From IMG/VR virus record IMGVR_UViG_3300010413_000074, positions 1 to 41,793 of that record: 41,793 nt of DNA; one strand, given 5' to 3'. This DNA is from a virus. Positions within the stretch are counted from its first letter, which is position 1. Each line of letters opens with the position of its first letter. Below are positions 1 through 41,793 of the stretch, piece after piece. The translations under genes and the position numbers were made by a program. The notes beneath the pieces were generated by a model. That model was not told the origin of the DNA and ran no database searches. It saw nothing but the letters and a program-made list of their open reading frames with translations.

Positions 1-45
1 GGTTTCAATATCCGGTCGCAACTTTTACCCGAAAGGTAACACGAT

Positions 46-540
46 ATGAAAGGCAAGCGTAAACCATTAGAAATAGAAGAATTACAAGGGAATCCAGGCA
101 GAAGGCCGTTAAAAGTAGCTCCAAAAACAGAAATAATACAAGATAAAGAGCCGCCAGAATATATGACCGATGGGGCAAAAAAAGAATGGAAAAGAATAAT
201 AAAAATTTATAAAACAATTGGAATGATTACAGAATCCGATTTAAAAGGGCTTGAATCTCTTTGTAATTTAGCCGACAGGTTAGAATGGGTTACTAAACAA
301 ACAACGGAATTAATAGAGTTGTATGAGGTTACAGATGATTTAAGTATGAAAGTAAAAATTGGTGATATACTTAAAAACATGATGAACTATGAACTTAAAT
401 ATTCTGCGCAACTTAAAGTAATGTGTGGTGAGTTTGGGTTTAGTCCTGCAGCACGTTCAAGGGTTGGTATTAAACCTGAAAAGCCAAAAGAAAAAAACGA
501 AATAGAGGATTTTCTTAATAGAGAATGCAAGATAACATAA
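46..540 (+). CDS. terS: Terminase small subunit (P27 family)
   Basis: A 164-residue protein that should recognise the phage packaging site and deliver DNA to the large terminase. The N-terminus carries the basic LQGNPGRRPLK stretch typical of P27-type small terminases, followed by helical charged segments and a basic Pro/Lys-rich tail. It sits directly before terL, and the terL start codon overlaps its last 16 nt, so the two are probably translationally coupled. The ATG at 46 is preceded by AAAGGT about 9 nt upstream. A short hairpin (TTACC/GGTAA, 25-39) covers that ribosome site. The family call rests on the N-terminal motif and gene order; which DNA it binds is unknown. Confidence 0.9.
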   Translation: MKGKRKPLEIEELQGNPGRRPLKVAPKTEIIQDKEPPEYMTDGAKKEWKRIIKIYKTIGMITESDLKGLESLCNLADRLEWVTKQTTELIELYEVTDDLSMKVKIGDILKNMMNYELKYSAQLKVMCGEFGFSPAARSRVGIKPEKPKEKNEIEDFLNRECKIT

Positions 541-2189
541 AAAACGAAGACATTAAAAATTATATTTCTGATGTTATAGATAATCCTGATAGACATTGTA
601 AATATGAACAACAAGCGGTAAAAAGATTTTTAAAAGATTTTGAAAATAAAAATATTTTTTTCGATTACGAATCAGTAGAAAATTATTTATATTTTTTTTC
701 TATACTAAAACATGTTAAGGGTGAATGGGCAGGGAGTAAATTAAAATTAGAACCGTGGCAAAAGTTTATAGTCTATAACGTGTTTGGTTGGAAGAAAAAA
801 GATACTAATACAAGAAGATATAAAACAGTATACATTGAAGTTCCCAGAAAAAACGGCAAGTCAAGTTTTATGGCTGGGCTGTCTCTTGCAATATTCTTTA
901 TAGATAAGGAAGCCGGAGCAGAGATATATTGTGCTTCAACTAAAAAGGATCAATCAAGGATAGTTTTCGAAATTGCAAGAGATATGATAAAAAACGTAAA
1001 GTCACTTAACGACAGAGCAAAGATTGTTAAAAGCAATATTGCTATAATAGAAACAGCAAGCAAATTTGAACCGTTAGGTGCAGACGATGATACTATGGAT
1101 GGTCTTAATGTTCATTTGGCTGTTATTGATGAATTACATGCACATAAAACAAGGGGTGTATGGGATGTATTAGACGAGGCGACAGGATCAAGAACACAGC
1201 CAATTATTGCAGCAATAACAACTGCGGGATTTAATAAACAATCTGTATGCTGGGAGCAGCATGAATATTTAGAAAAGATTCTTGAAGGGGTTATAGAAGA
1301 TGATTCATATTTTGGGATGATATTTACAATTGACGAAGGCGATGACTGGGAGGATGAATCATCATGGTATAAAGCCAATCCAAATTTAGGGATATCTGTT
1401 AAACTTGATGATTTTAAAAAATTAGCACAGCAAGCAAAAGAGATTCCAAGCAAGCAAAATTCTTTTAAACGGAAAAAGTTAAATATTTGGACAGAAGCAG
1501 AATCAAGATGGTTAACTGAAGATAACTGGAATAAGGGAAGTGGCATAATACCAGAAGAATTGAAAGGCAACTGTTATGCAGGATTAGATTTGTCAAGCAC
1601 GCTTGATATAACTGCTTTAGTGTTGGTATTTGCAAAAGAAACAGAGGAAGATAAATATAATATACTTTGTGATTTTTTTATGCCTGCAGATAACGTGTAT
1701 AAACGAGTAAAAAAAGATCGTGTCCCTTATGATGTATGGATAGAACAGGGATATATTACGGCTACGCCCGGAAATGTTATAGATTATAATTTTATAATTG
1801 ATAGAATAGATTATTATGCACAGACATATGATTTGCAAGAAATAGCATATGACAGGTGGGGTGCTACAAAAATAGTCCAGGACATACAGGAAAAAGGAAT
1901 GACTGTTGTCCCGTTTGGTCAAGGTTTTGGATCTATGAGTCCGGCATGTAAAGACCTTGAAAGGATGTTGATGTCAGGTCAACTTAATCATGGCGATAAT
2001 CCGGTATTAAGATGGATGTCATCTAATGCAGTTATTGTAGAAAATCCTGCAGGTGATATAAAAATGGATAAGTCAAAGTCAACAGAAAAAGTTGATGGCA
2101 TGATTGCTCTTGCAATGGCACTTGACAGAGCTTTAAGAAATGTTGATAATACAAGCATATATGAGACTGAAGATCTTTTAATCATATAG
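525..2189 (+). CDS. terL: Terminase large subunit (ATPase/nuclease packaging motor)
   Basis: This 554-residue protein is the ATP-driven motor and nuclease that cuts concatemeric DNA and pumps it through the portal. The ATPase half has a Walker A-like PRKNGKSS at about residues 107-114 and a Walker B VIDEL with the DE pair at about 202-203. The nuclease half shows the RNase H-like acidic set: D355 in GLDLSS, D443 in AYDRWG and D524 in VDGMIALAMA. Length and motif order match full-length HK97/P27-type large terminases, so it looks intact. It overlaps terS by 16 nt, and the portal gene follows after 12 nt from a CTG start. Confidence 0.96.
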   Translation: MQDNIKNEDIKNYISDVIDNPDRHCKYEQQAVKRFLKDFENKNIFFDYESVENYLYFFSILKHVKGEWAGSKLKLEPWQKFIVYNVFGWKKKDTNTRRYKTVYIEVPRKNGKSSFMAGLSLAIFFIDKEAGAEIYCASTKKDQSRIVFEIARDMIKNVKSLNDRAKIVKSNIAIIETASKFEPLGADDDTMDGLNVHLAVIDELHAHKTRGVWDVLDEATGSRTQPIIAAITTAGFNKQSVCWEQHEYLEKILEGVIEDDSYFGMIFTIDEGDDWEDESSWYKANPNLGISVKLDDFKKLAQQAKEIPSKQNSFKRKKLNIWTEAESRWLTEDNWNKGSGIIPEELKGNCYAGLDLSSTLDITALVLVFAKETEEDKYNILCDFFMPADNVYKRVKKDRVPYDVWIEQGYITATPGNVIDYNFIIDRIDYYAQTYDLQEIAYDRWGATKIVQDIQEKGMTVVPFGQGFGSMSPACKDLERMLMSGQLNHGDNPVLRWMSSNAVIVENPAGDIKMDKSKSTEKVDGMIALAMALDRALRNVDNTSIYETEDLLII

Positions 2190-2201
2190 GAGTTAAAAAA
2201 A

Positions 2202-4241
2202 CTGGGAATAAAGCTTATAGACCGTTTTAAAAATGCTGCTCGTGCTTTCTCATTAACTGATTTAGATACTTTACTTGATTATATTAATTTAGGCTATCCC
2301 TCTTCAAGCGGTATAATTGTCAATGAAAAAATTGCCATGAATTTTAGTGCATGGTTCAACGGTGTCCAGCAGATAAGCCAAACGATAGCATCCTTGCCGA
2401 TATATGTTTACAAAAAGATTTCAGAAGAAAAAAAAGAAAAATTCAAATCACTTCCTTTATTCTATGTACTTAGCAAAAAAACAAATATAAGAACTTCTGC
2501 TTATACTTGGAGTGAAACTACAATAAACCATGCTATAAACTGGGGGAATGCTTATAGTTATATTGAGAGGGATCGGTCTTATCGAGTTGTAGGTCTTTGG
2601 TTAATGAATCCTCGCAATATACAGAAAATAAAAGTAAATAATGATGGCACACTTACATATTTATATCGAGATAATAACAGAGTAAAAGAGTTTTTACAGG
2701 ATGAAATATTGCATATACCGGGATTGGGATTTGATGGAATACAAGGTTATTCTGTATTGTCTTTAGCAAAAGAAGCTATTGGGCTTGGTCTTTCTATGGA
2801 AAAATTTAATAATAAATTCTATGAATCGGGTACAAGCATAGGTGGAATACTTACACATCCAGGAAAGTTGAGCGTAGAAGCAAAGCATAAACTTAAAAAG
2901 CAGTTAAAAGGCGAATACGGTGGGGCAGTTAATGCATACAAGACTATGGTATTATCGGAAGGTATGACTTATGAGAAATTGGGTATGCCTTTAGAAGATG
3001 CACAATTTTTGCAATCAAGAGAATTTCAGATTCAAGAAATAGCCCGATGGCTAAATATGCCTCCTCATAAATTAAAAGATTTATCACACGCAACTTATTC
3101 TAACATAGAGCAAGAACAGGCCAGTTATTATCAGGATACAATAAGGCCGTGGCTTGAAAGGATGGAGGCAGTAATGAATATAAAATTGCTGCCAGATCCT
3201 ATCAATACTTTTATTGAATGTGATTTTAAAGCTATATTAAGGGCTGATATGAAAACAAGGTATGAGTCATATAATATAGGCCGCATGGGTGGTTGGTTAA
3301 GTGCTAATGCAATACTTGGAATGGAGAACATGAACCCTATAGATGAAGAATATGCAGATGCACATATGATTCCGCTTAATATGGTAAATGCTAAAAGCTT
3401 AACAGAAGAACCAGAGCCCATGGAAGAGCCAAAACAAATAGAAGAAGATAAGTCAGAAAATAAAGAAGAAGACAAAGAAGAAAAAAGCCTTATTATACCG
3501 ATTGAACAAAGACTTATAGTTAATAATTTGGAAACAAGGGCAGCAAAAAGCATTGTTATACGAAGAAATATAACCGATTCATACAGAGATTTATTTAAAA
3601 AAACTTTACAGCGAATTGTCAATAAAGAAATAAAAGATATAAGAAGTATGACAAATAACTATGATTTTAAGGACGAATTACTTACTTTGATGAATGACTA
3701 TTATAGAAAGTTCCCTGATTATTTTGTAAAAAATTATAAACCTGCTATATATAGTTTTGCTGATGAAATTGTAAGAGCTGCCAAAGAAGAAGTAAAAGCA
3801 AGTGATATTGATACCTCAAAACTTATAGATAATTACATGGACACAACTACAGTAAGATATGTTTCAAGCAGCCAAAGCCAACTGGCAAAAATAATAAGAA
3901 ATTCACAGCTTGATGAAATAAATAACAATATAGATCAGCGATTGTCGGAGTGGGAAGAAAAAAGAGCTGATAAAGTAACTAATCACGAATTGATAGATGG
4001 CGAAAACGGCTTTGCACAGTTTATATTTTTTGCATCTGGTTTCAATAGCATGTGGGTTTCTGTTGGAAAGTCATGCCCTTATTGCAATACACTTGATGGA
4101 CGTATTATTTCAGAGGGTGGATATTATATAACAAAAGGAGAGAGCATTCAGCCTGAAGATAAAGAACCGATGAATTTTAACAGTAATATCAGTCATCCTT
4201 CAGCTCATCAGGGTTGTGATTGTTCTATAATACCAGTATAA
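2202..4241 (+). CDS. Portal protein fused to a MuF-like head morphogenesis domain, CTG start
   Basis: Forms the dodecameric DNA channel at one capsid vertex. The first in-frame ATG (2337) would cut off conserved sequence. The frame is open upstream and encodes a normal portal N-terminus, including a VNEKIAMNFSAW-type stretch. A CTG at 2202 with AGGAG 9 nt upstream is the best start, giving about 679 residues. The first ~380 residues are HK97-type portal; an acidic Glu/Lys linker follows. The C-terminal part ends with CPYC, DGR and a His/Cys tail (AHQGCDC), as in Mu gpF-like minor head proteins. Fusion of portal and MuF domains is known in other phages. The start codon is inference; the upstream open frame is seen directly. 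Confidence 0.92.
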   Translation: MGIKLIDRFKNAARAFSLTDLDTLLDYINLGYPSSSGIIVNEKIAMNFSAWFNGVQQISQTIASLPIYVYKKISEEKKEKFKSLPLFYVLSKKTNIRTSAYTWSETTINHAINWGNAYSYIERDRSYRVVGLWLMNPRNIQKIKVNNDGTLTYLYRDNNRVKEFLQDEILHIPGLGFDGIQGYSVLSLAKEAIGLGLSMEKFNNKFYESGTSIGGILTHPGKLSVEAKHKLKKQLKGEYGGAVNAYKTMVLSEGMTYEKLGMPLEDAQFLQSREFQIQEIARWLNMPPHKLKDLSHATYSNIEQEQASYYQDTIRPWLERMEAVMNIKLLPDPINTFIECDFKAILRADMKTRYESYNIGRMGGWLSANAILGMENMNPIDEEYADAHMIPLNMVNAKSLTEEPEPMEEPKQIEEDKSENKEEDKEEKSLIIPIEQRLIVNNLETRAAKSIVIRRNITDSYRDLFKKTLQRIVNKEIKDIRSMTNNYDFKDELLTLMNDYYRKFPDYFVKNYKPAIYSFADEIVRAAKEEVKASDIDTSKLIDNYMDTTTVRYVSSSQSQLAKIIRNSQLDEINNNIDQRLSEWEEKRADKVTNHELIDGENGFAQFIFFASGFNSMWVSVGKSCPYCNTLDGRIISEGGYYITKGESIQPEDKEPMNFNSNISHPSAHQGCDCSIIPV

Positions 4242-4402
4242 TGGAAAAAGCTATTTTAAAAAAACAAGATAGAAGTATAGATACTTTGAAGAGTATTGCA
4301 AAAGATATTCAAAAGAAGTATAATAATACTATAAAGATTGAGCTTAATGTACATAAGGATAAACCGGATGTACATTGTAATATAACTGAATATATAGATT
4401 AA
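4241..4402 (+). CDS. Small hypothetical protein between portal and protease
   Basis: A 53-residue, lysine-rich protein whose ATG overlaps the portal stop codon (TAATG), a common arrangement for coupled translation. It is mostly helical in appearance, then ends in an amphipathic stretch with His and Asp. I do not recognise a family. A longer start at 4220 is open but lies inside portal and has no advantage. Position between portal and prohead protease suggests a head-assembly accessory role, but nothing in the sequence proves it. Confidence 0.6.
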   Translation: MEKAILKKQDRSIDTLKSIAKDIQKKYNNTIKIELNVHKDKPDVHCNITEYID

Positions 4403-4454
4403 ATAAAACAGACCGCCGGAATACACCGACCTGCTACCATAGGGGAGGTGTATA

Positions 4455-5333
4455 TTGCCAATACCAAAACCAAAAACCAACGAATCAAAAGATGATTTTA
4501 TTTCACGATGTATGTCTAATGATACCATGATAGAAGAATATCCAGATGATGATAAAAGATATGCAATATGCGAATCGAGTTGGAAAGAAAAAAAAGCAGC
4601 TTCTAATTTTATTGAAAGAAGGTATATTTATCAAGATGTTGATATGGAATTTAGATATGATTCAGATAATAACACTCTTGAAGGTTATGCCGCAAGGTTT
4701 AATGTATATTCTGAAGATTTAGGGGGCTTTAAAGAACGCATAAAGCCGGGTGCTTTTAAAAAAACAATAAAAGAAAACGATATAAGAGCTTTGTTTAATC
4801 ATGATCCTAATTATGTATTAGGCCGTACAAAAAATGACACTTTAGATCTTATTGAAAATAACAAAGGTTTAAAATTCAGAGTAGTGTTGCCAGACACATC
4901 TATTGCAAAAGATTTGAAAATATCCATTGACAGGGGTGATATAAGTCAATGTTCTTTTGGCTTTCAGACCATAAAAGATTCATGGTCTGAAGATTACAAG
5001 AAGCGAGATTTAATTGAAGCAAAATTATTTGATATTTCACCAGTAACATTTCCAGCATACACACAAACAGAAGTAAAAGTCAGAAATGCACTTATAGAAA
5101 TGGGTATTGATTATAATTCTATAAATTTAATAATAACAAAAGCGAATAGAAATATTGAATTGTCAGATAGTGATAATCAAATTCTTAAAAATACAATTGA
5201 TATACTTGGTAGTTTTTTAAATATTGATGAACCGCCTGCAGAAGGGCATTCAGAATTGTCAGAACCGGATTACTCTATTCAGGCAAGAATATTGTTAAAA
5301 AAATATCGGGTGTCAAAACTCACAGGAGGTTAA
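4455..5333 (+). CDS. HK97-type prohead maturation protease, TTG start
   Basis: A 292-residue serine protease that cleaves the capsid N-terminal scaffold region during head maturation. It starts at TTG 4455 behind a very strong GGGGAGGTG site. The first ~50 residues form a small helical domain (SRCMSNDTMIEEYPDD and an Ala-Ile-Cys stretch) seen in front of many phage prohead proteases. The protease core follows: a His in FNHDPNYVLGRT, a Ser in SQCSFGFQ, and the conserved DISPVTFPAY segment. The C-terminal ~80 residues may act as scaffold. The capsid gene begins one base after its stop, with the ribosome site inside the end of this gene. Confidence 0.92.
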   Translation: MPIPKPKTNESKDDFISRCMSNDTMIEEYPDDDKRYAICESSWKEKKAASNFIERRYIYQDVDMEFRYDSDNNTLEGYAARFNVYSEDLGGFKERIKPGAFKKTIKENDIRALFNHDPNYVLGRTKNDTLDLIENNKGLKFRVVLPDTSIAKDLKISIDRGDISQCSFGFQTIKDSWSEDYKKRDLIEAKLFDISPVTFPAYTQTEVKVRNALIEMGIDYNSINLIITKANRNIELSDSDNQILKNTIDILGSFLNIDEPPAEGHSELSEPDYSIQARILLKKYRVSKLTGG

Positions 5334-5334
5334 G

Positions 5335-6654
5335 ATGGATAAACTTAAAAACGAGCTTGCAAAACTTCAGACAGAAATAGATGAACTTGAATCAAGTGTC
5401 AATGATGAATCAAGAAGTTTTACAAAGGATGAGCTTGAAAAGGTTACAGAAAAACTTGACAGAATAGAAACTATAGAAGCAGAAATAAAAACAAGGTCAA
5501 GGATTTCAGAAAGAAAACCTGAAGAAAAGCCAATTGCAAGGGCTATTTTAGATAATGTTGAGCCTGCTGCTGAAAAAGAAGAATATAGATTCGGTCAGTA
5601 TGTTCAGGATTGTATAAAAGCGTCACGACCTGATGGTGGAGATTTTACTCCAAGATTAAGAAACCATCAGAAAAGAGCTTTATCTGAAATAAACGAACAG
5701 CGTGCTATTTCTGGTTTAAGTGAACTGATTCCGTCAGACGGCGGGTTCCTTTTGACTACAGATTATAGTTCAGAGCTATTACAGAACGCATATGCTACAG
5801 GATTACTTGCAAGTAGATGCCGCAGAATACCGATTAGCACAAGTGCAGGAAAAATAGTAATTCCTGGTGTAGATGAAACATCAAGAGCAGACGGATACAG
5901 GAATGGTGGAGTAAGAATGTACTGGGCAGGTGAAGGTGATGAGAAAACATCAAGTAAACCTAAATTTAGAAGGGTAGAACTCGAACCACATAAACTTGTT
6001 GGTCTTGTATATATGACCGATGAACTTATGATGGATGTTGCAGCCTTAGAGGGTTATGTCAGGGATATGTTTGCACAGGAAATGGGTTTCAAACTTGATG
6101 ATGCAATAATTGAGGGAACAGGTGCAGGCCAGCCTTTAGGAATTAAGAATTCAGGTGCGCTTGTAAGTGTGGCGAAAGAAGTTGGACAAGCAGCAGATTC
6201 TATTGTGGCTGAAAATATTGAGAAGATGTATAGTAGAATATTTCCATCATCATTATCAAATTCAGTGTGGCTTATAAATCAGAATTGTTGGCCTCAGATT
6301 TTTCAGCTTCATCATGCAGTCGGAACAGGTGGTGCGCCTATGTTTATGCTGCCAGGCAGTATGCCGAATGCGCCAGCAGGAACTTTACTTGGTAGGCCCA
6401 TTATACCGATTGAACAGTGCGAAACTCTGGGAGATGCAGGAGATATTTATTTTGTTGATTTTAAACATTATATGTTAACAGATAAAGGTGGAATGCAGTC
6501 AGCACTCAGTATGCATGTCAGATTTATTTATGATGAAACTGTTCTCAGGTTTGTATATAGAGTAGACGGTCAGCCTGATATCAATAGTGCTGTTACACCT
6601 TTTAAAACAACTGATACTCAGTCACCTTTTATTACTTTAGCAGAAAGAGCATAA
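5335..6654 (+). CDS. Major capsid protein (HK97 fold)
   Basis: A 439-residue protein that builds the icosahedral head. Residues 1-60 or so form a charged coiled coil, the delta/scaffold region expected to be removed by the upstream protease. The mature domain follows after about residue 100, with typical HK97 segments: RAISGLSELIPSDGGFLL, a GEGDE loop, LVGLVYMTDELMMD and the long ALEGYVRDMFAQEM helix. The C-terminus carries the DETVLRFVYRVDGQP strand pattern. An AGGAGG site precedes the ATG. Length and pattern are normal for the family. Confidence 0.95.
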   Translation: MDKLKNELAKLQTEIDELESSVNDESRSFTKDELEKVTEKLDRIETIEAEIKTRSRISERKPEEKPIARAILDNVEPAAEKEEYRFGQYVQDCIKASRPDGGDFTPRLRNHQKRALSEINEQRAISGLSELIPSDGGFLLTTDYSSELLQNAYATGLLASRCRRIPISTSAGKIVIPGVDETSRADGYRNGGVRMYWAGEGDEKTSSKPKFRRVELEPHKLVGLVYMTDELMMDVAALEGYVRDMFAQEMGFKLDDAIIEGTGAGQPLGIKNSGALVSVAKEVGQAADSIVAENIEKMYSRIFPSSLSNSVWLINQNCWPQIFQLHHAVGTGGAPMFMLPGSMPNAPAGTLLGRPIIPIEQCETLGDAGDIYFVDFKHYMLTDKGGMQSALSMHVRFIYDETVLRFVYRVDGQPDINSAVTPFKTTDTQSPFITLAERA

Positions 6655-6664
6655 GGAGGAAATA

Positions 6665-7150
6665 ATGGTAAATTTTGCAGAAGAACATAAAATTGTAAAC
6701 TGTTTCAACTCAAGCTTTATAGCTGCTAATGAAGATATTTACAACGGTAATCCGGCAAGTGATGTAATCAATATGCAGGATTGGCGGGATGTTATTTTTA
6801 TTATCCAGCGAGGAGCAGGAGCAACAGGAACGGCTACTGTAACAGTAGAAAGTTGTGACGATACTACTCCGACAACTACTACAGCAGTGGCATTCAGGTC
6901 AAGAACCATGACAACCGCAACAGACACTTGGGCAGCATGGACTGCAAGGGCGGCAGCAGGCTATACAACAACAGCAGGAGCAGATACAGCAGAGGAAATA
7001 TGGGTATCTTCAGACGGTTTAAGTGGTTCTGATAAATATGTACGGTTACAGTTAACAGAAGTAGTGAATAATGCTTGTGATGGCGGAGTTGTAGCAATTC
7101 TGTTTAATCCTAGATACGCAGAAGATGTTAACAGAACTGTATTAACATAA
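6665..7150 (+). CDS. Putative capsid-associated (decoration) protein
   Basis: A 161-residue beta-rich, Thr/Ala-rich protein encoded 10 nt after the capsid gene with its own AGGAGG site. The position is that of head decoration or stabilising proteins, and the sequence pattern (a QRGAGATGTATVTVES strand pair, then KYVRLQLTEV) looks like a small beta-sandwich. A similar strand pattern occurs inside the connector protein encoded at 9722-10642, suggesting a shared fold. Assignment as a decoration protein is inference from position and composition; no catalytic motif is visible. Confidence 0.65.
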   Translation: MVNFAEEHKIVNCFNSSFIAANEDIYNGNPASDVINMQDWRDVIFIIQRGAGATGTATVTVESCDDTTPTTTTAVAFRSRTMTTATDTWAAWTARAAAGYTTTAGADTAEEIWVSSDGLSGSDKYVRLQLTEVVNNACDGGVVAILFNPRYAEDVNRTVLT

Positions 7151-7160
7151 GGAGGATAAA

Positions 7161-8090
7161 ATGAGTGTAAACGCTTTTAATCCTCCAAGAGGATCGGTTG
7201 CTTCAAGATGGTTGCAAGGTCATTTGTTTTTCTATCCGGGTGATGTTCCAGGAACATGCTTTTATGTAGATAGCAATTCTGGTGCAGCTGCCAATGATGG
7301 GTTAACATGGGATACTGCACTTAATACTATTGATGCAGCTGTAAACAAGTGTACAGCGTCAGCAGGCGACGCAATATATGTGCATCCGTCACATACAGAA
7401 ACGCTTGCTGCAGATAGCGCAATTGATATTGATGTAGCAGGTGTTACAGTATACGGAATCAGGATTGGCAATTTGATGCCTACTTTAAGCGTAACAGCAG
7501 TCGCAGGAGACTGTAAACTCGCTGCAGCAGGAGTTTCAATACACAATCTTAGTTTTACTGGTGATATTGATGCAACAACAGGATGTATAGAAGTTTCCGG
7601 AGCTGATTGTGCTGTAGTAAATTGTCAGTATAGAGATGTAACAGGACAGGCTACTGATGTATTAATTACTGTTGACGGAGCAGACAGACTACTTATAGAC
7701 GGGTTTAAAAGTATCGGTGCAGCCGCAGCAGGTGCGAATAGTGCTATTGCAGTTGATGGTTCGGATGACATAGTTATCAGAAACTTTAACCTATATGGCA
7801 ATTTTGCAGTTGGCGGAATTGATTTTAGAACAACTGCATCTAATAGAGTACATGTACATTCTGGTCTTATCTGGACAGAGAACGCAGCTGATATTGCAAT
7901 AGTCGATACTATTACAGGTTCAAGCGGTACTATAGGCCCGGATATAGAAATCATGTTGCAGGACAACGCAGCCAATATTACAACAGCAGTAACAGGAGCG
8001 ACTTTTCAATTGTTTGATCCAGTATATGTATGTAACCTTGTTAATGAAAAAGGGATGTTAATAAACTGGACAGCAAGTACACATGCTTAA
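7161..8090 (+). CDS. Parallel beta-helix virion protein (putative head surface protein)
   Basis: A 309-residue protein with a right-handed beta-helix look. After about 40 residues comes FYVDSNSGAAANDGLTWDTA, the entry strand seen in many pectate-lyase-like phage proteins, then regular short strands with repeated Val/Ile and Asn/Asp turns up to about residue 240. The gene lies within the head module and has its own AGGAGG site. Such folds usually bind or cut polysaccharides, or simply form fibres. No clear catalytic Asp/Glu set is visible, so I propose a surface adhesin or head fibre rather than an enzyme. Function is inferred. Confidence 0.65.
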   Translation: MSVNAFNPPRGSVASRWLQGHLFFYPGDVPGTCFYVDSNSGAAANDGLTWDTALNTIDAAVNKCTASAGDAIYVHPSHTETLAADSAIDIDVAGVTVYGIRIGNLMPTLSVTAVAGDCKLAAAGVSIHNLSFTGDIDATTGCIEVSGADCAVVNCQYRDVTGQATDVLITVDGADRLLIDGFKSIGAAAAGANSAIAVDGSDDIVIRNFNLYGNFAVGGIDFRTTASNRVHVHSGLIWTENAADIAIVDTITGSSGTIGPDIEIMLQDNAANITTAVTGATFQLFDPVYVCNLVNEKGMLINWTASTHA

Positions 8091-8095
8091 ATTAA

Positions 8096-8114
8096 GGGGC
8101 GGTTTACCCGCCCT
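8096..8114 (+). terminator. GC-rich hairpin in the head-gene intergenic gap
   Basis: GGGCGG (8097-8102) pairs with CCGCCC (8108-8113) around a 5-nt loop, just after the beta-helix stop codon. It is followed by only TATTTTA rather than a long T-run, so termination would be weak. It may instead set relative transcript levels between head genes or stabilise mRNA ends. Confidence 0.5.
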
Positions 8115-8131
8115 ATTTTAAAGGAGCTTAT

Positions 8132-8854
8132 ATGGCAAGACAAACAAAAACAGTAAACACATATGCAACTGTCACATATGATGATTTATATAATAACAGG
8201 TGGCTTGATGCCGTTGGTGAAAATGTTCGCAAGTTTGAACTTGGTTTAGGAATACCGACAGATGACACAACAGGCGATCCTACTCAGTTTACATGCACGA
8301 TGACGGAAGCGGGCGCAGGAAATACAACAGCAGTCAATAATACAGAAGCAGGACAGGCAGTTTTAATTACTAATGCTGCAAATGAAAATGACGGAATCAA
8401 TATGCAATTAAAAGGCTCGGCTTTTCAGCTAACAGCAGGCAAGCCGTTGTATTTTGGCATTAAGTGTAAGATTTCAGATGCAACACAGAGCGATCTATTA
8501 GTTGGTCTTTGTGAAGTTGACACTACATTAATAAATGCACATGCTCACGCAGTAACGGATGATGGAATATATTTTTCATGTCTCGATGGGTCAACAACAA
8601 TTAATTTTACAAATGAATTGAATGGGACAGAAGGTACAACAGCATCAAGTGTAGCGATGGACACAAACGAACATATCTATGAAATATATTATGATGGTCA
8701 GACGGTATATGCGTATGTTGACAATAACCTTGTTACATCAGTATCCGCAGGACTTGCAGCAGTTGCGTTAACTCCATCAGTTGCATTTTACAACGGTGAA
8801 GCAGTAGCGAAAAATATGGACATAGCATGGATGCGATGTATCCAAGTGAGGTAA
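8132..8854 (+). CDS. Jelly-roll/lectin-like virion protein
   Basis: A 240-residue beta-rich protein with the general pattern of a concanavalin A-like (LamG-type) sandwich. Alternating strands include LYFGIKCKISD, DGIYFSCLDGS and a strand with HIYEIYYDGQTVYAYVDNN, followed by LTPSVAFYNGEA. This order (binding-face strands, then 'displayed length versus small object' wording typical of LamG/lectin domains) suggests carbohydrate or surface binding. It is encoded in the head-decoration block and has its own AGGAG site. The fold is inferred from the strand pattern alone. Confidence 0.6.
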   Translation: MARQTKTVNTYATVTYDDLYNNRWLDAVGENVRKFELGLGIPTDDTTGDPTQFTCTMTEAGAGNTTAVNNTEAGQAVLITNAANENDGINMQLKGSAFQLTAGKPLYFGIKCKISDATQSDLLVGLCEVDTTLINAHAHAVTDDGIYFSCLDGSTTINFTNELNGTEGTTASSVAMDTNEHIYEIYYDGQTVYAYVDNNLVTSVSAGLAAVALTPSVAFYNGEAVAKNMDIAWMRCIQVR

Positions 8855-8857
8855 ACC

Positions 8858-9184
8858 ATGATTAACAAAGTTTATCAAACAGGTGCAGGGGCAATAGCAT
8901 ATGTATTTGAACCTAACACAGGGTTTCAGCTTGAGGAAATAGTATTAAAACTAAGTGCTGCAGGTGGTGCTGCTGAAAATTTCAGCGTAGATGAAATAGA
9001 TAATAATGGGGCAGAATATGGGGCTAATATTGTAAGTCAGGATATGAATACTGTTACTACTTTGAAATTTCAACCGGACAGGCCGTTTGAGTATCAGACA
9101 GGTGATAAGTTAGATTTCACTTATACTAACACAAACAGCAGAACATGGGGCTTGACTATTAAGTTTAAGCCAATAAATGGGTGA
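8858..9184 (+). CDS. Small beta-sandwich virion protein (putative)
   Basis: A 108-residue protein dominated by beta strands (FQLEEIVLKLSAAGG, TTLKFQPDRPF, WGLTIKFKP), separated by Asn/Gly turns. It begins 3 nt after the preceding stop and runs to within a few bases of the next gene. Size and strand pattern fit a decoration or fibre-attachment protein. I do not recognise a named family. Confidence 0.6.
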   Translation: MINKVYQTGAGAIAYVFEPNTGFQLEEIVLKLSAAGGAAENFSVDEIDNNGAEYGANIVSQDMNTVTTLKFQPDRPFEYQTGDKLDFTYTNTNSRTWGLTIKFKPING

Positions 9185-9188
9185 TATT

Positions 9189-9725
9189 ATGTTAATAGTA
9201 AACGGAAAAGATCAAGCAGATGTATATACAGATGTAAAACACATTGAAGGGCATATACACAGACAGAGTAGGACATATGGTAAAAGCGCCGATCAGTCCG
9301 GGACAAACTGGGCAACAGAGGACAGACTAACAACTTTTCAGGCTATAAGTGGGAATGGTGTTTATGGAGCGGATGCAAATGACGAAGCTAAAATATTCGG
9401 AACAACTGATACACCTGTAATAACAGGCCAAGTAAAGTTCGATCTAGCCGAGGCAATGATAGTTAGCGTCTCGGAAAGTACAACATATATATTAAGGTTT
9501 GTATGGGGTACAGGAACTATGGCGGCAGCTATTACAGCAGGCCAGTACAGTACTGTAACTGTTTTATTTGACTCGGCAAATCCTCAATTGTCTGCAGGCA
9601 TTCCTATTGCGATAGGTGTTAAGGATTTAGATGTTGGCACAAAGGTATGGTGTCAGGCTAAAAATGCAACAGATAATGCAACAATAGATTTTTATATTAC
9701 CGGTGTGCATGGTTATGATGTATGA
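9189..9725 (+). CDS. Beta-rich virion protein of unknown function
   Basis: A 178-residue protein encoded in the same block of putative head-surface genes. The ATG at 9189 is chosen over one at 9177 because GGGTGA lies just before it, while the earlier ATG has no ribosome site and overlaps the upstream gene. The C-terminal half has a regular strand pattern (STTYILRFVWGTG, QYSTVTVLFDS, IPIAIGVKDLDVGTKVW). Its stop overlaps the connector start (ATGA). No recognised motif; a structural role is inferred from position. Confidence 0.6.
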   Translation: MLIVNGKDQADVYTDVKHIEGHIHRQSRTYGKSADQSGTNWATEDRLTTFQAISGNGVYGADANDEAKIFGTTDTPVITGQVKFDLAEAMIVSVSESTTYILRFVWGTGTMAAAITAGQYSTVTVLFDSANPQLSAGIPIAIGVKDLDVGTKVWCQAKNATDNATIDFYITGVHGYDV

Positions 9726-10642
9726 AGATAATTACTGAACCTACAATAGAACCTGTAAGCCTTAATGAAGTTAAAGAACACTTAAGAATTGATGCATCAA
9801 GTGATTTTGCAGACTCAATTACCAGTGAACAGACTATAGTACCGGACGAATATGGAGCAGGAACAGATACAGGCACAGGAATTGATGTATTAAATTACAG
9901 GGCTGTAGTCAATTTAAATTGTGGAACATTTGCAGCAACTTCAACGCTTGATGTAACTATTCAGGAGTCTGATAATAATGTAGCATATTCAAACTGGGGT
10001 ACATTTGCACAAGTAACAACGGCAAGCGATGATGCAATATATGAAAAAGAATACACTGGAACAAAACAATATATTAGATGTGTAGGTGTAACTGCTAATG
10101 CTAACAGTACATATGGATGTACTGTAATAAAAGGAACTCCATATAGCGCAGAGGATGATGTATTAACAAGATTTATTTCAGCAGCAAGAGTATATTGTGA
10201 AGAATATCAAGGCAGGGCTTATATTACGCAGACATGGGAAAAGGCACTTGATGATTTCCCGGCAGCGGACACAATACAAATACCTATTGCTCCATTACAA
10301 TCTGTTACAAGTGTAAAGTATTATGATACAGATGAAACAGAAAGCACTCTTTCTGATAGTTATTATTATGTAGACACTTATAAAGACCCTGGAAGAATAG
10401 TATTACAGTATGGTTATTCATGGCCTTCCGATGTATTGAGACCTGCAAACGGTGTAATAATCAGATATGTATGTGGATACGGTGACAATGCTACAGACGT
10501 TCCTGAAAGTATAAGACAAGCAATTTTACTGCTTGTAGGTCATTTTTACGAGAACAGAGAGAATTCAATCAGGCAGAATTTACAAAATATACCATTTGGA
10601 GTTGTGGAATTGCTTATGCTGCAGGATGTAAACCTATTATGA
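9722..10642 (+). CDS. Head-tail connector (gp6-like) with an inserted beta domain
   Basis: The protein forms the ring below the portal. Residues 1-28 (EPVSLNEVKEHLRID) and 143-306 (DDVLTRFISAARVYCEEYQG, then SVKYYDTD and a PESIRQAILLLVGHFYENRE helix) match the usual gp6-like connector. Between them, residues ~29-140 form an extra beta-rich domain (AVVNLNCGTF, TLDVTIQESDNN, KQYIRCVGV) where the family normally has a short loop. That insert resembles the putative decoration protein encoded at 6665-7150. At 306 residues it is well over the usual ~100-200. The ATG overlaps the upstream stop. Confidence 0.85.
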   Translation: MKIITEPTIEPVSLNEVKEHLRIDASSDFADSITSEQTIVPDEYGAGTDTGTGIDVLNYRAVVNLNCGTFAATSTLDVTIQESDNNVAYSNWGTFAQVTTASDDAIYEKEYTGTKQYIRCVGVTANANSTYGCTVIKGTPYSAEDDVLTRFISAARVYCEEYQGRAYITQTWEKALDDFPAADTIQIPIAPLQSVTSVKYYDTDETESTLSDSYYYVDTYKDPGRIVLQYGYSWPSDVLRPANGVIIRYVCGYGDNATDVPESIRQAILLLVGHFYENRENSIRQNLQNIPFGVVELLMLQDVNLL

Positions 10643-10974
10643 GAGCAGGAAGGCGAAATAAAAAAATACAGATAAGGGGATTTGTTCAGGCAAAAGATGA
10701 ATTTGGACAGCCTGTAAAAACTCCATTTACAGTTGCTACAGTATGGGCTTCTATAAATCCTCTTACCGGGCGTGAAACATGGATCGCAGAAAAGTACAGC
10801 GCAGAACTTGATACTAAAATAGAAATAAGATGGCGTACAGATATCAGGGAAGATTACCATATTAAACATGGTAAATCTTTTTATAAGATTGAATATATTG
10901 TTAATCCTGAAATGGCAAACAGAGATTTAATTATTGCCTGTAAAAAAGTGGGGGATCAAGATATAAATGCTTAA
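10639..10974 (+). CDS. Head closure / head-tail adaptor protein
   Basis: A 111-residue protein with the hallmarks of the phage head-tail joining family (SPP1 gp16-like): a basic N-terminus (RAGRRNKKIQIRG), a DEFGQPVKT turn, a VWASINPLTGRE strand-turn, and IEIRWRTDI...IKHGKSFYKIEYI. It should plug the portal/connector after packaging and give the tail its docking site. The ATG overlaps the connector stop and the gp10-like gene overlaps its own end by 8 nt, so the neck genes form one coupled block. Confidence 0.88.
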   Translation: MRAGRRNKKIQIRGFVQAKDEFGQPVKTPFTVATVWASINPLTGRETWIAEKYSAELDTKIEIRWRTDIREDYHIKHGKSFYKIEYIVNPEMANRDLIIACKKVGDQDINA

Positions 10975-11386
10975 AATGGAAGTTATAAAACAAATAGACA
11001 CTAAAAAACTCAATCAAATGATAACTCTCGCATCAGAATCAATTCCAAAGGCCACGTCATTCATGGAAGCACAAATTAGATCAGATGCTCCTCATGAAAA
11101 AATAAAGAATACAATGAAATCAAGAATAGAAAGAGGAATTGATTTTATAGCAGGATATATTACAACTCAAGCATGGTGGTGGAAGTTTTTTGAGTATGGA
11201 ACAAAGGCTCATGAGGTGGTTATAAAAGACAAGCAAATATTAAGCGATGGCTCTATATTTTGGGGAACAGAAGTAACTATCCCAGCCATGCCGGCAAAAT
11301 CATTTGTGCGCAAGAATAGAGAAGAACATAAAAATGTTGTAATAAATATGTTTAAAGAAATTATAAGGAGGGTATGGGGTAATTAA
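10967..11386 (+). CDS. HK97 gp10-like neck/tail-completion protein
   Basis: A 139-residue protein matching the HK97 gp10-like family: an N-terminal helix, then WWWKFFEYGTKAHEV, which corresponds to the conserved 'E-[FY]-G-T-x-H/P' region, and a C-terminal PAMPAKSFVRKNREEH segment (family 'PAxPFLRPA'). It probably joins the neck to the tail. A second in-frame ATG at 10976 is possible. The stop and next start overlap as TAATG. Confidence 0.85.
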   Translation: MLKMEVIKQIDTKKLNQMITLASESIPKATSFMEAQIRSDAPHEKIKNTMKSRIERGIDFIAGYITTQAWWWKFFEYGTKAHEVVIKDKQILSDGSIFWGTEVTIPAMPAKSFVRKNREEHKNVVINMFKEIIRRVWGN

Positions 11387-11775
11387 TGGCTTATATAGAA
11401 TCTGCATTAAGAACATATATTTTAGCTGATGCTACTGTTTCAGGTTATATAGCTGATAGATTAGATCCGGCTGTTGCAAATCAACAAATAGCAAGGCCGT
11501 ATATGGTATATACGGTTATAAGCGATCCTGATGACAGATATTATGTAGGTAAAGACGCAAGTCAACCAACAATACAATTTGATATTGTTGCTAATACATA
11601 TGCAGAATGTAAAGCGATTGATTTAGCATTAAGGACAAGAATATCAGAAATACATGGTACTACTATTGGGACAATATCTATTATAAGAATAAAGCCCACA
11701 GCTTTTAGAGATATTGGGAAAGTAGAAGATTTTTATGAAGTACAAAGAGATTTCATTATAATTTACGAGAGGTGA
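11386..11775 (+). CDS. Tail completion protein (DUF3168-like)
   Basis: A 129-residue protein with the DUF3168/tail-terminator pattern: an initial helix (ESALRTYILAD), IADRLDP, the ARPYMVYTVISDPDD strand region, and PTIQFDIVANTYAECKAIDLALR. Such proteins cap the head-proximal end of the tail tube. AGGAGGGT precedes the ATG. It is the last standard morphogenesis gene before the radical SAM/glycosyltransferase pair. Confidence 0.85.
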   Translation: MAYIESALRTYILADATVSGYIADRLDPAVANQQIARPYMVYTVISDPDDRYYVGKDASQPTIQFDIVANTYAECKAIDLALRTRISEIHGTTIGTISIIRIKPTAFRDIGKVEDFYEVQRDFIIIYER

Positions 11776-11777
11776 TA

Positions 11778-12581
11778 ATGGATGCAGCCATAACAGTTAC
11801 AACAGAATGCGGTGCTAAATGCAAAACCTGCCCATCATGGCAGAGATTTACAAGAGAAATGCAACCTGAAGTATTTAAATATATATATGAAAAATTAAAC
11901 GCTGATAACATAACAAGACGCATACTTATAAATAATACAGGAGATATATATTTTCATTCTAATACTATGGAATTATTTAATATTATAGAAAGCTTAAAAA
12001 AGAAGCCAGTTATAATAACAACAAATGCAGCTTATATGGATTATATTCCTAATGTAGATGAATTTATTATAAGTTTTAATGGTGGAGATAAAAAGTCTTA
12101 TGAATATACAACTGGGCTACCGTTTGAGAAAGTTTTAAAAAATATTTATAAGAATTATGAAATATTCAAAGATATAAAAGCGGAAATACATTGTCTTATA
12201 TGGGAAGGTAATAAGGGATGTGAAGGCGGATTTAAAAAACTGTTTAAAGATTTTCCAGGGAGATTGAGGATCTCATATAAATATGATAATCAATTTCAAA
12301 AAGATTATACACTTGACAAATATAAAAAAGATAAAAGAATAGTTTGTCAATATATACGAGAGCTATCAATAAACATAGATGGTACTATAAACAGTTGTGC
12401 ACATGATTTTGAAGGCGCTACTAATTGGGGAAATATAATGCAACATGAAGTACATGAATTAGTAAGCAATAGTAAAAGAAGAAAAAAATATCAGGAACAT
12501 AAACACGGAGTATTTAAAGGGTTGTGCAGGGATTGTAATTTTAATACTCCCATAGAAGAAAGGGTAATTTATGTTAATTAA
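11778..12581 (+). CDS. Radical SAM enzyme with SPASM/Twitch-type C-terminus
   Basis: A 267-residue enzyme. Near the N-terminus (C11, C15, C18 with ATG 11778) it has the CxxxCxxC motif, CGAKCKTC, that binds the SAM-cleaving [4Fe-4S] cluster. The C-terminal region has SPASM/Twitch features: C190, then NIDGTINSC ending at C207, a NWGNI segment, and LCRDC (C250, C253), so one auxiliary Fe-S cluster is likely. The barrel between is short but complete. The ATG follows GAGAGGTG. It lies between tail-completion and tail-tube genes and overlaps the glycosyltransferase, so the two probably work together. Substrate unknown: a tail protein or a sugar are both possible. SPASM enzymes modify peptides or sugars/cofactors. 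Confidence 0.85.
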   Translation: MDAAITVTTECGAKCKTCPSWQRFTREMQPEVFKYIYEKLNADNITRRILINNTGDIYFHSNTMELFNIIESLKKKPVIITTNAAYMDYIPNVDEFIISFNGGDKKSYEYTTGLPFEKVLKNIYKNYEIFKDIKAEIHCLIWEGNKGCEGGFKKLFKDFPGRLRISYKYDNQFQKDYTLDKYKKDKRIVCQYIRELSINIDGTINSCAHDFEGATNWGNIMQHEVHELVSNSKRRKKYQEHKHGVFKGLCRDCNFNTPIEERVIYVN

Positions 12582-13578
12582 ATGGGTGGACAAATTTGAC
12601 GGAAAAGGCAATTCATTCGGGTATTCATCGCATCAAAAAAACTTGATGTACGCTATGAAAAAAAATGGAATGAATATAGACGACAATGCTAAAATAGCTT
12701 TGCATATTAAACCGTTGTGTCATTATGAAAAAATCCCTGGTAAAATAAATGTAGTATATACTATGTATGAATATACAACTATACCGGACAATTGGATTGA
12801 GAAGTTAAAAGACATTGATGTTTTAGTAGTGCCCTGTAAACATAATGAAGAACTATTCAGGAAGTATACTGATATACCTATTTATGTATGTTTAGAAGGA
12901 TGCGATACTAACAAATATAAATACATAGAAAGAGAATTCCCTAAAAATAAACCGTTTAGATTTTATTGGTTTGGTGTTAATAATCCTCGGAAAGGATATT
13001 TACATGTCTTAAAAGCGTGGAATGATTGGACTATATTATTCCCTCAGTTTAAAAAGACAACTGAATTATATATTAAGGCATGCAATGGCAAAGATGAAGG
13101 AATACAGAAGGGTGATAATGTTATTTTTGATAATAGAACGCTAAGCATAGATGAACTTGTAAAATTAAATCATGATGCACATGCTTTTATATTTCCTTCT
13201 ATGGGCGAGGGATTCGGTTTAACTTTAGTTGAGGCATTAAGCACTGGTCTTCCTGCAGCGTATACAAATTATTCAGGGATGTGTGATTATATGCGGGAAG
13301 ACTGGGGCTATCCTATAGAATATACTTTAAGTAATATAACTACACTTGAAAGGCTGGAAGAATGGACAGAAGCTAAACGGCATGAAACTCAGGCGGCTTA
13401 TCCTATTATTGAAAGTGTATTAGAACAAATGATAAGAATTTATATAAATTATAAATCTGCTCTTGTTAAGGGCAAGATTGCAGCTGAGATAGTTAGAAAA
13501 CATCTAACATGGGATATTTCAGCCAAAAGATTATTAGAAATATTGGAGGGTGTATATGGCGATAAAAACAGGAGTTGA
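12571..13578 (+). CDS. GT4-type (GT-B) glycosyltransferase
   Basis: A 335-residue sugar transferase. The N-terminal Rossmann half begins with a glycan-acceptor-like GNSFGYSSHQKN loop. The C-terminal half starts with FRFYWFGVNNPRKG and carries the donor-binding FIFPSMGEGFGLTLVEALSTG, with the EX7E pair at E213 and E221, typical of family GT4 retaining enzymes. It overlaps the radical SAM gene by 11 nt, and the tail-tube gene starts inside its 3' end. Co-location suggests glycosylation of a virion (tail) protein during assembly, or modification of host surface glycan. No acceptor can be named. No signal peptide or membrane segment is visible, so it should act in the cytoplasm. Confidence 0.88.
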   Translation: MLIKWVDKFDGKGNSFGYSSHQKNLMYAMKKNGMNIDDNAKIALHIKPLCHYEKIPGKINVVYTMYEYTTIPDNWIEKLKDIDVLVVPCKHNEELFRKYTDIPIYVCLEGCDTNKYKYIEREFPKNKPFRFYWFGVNNPRKGYLHVLKAWNDWTILFPQFKKTTELYIKACNGKDEGIQKGDNVIFDNRTLSIDELVKLNHDAHAFIFPSMGEGFGLTLVEALSTGLPAAYTNYSGMCDYMREDWGYPIEYTLSNITTLERLEEWTEAKRHETQAAYPIIESVLEQMIRIYINYKSALVKGKIAAEIVRKHLTWDISAKRLLEILEGVYGDKNRS

Positions 13579-13957
13579 CGGTGCAGCGTTAATTGATACA
13601 ACTGCATTTGATGTTACAAACTGGACATATACAGGAACAATCAACAATCAGGAAACTACGCCTGTAGGTTCAACAGATCAAGAATTCAAACAAACAACAA
13701 GAGGCGGCTCTGGGAGTTTGACAATAGTATTCGACCCGGCAAATGCACAGCAGAAGGTAATAGTTGATCAGCTATTATCAAGCGTAACACTTAAAGAAGT
13801 GTTATTGCAGTTACAACAGGATGATACAGCAGATGATCAGCTTTATTTTTCAGCAATAATTGAGTCTGTTGATATGCCTGTAGGTGCAAATGATGTTGAT
13901 GTTATAACAGTCAACTATAAAAAGACTGGTAACCTTTACCATGTACCAACAACATAA
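13556..13957 (+). CDS. Major tail tube protein
   Basis: A 133-residue protein in the standard tail-tube position before the tail chaperones. The pattern fits tube proteins: GVDGAALIDTTAFDVTNWTYT, a central RGGSGSLTIVFDPANAQ and a final IIESVDMPVGANDVDVITVNYK, where family members keep the strand-turn-strand for tube stacking. GGAGGG sits 6 nt before ATG 13556; an upstream in-frame GTG (13550) is less likely. The start is inside the glycosyltransferase gene. Confidence 0.8.
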   Translation: MAIKTGVDGAALIDTTAFDVTNWTYTGTINNQETTPVGSTDQEFKQTTRGGSGSLTIVFDPANAQQKVIVDQLLSSVTLKEVLLQLQQDDTADDQLYFSAIIESVDMPVGANDVDVITVNYKKTGNLYHVPTT

Positions 13958-13966
13958 GGTATTATC

Positions 13967-14335
13967 ATGGAACTAACGTTTACAGATGGTGGTATTTATA
14001 TACCAGAATGGATGGGTAACAAGAAAAAACCTGAAGATGAGCAAATAAAAGTGCACTGGATTTATGCAACAAACAAACAGAAAGATAAAATAAAACGTGT
14101 TGCTATTGCTGATATGGAAATAGATCAGAAAAGTCCTAAGATAAAATTTGAATGGGATTATGATGCTTTATTCAGGTTTTGTTTGTTAAGAATTGAAAAC
14201 CTTAAAATAAACGGAGAGGAAATACTTACAGGTGAACAACTACAGGATAATAAATTTACCGGAAGTTTATATAGCGAGGTTAAAACATTTTTAATATCTA
14301 ACATGGAAGTGGATGAAAAGACTAAAAAAAAATAG
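13967..14335 (+). CDS. Tail assembly chaperone, upstream part (gpG-like)
   Basis: A 122-residue protein placed between tail tube and tape measure, where tail assembly chaperones are found. It is acidic-basic mixed with no recognisable motif except a helical second half. It ends in ACT AAA AAA AAA TAG: a run of nine A (14324-14332) just before the stop, which is a typical slippery site. A -1 slip joins it to the next frame. It should bind and keep the tape measure soluble until the tube polymerises around it. Confidence 0.75.
   Translation: MELTFTDGGIYIPEWMGNKKKPEDEQIKVHWIYATNKQKDKIKRVAIADMEIDQKSPKIKFEWDYDALFRFCLLRIENLKINGEEILTGEQLQDNKFTGSLYSEVKTFLISNMEVDEKTKKK
14321..14335 (+). promoter_or_regulatory. 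Programmed -1 ribosomal frameshift site (A9 slippery run)
   Basis: Nine consecutive A residues (14324-14332) lie immediately before the TAG of the first chaperone gene. The frame one base back is open from here and continues into the 85-codon frame 14347-14604 without a stop. This reproduces the G/GT arrangement known from lambda and many siphophages, in which a minority of ribosomes make a longer fusion protein. Confidence 0.75.
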
Positions 14336-14346
14336 TTAATGGCTAC

Positions 14347-14604
14347 TTGTTATATAAGAATGGATGGGAAAATAGAGATGTTAGCAAAATGAAAAATATT
14401 ATGCGGTATCCTGGGGTTGGCGGAAAAGGTTATAAAATAAAGACTCATGATATACCTGCTATAATGGCAGATATAATTGTTAAGAAGGCTGTTATTTTTT
14501 TTATACGTTACAAAAAATACGGCAATCCTTATGGAGGTGGGTTTTTAGATTGGCCGTTCTGGGTAACTGATATATTAGAAGCAATAGCGGAGCATGATGG
14601 ATAA
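14347..14604 (+). CDS. Tail assembly chaperone, frameshift extension (gpT-like)
   Basis: This frame is expressed mainly as the C-terminal part of a -1 frameshift product; the TTG at 14347 is probably not a real start because no ribosome site precedes it. The ~85-residue extension contains YPGVGGKGYKIKTHDIPAIM and GGGFLDWPFWVTDILEAI. Its stop overlaps the tape-measure start (TAATG). The GT-type extension normally recruits the tape measure. The coding evidence is the uninterrupted frame from the A9 run to the tape measure. Confidence 0.7.
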   Translation: MLYKNGWENRDVSKMKNIMRYPGVGGKGYKIKTHDIPAIMADIIVKKAVIFFIRYKKYGNPYGGGFLDWPFWVTDILEAIAEHDG

Positions 14605-16856
14605 TGGCAAGAGAAGAACTTCTATTACTTATTAAAGCAGAAACCCAAAAAGCTGTTCAGGAAATGCAAAAAATGAACAATAGTATAAACAAAACTCAAG
14701 CAGGTATTAAAGGTACTATTGAAGGATTCAAGAATTTTGCAATGAAGGCTCTTGTAGTTGTAGCAGCGATAAAAGGTTTGATAAATGTATTCAAAGGCAC
14801 AACAGAAGCATATAAAAAGCAACTTGAGGCAGAAGTTAAGCTTGAATCTGCATTAAAGGCTACTGGCTATGCTGTTGGAATAACAGCAGAAGAAATGAAA
14901 GCTATGGCTGCCGGGATGCAACAGACTACAGTATTCGGAAATGAACTTGTAATAAATGCTCAAGCCATCATGACAACATTTACAAAGATAGGTAAAGATG
15001 TATTTCCTGAAGCGATAGCAAGGGCGGCCGATATGTCAACTATGTTCGGTCAGGATTTACAGCAGTCTGTTATACAATTAGGTACAGCATTAAACGATCC
15101 TATTGCAGGTATAGGTAGATTAAAGCGTATAGGAATAAGTTTTTCAGAAGAACAGAAAAAACAAATTAAAAGCTTTATGGATATGAATGATATTGCTTCT
15201 GCACAAAAGGTTATACTCGATGAGCTTGGCGTAGAATTCGGCGGAGTAGCTGAGGAGATGGGTAAAACACCTATAGGAATATTTAAAAGATTTGATAATA
15301 CTATGTCAGATTTAAATGAGACTATAGGGATGTATATAAGTAACGCTGCTGTTCCGTTAGCAGAATCGTTTACTAAAATGGCAGAAGGTGTGAATGCATT
15401 TTTAAAGTCAAGAGAAGGCATGGCTCAGATACAAGCCATATTATCAGCTGTTGCAGGTGTTGGATCTATATTAAGTACAATATTTGGTAAAATATTTAGT
15501 ATGTTTAAAGATTTTACCGAAAACATAGCATCCAAGGTTTCTGAAGAATTTAGCGAAATTGTCGGAGAAGGAAATGAATCAAATGTTATATTTACAATAC
15601 TTGGTGGAATTGTTCAGGTTGTATCTGCTCATTTTGCAATATTTGGAAAGATAATAGAATTTGCAATAAACCATTTAAGCAATTTAATTCAAGCAGCTAT
15701 GAAAACAGGAGATGTATTAGTCAAATTAGTTCAAGCTCTTATAGATCCATTTAATCAGGAAAAATGGGATGCATTAGGAACTGCAGGACAAGAAGCTTTA
15801 GATCAGTGGGTTAAAACAGGTGGCGAATTTGTAACCGGCATAGGTGAAATAATTAGCACTGTAATGGATGAATTCGGGAAATTTGTAGAAGGGACAACAC
15901 AAAATGCAGAAGAATTAAAAAAGAACACTGAAGCATCTATAGATGCTGTAAATAAATTGATGGAAGCATTAAAAAGCAATAATAAGGCTTTGTTAGATGA
16001 TTTAAATAATGTGCCGCCTGCATTACAGGGAACTACAGATGAAATAGAAAATATTCTCGCAGAATGGGAAAATATACATTTAACAGATGTAGAAAAAGAA
16101 ATTAAAAAACTTGATGAAATGAAAGCGAATTTTGAAAAAGCAGGAATTGATAGAATAGAAATAGAAGAATGGTATCAAGGTGAAATTGACGCAATAAGAC
16201 AAGAACAGCATGATAAAGAAAAAGAAAGGATGATGGATTTGGTTCAGACATCATTAGATTTTACAAATCAAATGGTTACAGGCATGGCTGATATATTCAG
16301 CATGTATTTTAATAATAAAAATATTGAACTTGATAATAATTATAAAAAGGAAAAAGAAGCTATTGAAAAAAATGTAAAAGATGAAGATGAAAAAAACAAG
16401 GCTCTTGCAAAATTAGAAGCTGATTATGATAAAAAAAGAGGACAGATAAAAACAAGACAGGCAAGACAGGAGAAGGCATGGGGAATAGTACAGTCAATAA
16501 TTGATACAGGCGCAGCAGTAATGAAGACATTTGCACAATTAGGCTTCCCATGGGGCATACCTGCAGCTGTTGCTGTTGGTGCTTTGGGTGCTGCAAAAAC
16601 AGCAATGATAGCAAGTCAGCCTATTCCTAAATTTGAACAGGGCGGAGCTTTTACAGTACCGCCAGGATTTGAAGATGACTCATTTTTAATGCGTGCTAAA
16701 TCAGGTGAAGAGGTTAATATCAGAAGACCTGATCAGGCAGGGCAACCGATACAGATAAAAATATATTTAGGTGAGGATATAATCTGGGATAAGGCTTATC
16801 AGGCAAGTATTAATGGCAATCTGTTAATTGATACAAGGGCATTGACAGGAGGATAA
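14604..16856 (+). CDS. Tape measure protein
   Basis: A 750-residue, mostly helical protein that sets tail length. It opens with coiled coil and an Ala/Val-rich hydrophobic stretch (about residues 45-62). Further hydrophobic segments occur around residues 275-300 and 335-360, and a long charged coiled coil fills about 510-620 (IEKNVKDEDEKNKALAKLEAD region). The C-terminus has an Ala/Gly-rich hydrophobic stretch, a FEQGGAF segment and a GEEVNI motif typical of tape measures. Using the usual rule of about 0.15 nm per residue gives a tail near 110 nm. No peptidase or lysozyme domain is visible. Confidence 0.93.
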   Translation: MAREELLLLIKAETQKAVQEMQKMNNSINKTQAGIKGTIEGFKNFAMKALVVVAAIKGLINVFKGTTEAYKKQLEAEVKLESALKATGYAVGITAEEMKAMAAGMQQTTVFGNELVINAQAIMTTFTKIGKDVFPEAIARAADMSTMFGQDLQQSVIQLGTALNDPIAGIGRLKRIGISFSEEQKKQIKSFMDMNDIASAQKVILDELGVEFGGVAEEMGKTPIGIFKRFDNTMSDLNETIGMYISNAAVPLAESFTKMAEGVNAFLKSREGMAQIQAILSAVAGVGSILSTIFGKIFSMFKDFTENIASKVSEEFSEIVGEGNESNVIFTILGGIVQVVSAHFAIFGKIIEFAINHLSNLIQAAMKTGDVLVKLVQALIDPFNQEKWDALGTAGQEALDQWVKTGGEFVTGIGEIISTVMDEFGKFVEGTTQNAEELKKNTEASIDAVNKLMEALKSNNKALLDDLNNVPPALQGTTDEIENILAEWENIHLTDVEKEIKKLDEMKANFEKAGIDRIEIEEWYQGEIDAIRQEQHDKEKERMMDLVQTSLDFTNQMVTGMADIFSMYFNNKNIELDNNYKKEKEAIEKNVKDEDEKNKALAKLEADYDKKRGQIKTRQARQEKAWGIVQSIIDTGAAVMKTFAQLGFPWGIPAAVAVGALGAAKTAMIASQPIPKFEQGGAFTVPPGFEDDSFLMRAKSGEEVNIRRPDQAGQPIQIKIYLGEDIIWDKAYQASINGNLLIDTRALTGG

Positions 16857-18083
16857 ATGCGATTTTGTTACGATAATAAAATAGATGATTATACTCTGCA
16901 AGGGATAGGAACTAATTCAAGTTATCCAGTTACAAATGTTCAGGATTACAGATTATCAAAATATTGGCGATCAGATATTACAGATTATATGACTTATGGT
17001 GACTGTGAAAATGCAAACAGTCCCACACTTGATGGCGGTACATCTGGGTTGACTAATGCAACATGGGCAAGATCGGCAGCACAAGCACAAGAGGGGAGTT
17101 ATTCATGGTTATTAACAAAGACAAGTGCAGCCGCAGCGGGCGACGCATATACTTATTTAACAGACAATACAACTACTACAGACATGCATGGATTAACTGC
17201 AGGGCAAACATACAGGCTTGATTGTTGGATGTATACAGATGTTGCAACATTGACAAATGCTGATGTAGTGTTTCAGGAATATTATGCAGCTGCGTGGAAT
17301 GACACTTTAACATTTAATGTTTCAAGTACATCGACCTGGGAAAGGGAACAAGCGACAGTCACGCTTAATTCAGCAACTACAGGTGTAACAATTAAAGTTT
17401 TGATTGAATCTGCTGAAGATGTGGGTAAATTATTATATTTAGATGATATTAAGTTTACTTTAGAAAACCGGATAATATTAGATGTAGGATCGGGAAATAC
17501 TTTAAATCCTACAGCTGCAGCAATATTGAATGAACATAATCTGTCAAGTAATGCGCTGATAAAGATACAAGGAAATGCGTCATCAGACTGGACAAGTCCA
17601 ACTGTTGATGAAACCTTGACTTATAATGCTAATATTATATTAAAGTTTATATCTGCATCAGGGTTAAGGTTTTGGTCTTTTTTATTTTATGATCCTGATA
17701 ATACAGATGAATATATAAAAATACCGAGGGTTTATATAGGTACTTGTTTACAGGCAACTATATCATGCCGGATGGCATTTGATAATGATTTAATAGACAA
17801 CTCTATAGTTCATAAAAATCCAACAGGTCAGGTATACGGTTATGACGGTGTCCAGTTACAGAGATTTTCATTAAGCTTTGCATGGTGGACAAACGACATG
17901 AAAAATAGTTTTAAAACATTATTTGCAGATACATCAAAAATAGATCCTTTTATATTCGTATTAGATGAAAATGATTTAACAAGCGTGCCTCCCTTATATG
18001 TGTCAATTACAGATGATTTTATGACTAAGAATGAATTTAATTATAATTGGAGTGCGCCGTTAAAACTGGAGGAAGTTAGATGA
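16857..18083 (+). CDS. Distal-tail-like protein with an inserted carbohydrate-binding-like module
   Basis: A 408-residue protein that follows the tape measure. Residues 1-40 (NVQDYRLSKYWRSD) and ~205-408 (ILDVGSG, LSSNALIKIQGN, QRFSLSFAWW near the end) belong together as a tail-tip or distal-tail protein common in siphophages. In between, residues ~41-203 form a CBM4/9-like jelly roll (YGDCENANS start, WARSAAQAQEGSYSWLLTK, GQTYRLDCWMYTD, TWEREQATVTL, LYLDDIKF end). The insert interrupts a continuous family sequence. It may help the tip grip cell-surface glycans. AGGAGG lies just before the ATG. Confidence 0.75.
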   Translation: MRFCYDNKIDDYTLQGIGTNSSYPVTNVQDYRLSKYWRSDITDYMTYGDCENANSPTLDGGTSGLTNATWARSAAQAQEGSYSWLLTKTSAAAAGDAYTYLTDNTTTTDMHGLTAGQTYRLDCWMYTDVATLTNADVVFQEYYAAAWNDTLTFNVSSTSTWEREQATVTLNSATTGVTIKVLIESAEDVGKLLYLDDIKFTLENRIILDVGSGNTLNPTAAAILNEHNLSSNALIKIQGNASSDWTSPTVDETLTYNANIILKFISASGLRFWSFLFYDPDNTDEYIKIPRVYIGTCLQATISCRMAFDNDLIDNSIVHKNPTGQVYGYDGVQLQRFSLSFAWWTNDMKNSFKTLFADTSKIDPFIFVLDENDLTSVPPLYVSITDDFMTKNEFNYNWSAPLKLEEVR

Positions 18084-18964
18084 GTTTAGTAAATACAGGG
18101 GCTTCAAAAACTGGAGAATTTGATCAGTCGAAACTTGGCAGAATAGAAATAAGTTTGACTAACAGGGATAATACAAGTGAACCTGAGATCGCCTCTGGAT
18201 CAGTAATAGAGGTCGCAGGGACAACATACTATGCAAGTGCAAATGATGATATCGATCCGGATGGGAATTGGGGGGGCATAGCCAATAGCACACTTGTTTA
18301 TTTAAAATTTACTGTTGATGGCACAGGTGTTAAATCTGTTATAACAACAACAAAGCCTACATGGGATACAGCTAAACAGGGGTTTTATGCAACAAATGAC
18401 AGATATTATGGATATATATATAAAAACTCAAACGGAGATTATACAAGAAAATATTGTTATGGAAATATATCAGATGGTGGACATGATTTAAATAGTGTTG
18501 GTGATATAGCATGGTGTTGTACTCAATATAAACCTGGATATGTAATAGCAGATGGATCAACTATATCAAGTACAACTAATCCAGAATATGGACGCTTGGT
18601 TCATTTGCTTAAAATGGAAGCTTTAGCAGATGCCGCACATCCTTTTTATCATGCCGATGCAGATAAAGCGGTTTTGCCGGACTTGAACGGTAGAAGTATT
18701 AGGGCGATTGATGTTGCCGGGACAAGGGATCAGGATGGTACAAGGGATGCTGGAGAATACCAGGCTGATGAAAACAAAGAACATAACCATACAATACAAG
18801 CATATAGGGGATCTGGTGGTGGCGGTGCTATAGGAGCCTTAAATTTAGGGACAAGCACATTTGCTGCTGCTGCATGGTCTTCTACATATTTACAATCGTT
18901 AAACCAAGGGAATACAGAAAACACTGTAAAAAATATTACTATGTGGGGGTTAATTAAGTTTTGA
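18080..18964 (+). CDS. Tail fibre with phage collar (knob) domain
   Basis: A 294-residue fibre protein. The C-terminal ~150 residues show the phage tail-collar pattern: a Gly-Tyr-Val-Ile-Ala-Asp-Gly-Ser turn, LPDLNGRSIRAI, a DQDGTRDAGEYQAD segment, HNHTI with metal-type His residues, and the closing ENTVKNITMWGLIKF. The N-terminal ~140 residues are beta-rich and probably attach to the tail tip. The ATG overlaps the preceding stop (ATGA). Likely a receptor-binding fibre; receptor unknown. Confidence 0.85.
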   Translation: MSLVNTGASKTGEFDQSKLGRIEISLTNRDNTSEPEIASGSVIEVAGTTYYASANDDIDPDGNWGGIANSTLVYLKFTVDGTGVKSVITTTKPTWDTAKQGFYATNDRYYGYIYKNSNGDYTRKYCYGNISDGGHDLNSVGDIAWCCTQYKPGYVIADGSTISSTTNPEYGRLVHLLKMEALADAAHPFYHADADKAVLPDLNGRSIRAIDVAGTRDQDGTRDAGEYQADENKEHNHTIQAYRGSGGGGAIGALNLGTSTFAAAAWSSTYLQSLNQGNTENTVKNITMWGLIKF

Positions 18965-20790
18965 GTTTTGAAACAGAAATAATAAAACCAAGATCTCACC
19001 CTGTAGTTATACAAGAAATAGATATTGCCAGAAGTCGGGAATTCTGGACAAACTATCTTGCTCCTGTCTGGTATTTTAATATTGATGCTTTATATGCCCA
19101 TATACCATCTACATGGTTAAATGGTATTAGTGCATTAACTATAAATTCAATAGGATCGGTAATAGCTGGGTCAGTGAGACTAAATGCTGTTGCAAGTATA
19201 GCGGATTGCATATTAACTGAAAAAACATTTTATTTTGATCAGTTATTTAATAATTGTTATGTACATTGTCCAGACGGAAACAGGCCGCAGTTATTTAATA
19301 TGAAAGTTGGCGATACTACAGGGTTTGTAGATAAAGGAAGTCCAGGATTTTATCTAAATAATATTTATTATGAACCAAGAATAGAAAGTATTCCGAGTAT
19401 ATCAAGGAAAAAAAGCAAAGAATATTTTGGAATAATTAGATATGGTGGAGGAGCAAGCAAATTAACAAATTCAGATGGGTACTTTGACACTTATACAACA
19501 GATAACAAAATAACAGGACAGGAATCGAGAATTAAATTAGGTTTTTCTGGTGATAATGATTTTAGATTACAACACATTGGGCATATCTCAACAGGAACAG
19601 AGTTAACTGTATTTGATTTTACTATTGATGTTAGAGATAACACAAAGGCATGGACAAAAAAACTGCCTGATAATTATTATAATCAGACTACTTATCCTAA
19701 TTTAAAAGATAATAACATTGGCAAAGGCATACCTATAATATATGGACAATGTCTTAATGTAGAATGTATATGTGAGAACGAAGAAGAAGTTGCTCCAGCA
19801 TCTTATACTTTTAAAATATGTGATGTTTCTAATCATTCAGGAATAAATTCTATTGATGCCGTATATGTTGATGGGGCAGAAGTAACGCCGGATTCAACAG
19901 ATACGACAAACGCAGAATTTGTGATTACTGTTGCAAGTGGTGATTATGCACCCGGGCAGAAAGTTACAGCGGATGTAAAGGGCGTAAAAGATAGAAACGG
20001 AACATATATAGAAGAAGCATTAGAAGTTATAAAAGATTTGTTAAATGTTCATTATAGTATTCCTTACACATCTACTTTTTATGATTTTGCAAACTGGAGT
20101 ACTGGCGATGATTTAGCAATTGGATATTGGATAGGAGAAGGCAAACAGCTTAATGATATTATAAATGAAATAACTAAATCATCTTTTATAGATTTAATAA
20201 TACAAAGCGATGGTAAAATAGCTGGAAAAATATTTAATAAATATTTTGCTACTGTAGCAAAATATACAAAAGAAGATGTATTATCATATATTCCTTTATC
20301 AGATGAGGCAGATGAATTATATTCGGCAATAGAAGTAAAATATTGCAAAGATTGGGCTAATAATGAATATAGAAGTTTACACGATAATACATATGAAGAT
20401 GATGTTTTAGATGAACATAACATAAAAAGAACAAAAACATATAATACGTTATTGACAAGTGCTGCTGATGCTCAGACATTTGCTACATATGTTTATGATT
20501 TTCTTAAAGTTGTAAAAAAAGTATTTAAAATAGAAATAAATTATCAGGCAATTACACGGAAAATAGGGGACATAATACAGATAGAACTTGAACGGCCAAC
20601 AGCACCTAACATAGGCACGGTAAAGGCTGAAATAATAGGGATAACTATAAATTATAGTAATGGTAAAATAATGCTTGAATGCAGGCTTATTGAAGTAATT
20701 GGTGATTTAATTTATATGCAAGGATATTTATACAGATCGCATTTATTAAGATCAAAATTATACGGACGAACAAAGGAGGTGCCAGCATGA
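18961..20790 (+). CDS. Tail tip / baseplate hub protein (putative), TTG start
   Basis: A 609-residue protein in the position of the tail hub or J-like tip protein. TTG 18961 overlaps the preceding stop (TTGA), with GGGGG about 10 nt upstream. The first part has SRKKSKEYFGIIRYGGG, the middle contains a beta sandwich (residues ~270-345), and the C-terminal ~200 residues include YIPLSDEADELYSAIEVKY and KVFKIEINYQAITRKIGDIIQIELERP, the wording of hub proteins that dock the tube end. No lysozyme or peptidase motif is seen. Function inferred from position and size. Confidence 0.65.
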   Translation: MSFETEIIKPRSHPVVIQEIDIARSREFWTNYLAPVWYFNIDALYAHIPSTWLNGISALTINSIGSVIAGSVRLNAVASIADCILTEKTFYFDQLFNNCYVHCPDGNRPQLFNMKVGDTTGFVDKGSPGFYLNNIYYEPRIESIPSISRKKSKEYFGIIRYGGGASKLTNSDGYFDTYTTDNKITGQESRIKLGFSGDNDFRLQHIGHISTGTELTVFDFTIDVRDNTKAWTKKLPDNYYNQTTYPNLKDNNIGKGIPIIYGQCLNVECICENEEEVAPASYTFKICDVSNHSGINSIDAVYVDGAEVTPDSTDTTNAEFVITVASGDYAPGQKVTADVKGVKDRNGTYIEEALEVIKDLLNVHYSIPYTSTFYDFANWSTGDDLAIGYWIGEGKQLNDIINEITKSSFIDLIIQSDGKIAGKIFNKYFATVAKYTKEDVLSYIPLSDEADELYSAIEVKYCKDWANNEYRSLHDNTYEDDVLDEHNIKRTKTYNTLLTSAADAQTFATYVYDFLKVVKKVFKIEINYQAITRKIGDIIQIELERPTAPNIGTVKAEIIGITINYSNGKIMLECRLIEVIGDLIYMQGYLYRSHLLRSKLYGRTKEVPA

Positions 20791-22049
20791 GCGCTCCAAT
20801 TAGATCAAGAATTGACAAAAATACAGATTTAACTGTATTTACTGATTTAGTATATAATTCAGTAGGTGCTTCAGCATTTGTGATGAGTGAATTAAAAGAT
20901 GCCGTTGGAAGCAATAAGGGATATGATACGTATACTTATGAAGATATAGTAATTAGAACCGCTGCAGCAGGCGGAGGAACTTTTTTAGATAAAGATATAG
21001 ATTATACTTGTGACGGCAAAGATGAGGATTTGACTACTGAAGTAACAGCAGCAAAGGGAACAACTAAAACAATTTATACTACAATTCAAATTACTAACGC
21101 AGCATATCAAGGAATAGATTTATTTTTTTCAGGATATACTGTTGGAGATTATCCGGTCGCTGATGATATTAACAATATAACATGGGAATATTCATCTAAA
21201 TCAGCAGACTATACAACAACTGATATGCCTGGATTTACTTTGTATTCTTATACAACAGGAACAGATAAAAAAACCCATACCCTTCCTACGGTTGGAGACA
21301 ATGACAATCTTGAACTCAAATTTATGAAAATAGATTCCGGTTATGGGCCATTAGTTATTGAAGGAGAGGGTGCAGAGACTATAAATGGATGGGATAGAAT
21401 AGCTTTATTCAGGCAATATGAAAAAGTACATATAAAAGCCATAAATGGTGCATGGTACATAATAGATGATTGGAAATGGCATCTTGAATCAGGATGGATT
21501 AGCCGATCAGATTGGACAGCGGTTGGAATTGGATTCATTGAAATTGATTATGATAATTTAACAGGTGGAACATTTCAACTTTTTGAGGTCATTATAAGTG
21601 CATCAGGAGAAAGAGGTATTATAATATATGATGATGGCATCTCTAATATGTATGTTATATATGCAGATGATGGTGTAGGTGGGCCGTGTGTAGGATTTAT
21701 AAATGATGATCAGATAACTGGCGGAAGCAGTGGCGTTACTGCTGACATTGATAATGGAGGAACTACTAAAAATATTAATTCTACAATTTATCATAATTTA
21801 AATACCAATACCAGATTATTGAATTTAAAAATATATCATAGTTCTGATGGAACTGAAAACAATTCTGTTGAAATCCCTATTTCTGTTACTAATTCTGGTG
21901 ATAGAGGCATAAATCCCGGCCAAGTTAGCGTAAATGAAAGTCAATATTATGTAAATACATCTGGTATAAGATTAATGACAGGAATAAATACGGCGTTAAC
22001 CCTGGATGTCGAGGATGAATATTATAATATATGCGTAGATTATTCATAG
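20787..22049 (+). CDS. Putative tail fibre / receptor-binding protein
   Basis: A 420-residue beta-rich protein translated from an ATG overlapping the hub stop (ATGA). Middle segment has KTHTLPTVGDNDNLELKFMKID and GEGAETINGWDRIALF, the pattern of triple-stranded beta fibre domains that cap a hub. The C-terminal third is Asn/Gly/Thr-rich with repeated short strands. No signal peptide or enzymatic motif. A fibre role is inferred from composition and from its place as the last tail gene before the lysis block. Confidence 0.6.
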   Translation: MSAPIRSRIDKNTDLTVFTDLVYNSVGASAFVMSELKDAVGSNKGYDTYTYEDIVIRTAAAGGGTFLDKDIDYTCDGKDEDLTTEVTAAKGTTKTIYTTIQITNAAYQGIDLFFSGYTVGDYPVADDINNITWEYSSKSADYTTTDMPGFTLYSYTTGTDKKTHTLPTVGDNDNLELKFMKIDSGYGPLVIEGEGAETINGWDRIALFRQYEKVHIKAINGAWYIIDDWKWHLESGWISRSDWTAVGIGFIEIDYDNLTGGTFQLFEVIISASGERGIIIYDDGISNMYVIYADDGVGGPCVGFINDDQITGGSSGVTADIDNGGTTKNINSTIYHNLNTNTRLLNLKIYHSSDGTENNSVEIPISVTNSGDRGINPGQVSVNESQYYVNTSGIRLMTGINTALTLDVEDEYYNICVDYS

Positions 22050-22057
22050 GAGGATTT

Positions 22058-22774
22058 ATGAAAATAGAATTTAAGAACTGGAAACCAATACTTATAATAG
22101 CAGCTGTAATTGTTGCAGTAGCTTTTATCGGTGTTAATTTTACATGGGGTGCAATTAGTATATCAACAGGCAAAGAGGTAATACTTAAAGTTACGGCAGC
22201 AGTTCAGGAAAATGCAGAAGCCAGAAGAGATTTAATAGATAATTGGCATAATGAACAGTCTATTAAATTAGAAGCAATATTTGCATCAATGAGAAATAAG
22301 TTTCAAAAAACGCATAGGGATTTATTAATATCAAAAGGTATATTAAATCCATTTGAACATAACCAATACAAAGCTTATTGTCATATAGTTGAAATAGGTA
22401 TCAATGAAATGAGATATATAGCAAAGCAAGATTTTAAAAATATGGAAACGCTTTTTACTAATCCTGAAAATACTGAATTTAAATTTGCTGTCATAGCTGA
22501 TGAATTTGAAGAATATATAGGCACACATCCACCAGATGAATTGACAGGAATAAAAGAAAAATTAATATATCAATTCGGTGTTATTGTACGTAGAGAATGG
22601 ATTGATTTAGGTGTTTCCGCTGATGAAAATTTTAATTGGACTCGCAAGATAGTTGCTGAAACTTGTGTGTTAATTGAAGAAGCATATAAAAGTGCAGTAT
22701 ATATACAACTTAATTACCAAAAACGCATTAAAGCTAACCAGGATGAACTTGATGCATATATTGAATCTTTATAA
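22058..22774 (+). CDS. Membrane-anchored helical protein of unknown function
   Basis: A 238-residue protein with one N-terminal membrane segment (about residues 9-29), then a long helical domain with many charged residues. The ATG at 22058 is preceded by AGGAGG; an upstream ATG at 22031 would start inside the fibre gene. It lies between the tail genes and the holin/spanin genes. A role in lysis timing, in superinfection exclusion or as an inner-membrane tail factor are all possible. I do not recognise the family. Confidence 0.65.
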   Translation: MKIEFKNWKPILIIAAVIVAVAFIGVNFTWGAISISTGKEVILKVTAAVQENAEARRDLIDNWHNEQSIKLEAIFASMRNKFQKTHRDLLISKGILNPFEHNQYKAYCHIVEIGINEMRYIAKQDFKNMETLFTNPENTEFKFAVIADEFEEYIGTHPPDELTGIKEKLIYQFGVIVRREWIDLGVSADENFNWTRKIVAETCVLIEEAYKSAVYIQLNYQKRIKANQDELDAYIESL

Positions 22775-22822
22775 TAATTAATTAATATTTAAACTTATAA
22801 AGTAAAATAAACAGGAGGCTAT

Positions 22823-23044
22823 ATGAAAGCAATTAAATTATTACAGTATGTAACAATAGGGTATGGCATGTTACTTGTAACATTCGGCTTTATAAGTTTA
22901 TTTAATGTTTCTTTAGTTGAGAGATATGTTGCAATAATAGGGGCTATGATGCCATATATAATCCCACAAGCAGCGGCAGCCTTTGCAGGTAATCCGCTTA
23001 AAAAATATATAGAGGGTAAAAATGGAGATACTGAAAAATGTTAA
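22823..23044 (+). CDS. Holin candidate (two membrane segments)
   Basis: A 73-residue protein with two hydrophobic helices (about residues 8-28 and 36-55), a short Glu/Arg-containing turn between, and a charged Lys/Glu C-terminus. Size, topology and the spanin-like genes that follow fit a class II holin that opens the inner membrane for lysis. AGGAGG lies 6 nt before the ATG. The next two genes start within its last 23 nt. Holins vary too much for a firm family call. Confidence 0.55.
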   Translation: MKAIKLLQYVTIGYGMLLVTFGFISLFNVSLVERYVAIIGAMMPYIIPQAAAAFAGNPLKKYIEGKNGDTEKC

Positions 23045-23429
23045 ATCGTTCATTATTAAATATAAGATTGTTTTTATTTGTATTGGTGTTGTTGTTGTTT
23101 TCAATACAGGTTTATTCACTGGATGCGGAAACTACGCAGACATTAAAAGACAACTTAATGAAGCTCTTGTTAATAACGAAGAATTGGGAAACTCAAATAA
23201 ACGATTACAAGAAAACATTGCTGGACTTGAACAAACAATTACAAGCCTTAGAGCAGATAAATCAAACTTACAAGATACAAATAACAGACTTGGAGAAACA
23301 TACGAACGAATTAGAAGTGCGTATATTAGACTTCAAGAGGGAGTTGTCACTTCAGAACTCGATAATAGAGAGGCAAGCCGAATCATTAAAGAATCTATCA
23401 AGCTCCTTGAAGCGGAAAACAATCCGTAA
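23022..23429 (+). CDS. Spanin-like lipoprotein/coiled-coil protein (outer frame)
   Basis: A 135-residue protein. Its N-terminus is basic, then hydrophobic (about residues 14-34), ending LFTGC with C35 in a relaxed lipobox, so it may be an outer-membrane lipoprotein; a plain N-terminal anchor is the alternative. The rest (40-130) is a charged coiled coil. GAGGG sits before the ATG, which lies inside the end of the holin candidate. Another good reading frame, 23038-23496, covers nearly the whole gene. Such overlap is the mark of Rz/Rz1-type spanin pairs, which join inner and outer membranes in the final lysis step. Confidence 0.6.
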   Translation: MEILKNVKSFIIKYKIVFICIGVVVVFNTGLFTGCGNYADIKRQLNEALVNNEELGNSNKRLQENIAGLEQTITSLRADKSNLQDTNNRLGETYERIRSAYIRLQEGVVTSELDNREASRIIKESIKLLEAENNP

Positions 23430-23496
23430 TACTTTTATTGTTATAGGTATATCAGGTATTGCTGTTACTGTTATAGTATTGAGTTTAAAGCATTAA
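23038..23496 (+). CDS. Spanin-like secreted coiled-coil protein with C-terminal membrane anchor (inner frame)
   Basis: A 152-residue protein read in the +1 frame over 392 nt of the preceding gene. It starts with a good signal peptide (residues 1-27, likely cut after VYS), continues as coiled coil (about 35-125) and ends with a membrane segment (132-150) and a short SLKH tail. That gives a periplasmic rod held by a C-terminal inner-membrane anchor. GGAGA lies 9 nt before the ATG. With the overlapping lipoprotein-like product it could form a spanin complex. Opposed to Rz, whose anchor is N-terminal. It ends 12 nt into the opposing gene. Confidence 0.6.
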   Translation: MLNRSLLNIRLFLFVLVLLLFSIQVYSLDAETTQTLKDNLMKLLLITKNWETQINDYKKTLLDLNKQLQALEQINQTYKIQITDLEKHTNELEVRILDFKRELSLQNSIIERQAESLKNLSSSLKRKTIRNTFIVIGISGIAVTVIVLSLKH

Positions 23497-23709
23497 AAAT
23501 AATCTATATTTTAAAAATGCAATCCATTCTCTAAATCTATACCATAACGGCATATTAACACAGCTTTGTATATCATAAGCTTCATTACAGTCGTCCTTAC
23601 AATTATCGCCAGATCCACCATTACAGCAATTGTTTCCACAATAACCACATATAATAATGCCAGTATCGCAAGTACGACAATAATCAAATTTATGTCCATG
23701 TAGTTTCAT
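23485..23709 (-). CDS. Cys-rich small protein (putative zinc-binding)
   Basis: A 74-residue protein, last gene of the leftward operon. The first 45 residues hold ten cysteines in CxxC-like pairs (YCRTCDTG, CGYCGNNCCNGG, CKDDC), suggesting one or two zinc sites. The rest (YRFREWIAFLKYRLF) is amphipathic/basic. I have seen this kind of small protein in gut phage genomes but cannot give it a name or role. It converges with the spanin-like genes and overlaps the inner one by 12 nt. Confidence 0.65.
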   Translation of the reverse strand: MKLHGHKFDYCRTCDTGIIICGYCGNNCCNGGSGDNCKDDCNEAYDIQSCVNMPLWYRFREWIAFLKYRLFLML

Positions 23710-23738
23710 AAGTTTTTTGGCTTCTTTTTATTAATATA

Positions 23739-24023
23739 TTACTCCTTAGTTACATGATGATAGTTATTAAAACATTTAAAATCTGGATGTATTGCCAACA
23801 CCCTTCCATCATCTAAAATTATATTACCAACCATCTTATTATGACCGCAACAAGAAGCAACAGTTTTTATTCCACCTGCATTTAGAGCAGCAACAATATG
23901 ATGTATACAATTATCTATTGTTTCAACCTTTCCGTTTATTGGCATTTTAACTCTATTATCTATTTCCTTTTCCCAATCACTAAGATTATAACTGAAACAA
24001 TTGCAATCCTTTTTCAATGGCAT
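23739..24023 (-). CDS. Conserved phage protein with CCGH-type metal motif
   Basis: A 94-residue protein with a distinctive order: an N-terminal CNCFSYN, then IDNCIHHIVAALNAGGIKTVASCCGHNKMVGNIILDDGR and a terminal HPDFKCF. The Cys/His set probably binds a metal. Proteins with this 'ALN-x-GI-x-T-x-ASCCGH' pattern are widespread in phages but, as far as I know, uncharacterised. AAGGAG precedes the ATG, and the gene lies between the repeat ORF and the Cys-rich gene. Confidence 0.75.
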   Translation of the reverse strand: MPLKKDCNCFSYNLSDWEKEIDNRVKMPINGKVETIDNCIHHIVAALNAGGIKTVASCCGHNKMVGNIILDDGRVLAIHPDFKCFNNYHHVTKE

Positions 24024-24053
24024 ATATTACTCCTTATCTATAGTTGTTAGGAA

Positions 24054-24269
24054 TTAGCAAGACCGAGACCGAGACCGAGACCGAGACCCAGACCGAGACC
24101 AAGACCCAGACCGAGACCCAGACCGAGACCAAGACCCAGACCGAGACCGAGACCGAGACCCAGACCGAGACCAAGACCCAGACCGAGACCCAGACCGAGA
24201 CCAAGACCCAGACCGAGACCGAGACCGAGACCCAGACCGAGACGCTATTTCAAGGTTTGCAAAGTTCAT
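24054..24269 (-). CDS. Arg/Ser/Gly/Trp hexanucleotide-repeat protein (possible)
   Basis: A 71-codon ORF whose ATG overlaps the upstream gene's stop (ATGA), the usual coupling in this phage. After MNFANLEIAS nearly all of it is SR/SG/SW dipeptides generated by the GACC-based 6-bp repeat. The repeat is in frame on both strands, so openness alone is not proof of coding. Its position in a leftward operon and the overlap support this strand. A basic RS-type tail may bind nucleic acid or be just a tolerated satellite. No homologous domain is visible. Confidence 0.4.
   Translation of the reverse strand: MNFANLEIASRSGSRSRSRSGSWSRSGSRSGSWSRSGSRSRSRSGSWSRSGSRSGSWSRSGSRSRSRSRSC
24059..24243. repeat. 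6-bp tandem array with a 72-bp higher-order period
   Basis: Thirty uninterrupted 6-bp units (GACCGA, GACCCA or GACCAA on the plus strand) run from 24061 to 24240. Only the fifth base varies. The order of that base is periodic: a 12-unit block (72 bp) is perfectly repeated at 24067-24138 and 24139-24210, with five more units of a third copy. This shows block duplication rather than only single-unit slippage. Confidence 0.95.
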
Positions 24270-24607
24270 TTTTGTTCCTTCGGGAGTTTATGTTTCCATA
24301 TTCCAAAATCTGTTGTTGCATCAAGATTGACAAACCATGTTCCAACTGGTTCGACTTCATCCAGCGTACCCTCTTTGATAGCATTCATGAACCTGCCTGA
24401 ATCAGCTACCCATGAAGCATCTGAAAGCTGTAATATTTTGCCAATAGTTTTTTCAACTTTGCCAACCATATGGTATGTTACAGTTCTTAAAAATAGTTTT
24501 TTTCCAACAAGTTCTTCAATAGAACTAATATCAACCTGTTCATCAGTCTTTAACTGATCCTTAATAGCGTCATAAGTTTCGTCGCTAATAGTAATTGTTT
24601 TGCTCAT
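24266..24607 (-). CDS. Conserved small phage protein of unknown function
   Basis: A 113-residue protein. It begins like a small ribbon-helix-helix (TITISDETYDAIKDQL), then LFLRTVTYHMVGKVEKTIGKILQLSDASWVADSGRFM, a segment I associate with a phage family of unknown role, and ends GTWFVNLDATTDFGIWKHKLPKEQK. Its C-terminal region resembles proteins found beside metal-motif genes in other gut phages. AAGGAG precedes the ATG and the HTH gene precedes it in the same direction, so they probably share a transcript. Confidence 0.7.
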   Translation of the reverse strand: MSKTITISDETYDAIKDQLKTDEQVDISSIEELVGKKLFLRTVTYHMVGKVEKTIGKILQLSDASWVADSGRFMNAIKEGTLDEVEPVGTWFVNLDATTDFGIWKHKLPKEQK

Positions 24608-24623
24608 GTGTTTTACTCCTTAT

Positions 24624-24854
24624 CTATTCCCAATGTAAACGGTCAAGCTTAAAATTGGGAGTTAAATTTAAAACATTACAAACCCTAACCAAAAACTTTA
24701 ATGATAATCCTCTTTTTCCATTAAATACATCAGATATATATGATGTATCTACATCTAACATATCAGCTAATTTACTCTGATTAAGATCTTGTTCTATAAG
24801 TTCAAATTTAATTTGCTTGACAAGATTTTTTTGTATGTCTTTAACTTCCAACAT
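24624..24854 (-). CDS. Cro/CI-type helix-turn-helix regulator
   Basis: A 76-residue DNA-binding protein. The HTH is residues ~23-60 (LNQSKLADMLDVDTSYISDVFNGKRG), the standard XRE pattern, preceded by a helix and followed by a short tail. Size fits a Cro-like repressor or an antitoxin-like regulator without a partner toxin. It is the first gene of the leftward operon, with AAAGGAG directly before the ATG. A hairpin with T7 ends 5 nt before that ribosome site, and a 17-nt palindrome lies further upstream, suggesting self-regulation. It is too short to be a CI repressor with a dimerisation/cleavage domain. Confidence 0.85.
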   Translation of the reverse strand: MLEVKDIQKNLVKQIKFELIEQDLNQSKLADMLDVDTSYISDVFNGKRGLSLKFLVRVCNVLNLTPNFKLDRLHWE

Positions 24855-24866
24855 TAAAACTCCTTT

Positions 24867-24922
24867 AAAAAAACGACAGGCTATTTCAGGCGTGCATCTT
24901 AATTAATACCTCATAGCCTGTC
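24867..24922 (-). terminator. Hairpin + T-run in the leader of the HTH operon (attenuator-like)
   Basis: On the minus strand a 10-bp perfect stem (24913-24922 with 24875-24884) closes a 28-nt loop and is followed by CG and seven T (24873-24867). The HTH gene's ribosome site follows at once, so this terminator must be read through or opened for the operon to be expressed. The loop contains a tiny frame, Met-His-Ala-stop (24897-24886), behind GAGG. It can also end transcripts from the tRNA-like element upstream. Confidence 0.6.
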
Positions 24923-24936
24923 TGATATTTAATAGT

Positions 24937-24953
24937 TATGTGTGCTACACATA
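24937..24953. promoter_or_regulatory. 17-nt palindrome, candidate operator
   Basis: TATGTGT-GCT-ACACATA is a perfect 7-bp inverted repeat with a 3-nt centre, lying upstream of the HTH operon leader. The spacing and symmetry fit binding by a dimeric Cro-like protein, most simply the HTH protein encoded just downstream. No second copy was noticed elsewhere in the window. The regulator-site link is inference. Confidence 0.5.
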
Positions 24954-24987
24954 CCGGAAATAACAATCAACGGCCTATTAAATATTT

Positions 24988-25085
24988 TAGCAGAGGCAAG
25001 GATTTGCACCTTGCAGTAAGGGATAATTTTACGTCGGATTTCATACCCTCGGCCGACTCGGCTTTACCTATTCCGCCACTCTGTT
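24988..25085 (-). tRNA. tRNA-like element (class II, Leu-like) with an enlarged anticodon loop
   Basis: A 98-nt minus-strand segment folds like a long-variable-arm tRNA. The acceptor ends pair with one mismatch. The TGGCGGAATAGG D-arm is Leu-like, a 4-bp variable arm lies at 25016-25032, and a T-arm has stem GCAAGG/CCTTGC with loop TGCAAAT. The odd part is the anticodon arm: the GTCGG/CCGAC stem closes a 15-nt loop instead of 7, so no anticodon can be read with confidence. No encoded CCA. It may be a damaged tRNA, a tRNA with inserted sequence, or a tRNA mimic. Confidence 0.45.
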
Positions 25086-25112
25086 ATATTCCTTTTAGTA
25101 TACAACTGTTAC

Positions 25113-25141
25113 AATATAATATATATTTACGTAAAAGGCAA
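25113..25141 (-). promoter_or_regulatory. Leftward sigma70-type promoter
   Basis: On the minus strand TTGCCT (25141-25136) and TATATT (25118-25113) are separated by 17 bp. A start near 25105 would transcribe the tRNA-like element and then the HTH operon through its leader hairpin. The -10 matches the other promoters seen here. Confidence 0.5.
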
Positions 25142-25181
25142 TATATTTGCATATAAAAAATAAAATATTTTACTAAAAATG

Positions 25182-25210
25182 TTGACAAAGGTCTTATCAT
25201 GCATTATATT
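25182..25210 (+). promoter_or_regulatory. Rightward sigma70-type promoter (early region)
   Basis: TTGACA (25182-25187), 17 bp, TATATT (25205-25210): a perfect -35 with a good -10. It starts the long rightward early transcript. AAGGAG and ATG 25230 follow within 20 nt, so the 5' leader is short. An in-frame ATG at 25179 lies on the promoter itself and cannot be the real start. Confidence 0.8.
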
Positions 25211-25229
25211 TATATTAAGGAGATTAGAT

Positions 25230-25502
25230 ATGGAGAAGATACAAGACAATTTTAATGCTATTAAACAGAACTTTCAGAGCATAGCATCAACATGTGAGAG
25301 GCTCGAAAGAAACGTCAGGGCTATACTTGAAGGTAACCAGAAAATAGAAGCCAAGCAGCAAGAGACTATTAACATAGAAAAAGGCATCGTTTCAGGTATA
25401 ACTGAGATAAACGAATTCTCGGTTAATTTTATTGAAGGCTTTGAGGATAGTGTTTTAAAGTTTAATCCTTATTTGGAGGTGTTAAATGAAACCGGGAAAT
25501 AA
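25230..25502 (+). CDS. Early coiled-coil protein of unknown function
   Basis: A 90-residue, mostly helical protein with heptad-like spacing (FNAIKQNFQSIASTCERLERN onward). It is the first gene behind the strong rightward promoter, so it is probably made early. TAAGGAG precedes the ATG. No family recognised. First-gene position in phage early operons often holds host-takeover or anti-defence proteins, but nothing in the sequence supports a specific role. Confidence 0.65.
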   Translation: MEKIQDNFNAIKQNFQSIASTCERLERNVRAILEGNQKIEAKQQETINIEKGIVSGITEINEFSVNFIEGFEDSVLKFNPYLEVLNETGK

Positions 25503-25695
25503 TGAATACACAGAATTAAAGATTGAACTTATAAAAGAATGCATTGGAAAATGTCCTGATGCAAAACCGTGCGGACTGCAGGAATCTTTAATGGATTGTT
25601 TTGTAGTATATGAAATAGAAAATAAAAACTGGCTGGTATTAGAATATAATAATCCTGATAATAGCAGTTATTCAATAGGGAGACAAATATCATGA
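25486..25695 (+). CDS. Small early protein with Cys cluster
   Basis: A 69-residue protein with [13 protein letters not shown] near residue 20 and a later C38, possibly a metal site, then a beta-rich half ([18 protein letters not shown]). The start overlaps the preceding gene by 17 nt behind GGAGGTG, and its stop overlaps the next start (ATGA), so translation is coupled across three genes. Unrecognised. Confidence 0.6.
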
Positions 25696-26285
25696 AGAAG
25701 AAATTAATTGAAATAAAAAATAGATACTCTAATGAAATAATTATAAGTGGTAAATATGAGAGTATAAAGGATTGTCTTGAAAAAAATACAGACGCAGACC
25801 TGAGAGGCGCAGACCTGAGAGGCGCAGACCTGACAGACGCAGACCTGAGAGGCGCAGACCTGACAGACGCAGACCTGAGAGGCGCAGACCTGAGAGGCGC
25901 AGACCTGAGAGGCGCAGAAAAATATATGTTTTGGCTTAAACCATATACACTAAATGATTACATAAAAGAATTTAAAATTAAAAAGAAAGGAAATTATATA
26001 TATGTTTTTAAAGGTGTATCTGATGATTTAAAATCACCTATGCATATCACAAATAAGCTTGAATATAAAATAGGTACAATAATTGAAACTGAATATGCCA
26101 ATCCCAATGTATTTGAAGAATGTACTTACGGTATTCATTTGTGTCCTACAAAAGAATTAGCTGGTAAATGGGGAACCAGACTAATTGAAGTTAAAGTACA
26201 CATAGGTGATATTGTGGCTATTCCATACCCTGTTACTAAGGATAAATTCAGGGTTAAAAAATGCGAAGTTGTGAGGATAGTATGA
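25692..26285 (+). CDS. Pentapeptide-repeat protein with a C-terminal phage domain
   Basis: A 197-residue protein. Residues 1-33 form a lead-in, residues 35-74 are eight pentapeptides (ADLRG or ADLTD), and residues ~80-197 are a separate domain. Pentapeptide repeats fold as a square right-handed helix; in some proteins they imitate DNA. The C-terminal domain ([47 protein letters not shown]) resembles the end of the hexapeptide-repeat protein encoded at 37352-38425. Such repeat + domain proteins are common in phages but their role is unknown. The ATG overlaps the upstream stop. Confidence 0.75.
25794..25913 (+). repeat. 15-bp tandem array (pentapeptide units)
   Basis: Eight in-frame 15-bp units encode ADLRG (six) or ADLTD (two). 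Units of the same type are identical at the DNA level, so the array arose or was homogenised recently and its copy number may vary between relatives. Confidence 0.95.
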
Positions 26286-26443
26286 AGAATAAATATAAAC
26301 TTATGTGGAATCATCTAAAAGAAGCATTGAAATTAAGCATAAATGCATTTAAAATAATACCTTTTGCAAATAATAGTTTAACATTAAAAGCAGCTGAAAA
26401 TATTTATGAATCAATGAATAAAATAGAAAGGAAATATTTATGA
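26282..26443 (+). CDS. Small helical protein
   Basis: A 53-residue basic helical protein. The ATG at 26282 overlaps the previous stop (ATGA), and GAGGATAG lies before it; an earlier ATG at 26261 is inside the upstream gene. Contains [15 protein letters not shown] and [14 protein letters not shown]. No family recognised. Its stop overlaps the next start. Confidence 0.6.
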
Positions 26444-26583
26444 TAACTATAAACGGAAATAAAATCCCTGAACCATTAAAAGAAATATACATCCCTGATG
26501 CAGAAACTAAAAGCATTGAGGAACTACATGAAGAAATAGTTAATATAATAATAGCAAGAAGCAGGAGCAAAGAATATGCGTAA
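26440..26583 (+). CDS. Very small protein (47 aa)
   Basis: A 47-residue acidic-to-basic protein from an ATG overlapping the upstream stop (ATGA) behind GAAAGGAAA. It reads [20 protein letters not shown], then an acidic helix ending in RSRSKEYA. Coupling on both sides supports a real gene. Function unknown. Confidence 0.5.
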   Translation: MITINGNKIPEPLKEIYIPDAETKSIEELHEEIVNIIIARSRSKEYA

Positions 26584-27088
26584 AACAATAACAGTAAAAT
26601 ATCTCGATAAAATTGGTGCATGCACGGAAGCAAAAAAAGAATTCTTAAAACAAAAAGAAAGGGATACTTTTGAGTTATTTGATATAATGATAAAGTCGAA
26701 TAAAAAACTATATTTACAATGGGCTAATTGGTTGATTGTAAGGTTAATGACAAAAAGACAGCGGATTAAATACGCAATATATGCAGCCAAGAAAGTATTG
26801 CATATTTTTGAGGAAAAATATCCTGATGACAAACGGCCAAGGGAAGCAATTAAAGCAGTGGAAAATTATTTGAAGAATCCAACAGCAAAGAATAAAAAGA
26901 CTGCTGCTGCTGCTGCTTATGCTGCTGCTTATGCTTATGCTTATGCTGCTGCTTATGCTGCTGCTGCTTATGCTGATACTGATGCTTATGCTGCTGCTGC
27001 TTATGCTGCTGCTGCTTATGCCACATGTAATAAAATTAAGATTAAAATACTTAAATTTGGCATTAAATTATTAAAGGAAATAAAATGA
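26576..27088 (+). CDS. Imm-5-like phage protein with an Ala/Tyr repeat tail
   Basis: A 170-residue protein. The first ~105 residues hold GACTEAKKEFLKQ, LQWANWLIVRLM, YAIYAAKKVLHIFEEKYP and PREAIKAVENYLKNP, the order seen in a family often labelled 'putative immunity protein' in phages and bacteria. The next ~45 residues are Ala/Tyr repeats (AAAYAAAYAYAY style) and then a basic end. The repeat region is typical of the family's helical continuation but is here unusually low in complexity. Whether it protects against a toxin is not shown. Confidence 0.7.
   Translation: MRKTITVKYLDKIGACTEAKKEFLKQKERDTFELFDIMIKSNKKLYLQWANWLIVRLMTKRQRIKYAIYAAKKVLHIFEEKYPDDKRPREAIKAVENYLKNPTAKNKKTAAAAAYAAAYAYAYAAAYAAAAYADTDAYAAAAYAAAAYATCNKIKIKILKFGIKLLKEIK
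26903..27023 (+). repeat. GCT/TAT triplet array coding Ala and Tyr
   Basis: A run of GCT codons broken by TAT, with one Asp/Thr interruption, fills this stretch. Blocks such as GCTGCTGCTTAT recur, so slippage or unequal recombination is likely. All units are multiples of three, keeping the frame open. Confidence 0.9.
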
Positions 27089-27261
27089 CTTGCTGTAAAG
27101 AGCCCATGCAACATAAAAAAGTAAACGGACTTGATTATTACAAATGTAATATTTGTGGAAAATATATAGATGCAGAGTTAGACATGAGCTTCATATCTAC
27201 CTCCTTAAAGTGCGAATCTTATCAAATCGGCTCTGCATCTTTTTTTAAGGAAGAAGAATGA
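27085..27261 (+). CDS. Small zinc-ribbon-like protein
   Basis: A 58-residue protein with two Cys pairs, TCCKEPM and YKCNICGKYID, the classic knuckle spacing for one zinc ion. The ATG overlaps the previous stop (ATGA) behind AAAGGAAA. Codons after about residue 30 lie inside the inverted-repeat segment 27168-27240, so the C-terminal half may depend on the orientation of that segment. Confidence 0.55.
   Translation: MTCCKEPMQHKKVNGLDYYKCNICGKYIDAELDMSFISTSLKCESYQIGSASFFKEEE
27168..27246. repeat. 10-bp inverted repeat bounding 53 bp, with a T-run
   Basis: AGATGCAGAG (27168-27177) is the reverse complement of CTCTGCATCT (27231-27240), which is followed by six more T (seven in total). On the plus strand it can act as a long-loop terminator. 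The enclosed segment carries, on the minus strand, TTTAAGGAGGTAGATATG: a full ribosome site and start. Inverting the segment would put that site on the plus strand in front of the downstream codons. Confidence 0.6.
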
Positions 27262-27821
27262 AATATTACTGTACTAATCCAAAATGCAGCCATGATGAAC
27301 TCTTAGATACATGGGATAAAGTCCTTACGCCTTATGGACATCCTGAAATATATACTAAATCAAATTGGGATCATTACAGATACCATAAAAATATTATATT
27401 TAAAGAAAAGGAAAGACTTTTAACACTATGTATTTATTGTAATACGGAGGTTATAATAAAGGAGACTAAAATGAATACAAAGAATATTAAAGCAACAATA
27501 GTTGAGATTGAACCTGGAGATAAAACTAAATATAGTTTTATTATATCAAATGTAGATGATTATATTTTAATCGCTGGAACAGGTGAAGGGGCAATGTTTC
27601 AAGGATATTCATATGATAAAATATCTATAAAAGAATTTTGCAAAAAATATGAATATTCAAATATTGGATATAATGAATATCAAAAATGGGTTTCAGATAA
27701 TAAAATACTTGAAGAAGGATATTTGGGATATATTGTTAATCATTCACATTGCAATGTTTGGACGGCTTTAATAGCTGTATTTTGTATGAATGAAGTTATA
27801 AAGGAGAATGAAAATGGATGA
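27258..27821 (+). CDS. Hypothetical protein with an N-terminal zinc-binding module
   Basis: A 187-residue protein. Residues 1-70 look metal-binding (YYCTNPKCSH, then CIYCNTEV). The remaining ~115 residues form a separate mixed alpha/beta domain (IEPGDKTKYSFIISNVDDY through HCNVWTALIAVF). An internal in-frame ATG at 27471 has its own AAGGAGACTAAA site, so a shorter second product is possible. Its 3' end overlaps the ERF gene start. No family recognised. Confidence 0.6.
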   Translation: MKYYCTNPKCSHDELLDTWDKVLTPYGHPEIYTKSNWDHYRYHKNIIFKEKERLLTLCIYCNTEVIIKETKMNTKNIKATIVEIEPGDKTKYSFIISNVDDYILIAGTGEGAMFQGYSYDKISIKEFCKKYEYSNIGYNEYQKWVSDNKILEEGYLGYIVNHSHCNVWTALIAVFCMNEVIKENENG

Positions 27822-28545
27822 AATAAAACAAATACAACTTTATAAAAAAATAAAAAATATAATGAAAGCTATTACATGGCTCAAAAAAGATGAACGAGTA
27901 AAATATAAGGAAACAGATTACAGAGCAATATCAGAAGAAAAAGTTACTATTGAGGTTAGGAAGCAGTTAATAAAGGAAGGATTAATTATAATTCCGACAG
28001 AAGTTAAAACAGCTTATGATTCTGAAAAACGATTGACAACAATTGAAACTGCTTATAAAATTATTGATGTTGAAACTGGTGATTGTGAAATAATTAAATC
28101 ATGTGGTCAAGGTTGGGACTCTCAGGATAAAGGTACAGGAAAGGCTATGACTTATGCTTTTAAATATTTATTACTTAGGACTTTTGCAATACCAACAGGA
28201 GAAGATCCCGACAAAGTGTCAAATGCAGAAATTGATGAAATAGAAAACAAAGAAAAAGCCATTAAACTAAAAGGACAAATTACAAAAGTTAAAAACGAAA
28301 TACTTTTAATTAGTGAAAACAACGCAATCAGTCCTGATTTAGGAAAGAAAATTACACAGTCTGTTTATGATGCAGAACAAAAATATTCAGGAGAAACGTT
28401 ATTAATGAAATTGAATGATAATTTAAAACTTGCTAATATAAGATTGACAGAAGCGAAGGCAAAATTGCAAGATGTTGATACAAAATTTAACGATATTGTA
28501 AGCAAAGAAGCAAAAGACTTACAAAAAGATTTAGATGTTTTTTAA
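27814..28545 (+). CDS. erf: ERF-family single-strand annealing recombinase
   Basis: A 243-residue recombination protein that anneals complementary single strands during phage replication and repair. The ERF signature is clear: an N-terminal helix, KYKETDYRAISEE, then ETAYKIIDVETGD and the core GQGWDSQDKGTGKAMTYAFKYLLLRTFAIPTGEDPD. The rest is a helical C-terminal region. ATG 27814 has AAGGAG at 7 nt; the in-frame ATG at 27808 would leave only 1 nt. It is followed by SSB, its usual partner. Confidence 0.9.
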   Translation: MDEIKQIQLYKKIKNIMKAITWLKKDERVKYKETDYRAISEEKVTIEVRKQLIKEGLIIIPTEVKTAYDSEKRLTTIETAYKIIDVETGDCEIIKSCGQGWDSQDKGTGKAMTYAFKYLLLRTFAIPTGEDPDKVSNAEIDEIENKEKAIKLKGQITKVKNEILLISENNAISPDLGKKITQSVYDAEQKYSGETLLMKLNDNLKLANIRLTEAKAKLQDVDTKFNDIVSKEAKDLQKDLDVF

Positions 28546-28554
28546 GGAGTAATT

Positions 28555-28941
28555 ATGTATTGGGAACATATGGAGAAAGCTTATTTTATAGGCAGAGTTA
28601 CAAGAGATTTAAAATTAACATATTTGAATAGTGGAATGGCAAAGGGTGAATTTGGAATCGCTGTACAAAAAAGTATTAAAAAAGGTGACAGCTACGAAAA
28701 GAAAGTAAGTTTCTACAATATTGAAACCTGGGGTAAAGATGCAGAAGGGTTACAGCATGAAATTAAAAAAGGTGTTTTAGTTCATGTGTGTGCTGAAATA
28801 GAAAACAACACATGGGAGAAAGACGGAAAGTCTTACAATAAGATTATATTCAAGGCTGAAAGAGTTTTAACAAAGGATGTAAGTCATAGACAGAGTATGA
28901 AAGAAGAATTCGATGACTTTAAAGACGATATCCCTTTCTGA
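28555..28941 (+). CDS. ssb: Single-stranded DNA-binding protein
   Basis: A 128-residue OB-fold protein: KAYFIGRVTRDLKLTYL, a FGIAVQKS strand, KKVSFYNIETWGKDAEGL, then GVLVHVCAEIENNTWEKDGKSY. It ends with the acidic DDFKDDIPF tail that normally contacts partner proteins. Protects single strands during replication and recombination. AAGGAG lies 6 nt before ATG 28555. Sits between ERF and NinB-like genes. Confidence 0.93.
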   Translation: MYWEHMEKAYFIGRVTRDLKLTYLNSGMAKGEFGIAVQKSIKKGDSYEKKVSFYNIETWGKDAEGLQHEIKKGVLVHVCAEIENNTWEKDGKSYNKIIFKAERVLTKDVSHRQSMKEEFDDFKDDIPF

Positions 28942-28949
28942 GGTATTAA

Positions 28950-29369
28950 ATGACATTTAACGCTGTTCCAATAACAAAAACTTTTGCCTCTTTTACAGTG
29001 CATATTCCTGCTGATAGATTAGACGAATGGAAATACATGCTTAATATGATAGAACAGAAATATGCAGGATATGCACAAGTTAAAATAACTAAACCATTTA
29101 AAGCACGTTCAACAGGCAAAGGCTCTCAATGCAATCATCTACATGGACATATACAACAGATAGCAAGAGAAACCTATCATGATATGTCAGAAATCAAAAA
29201 CTACATCAAGCTTGAATGTGCTGAATGGCCTTATCATGAAGTATTAGGCAAGATGATGCCAAAAAGTGAATCAGAGCTTTCAAGTGAACAGGAAAACGCA
29301 GCTATAGAATTTTGTCATAGATTGGCTGCAGAACAAGGAATAAGGTTAATAGAAAATGAAGAAGCGTAA
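28950..29369 (+). CDS. Recombination-associated phage protein (NinB-like, tentative)
   Basis: A 139-residue protein. The part from about residue 57 onward, GKGSQCNHLHGHIQQIA, with the later PKSESELSSEQENAAIEFCHRLAAEQGIRL, is a familiar phage pattern found next to NinG and SSB genes. It could be a NinB/Orf-like recombination mediator, but that call is uncertain because the NinB signature is not clear. Its final codons overlap the NinG-like gene. Confidence 0.6.
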   Translation: MTFNAVPITKTFASFTVHIPADRLDEWKYMLNMIEQKYAGYAQVKITKPFKARSTGKGSQCNHLHGHIQQIARETYHDMSEIKNYIKLECAEWPYHEVLGKMMPKSESELSSEQENAAIEFCHRLAAEQGIRLIENEEA

Positions 29370-29760
29370 ACCATATAAGAAAAAAACCGAACTACAAAAA
29401 CTTAAACTTAAACTTGAGGATTTATGTAAACAAATAATAAGGCTTAGAGATAAAGATACATGCCAAAAATGCGGTAAATATGTTAACCCCGGAGATGTAA
29501 GTCATGTTGTACCTAAATCAAAAAGTTTGTACTTAAGATATGATTTATTGAATCTTAAACTATTATGCAGGGCTTGTCATTTATACTGGTGGCATAAAGA
29601 TATTTTAGGTGCTTTTGAATGGTTTGAAAACAAGTTTCCTGAAAGATATAATTATTTAAAGGCTCATGAAAATGAATATAAGAAATGGACAGTCGAAGAA
29701 TTAAAAGGTTGGATAAAAACAATGACATTTGTTTTAGAGCAATATGAGAAAGGCTTATAA
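29356..29760 (+). CDS. NinG-like HNH recombination nuclease
   Basis: A 134-residue protein. The middle contains the zinc/HNH module: CQKCGKYV (knuckle), DVSHVVPKSKSLYLRYDLLN, where the His and Ser/Arg residues match the NinG 'HAGHF...SR...LRFD' region, then LLCRACHLYWWH. The C-terminal half is helical. Lambda NinG works in recombination and can act with single-strand annealing systems; here it follows ERF, SSB and a NinB-like gene, which fits. Confidence 0.75.
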   Translation: MKKRKPYKKKTELQKLKLKLEDLCKQIIRLRDKDTCQKCGKYVNPGDVSHVVPKSKSLYLRYDLLNLKLLCRACHLYWWHKDILGAFEWFENKFPERYNYLKAHENEYKKWTVEELKGWIKTMTFVLEQYEKGL

Positions 29761-29783
29761 ATCTATTATAGAGGAGAATGAAT

Positions 29784-30572
29784 ATGAGTAAAGATAAAAT
29801 AATAGAAGAAACATATAAACTGATATACGAAGATGACAAGACGCAAGGATTAAACAGAACCTTATCAGAAACGCAAAAACTATTCTGCAATACTTTAGAA
29901 AATAAATACCTTGAGATTATACTACAAGATCAGACTATATTAGACTATAACAGATTTATTTATTTTAGCCGCATAGCTGAATGGCTGTTTAAGTTAAAAG
30001 GCGGAGATGCAATCGCCCTTGCAGATATAGCCAGACTTAGCAGCCATTTAGATATTGTATATGACGTAAGAACCGGAAGTAAATCAGGATGCGTTTATGA
30101 GCCAAGTTATAAAAACTCTCCCCCTGTTTATAACAAAGCATGCTGTATTTATTTTTCTCCTGATAAGACTTATTGTAATATCCCTGCTCTTGATTGCTCC
30201 GGTTTTGCGTCTTATATATTGGATATAACCGGACTGGCAAACTATCCGATAAATGAATACAATAAAAATAAGATGCGTGTAAACGAAAGAGGCACAGGAA
30301 ACTGGAATATATTTAACAGTAAACTATGTAAACCGATAAACAGTCCTAAAATTGGATGCTTAATATTTTTCAAAACGCATATAGCTTTTGTAACAGGAGT
30401 CAATAAAGAACAGGTTACAGAAATAACTCATTCGGCAAAAGGCGGTGTGCAGATAAGCAGCTCACAAAATATAGAATGGGAGACTTATATCGAATCGTCC
30501 TTTAACGCTTTAGAGCTGCAGGATGATAAAAGCCTGCGGAATAACCGCTATTTACTTGGAGAAATCATCTAA
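29784..30572 (+). CDS. NlpC/P60-type cysteine peptidase, endolysin candidate
   Basis: A 262-residue protein. The C-terminal half is NlpC/P60-like: the catalytic Cys lies in LDCSGFASYI (Cys about 138) and the catalytic His in KTHIAFVTGV (His about 199), with ITHSAKGG after it. These enzymes cut peptide cross-links in peptidoglycan. The first ~125 residues are a separate helical part, perhaps a binding region. ATG 29784 has GAGGAG at 7 nt; an earlier in-frame ATG (29778) is too close. The gene lies 6 kb from the holin and spanin candidates, which is unusual. No signal peptide is visible, as expected for a holin-dependent lysin. Confidence 0.75.
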   Translation: MSKDKIIEETYKLIYEDDKTQGLNRTLSETQKLFCNTLENKYLEIILQDQTILDYNRFIYFSRIAEWLFKLKGGDAIALADIARLSSHLDIVYDVRTGSKSGCVYEPSYKNSPPVYNKACCIYFSPDKTYCNIPALDCSGFASYILDITGLANYPINEYNKNKMRVNERGTGNWNIFNSKLCKPINSPKIGCLIFFKTHIAFVTGVNKEQVTEITHSAKGGVQISSSQNIEWETYIESSFNALELQDDKSLRNNRYLLGEII

Positions 30573-30584
30573 ACATATGTTTAG
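30569..30584. promoter_or_regulatory. Perfect 16-bp palindrome at the endolysin gene end
   Basis: CTAAACATATGTTTAG is fully self-complementary and contains the endolysin stop codon. It could be a weak terminator (it is followed by TAGTTTT) or a binding site just before the next promoter. Confidence 0.4.
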
Positions 30585-30632
30585 TAGTTTTAAAAAAAAT
30601 ATTTAAAAAAATAATATTTTTGCATATTTATA

Positions 30633-30661
30633 TTGACTTTATTGTCATAATGTATTATATT
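30633..30661 (+). promoter_or_regulatory. Rightward sigma70-type promoter
   Basis: TTGACT (30633-30638), 17 bp, TATATT (30656-30661). It precedes the first copy of the shared 21-nt leader (30667-30687) and the gene at 30691. Spacing and -10 equal those of the promoter at 25182. Confidence 0.75.
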
Positions 30662-30666
30662 TATAA

Positions 30667-30687
30667 TATAAAGACTTGAGGAGGTCA
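30667..30687 (+). repeat. Shared leader element, copy 1
   Basis: Perfect 21-nt match to 31051-31071 and 37328-37348. It begins TATAAAGACTTG and ends AGGAGGTCA, includes the ribosome site, and has TTGA/TCAA symmetry around GGAGG. Lies 3 nt before ATG 30691. Confidence 0.9.
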
Positions 30688-30690
30688 AAT

Positions 30691-31008
30691 ATGATTAAAA
30701 TTAAAACAAACGATTTTTTGGCAATGAGCGTTGACGAGCAGAGAGAGTTACACGAGTCAGGTAATATCAACATGGGTGGTATGTGGATATCTGAGCTCGC
30801 AAATGGCGGCATCTATAATGATGATCAATATCTGATAATTTTTGACGATTGTGTTATACATAAATCTGGCAGGAAAATTGACGGCGTGCAGATGACTGAT
30901 GAAACATGTGCATGGTATGCAAAGCGAGGCAGAAATTATGTTGACGATGATGGTGATATAGTCGGCAAGTCTGTAAATGATGTTTGTGACAAACATTATA
31001 ATAATTAA
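30691..31008 (+). CDS. Hypothetical protein behind shared leader 1
   Basis: A 105-residue protein. ATG 30691 is chosen over an in-frame TTG at 30676, which lies inside the ribosome site. Sequence includes NDFLAMSVDEQRELHESG near the N-terminus and FDDCVIHKSGRKIDGVQMTDETCAWYAKRG later; acidic overall with conserved-looking Trp/Cys/His. No family recognised. It is the first gene of the unit driven by the 30633 promoter. Confidence 0.6.
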   Translation: MIKIKTNDFLAMSVDEQRELHESGNINMGGMWISELANGGIYNDDQYLIIFDDCVIHKSGRKIDGVQMTDETCAWYAKRGRNYVDDDGDIVGKSVNDVCDKHYNN

Positions 31009-31016
31009 CTTTTTTT

Positions 31017-31034
31017 ACCCGCCTTCGGGCGGGT
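31017..31034 (+). terminator. UUCG tetraloop hairpin downstream of 30691-31008
   Basis: ACCCGCC (31017-31023) pairs with GGCGGGT (31028-31034) across a TTCG loop: very stable. Seven T residues lie before the stem rather than after, so a Rho-independent stop on the plus strand is not obvious. It may block decay or reduce transcription into the next leader. Confidence 0.5.
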
Positions 31035-31050
31035 TGAATGACTTAATTAT

Positions 31051-31071
31051 TATAAAGACTTGAGGAGGTCA
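31051..31071 (+). repeat. Shared leader element, copy 2
   Basis: Identical 21 nt to the copy at 30667, again spanning the ribosome site. It lies 3 nt before ATG 31075. Confidence 0.9.
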
Positions 31072-31074
31072 GAT

Positions 31075-31320
31075 ATGGAAAAGAAAGAAATGATGGATTA
31101 TATCAACAAAAATCTTAGTAAAAATAAAACTTTTAAGATTTTTTTAACCGATCCTGTTGGCAACAAAGTCGAAATACATTTTATTCCGATGCCAGAAGAT
31201 AGCGCGAATGATTTAAATGGTACAGTTTCAATTTTGGTAAACGGTAACCACGTACAAGATACTACATTTTTAAACGTTCAAAATGTTTTTGATGGCTGTA
31301 AAATAGATAAAATATTTTAA
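31075..31320 (+). CDS. Hypothetical protein behind shared leader 2
   Basis: An 81-residue protein with an N-terminal helix, then FKIFLTDPVGNKVEIHFIPMPED and VSILVNGNHVQDTTFLNV, a small beta-rich fold. ATG 31075 follows the leader; an upstream in-frame TTG (31060) lies inside it. No family recognised. Confidence 0.6.
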   Translation: MEKKEMMDYINKNLSKNKTFKIFLTDPVGNKVEIHFIPMPEDSANDLNGTVSILVNGNHVQDTTFLNVQNVFDGCKIDKIF

Positions 31321-31335
31321 TGGGAGGAGGCGGAT

Positions 31336-31572
31336 ATGAAAAATTACAGAGTGCAGTTTACAGAAGCAAAAATGTGTAATACGCCGCTTGGCAAAAGACT
31401 TTTTCCAGTACCATTTGAAGCAAAAACGAGATTTGAAACCGTTGAGGCTGAAGACTTAACGGAAGCGAAAGTAAAAGTAGAAGCGCGACTTGGAGCTGAA
31501 AAAATGAACTGGTTAATGTGTGGTCATCCTGATATAATTGGTAACAAAAAAATTGGTAAAAGAATAGGATAA
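31336..31572 (+). CDS. Hypothetical small protein
   Basis: A 78-residue protein with KNYRVQFTEAKMCNTPLG and ARLGAEKMNWLMCGHPDIIG; two Cys and a His could bind metal. GGAGGAGG precedes the ATG, but it does not carry the shared leader. Unrecognised. Confidence 0.6.
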   Translation: MKNYRVQFTEAKMCNTPLGKRLFPVPFEAKTRFETVEAEDLTEAKVKVEARLGAEKMNWLMCGHPDIIGNKKIGKRIG

Positions 31573-31576
31573 TAAT

Positions 31577-31655
31577 CCCCCGCCCACTGTGTCTCCTCTG
31601 GTACAGGGCGGGTTGTAATGCAGCTTATAGGGCATTAGCTGTCAGTCAGACAGCA
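31577..31655 (+). ncRNA. Structured intergenic RNA candidate
   Basis: Two hairpins lie between small genes. CCCGCCC (31579-31585) faces GGGCGGG (31606-31612), with CTGT/ACAG able to extend it. Then GCTGTC-AGTCA-GACAGC (31638-31654) forms a second perfect stem. Neither is followed by a T-run, so this is a structured spacer or leader for the gene at 31681 rather than a terminator. No known family recognised. Confidence 0.4.
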
Positions 31656-31680
31656 TCAATATATATTGGAGGTTTGAATT

Positions 31681-31884
31681 ATGGACGGAAAAAGAATTTT
31701 GAAAACAATATATAGCTACTGGAAAACAGAAAACCTTAAACCATACCTATTACGCAAATCTTATCGTATAGCTCAAAAATTGGGTATAGGTAGAACAGAA
31801 CCTTTTAAGTATGGTATATTTATTACTGATTTAGAATGGCAGGAAATAAAAAAATATCTTAACAAAGACAGGAGATATAAATGA
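31681..31884 (+). CDS. Small basic protein
   Basis: A 67-residue lysine/arginine-rich protein (KTIYSYWKTENLKPYLLRKSYRI, ending YLNKDRRYK). TTGGAGG lies before the ATG. Composition suggests nucleic-acid binding, but no motif is recognisable. A 16-codon frame (31881-31931) overlaps its end and could serve to couple the next gene. Confidence 0.55.
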   Translation: MDGKRILKTIYSYWKTENLKPYLLRKSYRIAQKLGIGRTEPFKYGIFITDLEWQEIKKYLNKDRRYK

Positions 31885-31920
31885 TAGACAATAATAGAAA
31901 GGTTAAAATGGTGATAAAAT

Positions 31921-32241
31921 ATGAACCCTAACCCGTCTTTACAAGCTTTATATCAAACATGGCTTGAAATATGGCCTGTAGGTTTTTGGCTTATTATCTT
32001 GACTTTATACGGCTGGATGATGTTTGCATTCGGCGGTTATCAGAAAAGCAAGTTTATCAAGTCAAACATGAAAGATCTTATTCCGGAGATACACCGCAGA
32101 AAGCTTGAAGAACTGAACACAGAAATAAAAGAGCTGAAACAGCGTAATCAGGAACTTGAAGAAAGCAACAAGAAATTAAATGCCCATATTAAAGCACAGA
32201 TAGAACATAATACAAAGGTGATAAATGATGGAAAAAGTTAA
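31921..32241 (+). CDS. Single-pass membrane protein with coiled coil
   Basis: A 106-residue protein. One hydrophobic segment (about residues 18-38: VGFWLIILTLYGWMMFAFGG) is followed by a charged coiled coil (LEELNTEIKELKQRNQELEESN). This resembles a small inner-membrane protein with a cytoplasmic or periplasmic rod. Possible roles include superinfection exclusion or lysis accessory; none is shown. Its stop is followed in the same frame by open sequence up to 32388. Confidence 0.55.
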   Translation: MNPNPSLQALYQTWLEIWPVGFWLIILTLYGWMMFAFGGYQKSKFIKSNMKDLIPEIHRRKLEELNTEIKELKQRNQELEESNKKLNAHIKAQIEHNTKVINDGKS

Positions 32242-32388
32242 ATCTGCTGCAGAATAGCAGCGTGTAAATGCTCCTGGTTCAAAGAAGGCACTTGTATTAA
32301 AGACGGTATTATAATACAGCGTGATCTACAGAATAAGAGCAAGATAATAATAAATAGAGAATATGATGATATAAGGTGGCTTGTGTGA
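32228..32388 (+). pseudogene. Apparently frameshifted small Cys-rich gene before the methyltransferase
   Basis: An ATG at 32228 starts MEKVKSAAE-type sequence that stops after ten codons. One base back, a frame runs on without stop to TGA 32386-32388, encoding CKCSWFKEGTCIKDG and a basic/acidic tail. The TGA overlaps the GTG start of the methyltransferase, the coupling used for real genes here. A single base change in about 32250-32262 would give one intact ~53-residue protein. Either a damaged gene, an assembly error, or a shift in reading frame. Confidence 0.4.
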
Positions 32389-33053
32389 ATAAATGTATAT
32401 TGGGAGACTGTATGGATTTTATGTCTAAGTGTAAGGATAAGGAATTTGATCTTGCTATAGTTGATCCTCCTTATGGGATAAATATTAAAAAAATTTGGGG
32501 TGATGAAAAGTATGGATATAAAAAATATACCAATAAAGAATGGGATAATAAAAGACCTGATAAGATGTATTTTGATGAACTTTATAGAATAACAAAAAAT
32601 CAAATAATATGGGGAGCTAATTATTTTGTAGAATATTTAAAGCCTTCAATGGGATGGATATTATGGGACAAAGGACAAAGGGATTTTGCTTATAGTGATG
32701 GAGAGTTGGCATATACTTCTTTTAATAAGGCATTGAGAATATTTACATATTCAAGAAGCTTATCAAATTTTAAAGAGAAAAAGATACATATTACACAAAA
32801 GCCTATAGATTTATACAAATGGCTTTTAAAAAACTACGCAAAACCAAGACAAACAATATTTGACTCGCATGTCGGCAGTGGTTCAATAAGAATAGCCTGT
32901 TATGATATGGGCTTCGACTTTACAGGATGTGAGCTTGACCCTGATTATTTTGAAGCACAAGAAAAGCGATTCAAGGATCACATATCACAGAATGAACTAT
33001 TTGAAAAAAGCGAATTACAGGAGTTAATGTTTGACAAGACTATAGATATTTAG
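32385..33053 (+). CDS. DNA methyltransferase (DPPY, beta-class order), GTG start
   Basis: A 222-residue enzyme that transfers a methyl group from SAM to DNA, probably to the N6 of adenine (or N4 of cytosine). The catalytic motif DPPYG is at residues 27-31, and the SAM-binding FDSHVGSGS is at 159-167, so the order is IV then I, that of beta-class enzymes. GTG 32385 is preferred because it overlaps the upstream TGA and has AAGGTGG before it. No cognate nuclease adjoins it, so it is likely an orphan methyltransferase for self-marking or defence evasion. Confidence 0.85.
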   Translation: MNKCILGDCMDFMSKCKDKEFDLAIVDPPYGINIKKIWGDEKYGYKKYTNKEWDNKRPDKMYFDELYRITKNQIIWGANYFVEYLKPSMGWILWDKGQRDFAYSDGELAYTSFNKALRIFTYSRSLSNFKEKKIHITQKPIDLYKWLLKNYAKPRQTIFDSHVGSGSIRIACYDMGFDFTGCELDPDYFEAQEKRFKDHISQNELFEKSELQELMFDKTIDI

Positions 33054-33078
33054 TATTATATAGATGGTTATTAAGTTA

Positions 33079-33190
33079 CTGGACGGCTTTTAACCGATAA
33101 ACTGCGTGTAATAATATTTGCCCTTATGAGAGGGGGTTTTCGGTGTATCGCAGGCCGGATGTCCAGCTTCCTCTTGTAAGGGCTTTTTTA
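33079..33190 (+). ncRNA. Candidate structured RNA with two exclusive folds
   Basis: Fold A nests CTGGAC (33079-33084)/GTCCAG (33161-33166), GGC/GCC (33085-33087/33154-33156) and CTGCG/CGCAG (33102-33106/33149-33153). Fold B pairs GCCCTTA and AGAGG (33120-33133) with CCTCT and TAAGGGC (33170-33183), followed by six T: an intrinsic terminator. The 5' half of B lies inside the loop of A and its 3' half lies outside, so the two folds compete. This is the layout of a regulated terminator upstream of the gene at 33206. Confidence 0.5.
33120..33190 (+). terminator. Intrinsic terminator after the methyltransferase gene
   Basis: A 12-bp stem with a two-base internal mismatch (33120-33133 with 33170-33183) and T6 (33184-33189). 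It would end transcripts from the methyltransferase unit unless the alternative fold forms. Confidence 0.6.
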
Positions 33191-33205
33191 TTGTCAGGAG
33201 GTAAT

Positions 33206-33409
33206 ATGAAAGAACTTAAAGCAAAAGAATTAAAAAAGATTTTATGGGATACTTTACAGAAACTTGAATCTGGAAGTATAGAAGTTGGTGTTGCTGATGC
33301 AATAGCACAGCAATCAAGGGAGATTGTAAGGGTTATAAAATCTCAACAGTCTATTTTAGCACAAGCACATGAAAATATAACAGAAGAACTTATAAATTAT
33401 GCTAAGTGA
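33206..33409 (+). CDS. Small helical protein
   Basis: A 67-residue helical protein (KELKAKELKKILWDTLQKLESG, then ADAIAQQSREIVRVIKSQ). GGAGG lies before ATG 33206, directly after the candidate regulated terminator; an upstream in-frame start at 33143 lies within that structure. This small family is common in phages near replication genes but has no known function. Confidence 0.65.
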   Translation: MKELKAKELKKILWDTLQKLESGSIEVGVADAIAQQSREIVRVIKSQQSILAQAHENITEELINYAK

Positions 33410-33788
33410 GAAGGAAAAAAAACGCCTGTATGATATTGAGTACAGGCGTAAAAATAAAGAAGCAATAAAACAAAGAAATAAAAAATATAATGAATCTCCT
33501 GCTGGCAGAGCAATGCAAAAACGCAACAGGGATAAATTTAAACATAAACATTTAGAATACATAAGAACTAATAAATATAGAGCATGGAAACATGAATATG
33601 ATATGGAACACAGGTATAAAAAAGTATATGGCGAATATTGGGAATGTATGCAGATAGTTGTCAAGATAGAAAAGCTTTTCATAGAAAAAGTGCCTGATAA
33701 ATATGAAAGATTAAAAATAAGAGACTATTTTAATAGAAAAAGAGATCATATAAACGCTATGAGGAGGGCTAAACATGTACACAGATGA
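33399..33788 (+). CDS. Very basic DNA-binding-like protein
   Basis: A 129-residue protein, very rich in Lys/Arg/Tyr (RLYDIEYRRKNKEAIKQRNKKY, MQKRNRDKFKHKHLEYIRTN), resembling the N-terminal arms of phage HNH homing-type nucleases but without an HNH core. It overlaps the preceding gene by 11 nt. Likely nucleic-acid binding; enzyme activity not indicated. Confidence 0.6.
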   Translation: MLSEKEKKRLYDIEYRRKNKEAIKQRNKKYNESPAGRAMQKRNRDKFKHKHLEYIRTNKYRAWKHEYDMEHRYKKVYGEYWECMQIVVKIEKLFIEKVPDKYERLKIRDYFNRKRDHINAMRRAKHVHR

Positions 33789-33936
33789 CTTTTTCCATGA
33801 ACTAACGAGTAATGAAATAGTATTTAAAAAAATGCCAGTCAAGTCTATATTTTACTTATTTGAACTTTACATCCAGGAACAGTCTAAACCCGATCCAGAA
33901 CCCATACAACGGCTTATATATAAGTTAGAGGAGTAA
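33775..33936 (+). CDS. Very small acidic protein
   Basis: A 53-residue protein (MYTDDFFHELTSNEIVFKK, then VKSIFYLFELYIQEQSKP and a Pro/Glu end). GAGGAGGG precedes the ATG, which lies within the end of the preceding gene; its TAA is followed 3 nt later by the next ATG. Unrecognised, but position and ribosome site support it. Confidence 0.55.
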   Translation: MYTDDFFHELTSNEIVFKKMPVKSIFYLFELYIQEQSKPDPEPIQRLIYKLEE

Positions 33937-33938
33937 GA

Positions 33939-34907
33939 ATGGAACTTATAAAATGGAACAATGCTAAAAAAGCAATAGCAGAATGTAAAACAATAGATGA
34001 AATAAAAAGTATCAGAGATAGAGCAGAGGCCATGAGAGCTTATGCAAAACAAGCAAAAGAAAGTTTATTAGTACAAAATGATTTATGTGAAATAAAACTA
34101 AGAGCAGAACGTAGAGCTGGCGAAATGCTTAAAGAAGTTAACATGCCTAAAAATCAATATGATGCTTGTAACAGCGTGTTACAAGCAAACGATATTAGTA
34201 GAATGGAGTCAAGCAGATGGCAAAAAATAGCTAATATTCCAGAAGAAACTTTTGAAAATATTATAACTGAAACAAAAGAGCAGCAGAAAGAACTTACTGA
34301 AAGTATGATGTTGAAAGTTGAAAGACAAATACAACATGAAGAAAAAAAAGAAATAATATACGAAAAATTAACCTATAATAATATAGACGAAATAAAAAAA
34401 CAATATGATGTGATATATGCCGATCCTGCATGGGGTTATGCAGACAGGGGAGAGACAAAGCAAATAGATGGATATGGTACAGCTTCAGGTAAATATAAAA
34501 TAATGGGATTAGAAGAAATAAAAAAAATGAATGTAAAAAAACTAAGAAAAATAAATGCAATATTATTTTTGTGGGTTACTTCGCCTTATTTAGAAATGAG
34601 TTTTGAAGTTATAAAGGAATGGGGGTTTAAATATAAATCGTCTTTTGTCTGGGATAAAATAAAGCATAATATGGGTTTTTATAATAGTGTAAGACATGAA
34701 TTTTTATTAATCTGTACACATGGTAATATAACACCGTGGAATAAAAAATTATTTGATAGTGTTTATTCTGAAGAAAGAACGGAACACAGTAAAAAACCTG
34801 ATTATTTTTATAATATTATAGAGACTTTGTATCCTAACGCTGAATACATAGAATTATTTGCAAGGAATAATAGGGATAATTGGGATTCATGGGGTAACGA
34901 AATTTGA
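33939..34907 (+). CDS. MT-A70-family adenine methyltransferase
   Basis: A 322-residue enzyme. The N-terminal ~130 residues are helical (AKQAKESLLVQNDLCEIKLRAERRAGEM), the accessory region that precedes many phage MT-A70 domains. The catalytic core has YDVIYADPAWGY: DPAW at about 162-165 in place of the usual DPPW. Later segments LFLWVTSPYLEMSFEVIKEWGFKYKS, HEFLLICTHG, KKPDYFYNIIETLYP and YIELFARN are all typical. It should make N6-methyladenine in DNA. The nuclease-like gene that follows overlaps its stop. Confidence 0.88.
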   Translation: MELIKWNNAKKAIAECKTIDEIKSIRDRAEAMRAYAKQAKESLLVQNDLCEIKLRAERRAGEMLKEVNMPKNQYDACNSVLQANDISRMESSRWQKIANIPEETFENIITETKEQQKELTESMMLKVERQIQHEEKKEIIYEKLTYNNIDEIKKQYDVIYADPAWGYADRGETKQIDGYGTASGKYKIMGLEEIKKMNVKKLRKINAILFLWVTSPYLEMSFEVIKEWGFKYKSSFVWDKIKHNMGFYNSVRHEFLLICTHGNITPWNKKLFDSVYSEERTEHSKKPDYFYNIIETLYPNAEYIELFARNNRDNWDSWGNEI

Positions 34908-35347
34908 CCGAATATTATAAAGAACAATTAAAAAGAGGAAATAAATATCAGCAGTTTGTAAATAAAATATTTATTGATAGATATAATATTAATTTAGATT
35001 TTTATTTAGATAAAGAGAATCAATTAAAAGGAGAATGTTTTCAGGGTATTGAAATAAAATATAATTCAAAATTATCAAAAATAAAATGTTGTTGGATAGA
35101 AGTAAAAGAAAAAAGTAATCCTAACAATGTAAATTATGTTGCTTCTGGAATATATAGAAAAGATAATACATGGTTATATGTTTGTGGCGATTATAATCAT
35201 ATATTTATATTTAGTAAAAAAAGATTAAAGGAAATATTTGAAAGTGGTTTATTTATAGAAAAAGAAATTAAAAAAAAGACTTCTAAAGGTTTTGTCTTAA
35301 AAAGAGATGATATATTAAAATATTGTATATTACATATAGAGGTTTAA
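34904..35347 (+). CDS. PD-(D/E)XK-like protein partnered with MT-A70, TTG start
   Basis: A 147-residue protein whose TTG start overlaps the MT-A70 stop (TTGA). It contains GECFQGIEIKYNS, an E-x-K motif after a hydrophobic strand, then CCWIEVKEKSNPNNVNYVASGIYRKDNTWLYV and FIFSKKRLKEIF. That layout matches the core of PD-(D/E)XK nucleases, and I have seen this type of protein beside MT-A70 genes. It may be a nuclease or a catalytically inactive partner. The first acidic residue is not certain. Confidence 0.6.
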   Translation: MTEYYKEQLKRGNKYQQFVNKIFIDRYNINLDFYLDKENQLKGECFQGIEIKYNSKLSKIKCCWIEVKEKSNPNNVNYVASGIYRKDNTWLYVCGDYNHIFIFSKKRLKEIFESGLFIEKEIKKKTSKGFVLKRDDILKYCILHIEV

Positions 35348-35350
35348 TAA

Positions 35351-36037
35351 ATGAAACCGACATGGATAAAGTTAGAACTTGATTTATTTGATAATAAAAA
35401 AATAAAAAAAATAAGGCGCATGCCTGATGGTGATAAACTTTTAAATATATGGATTTATATGCTTACTGAAGCAGGAAAATGTAATGCAGGCGGCATGATA
35501 TATATATGCGATAGAGTGCCTTTAGATATAGAAGATATTGCAACAGAACTTAATATGGAGATAAATGTTGTTAGACTTGCTACAGAAACTTTTAAAAGTC
35601 TTCATATGATAGGAATAAATAAAGATAACTTTATATACATTGTTGACTGGGAACATCATCAAAATATAGAAGGTTTAGAAAAAATAAGAGAACAGAATAG
35701 AATACGACAACAGCGATTTAGAGAAAAACAAAAACTTCTTCCTATTATTAATAAAGAAGAAGATATAAGAGAAGAGGGAGAGGAAAACGTTACAAGTAAC
35801 GTTACCCTTAAATATTTAGATTTTATTTATTTAAAAGAAGAAGAATATAATAAAATATTTAATAGATATGGAAAATATAATACAGAATTATATATAGAAA
35901 AACTTAATAACTACATAGGGTCTAAAGGCAAAAGATATAAAAGCCATTATTATACTTTGCTTAGTTGGTTAAGAAAAGATAATATACAAGAGATAAAAGA
36001 AGAAAAGCCTGATTGTTTACAAGGTATGCAGTTTTGA
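35351..36037 (+). CDS. Replisome organizer / replication initiator (N-terminal Phage_rep_org)
   Basis: A 228-residue protein that should bind the origin and load the helicase. Residues 1-125 match the phage replisome organizer N-terminal domain: WIKLELDLFDNKKIKKIRRMPDGDKLLNIWIYMLTEAGKCNAGG in pieces, a VPLDIEDIATEL winged-helix segment, and DWEHHQNIEGLEKIREQNR. The C-terminal ~80 residues contain LEKLNNYIGSKGK and HYYTLLSWLR, typical of helicase-loader contacts. It is directly followed by the helicase. Confidence 0.9.
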   Translation: MKPTWIKLELDLFDNKKIKKIRRMPDGDKLLNIWIYMLTEAGKCNAGGMIYICDRVPLDIEDIATELNMEINVVRLATETFKSLHMIGINKDNFIYIVDWEHHQNIEGLEKIREQNRIRQQRFREKQKLLPIINKEEDIREEGEENVTSNVTLKYLDFIYLKEEEYNKIFNRYGKYNTELYIEKLNNYIGSKGKRYKSHYYTLLSWLRKDNIQEIKEEKPDCLQGMQF

Positions 36038-37227
36038 AAGAAGAAAATATTTTATTAGGACAAATATTAAAAAACAATGATATATTTCATTCACTTAAAA
36101 TAAAAGCAGATTCATTTACAGATAGTAAAAACAAGTTAATATTTAATACTATTTCCTATTTAATAAAAAAAGGCGAGAAAGCAAACTTAAATACAGTGTA
36201 TTCAGAGATAAACGAATATGCAGAATATATAAGCGGATTAACAAGCAATACAGATGCAAACTGGAAGTTTTACGAAAACAAGATACTTGAGGCAAACAGA
36301 AAACGCCGATTTTTAACTTTAGCAAAACAAATACAGGAAGATATTAAAAAAGATTCAACTGAGCTTTACACTTTTATTCAGTCTGAAATAAACGATATAG
36401 TTAATGATTATGCAGATGATTTTAATGTATTAAAAATAGGTGATATGCTTCATGATTTTATAAATTTATTAGAAACTCGAAAACTTACAAGAGGTCAGCT
36501 TCCGGGATTAGATACAGGATTTAAATGCATAAATCAAGTCCTTTTAGGATTTGAAAAAGAAAAATATTATGTAATAGGCGCAAGGGCTTCTGTTGGTAAA
36601 AGTGCTTTGCTTTTTAACTTTGCTGCCAATATTGCAAGGACGCATAAAGTTGGTATTTTGAGCCTTGAAAGCGGACGTAATGAAATAATGACAAGACTTA
36701 TTTCAAGTGTGGGCGGAGTTAATACAAGAGCTTTAAGGACTGGATATTATAGAGATTCAGACATGGGAAAAATACAAGGAGCCTGCGGACAGCTTTATGA
36801 AAAAGATATTTATATTTATGACAAGCCTAATATAACGATTGATGAATTAGAAATACAGACAGCCAGAATGGTAAAAGAATTTAAGATAGATATTCTATTA
36901 GTTGATTATTTACAACTGGTAAAAAGTTCAGGCGATTCAAGGATTGAAAAGGTTGCAAATGTTTCTTTGACTTTAAAAGAACTTGCAAGGAGATATAAAA
37001 TACCTGTAGTTACTGCAGCACAGTTAAGAAGGGATGCAGAAAACCGTAGACCGGGTTTAAACGATTTGTCTGATTCAAGCCAGATAGAAAAAGACGCTGA
37101 TTGTGTTATTTTAATATATGAAAAAAACGATGAGCATATTTTGATTGTTGCTAAAAACAGGGATGGTGCTAAGTCAGATATATCTATTAAGTTTAATAAG
37201 GAATATGTAAGATTTGAGGAGAAATAA
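36034..37227 (+). CDS. DnaB-like replicative helicase, TTG start
   Basis: A 397-residue helicase that unwinds the phage fork. The N-terminal ~110 residues form the helical DnaB-N domain. The RecA-like core has Walker A GARASVGKS (about 182-190), a Walker B LLVDYLQL (about 288-295) and PVVTAAQLRRDAENRRPGL, with the SSQIEKDADCVILIY segment near the end. TTG 36034 overlaps the previous stop (TTGA) and has AAGG upstream; the longer TTG at 36013 is within the upstream gene. Complete by length. Confidence 0.93.
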   Translation: MKEENILLGQILKNNDIFHSLKIKADSFTDSKNKLIFNTISYLIKKGEKANLNTVYSEINEYAEYISGLTSNTDANWKFYENKILEANRKRRFLTLAKQIQEDIKKDSTELYTFIQSEINDIVNDYADDFNVLKIGDMLHDFINLLETRKLTRGQLPGLDTGFKCINQVLLGFEKEKYYVIGARASVGKSALLFNFAANIARTHKVGILSLESGRNEIMTRLISSVGGVNTRALRTGYYRDSDMGKIQGACGQLYEKDIYIYDKPNITIDELEIQTARMVKEFKIDILLVDYLQLVKSSGDSRIEKVANVSLTLKELARRYKIPVVTAAQLRRDAENRRPGLNDLSDSSQIEKDADCVILIYEKNDEHILIVAKNRDGAKSDISIKFNKEYVRFEEK

Positions 37228-37228
37228 C

Positions 37229-37294
37229 ATCAGTGAAAACCCCTATAAACCAGTCAGTGATTTCACCCTAATGATTTTCAGACATTTCACTGAT
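37229..37294. repeat. Inverted ATCAGTGAAA motifs after the helicase gene
   Basis: ATCAGTGAAA (37229-37238) faces TTTCACTGAT (37285-37294), a perfect 10-bp inverted pair 46 bp apart; between them is another CAGTGA with GTGATTTCAC. The cluster lies between the helicase gene and the next leader. It may be an operator, a terminator-like long stem, or part of an origin. Confidence 0.45.
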
Positions 37295-37327
37295 ACTAAA
37301 ACTTATTTAAAAAGTGTATATTTATAT

Positions 37328-37348
37328 TATAAAGACTTGAGGAGGTCA
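37328..37348 (+). repeat. Shared leader element, copy 3
   Basis: Third perfect 21-nt copy, identical to 30667-30687 and 31051-31071, 3 nt before ATG 37352. It is 6 kb from the others. Confidence 0.9.
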
Positions 37349-37351
37349 ATT

Positions 37352-38425
37352 ATGAAAATATTTTTATGGGGTAGCGAAGGATGGAAGTTGTATAATATAA
37401 AATCAGTAAAAAGCAAGTTGCTGAAAGACCGTAATATAATAATATCTGATTCCGCAAAGATTGGCGATTACGCAAAGATTGGCGATTACGCAGAGATTGG
37501 CAATTCCGCAAAGATTGGCAATTCCGCAGAGATTGGCAATTCCGCAAAGATTGGCAATTACGCAGAGATTGGCGATTACGCAGAGATTGGCAATTCCGCA
37601 AAGATTGGCGATTCCGCAAAGATTGGCAATTACGCAGAGATTGGCAATTACGCAAAGATTGGCTATTCCGCAGAGATTGGCTATTCCGCAGAGATTGGCT
37701 ATTCCGCAGAGATTGGCGATTACGCAGAGATTGGCAATTACGCAGAGATTGGCAATTACGCAGAGATTGGCGATTCCGCAAAGATTGGCAATTACGCAAA
37801 GATTGGCAATTCCGCAAAGATTGGGGGTTCCGCAGAGATTGGCTATTCCGCAGAGATTGGCAATTCCGCAGAGATTGGCTATTCCGCAAAGATTGGCTAT
37901 TCCGCAAAGATTGGCTATTCCGCAGAGATTGGCTATTCCGCAAAGATTGGCTATTCCGCAAAGATTGGCTATTCCGCAAAGATTGGCTATTCCGCAGAGA
38001 TTGGCGATTACGCAGAGATTGGCAATGGTTACAAAATAAATACATATCCTGAATTATACTCTGTGGAACACCTAATACTACAGCTTGGTATTCTTCCAGA
38101 CGAAAACGGTAATTTTACATTATATAAAACTGTTAATGAAGATTTAAGTTCTGATTATGATAAACAATATAAATATAAAATTGGTGGGAAAGACAGAGTT
38201 GAAGCAGAAAAAAAGCAGTCAGTAAACTGTGGTGCAGGTTTTCATTTTACTACTTTGAAAAGTATATTTTCGTACAGAGCATATTTTACGGGCATTAAGG
38301 TTATTTCTGCAACTCTGAATGTAAAAGACATTCTATCAATCCATGACAAGGTCAGAGTTTGTGCATATAAAAATGTTAAACTTGTTGATATGGATAGGAT
38401 TGTAGGGGCATGTATTACAGAATAA
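37352..38425 (+). CDS. Hexapeptide-repeat (left-handed beta-helix) protein with a C-terminal phage domain
   Basis: A 357-residue protein (from ATG 37352). Residues ~33-224 are 32 uninterrupted hexapeptides of the form [DNYG][SY]A[EK]IG, matching the left-handed parallel beta-helix repeat with Ile-Gly at the turns. About 130 residues follow: FTLYKTVNEDLSSDYDKQ, CGAGFHFTTLKS, TLNVKDILSIHDKVRVC. This end resembles the C-terminal domain of the pentapeptide-repeat protein encoded at 25692-26285. Left-handed helices usually form acyltransferases, but no catalytic insert loop is visible, so a binding or DNA-mimic role is more likely. It starts behind shared leader copy 3. Confidence 0.75.
   Translation: MKIFLWGSEGWKLYNIKSVKSKLLKDRNIIISDSAKIGDYAKIGDYAEIGNSAKIGNSAEIGNSAKIGNYAEIGDYAEIGNSAKIGDSAKIGNYAEIGNYAKIGYSAEIGYSAEIGYSAEIGDYAEIGNYAEIGNYAEIGDSAKIGNYAKIGNSAKIGGSAEIGYSAEIGNSAEIGYSAKIGYSAKIGYSAEIGYSAKIGYSAKIGYSAKIGYSAEIGDYAEIGNGYKINTYPELYSVEHLILQLGILPDENGNFTLYKTVNEDLSSDYDKQYKYKIGGKDRVEAEKKQSVNCGAGFHFTTLKSIFSYRAYFTGIKVISATLNVKDILSIHDKVRVCAYKNVKLVDMDRIVGACITE
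37448..38023 (+). repeat. 18-bp tandem array, 32 units
   Basis: Thirty-two consecutive 18-bp units (576 bp). Units differ almost only at three bases, each of which changes the amino acid (Asp/Asn/Tyr, Ser/Tyr, Glu/Lys); one unit has GGT (Gly). No silent differences were seen. Copy number is probably variable among relatives. Confidence 0.95.
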
Positions 38426-38568
38426 CCGGCAAAAAAACAGTAATAGAGTACATTCAGGCTGCAGATGCCTCAGATGCGGTAATCCTGGCCGATGCTCATG
38501 GTCTTAAAGTGGAGGAAATAATCAGTATTTCCGCAGAGGAATATAATCGGGGAAGGAGCGTAGAATGA
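38410..38568 (+). CDS. Small hypothetical protein (52 aa)
   Basis: A 52-residue protein: MYYRITGKKTVIEYIQAADA, then VILADAHGLKVEEIISISAEEY. It overlaps the 3' end of the hexapeptide-repeat gene and GTAGGGG precedes its ATG. The pattern suggests a small alpha/beta fold. Unrecognised. A ten-codon frame (38565-38597) overlaps its stop. Confidence 0.5.
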   Translation: MYYRITGKKTVIEYIQAADASDAVILADAHGLKVEEIISISAEEYNRGRSVE

Positions 38569-38615
38569 AGGATACAGAAGATGAAACTACTACCTAAAAG
38601 AAAGGAGAAGGGATT

Positions 38616-38789
38616 GTGAAGTGCATCGGGTATGGCAATTATGAAAATAAATGTACTAATAATGCGGGGTCATCACATAGTGATTATTGGTGTCAAAGAT
38701 GCGATGATATTAGAAGGAAAACGATTAGGAAACAACTTGAAAATATAAGGGATAGTTTTATAAAGGAAAAAACAAATGACAGAATCTAA
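38616..38789 (+). CDS. Small zinc-ribbon-like protein, GTG start
   Basis: A 57-residue protein from GTG 38616 behind GGAGAAGGG. It has C3, C13 and CQRCDD (YWCQRC), one probable zinc site, then a basic helix (RRKTIRKQLENIRDS). Unrecognised. Confidence 0.5.
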   Translation: MKCIGYGNYENKCTNNAGSSHSDYWCQRCDDIRRKTIRKQLENIRDSFIKEKTNDRI

Positions 38790-38801
38790 GGAGAAGGGAT
38801 T

Positions 38802-39075
38802 ATGGAAGAGAAACACACAGACAAATCATTAGAATTGTCCGGGCAAGTAAAAAGTATAAATGTTGATAAAATGGAAATAACATTTATACTTAAATATCCA
38901 CCATATTTAAAAAGTGCTGAAGATAGGGCACGGCATTTTCTTAAAAATCTGCTTCAGCAAACTATAAAATTTCACACAAGACATAGCTGCTCGAGCTATG
39001 GGATATAGTAATTACGATGAAATGCAGGAGTATCAACTATATCCATTACCAGAACCACCGGAGGAATTAAAATAA
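38802..39075 (+). pseudogene. Small gene with an apparent frameshift near its end
   Basis: ATG 38802 (AAGGAGAAGGG before it) starts a 68-codon frame that ends at 39008 in an atypical HTRHSCSSYGI tail. The +1 frame instead continues as DIAARAMGYSNYDEMQ and on to a proline/glutamate-rich PLPEPPEELK end at 39075, which looks like a genuine C-terminus and overlaps the next ATG. A one-base change near 38965-38975 would join them into one ~90-residue protein. Damaged gene or base-call error. Confidence 0.45.
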
Positions 39076-39419
39076 TGGCTAAGTATTCGAAAGAGTTTGA
39101 AGAAATTTTAGTGAGATTAAAAAAATCTCCTATTTATTGGATTGAACATGTAAAGTTTCATGTTTTTATGTTTTTTTATGATCTGTATAAAATATTTAAG
39201 GATTTTATAACAGGAGGAATTAAAATGAATAATGATAAATATTATTTGTTTAAAAGAAGGTTAAGAGATGGGACATATATATTACGCATAAAATCAGAAG
39301 ATATAAAAGATATAAAAGACACAATATATAATATAGATACTACTGATGAATTATTAATAATAAAAGGCCATGAAATACCAATCCAGAAGGGATTTATAAT
39401 ACAGGAGGAAGATAAATGA
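39075..39419 (+). CDS. Hypothetical protein with internal restart
   Basis: A 114-residue frame with two parts. Residues 1-50 (FEEILVRLKKSPIYWIEH, FYDLYKIFKDFITGG) are aromatic and helical, and residues 51-114 (from ATG 39225, behind ACAGGAGGAATT) are a small charged alpha/beta part. The internal site is strong, so two products are likely. It overlaps the upstream and downstream genes by 1-4 nt. Unrecognised. Confidence 0.5.
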   Translation: MAKYSKEFEEILVRLKKSPIYWIEHVKFHVFMFFYDLYKIFKDFITGGIKMNNDKYYLFKRRLRDGTYILRIKSEDIKDIKDTIYNIDTTDELLIIKGHEIPIQKGFIIQEEDK

Positions 39420-39610
39420 ATTTGATAGAAGGGATTCAAAAAGAATTAAACAGAGCAAGAGAGTTAAAACAGGTATATGATAATATTCCAACTGGATTTT
39501 TTGGTTCAGCAGTAATACAGCAAGCTATCAATAAAGCTGAAAAATGTATTTCAATGGGTGATACAATAGGCATGATGCAAGCATATGAAGAATTAAAGCA
39601 ATTAGAATAA
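39416..39610 (+). CDS. Conserved small phage protein
   Basis: A 64-residue helical protein: LIEGIQKELNRARELKQVYDNIPTGFFGSAVIQQAINKAE in pieces, then MGDTIGMMQAYEELK. Proteins with this 'IPTGxFG' turn are widespread in phages. Function unknown. AGGAGG precedes the ATG. Confidence 0.7.
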   Translation: MNLIEGIQKELNRARELKQVYDNIPTGFFGSAVIQQAINKAEKCISMGDTIGMMQAYEELKQLE

Positions 39611-39628
39611 GTAAGGGATTTATTATAA

Positions 39629-39793
39629 ATGAAGAAGATTAAATGTGACAGTTGTAAAGGTGACGGATATACAGCAGAACATGATCCAATAAATTGTGCA
39701 TGTGATGATTATAAAAATCCGGCAGTTACTTGCCCTATTCAAGTACAATGTGTAACCTGTCAAGGAAAGGGATTTATTATTAAGGAGGATTAG
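39629..39793 (+). CDS. DnaJ-type zinc-finger-like small protein
   Basis: A 54-residue protein with CDSCKGDGY at one end and CVTCQGKGF at the other, the CxxCxGxG knuckle of DnaJ central domains, plus a middle CACDDY and C35. Likely binds one or two zinc ions. No J domain. Function unknown. Confidence 0.6.
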   Translation: MKKIKCDSCKGDGYTAEHDPINCACDDYKNPAVTCPIQVQCVTCQGKGFIIKED

Positions 39794-39794
39794 G

Positions 39795-39914
39795 ATGAAT
39801 ATAATATTAGTAATCTGTTTATTATTTTCGGCAATTCTGCATGTCGTACAATGGTTTATAGTAAAATGGCTTAAAGACGATAACACAAAACTGAAAAAGA
39901 AATTGACACTTTAA
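39795..39914 (+). CDS. Tiny membrane protein (39 aa)
   Basis: A 39-residue protein: an N-terminal hydrophobic segment (IILVICLLFSAILHVVQWFIV) followed by Lys/Asp. AAGGAGG lies before the ATG. Short membrane proteins like this are common near lysis or exclusion genes, but no role is shown. Confidence 0.5.
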   Translation: MNIILVICLLFSAILHVVQWFIVKWLKDDNTKLKKKLTL

Positions 39915-39924
39915 GGAGTAAACC

Positions 39925-40341
39925 ATGATATTACAAGATGAACAGGGGAATAAGTATGAATTTGAGCATGACTGTAAAGAATGCAGAGCATATGATAACA
40001 TACAAAAGGGAACCTTAAAACCCATAAAAGAACAGGAGTATTATGTTGAAGGCTCATTATTTTGTTGTGATGTTGGGCAAGAAAAAGAATATTTAACTGT
40101 TGAAAGAGAAAACCATCCTGATTTATTAAAATATGCAGGAAAAATAAAAAACATCCCCGACGAAACCCTAATCAAAACAATAGTTCAATGTTGGTTTAAA
40201 AGGTGCACATATACGACAACAAATAGAGGTTTAAATGATTATGATTTTAGGGCTGATTCGGGGGAGATATTAGCATTTATAAGGTTTAGTGATAAAAACT
40301 TAAAAATGAATTTACCAGAAATAGAGATAAAAAGAATATGA
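39925..40341 (+). CDS. Hypothetical protein
   Basis: A 138-residue acidic protein with cysteines at CKEC and CCDV, then a stretch with ETLIKTIVQCWFKRC and GEILAFIRFSDKN. The N-terminal Cys pairs may bind zinc. AAGGAG precedes the ATG. The stop overlaps the next start. Unrecognised. Confidence 0.55.
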   Translation: MILQDEQGNKYEFEHDCKECRAYDNIQKGTLKPIKEQEYYVEGSLFCCDVGQEKEYLTVERENHPDLLKYAGKIKNIPDETLIKTIVQCWFKRCTYTTTNRGLNDYDFRADSGEILAFIRFSDKNLKMNLPEIEIKRI

Positions 40342-40424
40342 TAGACTATAAGTTTCTATATTACTATTATCTTTTAAAATCAATAGATTTGCCCAAGAAG
40401 GAAAAGAAGGAGACAGAAAGATGA
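40338..40424 (+). CDS. Tiny linking ORF (28 aa)
   Basis: A 28-residue frame (MIDYKFLYYYYLLKSIDLP and a Lys/Glu tail) whose start overlaps the previous stop and whose stop overlaps the lipoprotein start (ATGA on both sides). It may serve mainly to carry ribosomes into the next gene. Confidence 0.4.
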   Translation: MIDYKFLYYYYLLKSIDLPKKEKKETER

Positions 40425-40753
40425 AAAAACTGTTTTTTATATTTATTATTTTATTTATGGCCTGTGAAATAGAACCTGGATTTGATCCAGTAGAAGTAAG
40501 ATACCAGGCTGCAGGGTTGATGATGGATATAACCATTATAGGTTATTATGAAGGAAAGCCGTATACATTAACTTACATAGATTGGATCGGTGAATTCAAC
40601 AGGACTTTGACTTTTGAAGATCCTGGAACTGCACATCTTACTATTACTAATAAGGACGGCGGTAATATTGTCGGTGCTATTTATGAAGATGGACGCAAAA
40701 TAAATTATCAGGTTGATCCTGTTTTTGTAGAAATAACCAGGGCTATAGAATAA
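40421..40753 (+). CDS. Phage lipoprotein
   Basis: A 110-residue protein with a clear lipoprotein signal: basic KK, hydrophobic FFIFIILFMAC with the Cys at 15 as the lipidation site. The mature part is beta-rich (IEPGFDPVEVRYQ, TITNKDGG, VFVEITRAIE). It probably sits in a membrane leaflet; phage lipoproteins often stop other phages attaching (superinfection exclusion), but that is inference here. GAAGGAGA precedes the ATG. Confidence 0.65.
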   Translation: MKKLFFIFIILFMACEIEPGFDPVEVRYQAAGLMMDITIIGYYEGKPYTLTYIDWIGEFNRTLTFEDPGTAHLTITNKDGGNIVGAIYEDGRKINYQVDPVFVEITRAIE

Positions 40754-41094
40754 TGCCTTATCAACCAAAAAAAGCATGTAAGGCTACAGGATGTCCTGAA
40801 CTAACACACAATACATATTGCGATTACCATAAAAAGATGTTCAGGCAGAAAGACAATAGACCATCAGCTTATAAAAGAGGATATACGCAACGATGGTATA
40901 AAGAGAAAACCAAGTTTTTAAAGATGTATCCTTATTGTGTAGTATGTGGTGATGTTGCAACAGTTGTTGATCATATAAAACCGCATAAAGGCGATATGAA
41001 ATTATTTTGGGATGTATCTAATTGGCAAGGAATGTGTAAACCTTGTCATGACAGGAAGACTGCTAAATATGACGGAGGTTTTGGGAATAAATGA
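40753..41094 (+). CDS. HNH endonuclease (terminase-associated)
   Basis: A 113-residue nuclease. N-terminal zinc knuckle CKATGCPELTHNTYCDYH, then the HNH core: CVVCGDVATVVDHIKPHKGD with the catalytic His in VDHI, then NWQGMCKPCHDRKTAK. HNH proteins of this type work with the terminase in packaging of many siphophages, and it lies just before the end of the window, near terS if the ends join. The ATG overlaps the lipoprotein stop. Confidence 0.88.
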   Translation: MPYQPKKACKATGCPELTHNTYCDYHKKMFRQKDNRPSAYKRGYTQRWYKEKTKFLKMYPYCVVCGDVATVVDHIKPHKGDMKLFWDVSNWQGMCKPCHDRKTAKYDGGFGNK

Positions 41095-41267
41095 CAGATA
41101 GAATGAAAATAGAAAAACTATGTAAATTATGCGGATGTAAAGTAAAACGCCTTAATAAATCAACTATAATAGAAAACAGACGTTTTTACTGGAATGAATT
41201 TGAACAGCTTGATAAGGTTATTGAATATACAGGAAAACTGCATGAATATAAAAGGAGAGAGCCATGA
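41091..41267 (+). CDS. Small zinc-knuckle protein
   Basis: A 58-residue protein with CKLCGCK near residue 11 and no later cysteine pairs, then a basic and aromatic part (RRFYWNEFEQLDKV). Overlaps both neighbours by 4 nt (ATGA). Unrecognised. Confidence 0.5.
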   Translation: MTDRMKIEKLCKLCGCKVKRLNKSTIIENRRFYWNEFEQLDKVIEYTGKLHEYKRREP

Positions 41268-41470
41268 CAGCAATAATCTATCATATAGTAATAGGTATTA
41301 TAGTTGGTCTATATGTAGTATTGGCAGTAAAGGAAAGGCGTATATCTTTGTTTATTTTATGTCTTATATTCTGGCCTTTATTCATCGCAATAGAAACATA
41401 CAAGCAATATAAGTTAGACAAGAAATTAAAAGAGGAAATAGATAAGCGTAATGCAAGGTTTTATAATTAG
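41264..41470 (+). CDS. Small two-membrane-segment protein (second holin-like candidate)
   Basis: A 68-residue protein with two hydrophobic helices (about residues 3-22 and 28-45) and a charged C-terminal helix (KLDKKLKEEIDKRNAR). Resembles a holin/antiholin or a small membrane protein. AAAGGAGAG precedes the ATG, overlapping the upstream stop. With the 22823 gene it could form a holin/antiholin pair, which is speculation. Confidence 0.5.
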   Translation: MTAIIYHIVIGIIVGLYVVLAVKERRISLFILCLIFWPLFIAIETYKQYKLDKKLKEEIDKRNARFYN

Positions 41471-41482
41471 GGGTTATAGCTC

Positions 41483-41511
41483 TTGATATACAATAGTAAA
41501 TAGGATATATT
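41483..41511 (+). promoter_or_regulatory. Rightward sigma70-type promoter
   Basis: TTGATA (41483-41488), 17 bp, TATATT (41506-41511), 10 nt before the AGGAGG site of the gene at 41527. If the ends join, it could also feed the terminase genes. Confidence 0.6.
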
Positions 41512-41526
41512 ATATAGGAGGTCTAT

Positions 41527-41739
41527 ATGAAATTAATAATCAATATTAAAGGAAAACCGCAAACGCTTACATATGAAGAAGCAGAGGCTTTATATAAAGA
41601 ACTACACACGGTATTCAAGAATAAAGAAACAGAATATATACCATACTATCCTTATTGGCCTATACCAGCAATAACATATGATTCAACTAATGAAAATTAT
41701 TCAGGTTATAAAGGTGTTGTAACAGGAAGTAGTGGGTAA
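41527..41739 (+). CDS. Small hypothetical protein
   Basis: A 70-residue protein: a charged alpha/beta start (MKLIINIKGKPQTLTYEEAE) then a Tyr/Pro-rich end (YIPYYPYWPIPAI). AGGAGG and the 41483 promoter precede it. Similar small proteins with Tyr/Pro tails occur near terminase genes of phages, but no function is known to me. After its stop only 54 nt remain in the window; they include an ATG at 41760 behind GGTAGGGG. Confidence 0.55.
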   Translation: MKLIINIKGKPQTLTYEEAEALYKELHTVFKNKETEYIPYYPYWPIPAITYDSTNENYSGYKGVVTGSSG

Positions 41740-41793
41740 TAATAGTGCAAGGTAGGGGTATGATCAATCACTACAGCATACGCAATATAAAAC

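Follow-up and report, generated by a model that had tools for sequence, protein, structure and literature searches.

Virion sugars and phage radical SAM genes

Sugars on the phage particle itself are known from mycobacteriophages, for which glycans on both the capsid and the tail tube have been reported (PMC12619734, citing Freeman 2023). The passages of that paper and of PMC11256854 dealing with virion glycosylation, as in phage Che8, mention no radical SAM (rSAM) enzyme; in the cluster F1 phage Maravista the glycosyltransferase (GT) genes lie close to the 3' genome end, whereas the GT described here belongs to the tail operon. Phage rSAM genes have been reported in the Campylobacter phages CP220, CPt10 and WX1, which, like our locus, encode Twitch/BtrN-like enzymes (PMC2853527). 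These phages differ in being myoviruses with arrays of 11-12 rSAM genes, and WX1 has neither an annotated GT beside its rSAM genes nor a tail-terminator/tube slot. The WX1 array (3231-9447), which also includes an amidinotransferase and a BtrN-like protein, resembles a small biosynthetic pathway in its own right.

Phage GTs are often seen as modifiers of the host surface that block superinfection (PMC7824862, PMC8008677). The GT islands of the pelagimyophages and jumbo cyanophages, with an occasional rSAM gene near the tail-fibre regions of the former, share GTs with the locus analysed here (PMC7029224, PMC7824862); they are, however, large variable regions read as modifying lipopolysaccharide or capsule, in contrast to a compact cassette in a fixed tail slot. 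Phage rSAM genes and virion glycosylation are thus each on record separately. What we have not found described is a compact, recurring rSAM-GT cassette placed between the tail terminator and the tail tube: a search of open-access full texts, a body of literature that leaves out most subscription papers, returned no account of one. The first-pass annotation of this DNA had known of no phage system of this form, an opinion that, as far as these texts go, is right for the tail-slot cassette and has to give way for its two ingredients.

The cassette in the window

The window is the whole 41,793-base virus record. Its late operon runs in the order TerS, TerL, portal, protease, MCP, five small genes, head-tail adaptor, head closure, Neck1, tail terminator, rSAM, GT, tail tube, two small genes in the position of the tail chaperones, and tape measure. 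On the plus strand, the adaptor, head closure and Neck1 genes (9722-11386; phrog_442/40, phrog_25 and phrog_5) lead to the tail terminator at 11386-11775 (phrog_347, 2.7e-7), which forms the left border of the slot; the right border is the tail tube, or major tail protein, at 13556-13957 (phrog_10528, 2.5e-6; also judged by its sequence), followed by the tape measure at 14604-16856 (phrog_27166, 2.8e-34). Between the two borders lie a complete rSAM gene for a protein of 267 residues (11778-12581) and a GT4-type gene for one of 335 residues (12571-13578), both also on the plus strand. This bears out the placement between tail-completion and tail-tube genes that was first read from the sequence, and the identities of both enzymes.

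The rSAM frame is open from an in-frame GTG at 11772 and ends with the TAA at 12579-12581, but its likely start, judging from an SD-like gagagg just ahead, is the ATG at 11778, three bases past the terminator stop codon. The GT begins at the ATG at 12571, inside the last rSAM codons, so that the two genes overlap by 11 nt. The tube begins at ATG 13556, supported by a Shine-Dalgarno GGAGG at 13545-13549; counted from this ATG, it overlaps the GT by 23 nt, and the coupling of the pair to the tail tube by overlap stands as originally proposed. The pair is therefore tied to its tail neighbours on either side, through a short gap or an overlap, and has Shine-Dalgarno sites. The GC content of the pair is 0.31, and that of the flanks is similar; from the low GC and the replication genes we would guess at a Bacillota-type host. 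The PADLOC defence family models gave no match at E 0.01.

The GT4 assignment follows from a GT-B donor-binding domain with the EGFGL motif (GEGFGLTLVEA, residues 212-222), from Pfam matches over cut-off to PF00534 (1e-10), PF13692 and PF20706, and from a match to phrog_2170, "glycosyltransferase" (5e-27). Neither the rSAM nor the GT has a membrane segment (maximal 19-residue hydropathy 0.45 and 1.19), and neither matched any Gtr family in Pfam or phrog. On these grounds we rejected host O-antigen conversion of the Gtr type, which works through a flippase and the membrane-bound GtrA and GtrB.

The rSAM core, CGAKCKTC at residues 11-18, has the spacing C11-x3-C15-x2-C18, and this CxxxCxxC motif is invariant across the relatives. 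Further on, four cysteines (C190-x16-C207 and C250-x2-C253) are collinear with those of BtrN and, from the sequence alone, mark the C-terminus as a Twitch domain. A full SPASM domain, with two auxiliary clusters, has the seven-cysteine pattern CX9-15GX4C...CX2CX5CX3C...C. Despite a PF13186 SPASM match of 25.6 bits against a cut-off of 21.5, this class was rejected for the window enzyme, since C190, C207, C250 and C253 are its only C-terminal cysteines; it should be a Twitch enzyme with one auxiliary cluster, so that only the second half of the original "SPASM/Twitch" label survives. PF04055 was undetected by Pfam, the NCBIfam matches (SPASM and maturase) were all below cut-off, and the GGEP-equivalent reads TGDI.

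BtrN was the sole PDB sequence match of the rSAM, collinear in both halves (E 2e-5). Structure prediction had been suggested for both proteins and delivered for one. The single-sequence AlphaFold model of the GT was unusable (pLDDT 40), whereas an AlphaFold model of the rSAM reached modest confidence (pLDDT 56.5, pTM 0.62). Compared with rSAM structures, whose hallmark is a partial TIM barrel, it gave Foldseek E values down to 4e-6 and Z about 12, the best Foldseek match being BtrN. On structural re-ranking with VIA-align, BtrN tied with SuiB, anSME, viperin and others, and the fold therefore cannot separate sugar-acting from peptide-acting SPASM/Twitch enzymes. BtrN oxidises an aminocyclitol, its auxiliary cluster being the likely electron acceptor (PMC9012708). 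The window enzyme resembles it in length class and in its collinear core and auxiliary-cluster domain; BtrN, however, is a 2-deoxy-scyllo-inosamine dehydrogenase of the antibiotic aminocyclitol pathway of butirosin, the identity is about 15-17%, and no aminoglycoside genes were seen in the window.

There are a few other features of the window that deserve mention. After the DnaB helicase, in the replication region, an ORF at 37214-38425 carries dozens of [NDY]xAxIG hexapeptide repeats (Pfam Hexapep, 3e-29) and probably forms a long left-handed beta-helix. A pentapeptide-repeat protein (25692-26285) lies just upstream of an ORF at 26576-27088 with an Ala/Tyr-rich run and an Imm5-like immunity-family match (PF14423, barely over cut-off).

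The terminator/tube slot in related phages

Direct searches were of little help in finding relatives of the two enzymes. Single-sequence scans of viral contigs with the window rSAM and GT, and of genome contigs with the rSAM, yielded no relative; tblastn of the rSAM against phages had no match at E 0.01 and only chance-level ones at E 10, and aligning distant rSAMs left no stretch suitable for searching. A GT-profile scan produced 80 GT loci, with an rSAM by PF13186 in 0 of the 50 records checked, and a scan with the window GT together with that of L005 found nothing closer. The GT matches did, however, lead to one phage (L023) whose MCP is 49% identical to that of the window, and an MCP alignment then led to 80 loci by a route blind to cassette content. 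Among these MCP-selected relatives, rSAM and GT genes were found at the same slot in L141 and L150, and a scan with their two slot rSAMs returned L175, L177, L178, L184-186, L188-191/193 and L192. The gene pair looked for at this position is thus recurrent, which excludes a chance arrangement: several uncultured siphophages carry a small, exchangeable rSAM and GT kit at one fixed tail site.

The make-up of the kit varies. With TT for the tail terminator, the order is TT-GT2-rSAM-GT4-GTA in L141, which has several head genes in common with the window; TT-rSAM-GT4-GT2/GTA-HNH-tube in L150/L176, where L150 has a GT2/GTA fusion and a tape measure after the tube; TT-rSAM-GT4-GT2-tube in L175; TT-rSAM-GT-tube in L184-186; TT-TT-rSAM-GT2-GT/MTase-C-MTase-GTA-tube in L189/L193; TT-rSAM-GT4-GT2 in L177; TT-rSAM-78aa-GT in L192; and TT-nucleotidyltransferase-rSAM in L178. 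In 8/8 non-redundant relatives of the slot-rSAM family whose locus can be seen, the gene lies downstream of the tail terminator, a larger gene intervening only in L141 (the GT2) and L178 (the nucleotidyltransferase). Four of the eight end at a tail-tube gene, as happens wherever the contig extends that far (L175, L176, L184/186, L189/193). The window tube aligns with the tubes of L175 and L114 in an alignment restricted to tube rows, the L141 row being a tail terminator and therefore left aside. Tandem duplicate tail-terminator genes stand just upstream of the cassette in L188, L189, L191 and L193, and also in L178 (2404-3302), before its nucleotidyltransferase-rSAM pair.

It should be stressed that the slot rSAMs, mostly short proteins of 214-219 residues, are 51-71% identical among themselves and about 20% identical to the window enzyme, so a shared chemistry should not be taken for granted. 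A more distant rSAM group (L194-196) lies outside the slot, amid late genes of other kinds.

The slot is also used without an rSAM. Six relatives have GTs and methyltransferases there (L096, L100, L107, L111, L159 and L023, the L100 assignment coming from a motif by eye with no Pfam match), and a GT stands alone in L023 and in two named phages, Arthrobacter phage KellEzio (gp28) and Microbacterium phage Magritte (gp31). The GTs of the latter two, which have about 25% identity with that of the window, occupy the same terminator/major-tail-protein slot, with no annotated rSAM beside them. In nine other relatives the slot is empty, with gaps of 4-219 nt. Enrichment was counted in 35 records picked by MCP similarity only, leaving out L023, which had come from the GT-profile scan. 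A glycan-type Pfam match falls in the slot in 5 of the 8 records having any such match, although the slot accounts for only about 2.4% of the DNA (binomial probability 4e-7, or 9e-5 with the slot fraction tripled); the records are not phylogenetically independent, and the figure is a guide only. Nor is the slot exclusive to glycan genes, as L103 carries a ParB_N/MT-A70 DNA-methylase fusion there (10033-11217).

Probable substrate and acceptor of the cassette

The pair had originally been proposed to modify a tail protein by a radical-derived bond plus a sugar, or else to decorate the host surface late in infection. A two-enzyme modification cassette in the tail operon, with a tail link in many relatives, is the supported part of this proposal; the peptide bond is less supported, since the neighbours are sugar enzymes. 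The rSAM of L189 has a C-methyltransferase (PF08484, 5.5e-35, plus PF08421) in its neighbourhood, and that of L178 a nucleotidyltransferase (MobA-like NTP_transf_3, below the Pfam cut-off). The Methyltransf_13/14 C-methyltransferase family is known for the methylation of NDP-deoxysugars. The phage homologues are not found mainly in host polysaccharide clusters away from tail genes; two bacterial rSAM relatives do adjoin glycan-type genes, one (L182) lying next to a PF01467 cytidylyltransferase and a GT-like gene, and the other (L183) after another rSAM (PF04055), with a DegT-aminotransferase-like gene, recognised by eye, further on. The slot sugar enzymes, these bacterial neighbours and BtrN as the nearest solved enzyme together favour sugar chemistry, and we consider a sugar quite likely to be the substrate of the rSAM, rather than a peptide.

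A RiPP-like change in a tail protein (a thioether, C-C bond or epimer), with the GT glycosylating the same protein, would fit the fold shared with the peptide maturases SuiB and anSME, the weak NCBIfam maturase matches and the overlap of the GT with the tube gene. It is nevertheless improbable, given the sugar-enzyme partners in every relative (GT, C-methyltransferase or nucleotidyltransferase) and BtrN as the only sequence-level PDB match, and the window tube has no cysteine at all, which rules out a thioether there. More improbable still is a catalytically degenerate or passenger rSAM beside a GT that alone matters. Here one could point to TGDI in place of GGEP, the unrecognised PF04055, the shortened barrel of most other slot rSAMs and the broken reading frame of the L177 rSAM; yet every full-length member retains CxxxCxxC together with the auxiliary cysteine pairs, despite an identity of about 20%, and the window gene is intact and well initiated.

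We put at about even chances a late-expressed glycan-modification cassette in a fixed, exchangeable terminator/tube slot, in which a sugar altered by the rSAM is attached by the GT, most likely to a virion protein. The Twitch rSAM would take a hydrogen from a sugar, either nucleotide-activated or already attached, and oxidise or epimerise it in a BtrN-like manner; the soluble GT4 would then pass the sugar to a virion protein produced at the same time, for which the tail tube and the neck and head proteins are the nearest candidates. Such a sugar coat could hide or alter the surface of the particle.

The main rival to this virion reading places the acceptor on the host. The cassette would remodel the cell surface late in infection, for superinfection exclusion or to shield progeny from re-adsorption to debris, and the slot would simply be a safe, late-expressed insertion point. 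This is the usual interpretation of phage GTs (PMC7824862, PMC8008677, PMC7029224); glycan-type genes neighbour the bacterial rSAM relatives, and the ParB/MT-A70 fusion is an example of unrelated cargo using the slot. Against it, the two window proteins come with no membrane or lipid-carrier component, the GT-type matches fall mostly at one structural-operon slot, the cassette overlaps tail genes, and virion glycosylation is a documented alternative. We regard the host-surface explanation as rather unlikely, and lean modestly towards the virion as the final acceptor because of the structural-operon overlap, the varied make-up at a constant address, the lack of membrane parts and the mycobacteriophage glycan precedent.

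That the tail tube itself is the acceptor is a more tentative suggestion. The Ser/Thr fraction of tubes adjoining cassettes (0.203) is no higher than that of other tubes (0.210), and neither the Ser/Thr content nor the sequons of the tubes separate cassette-bearing from cassette-free phages. Equally speculative is the general notion that tailed phages reserve a place in the tail operon for interchangeable glycoengineering genes, where a Twitch rSAM makes a rare sugar for the tail tube or neck. If it were true, phage particles would bear tailor-made sugars from anaerobic radical chemistry, with the enzymes swapped in modular fashion at a single genomic site; the orphan GTs in many phage tail operons would be explained, gene order would become a simple predictor of virion glycosylation, and the slot would be a source of new sugar-modifying rSAM enzymes. 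It would also have a bearing on phage escape from surface traps and from recognition by the immune system.

A second recurring GT address was seen in L006, L010, L057 and L071, where GTs of the same broad family come immediately after the gene for the major capsid protein; those of L006, L010 and L057 apparently have an extra N-terminal domain.
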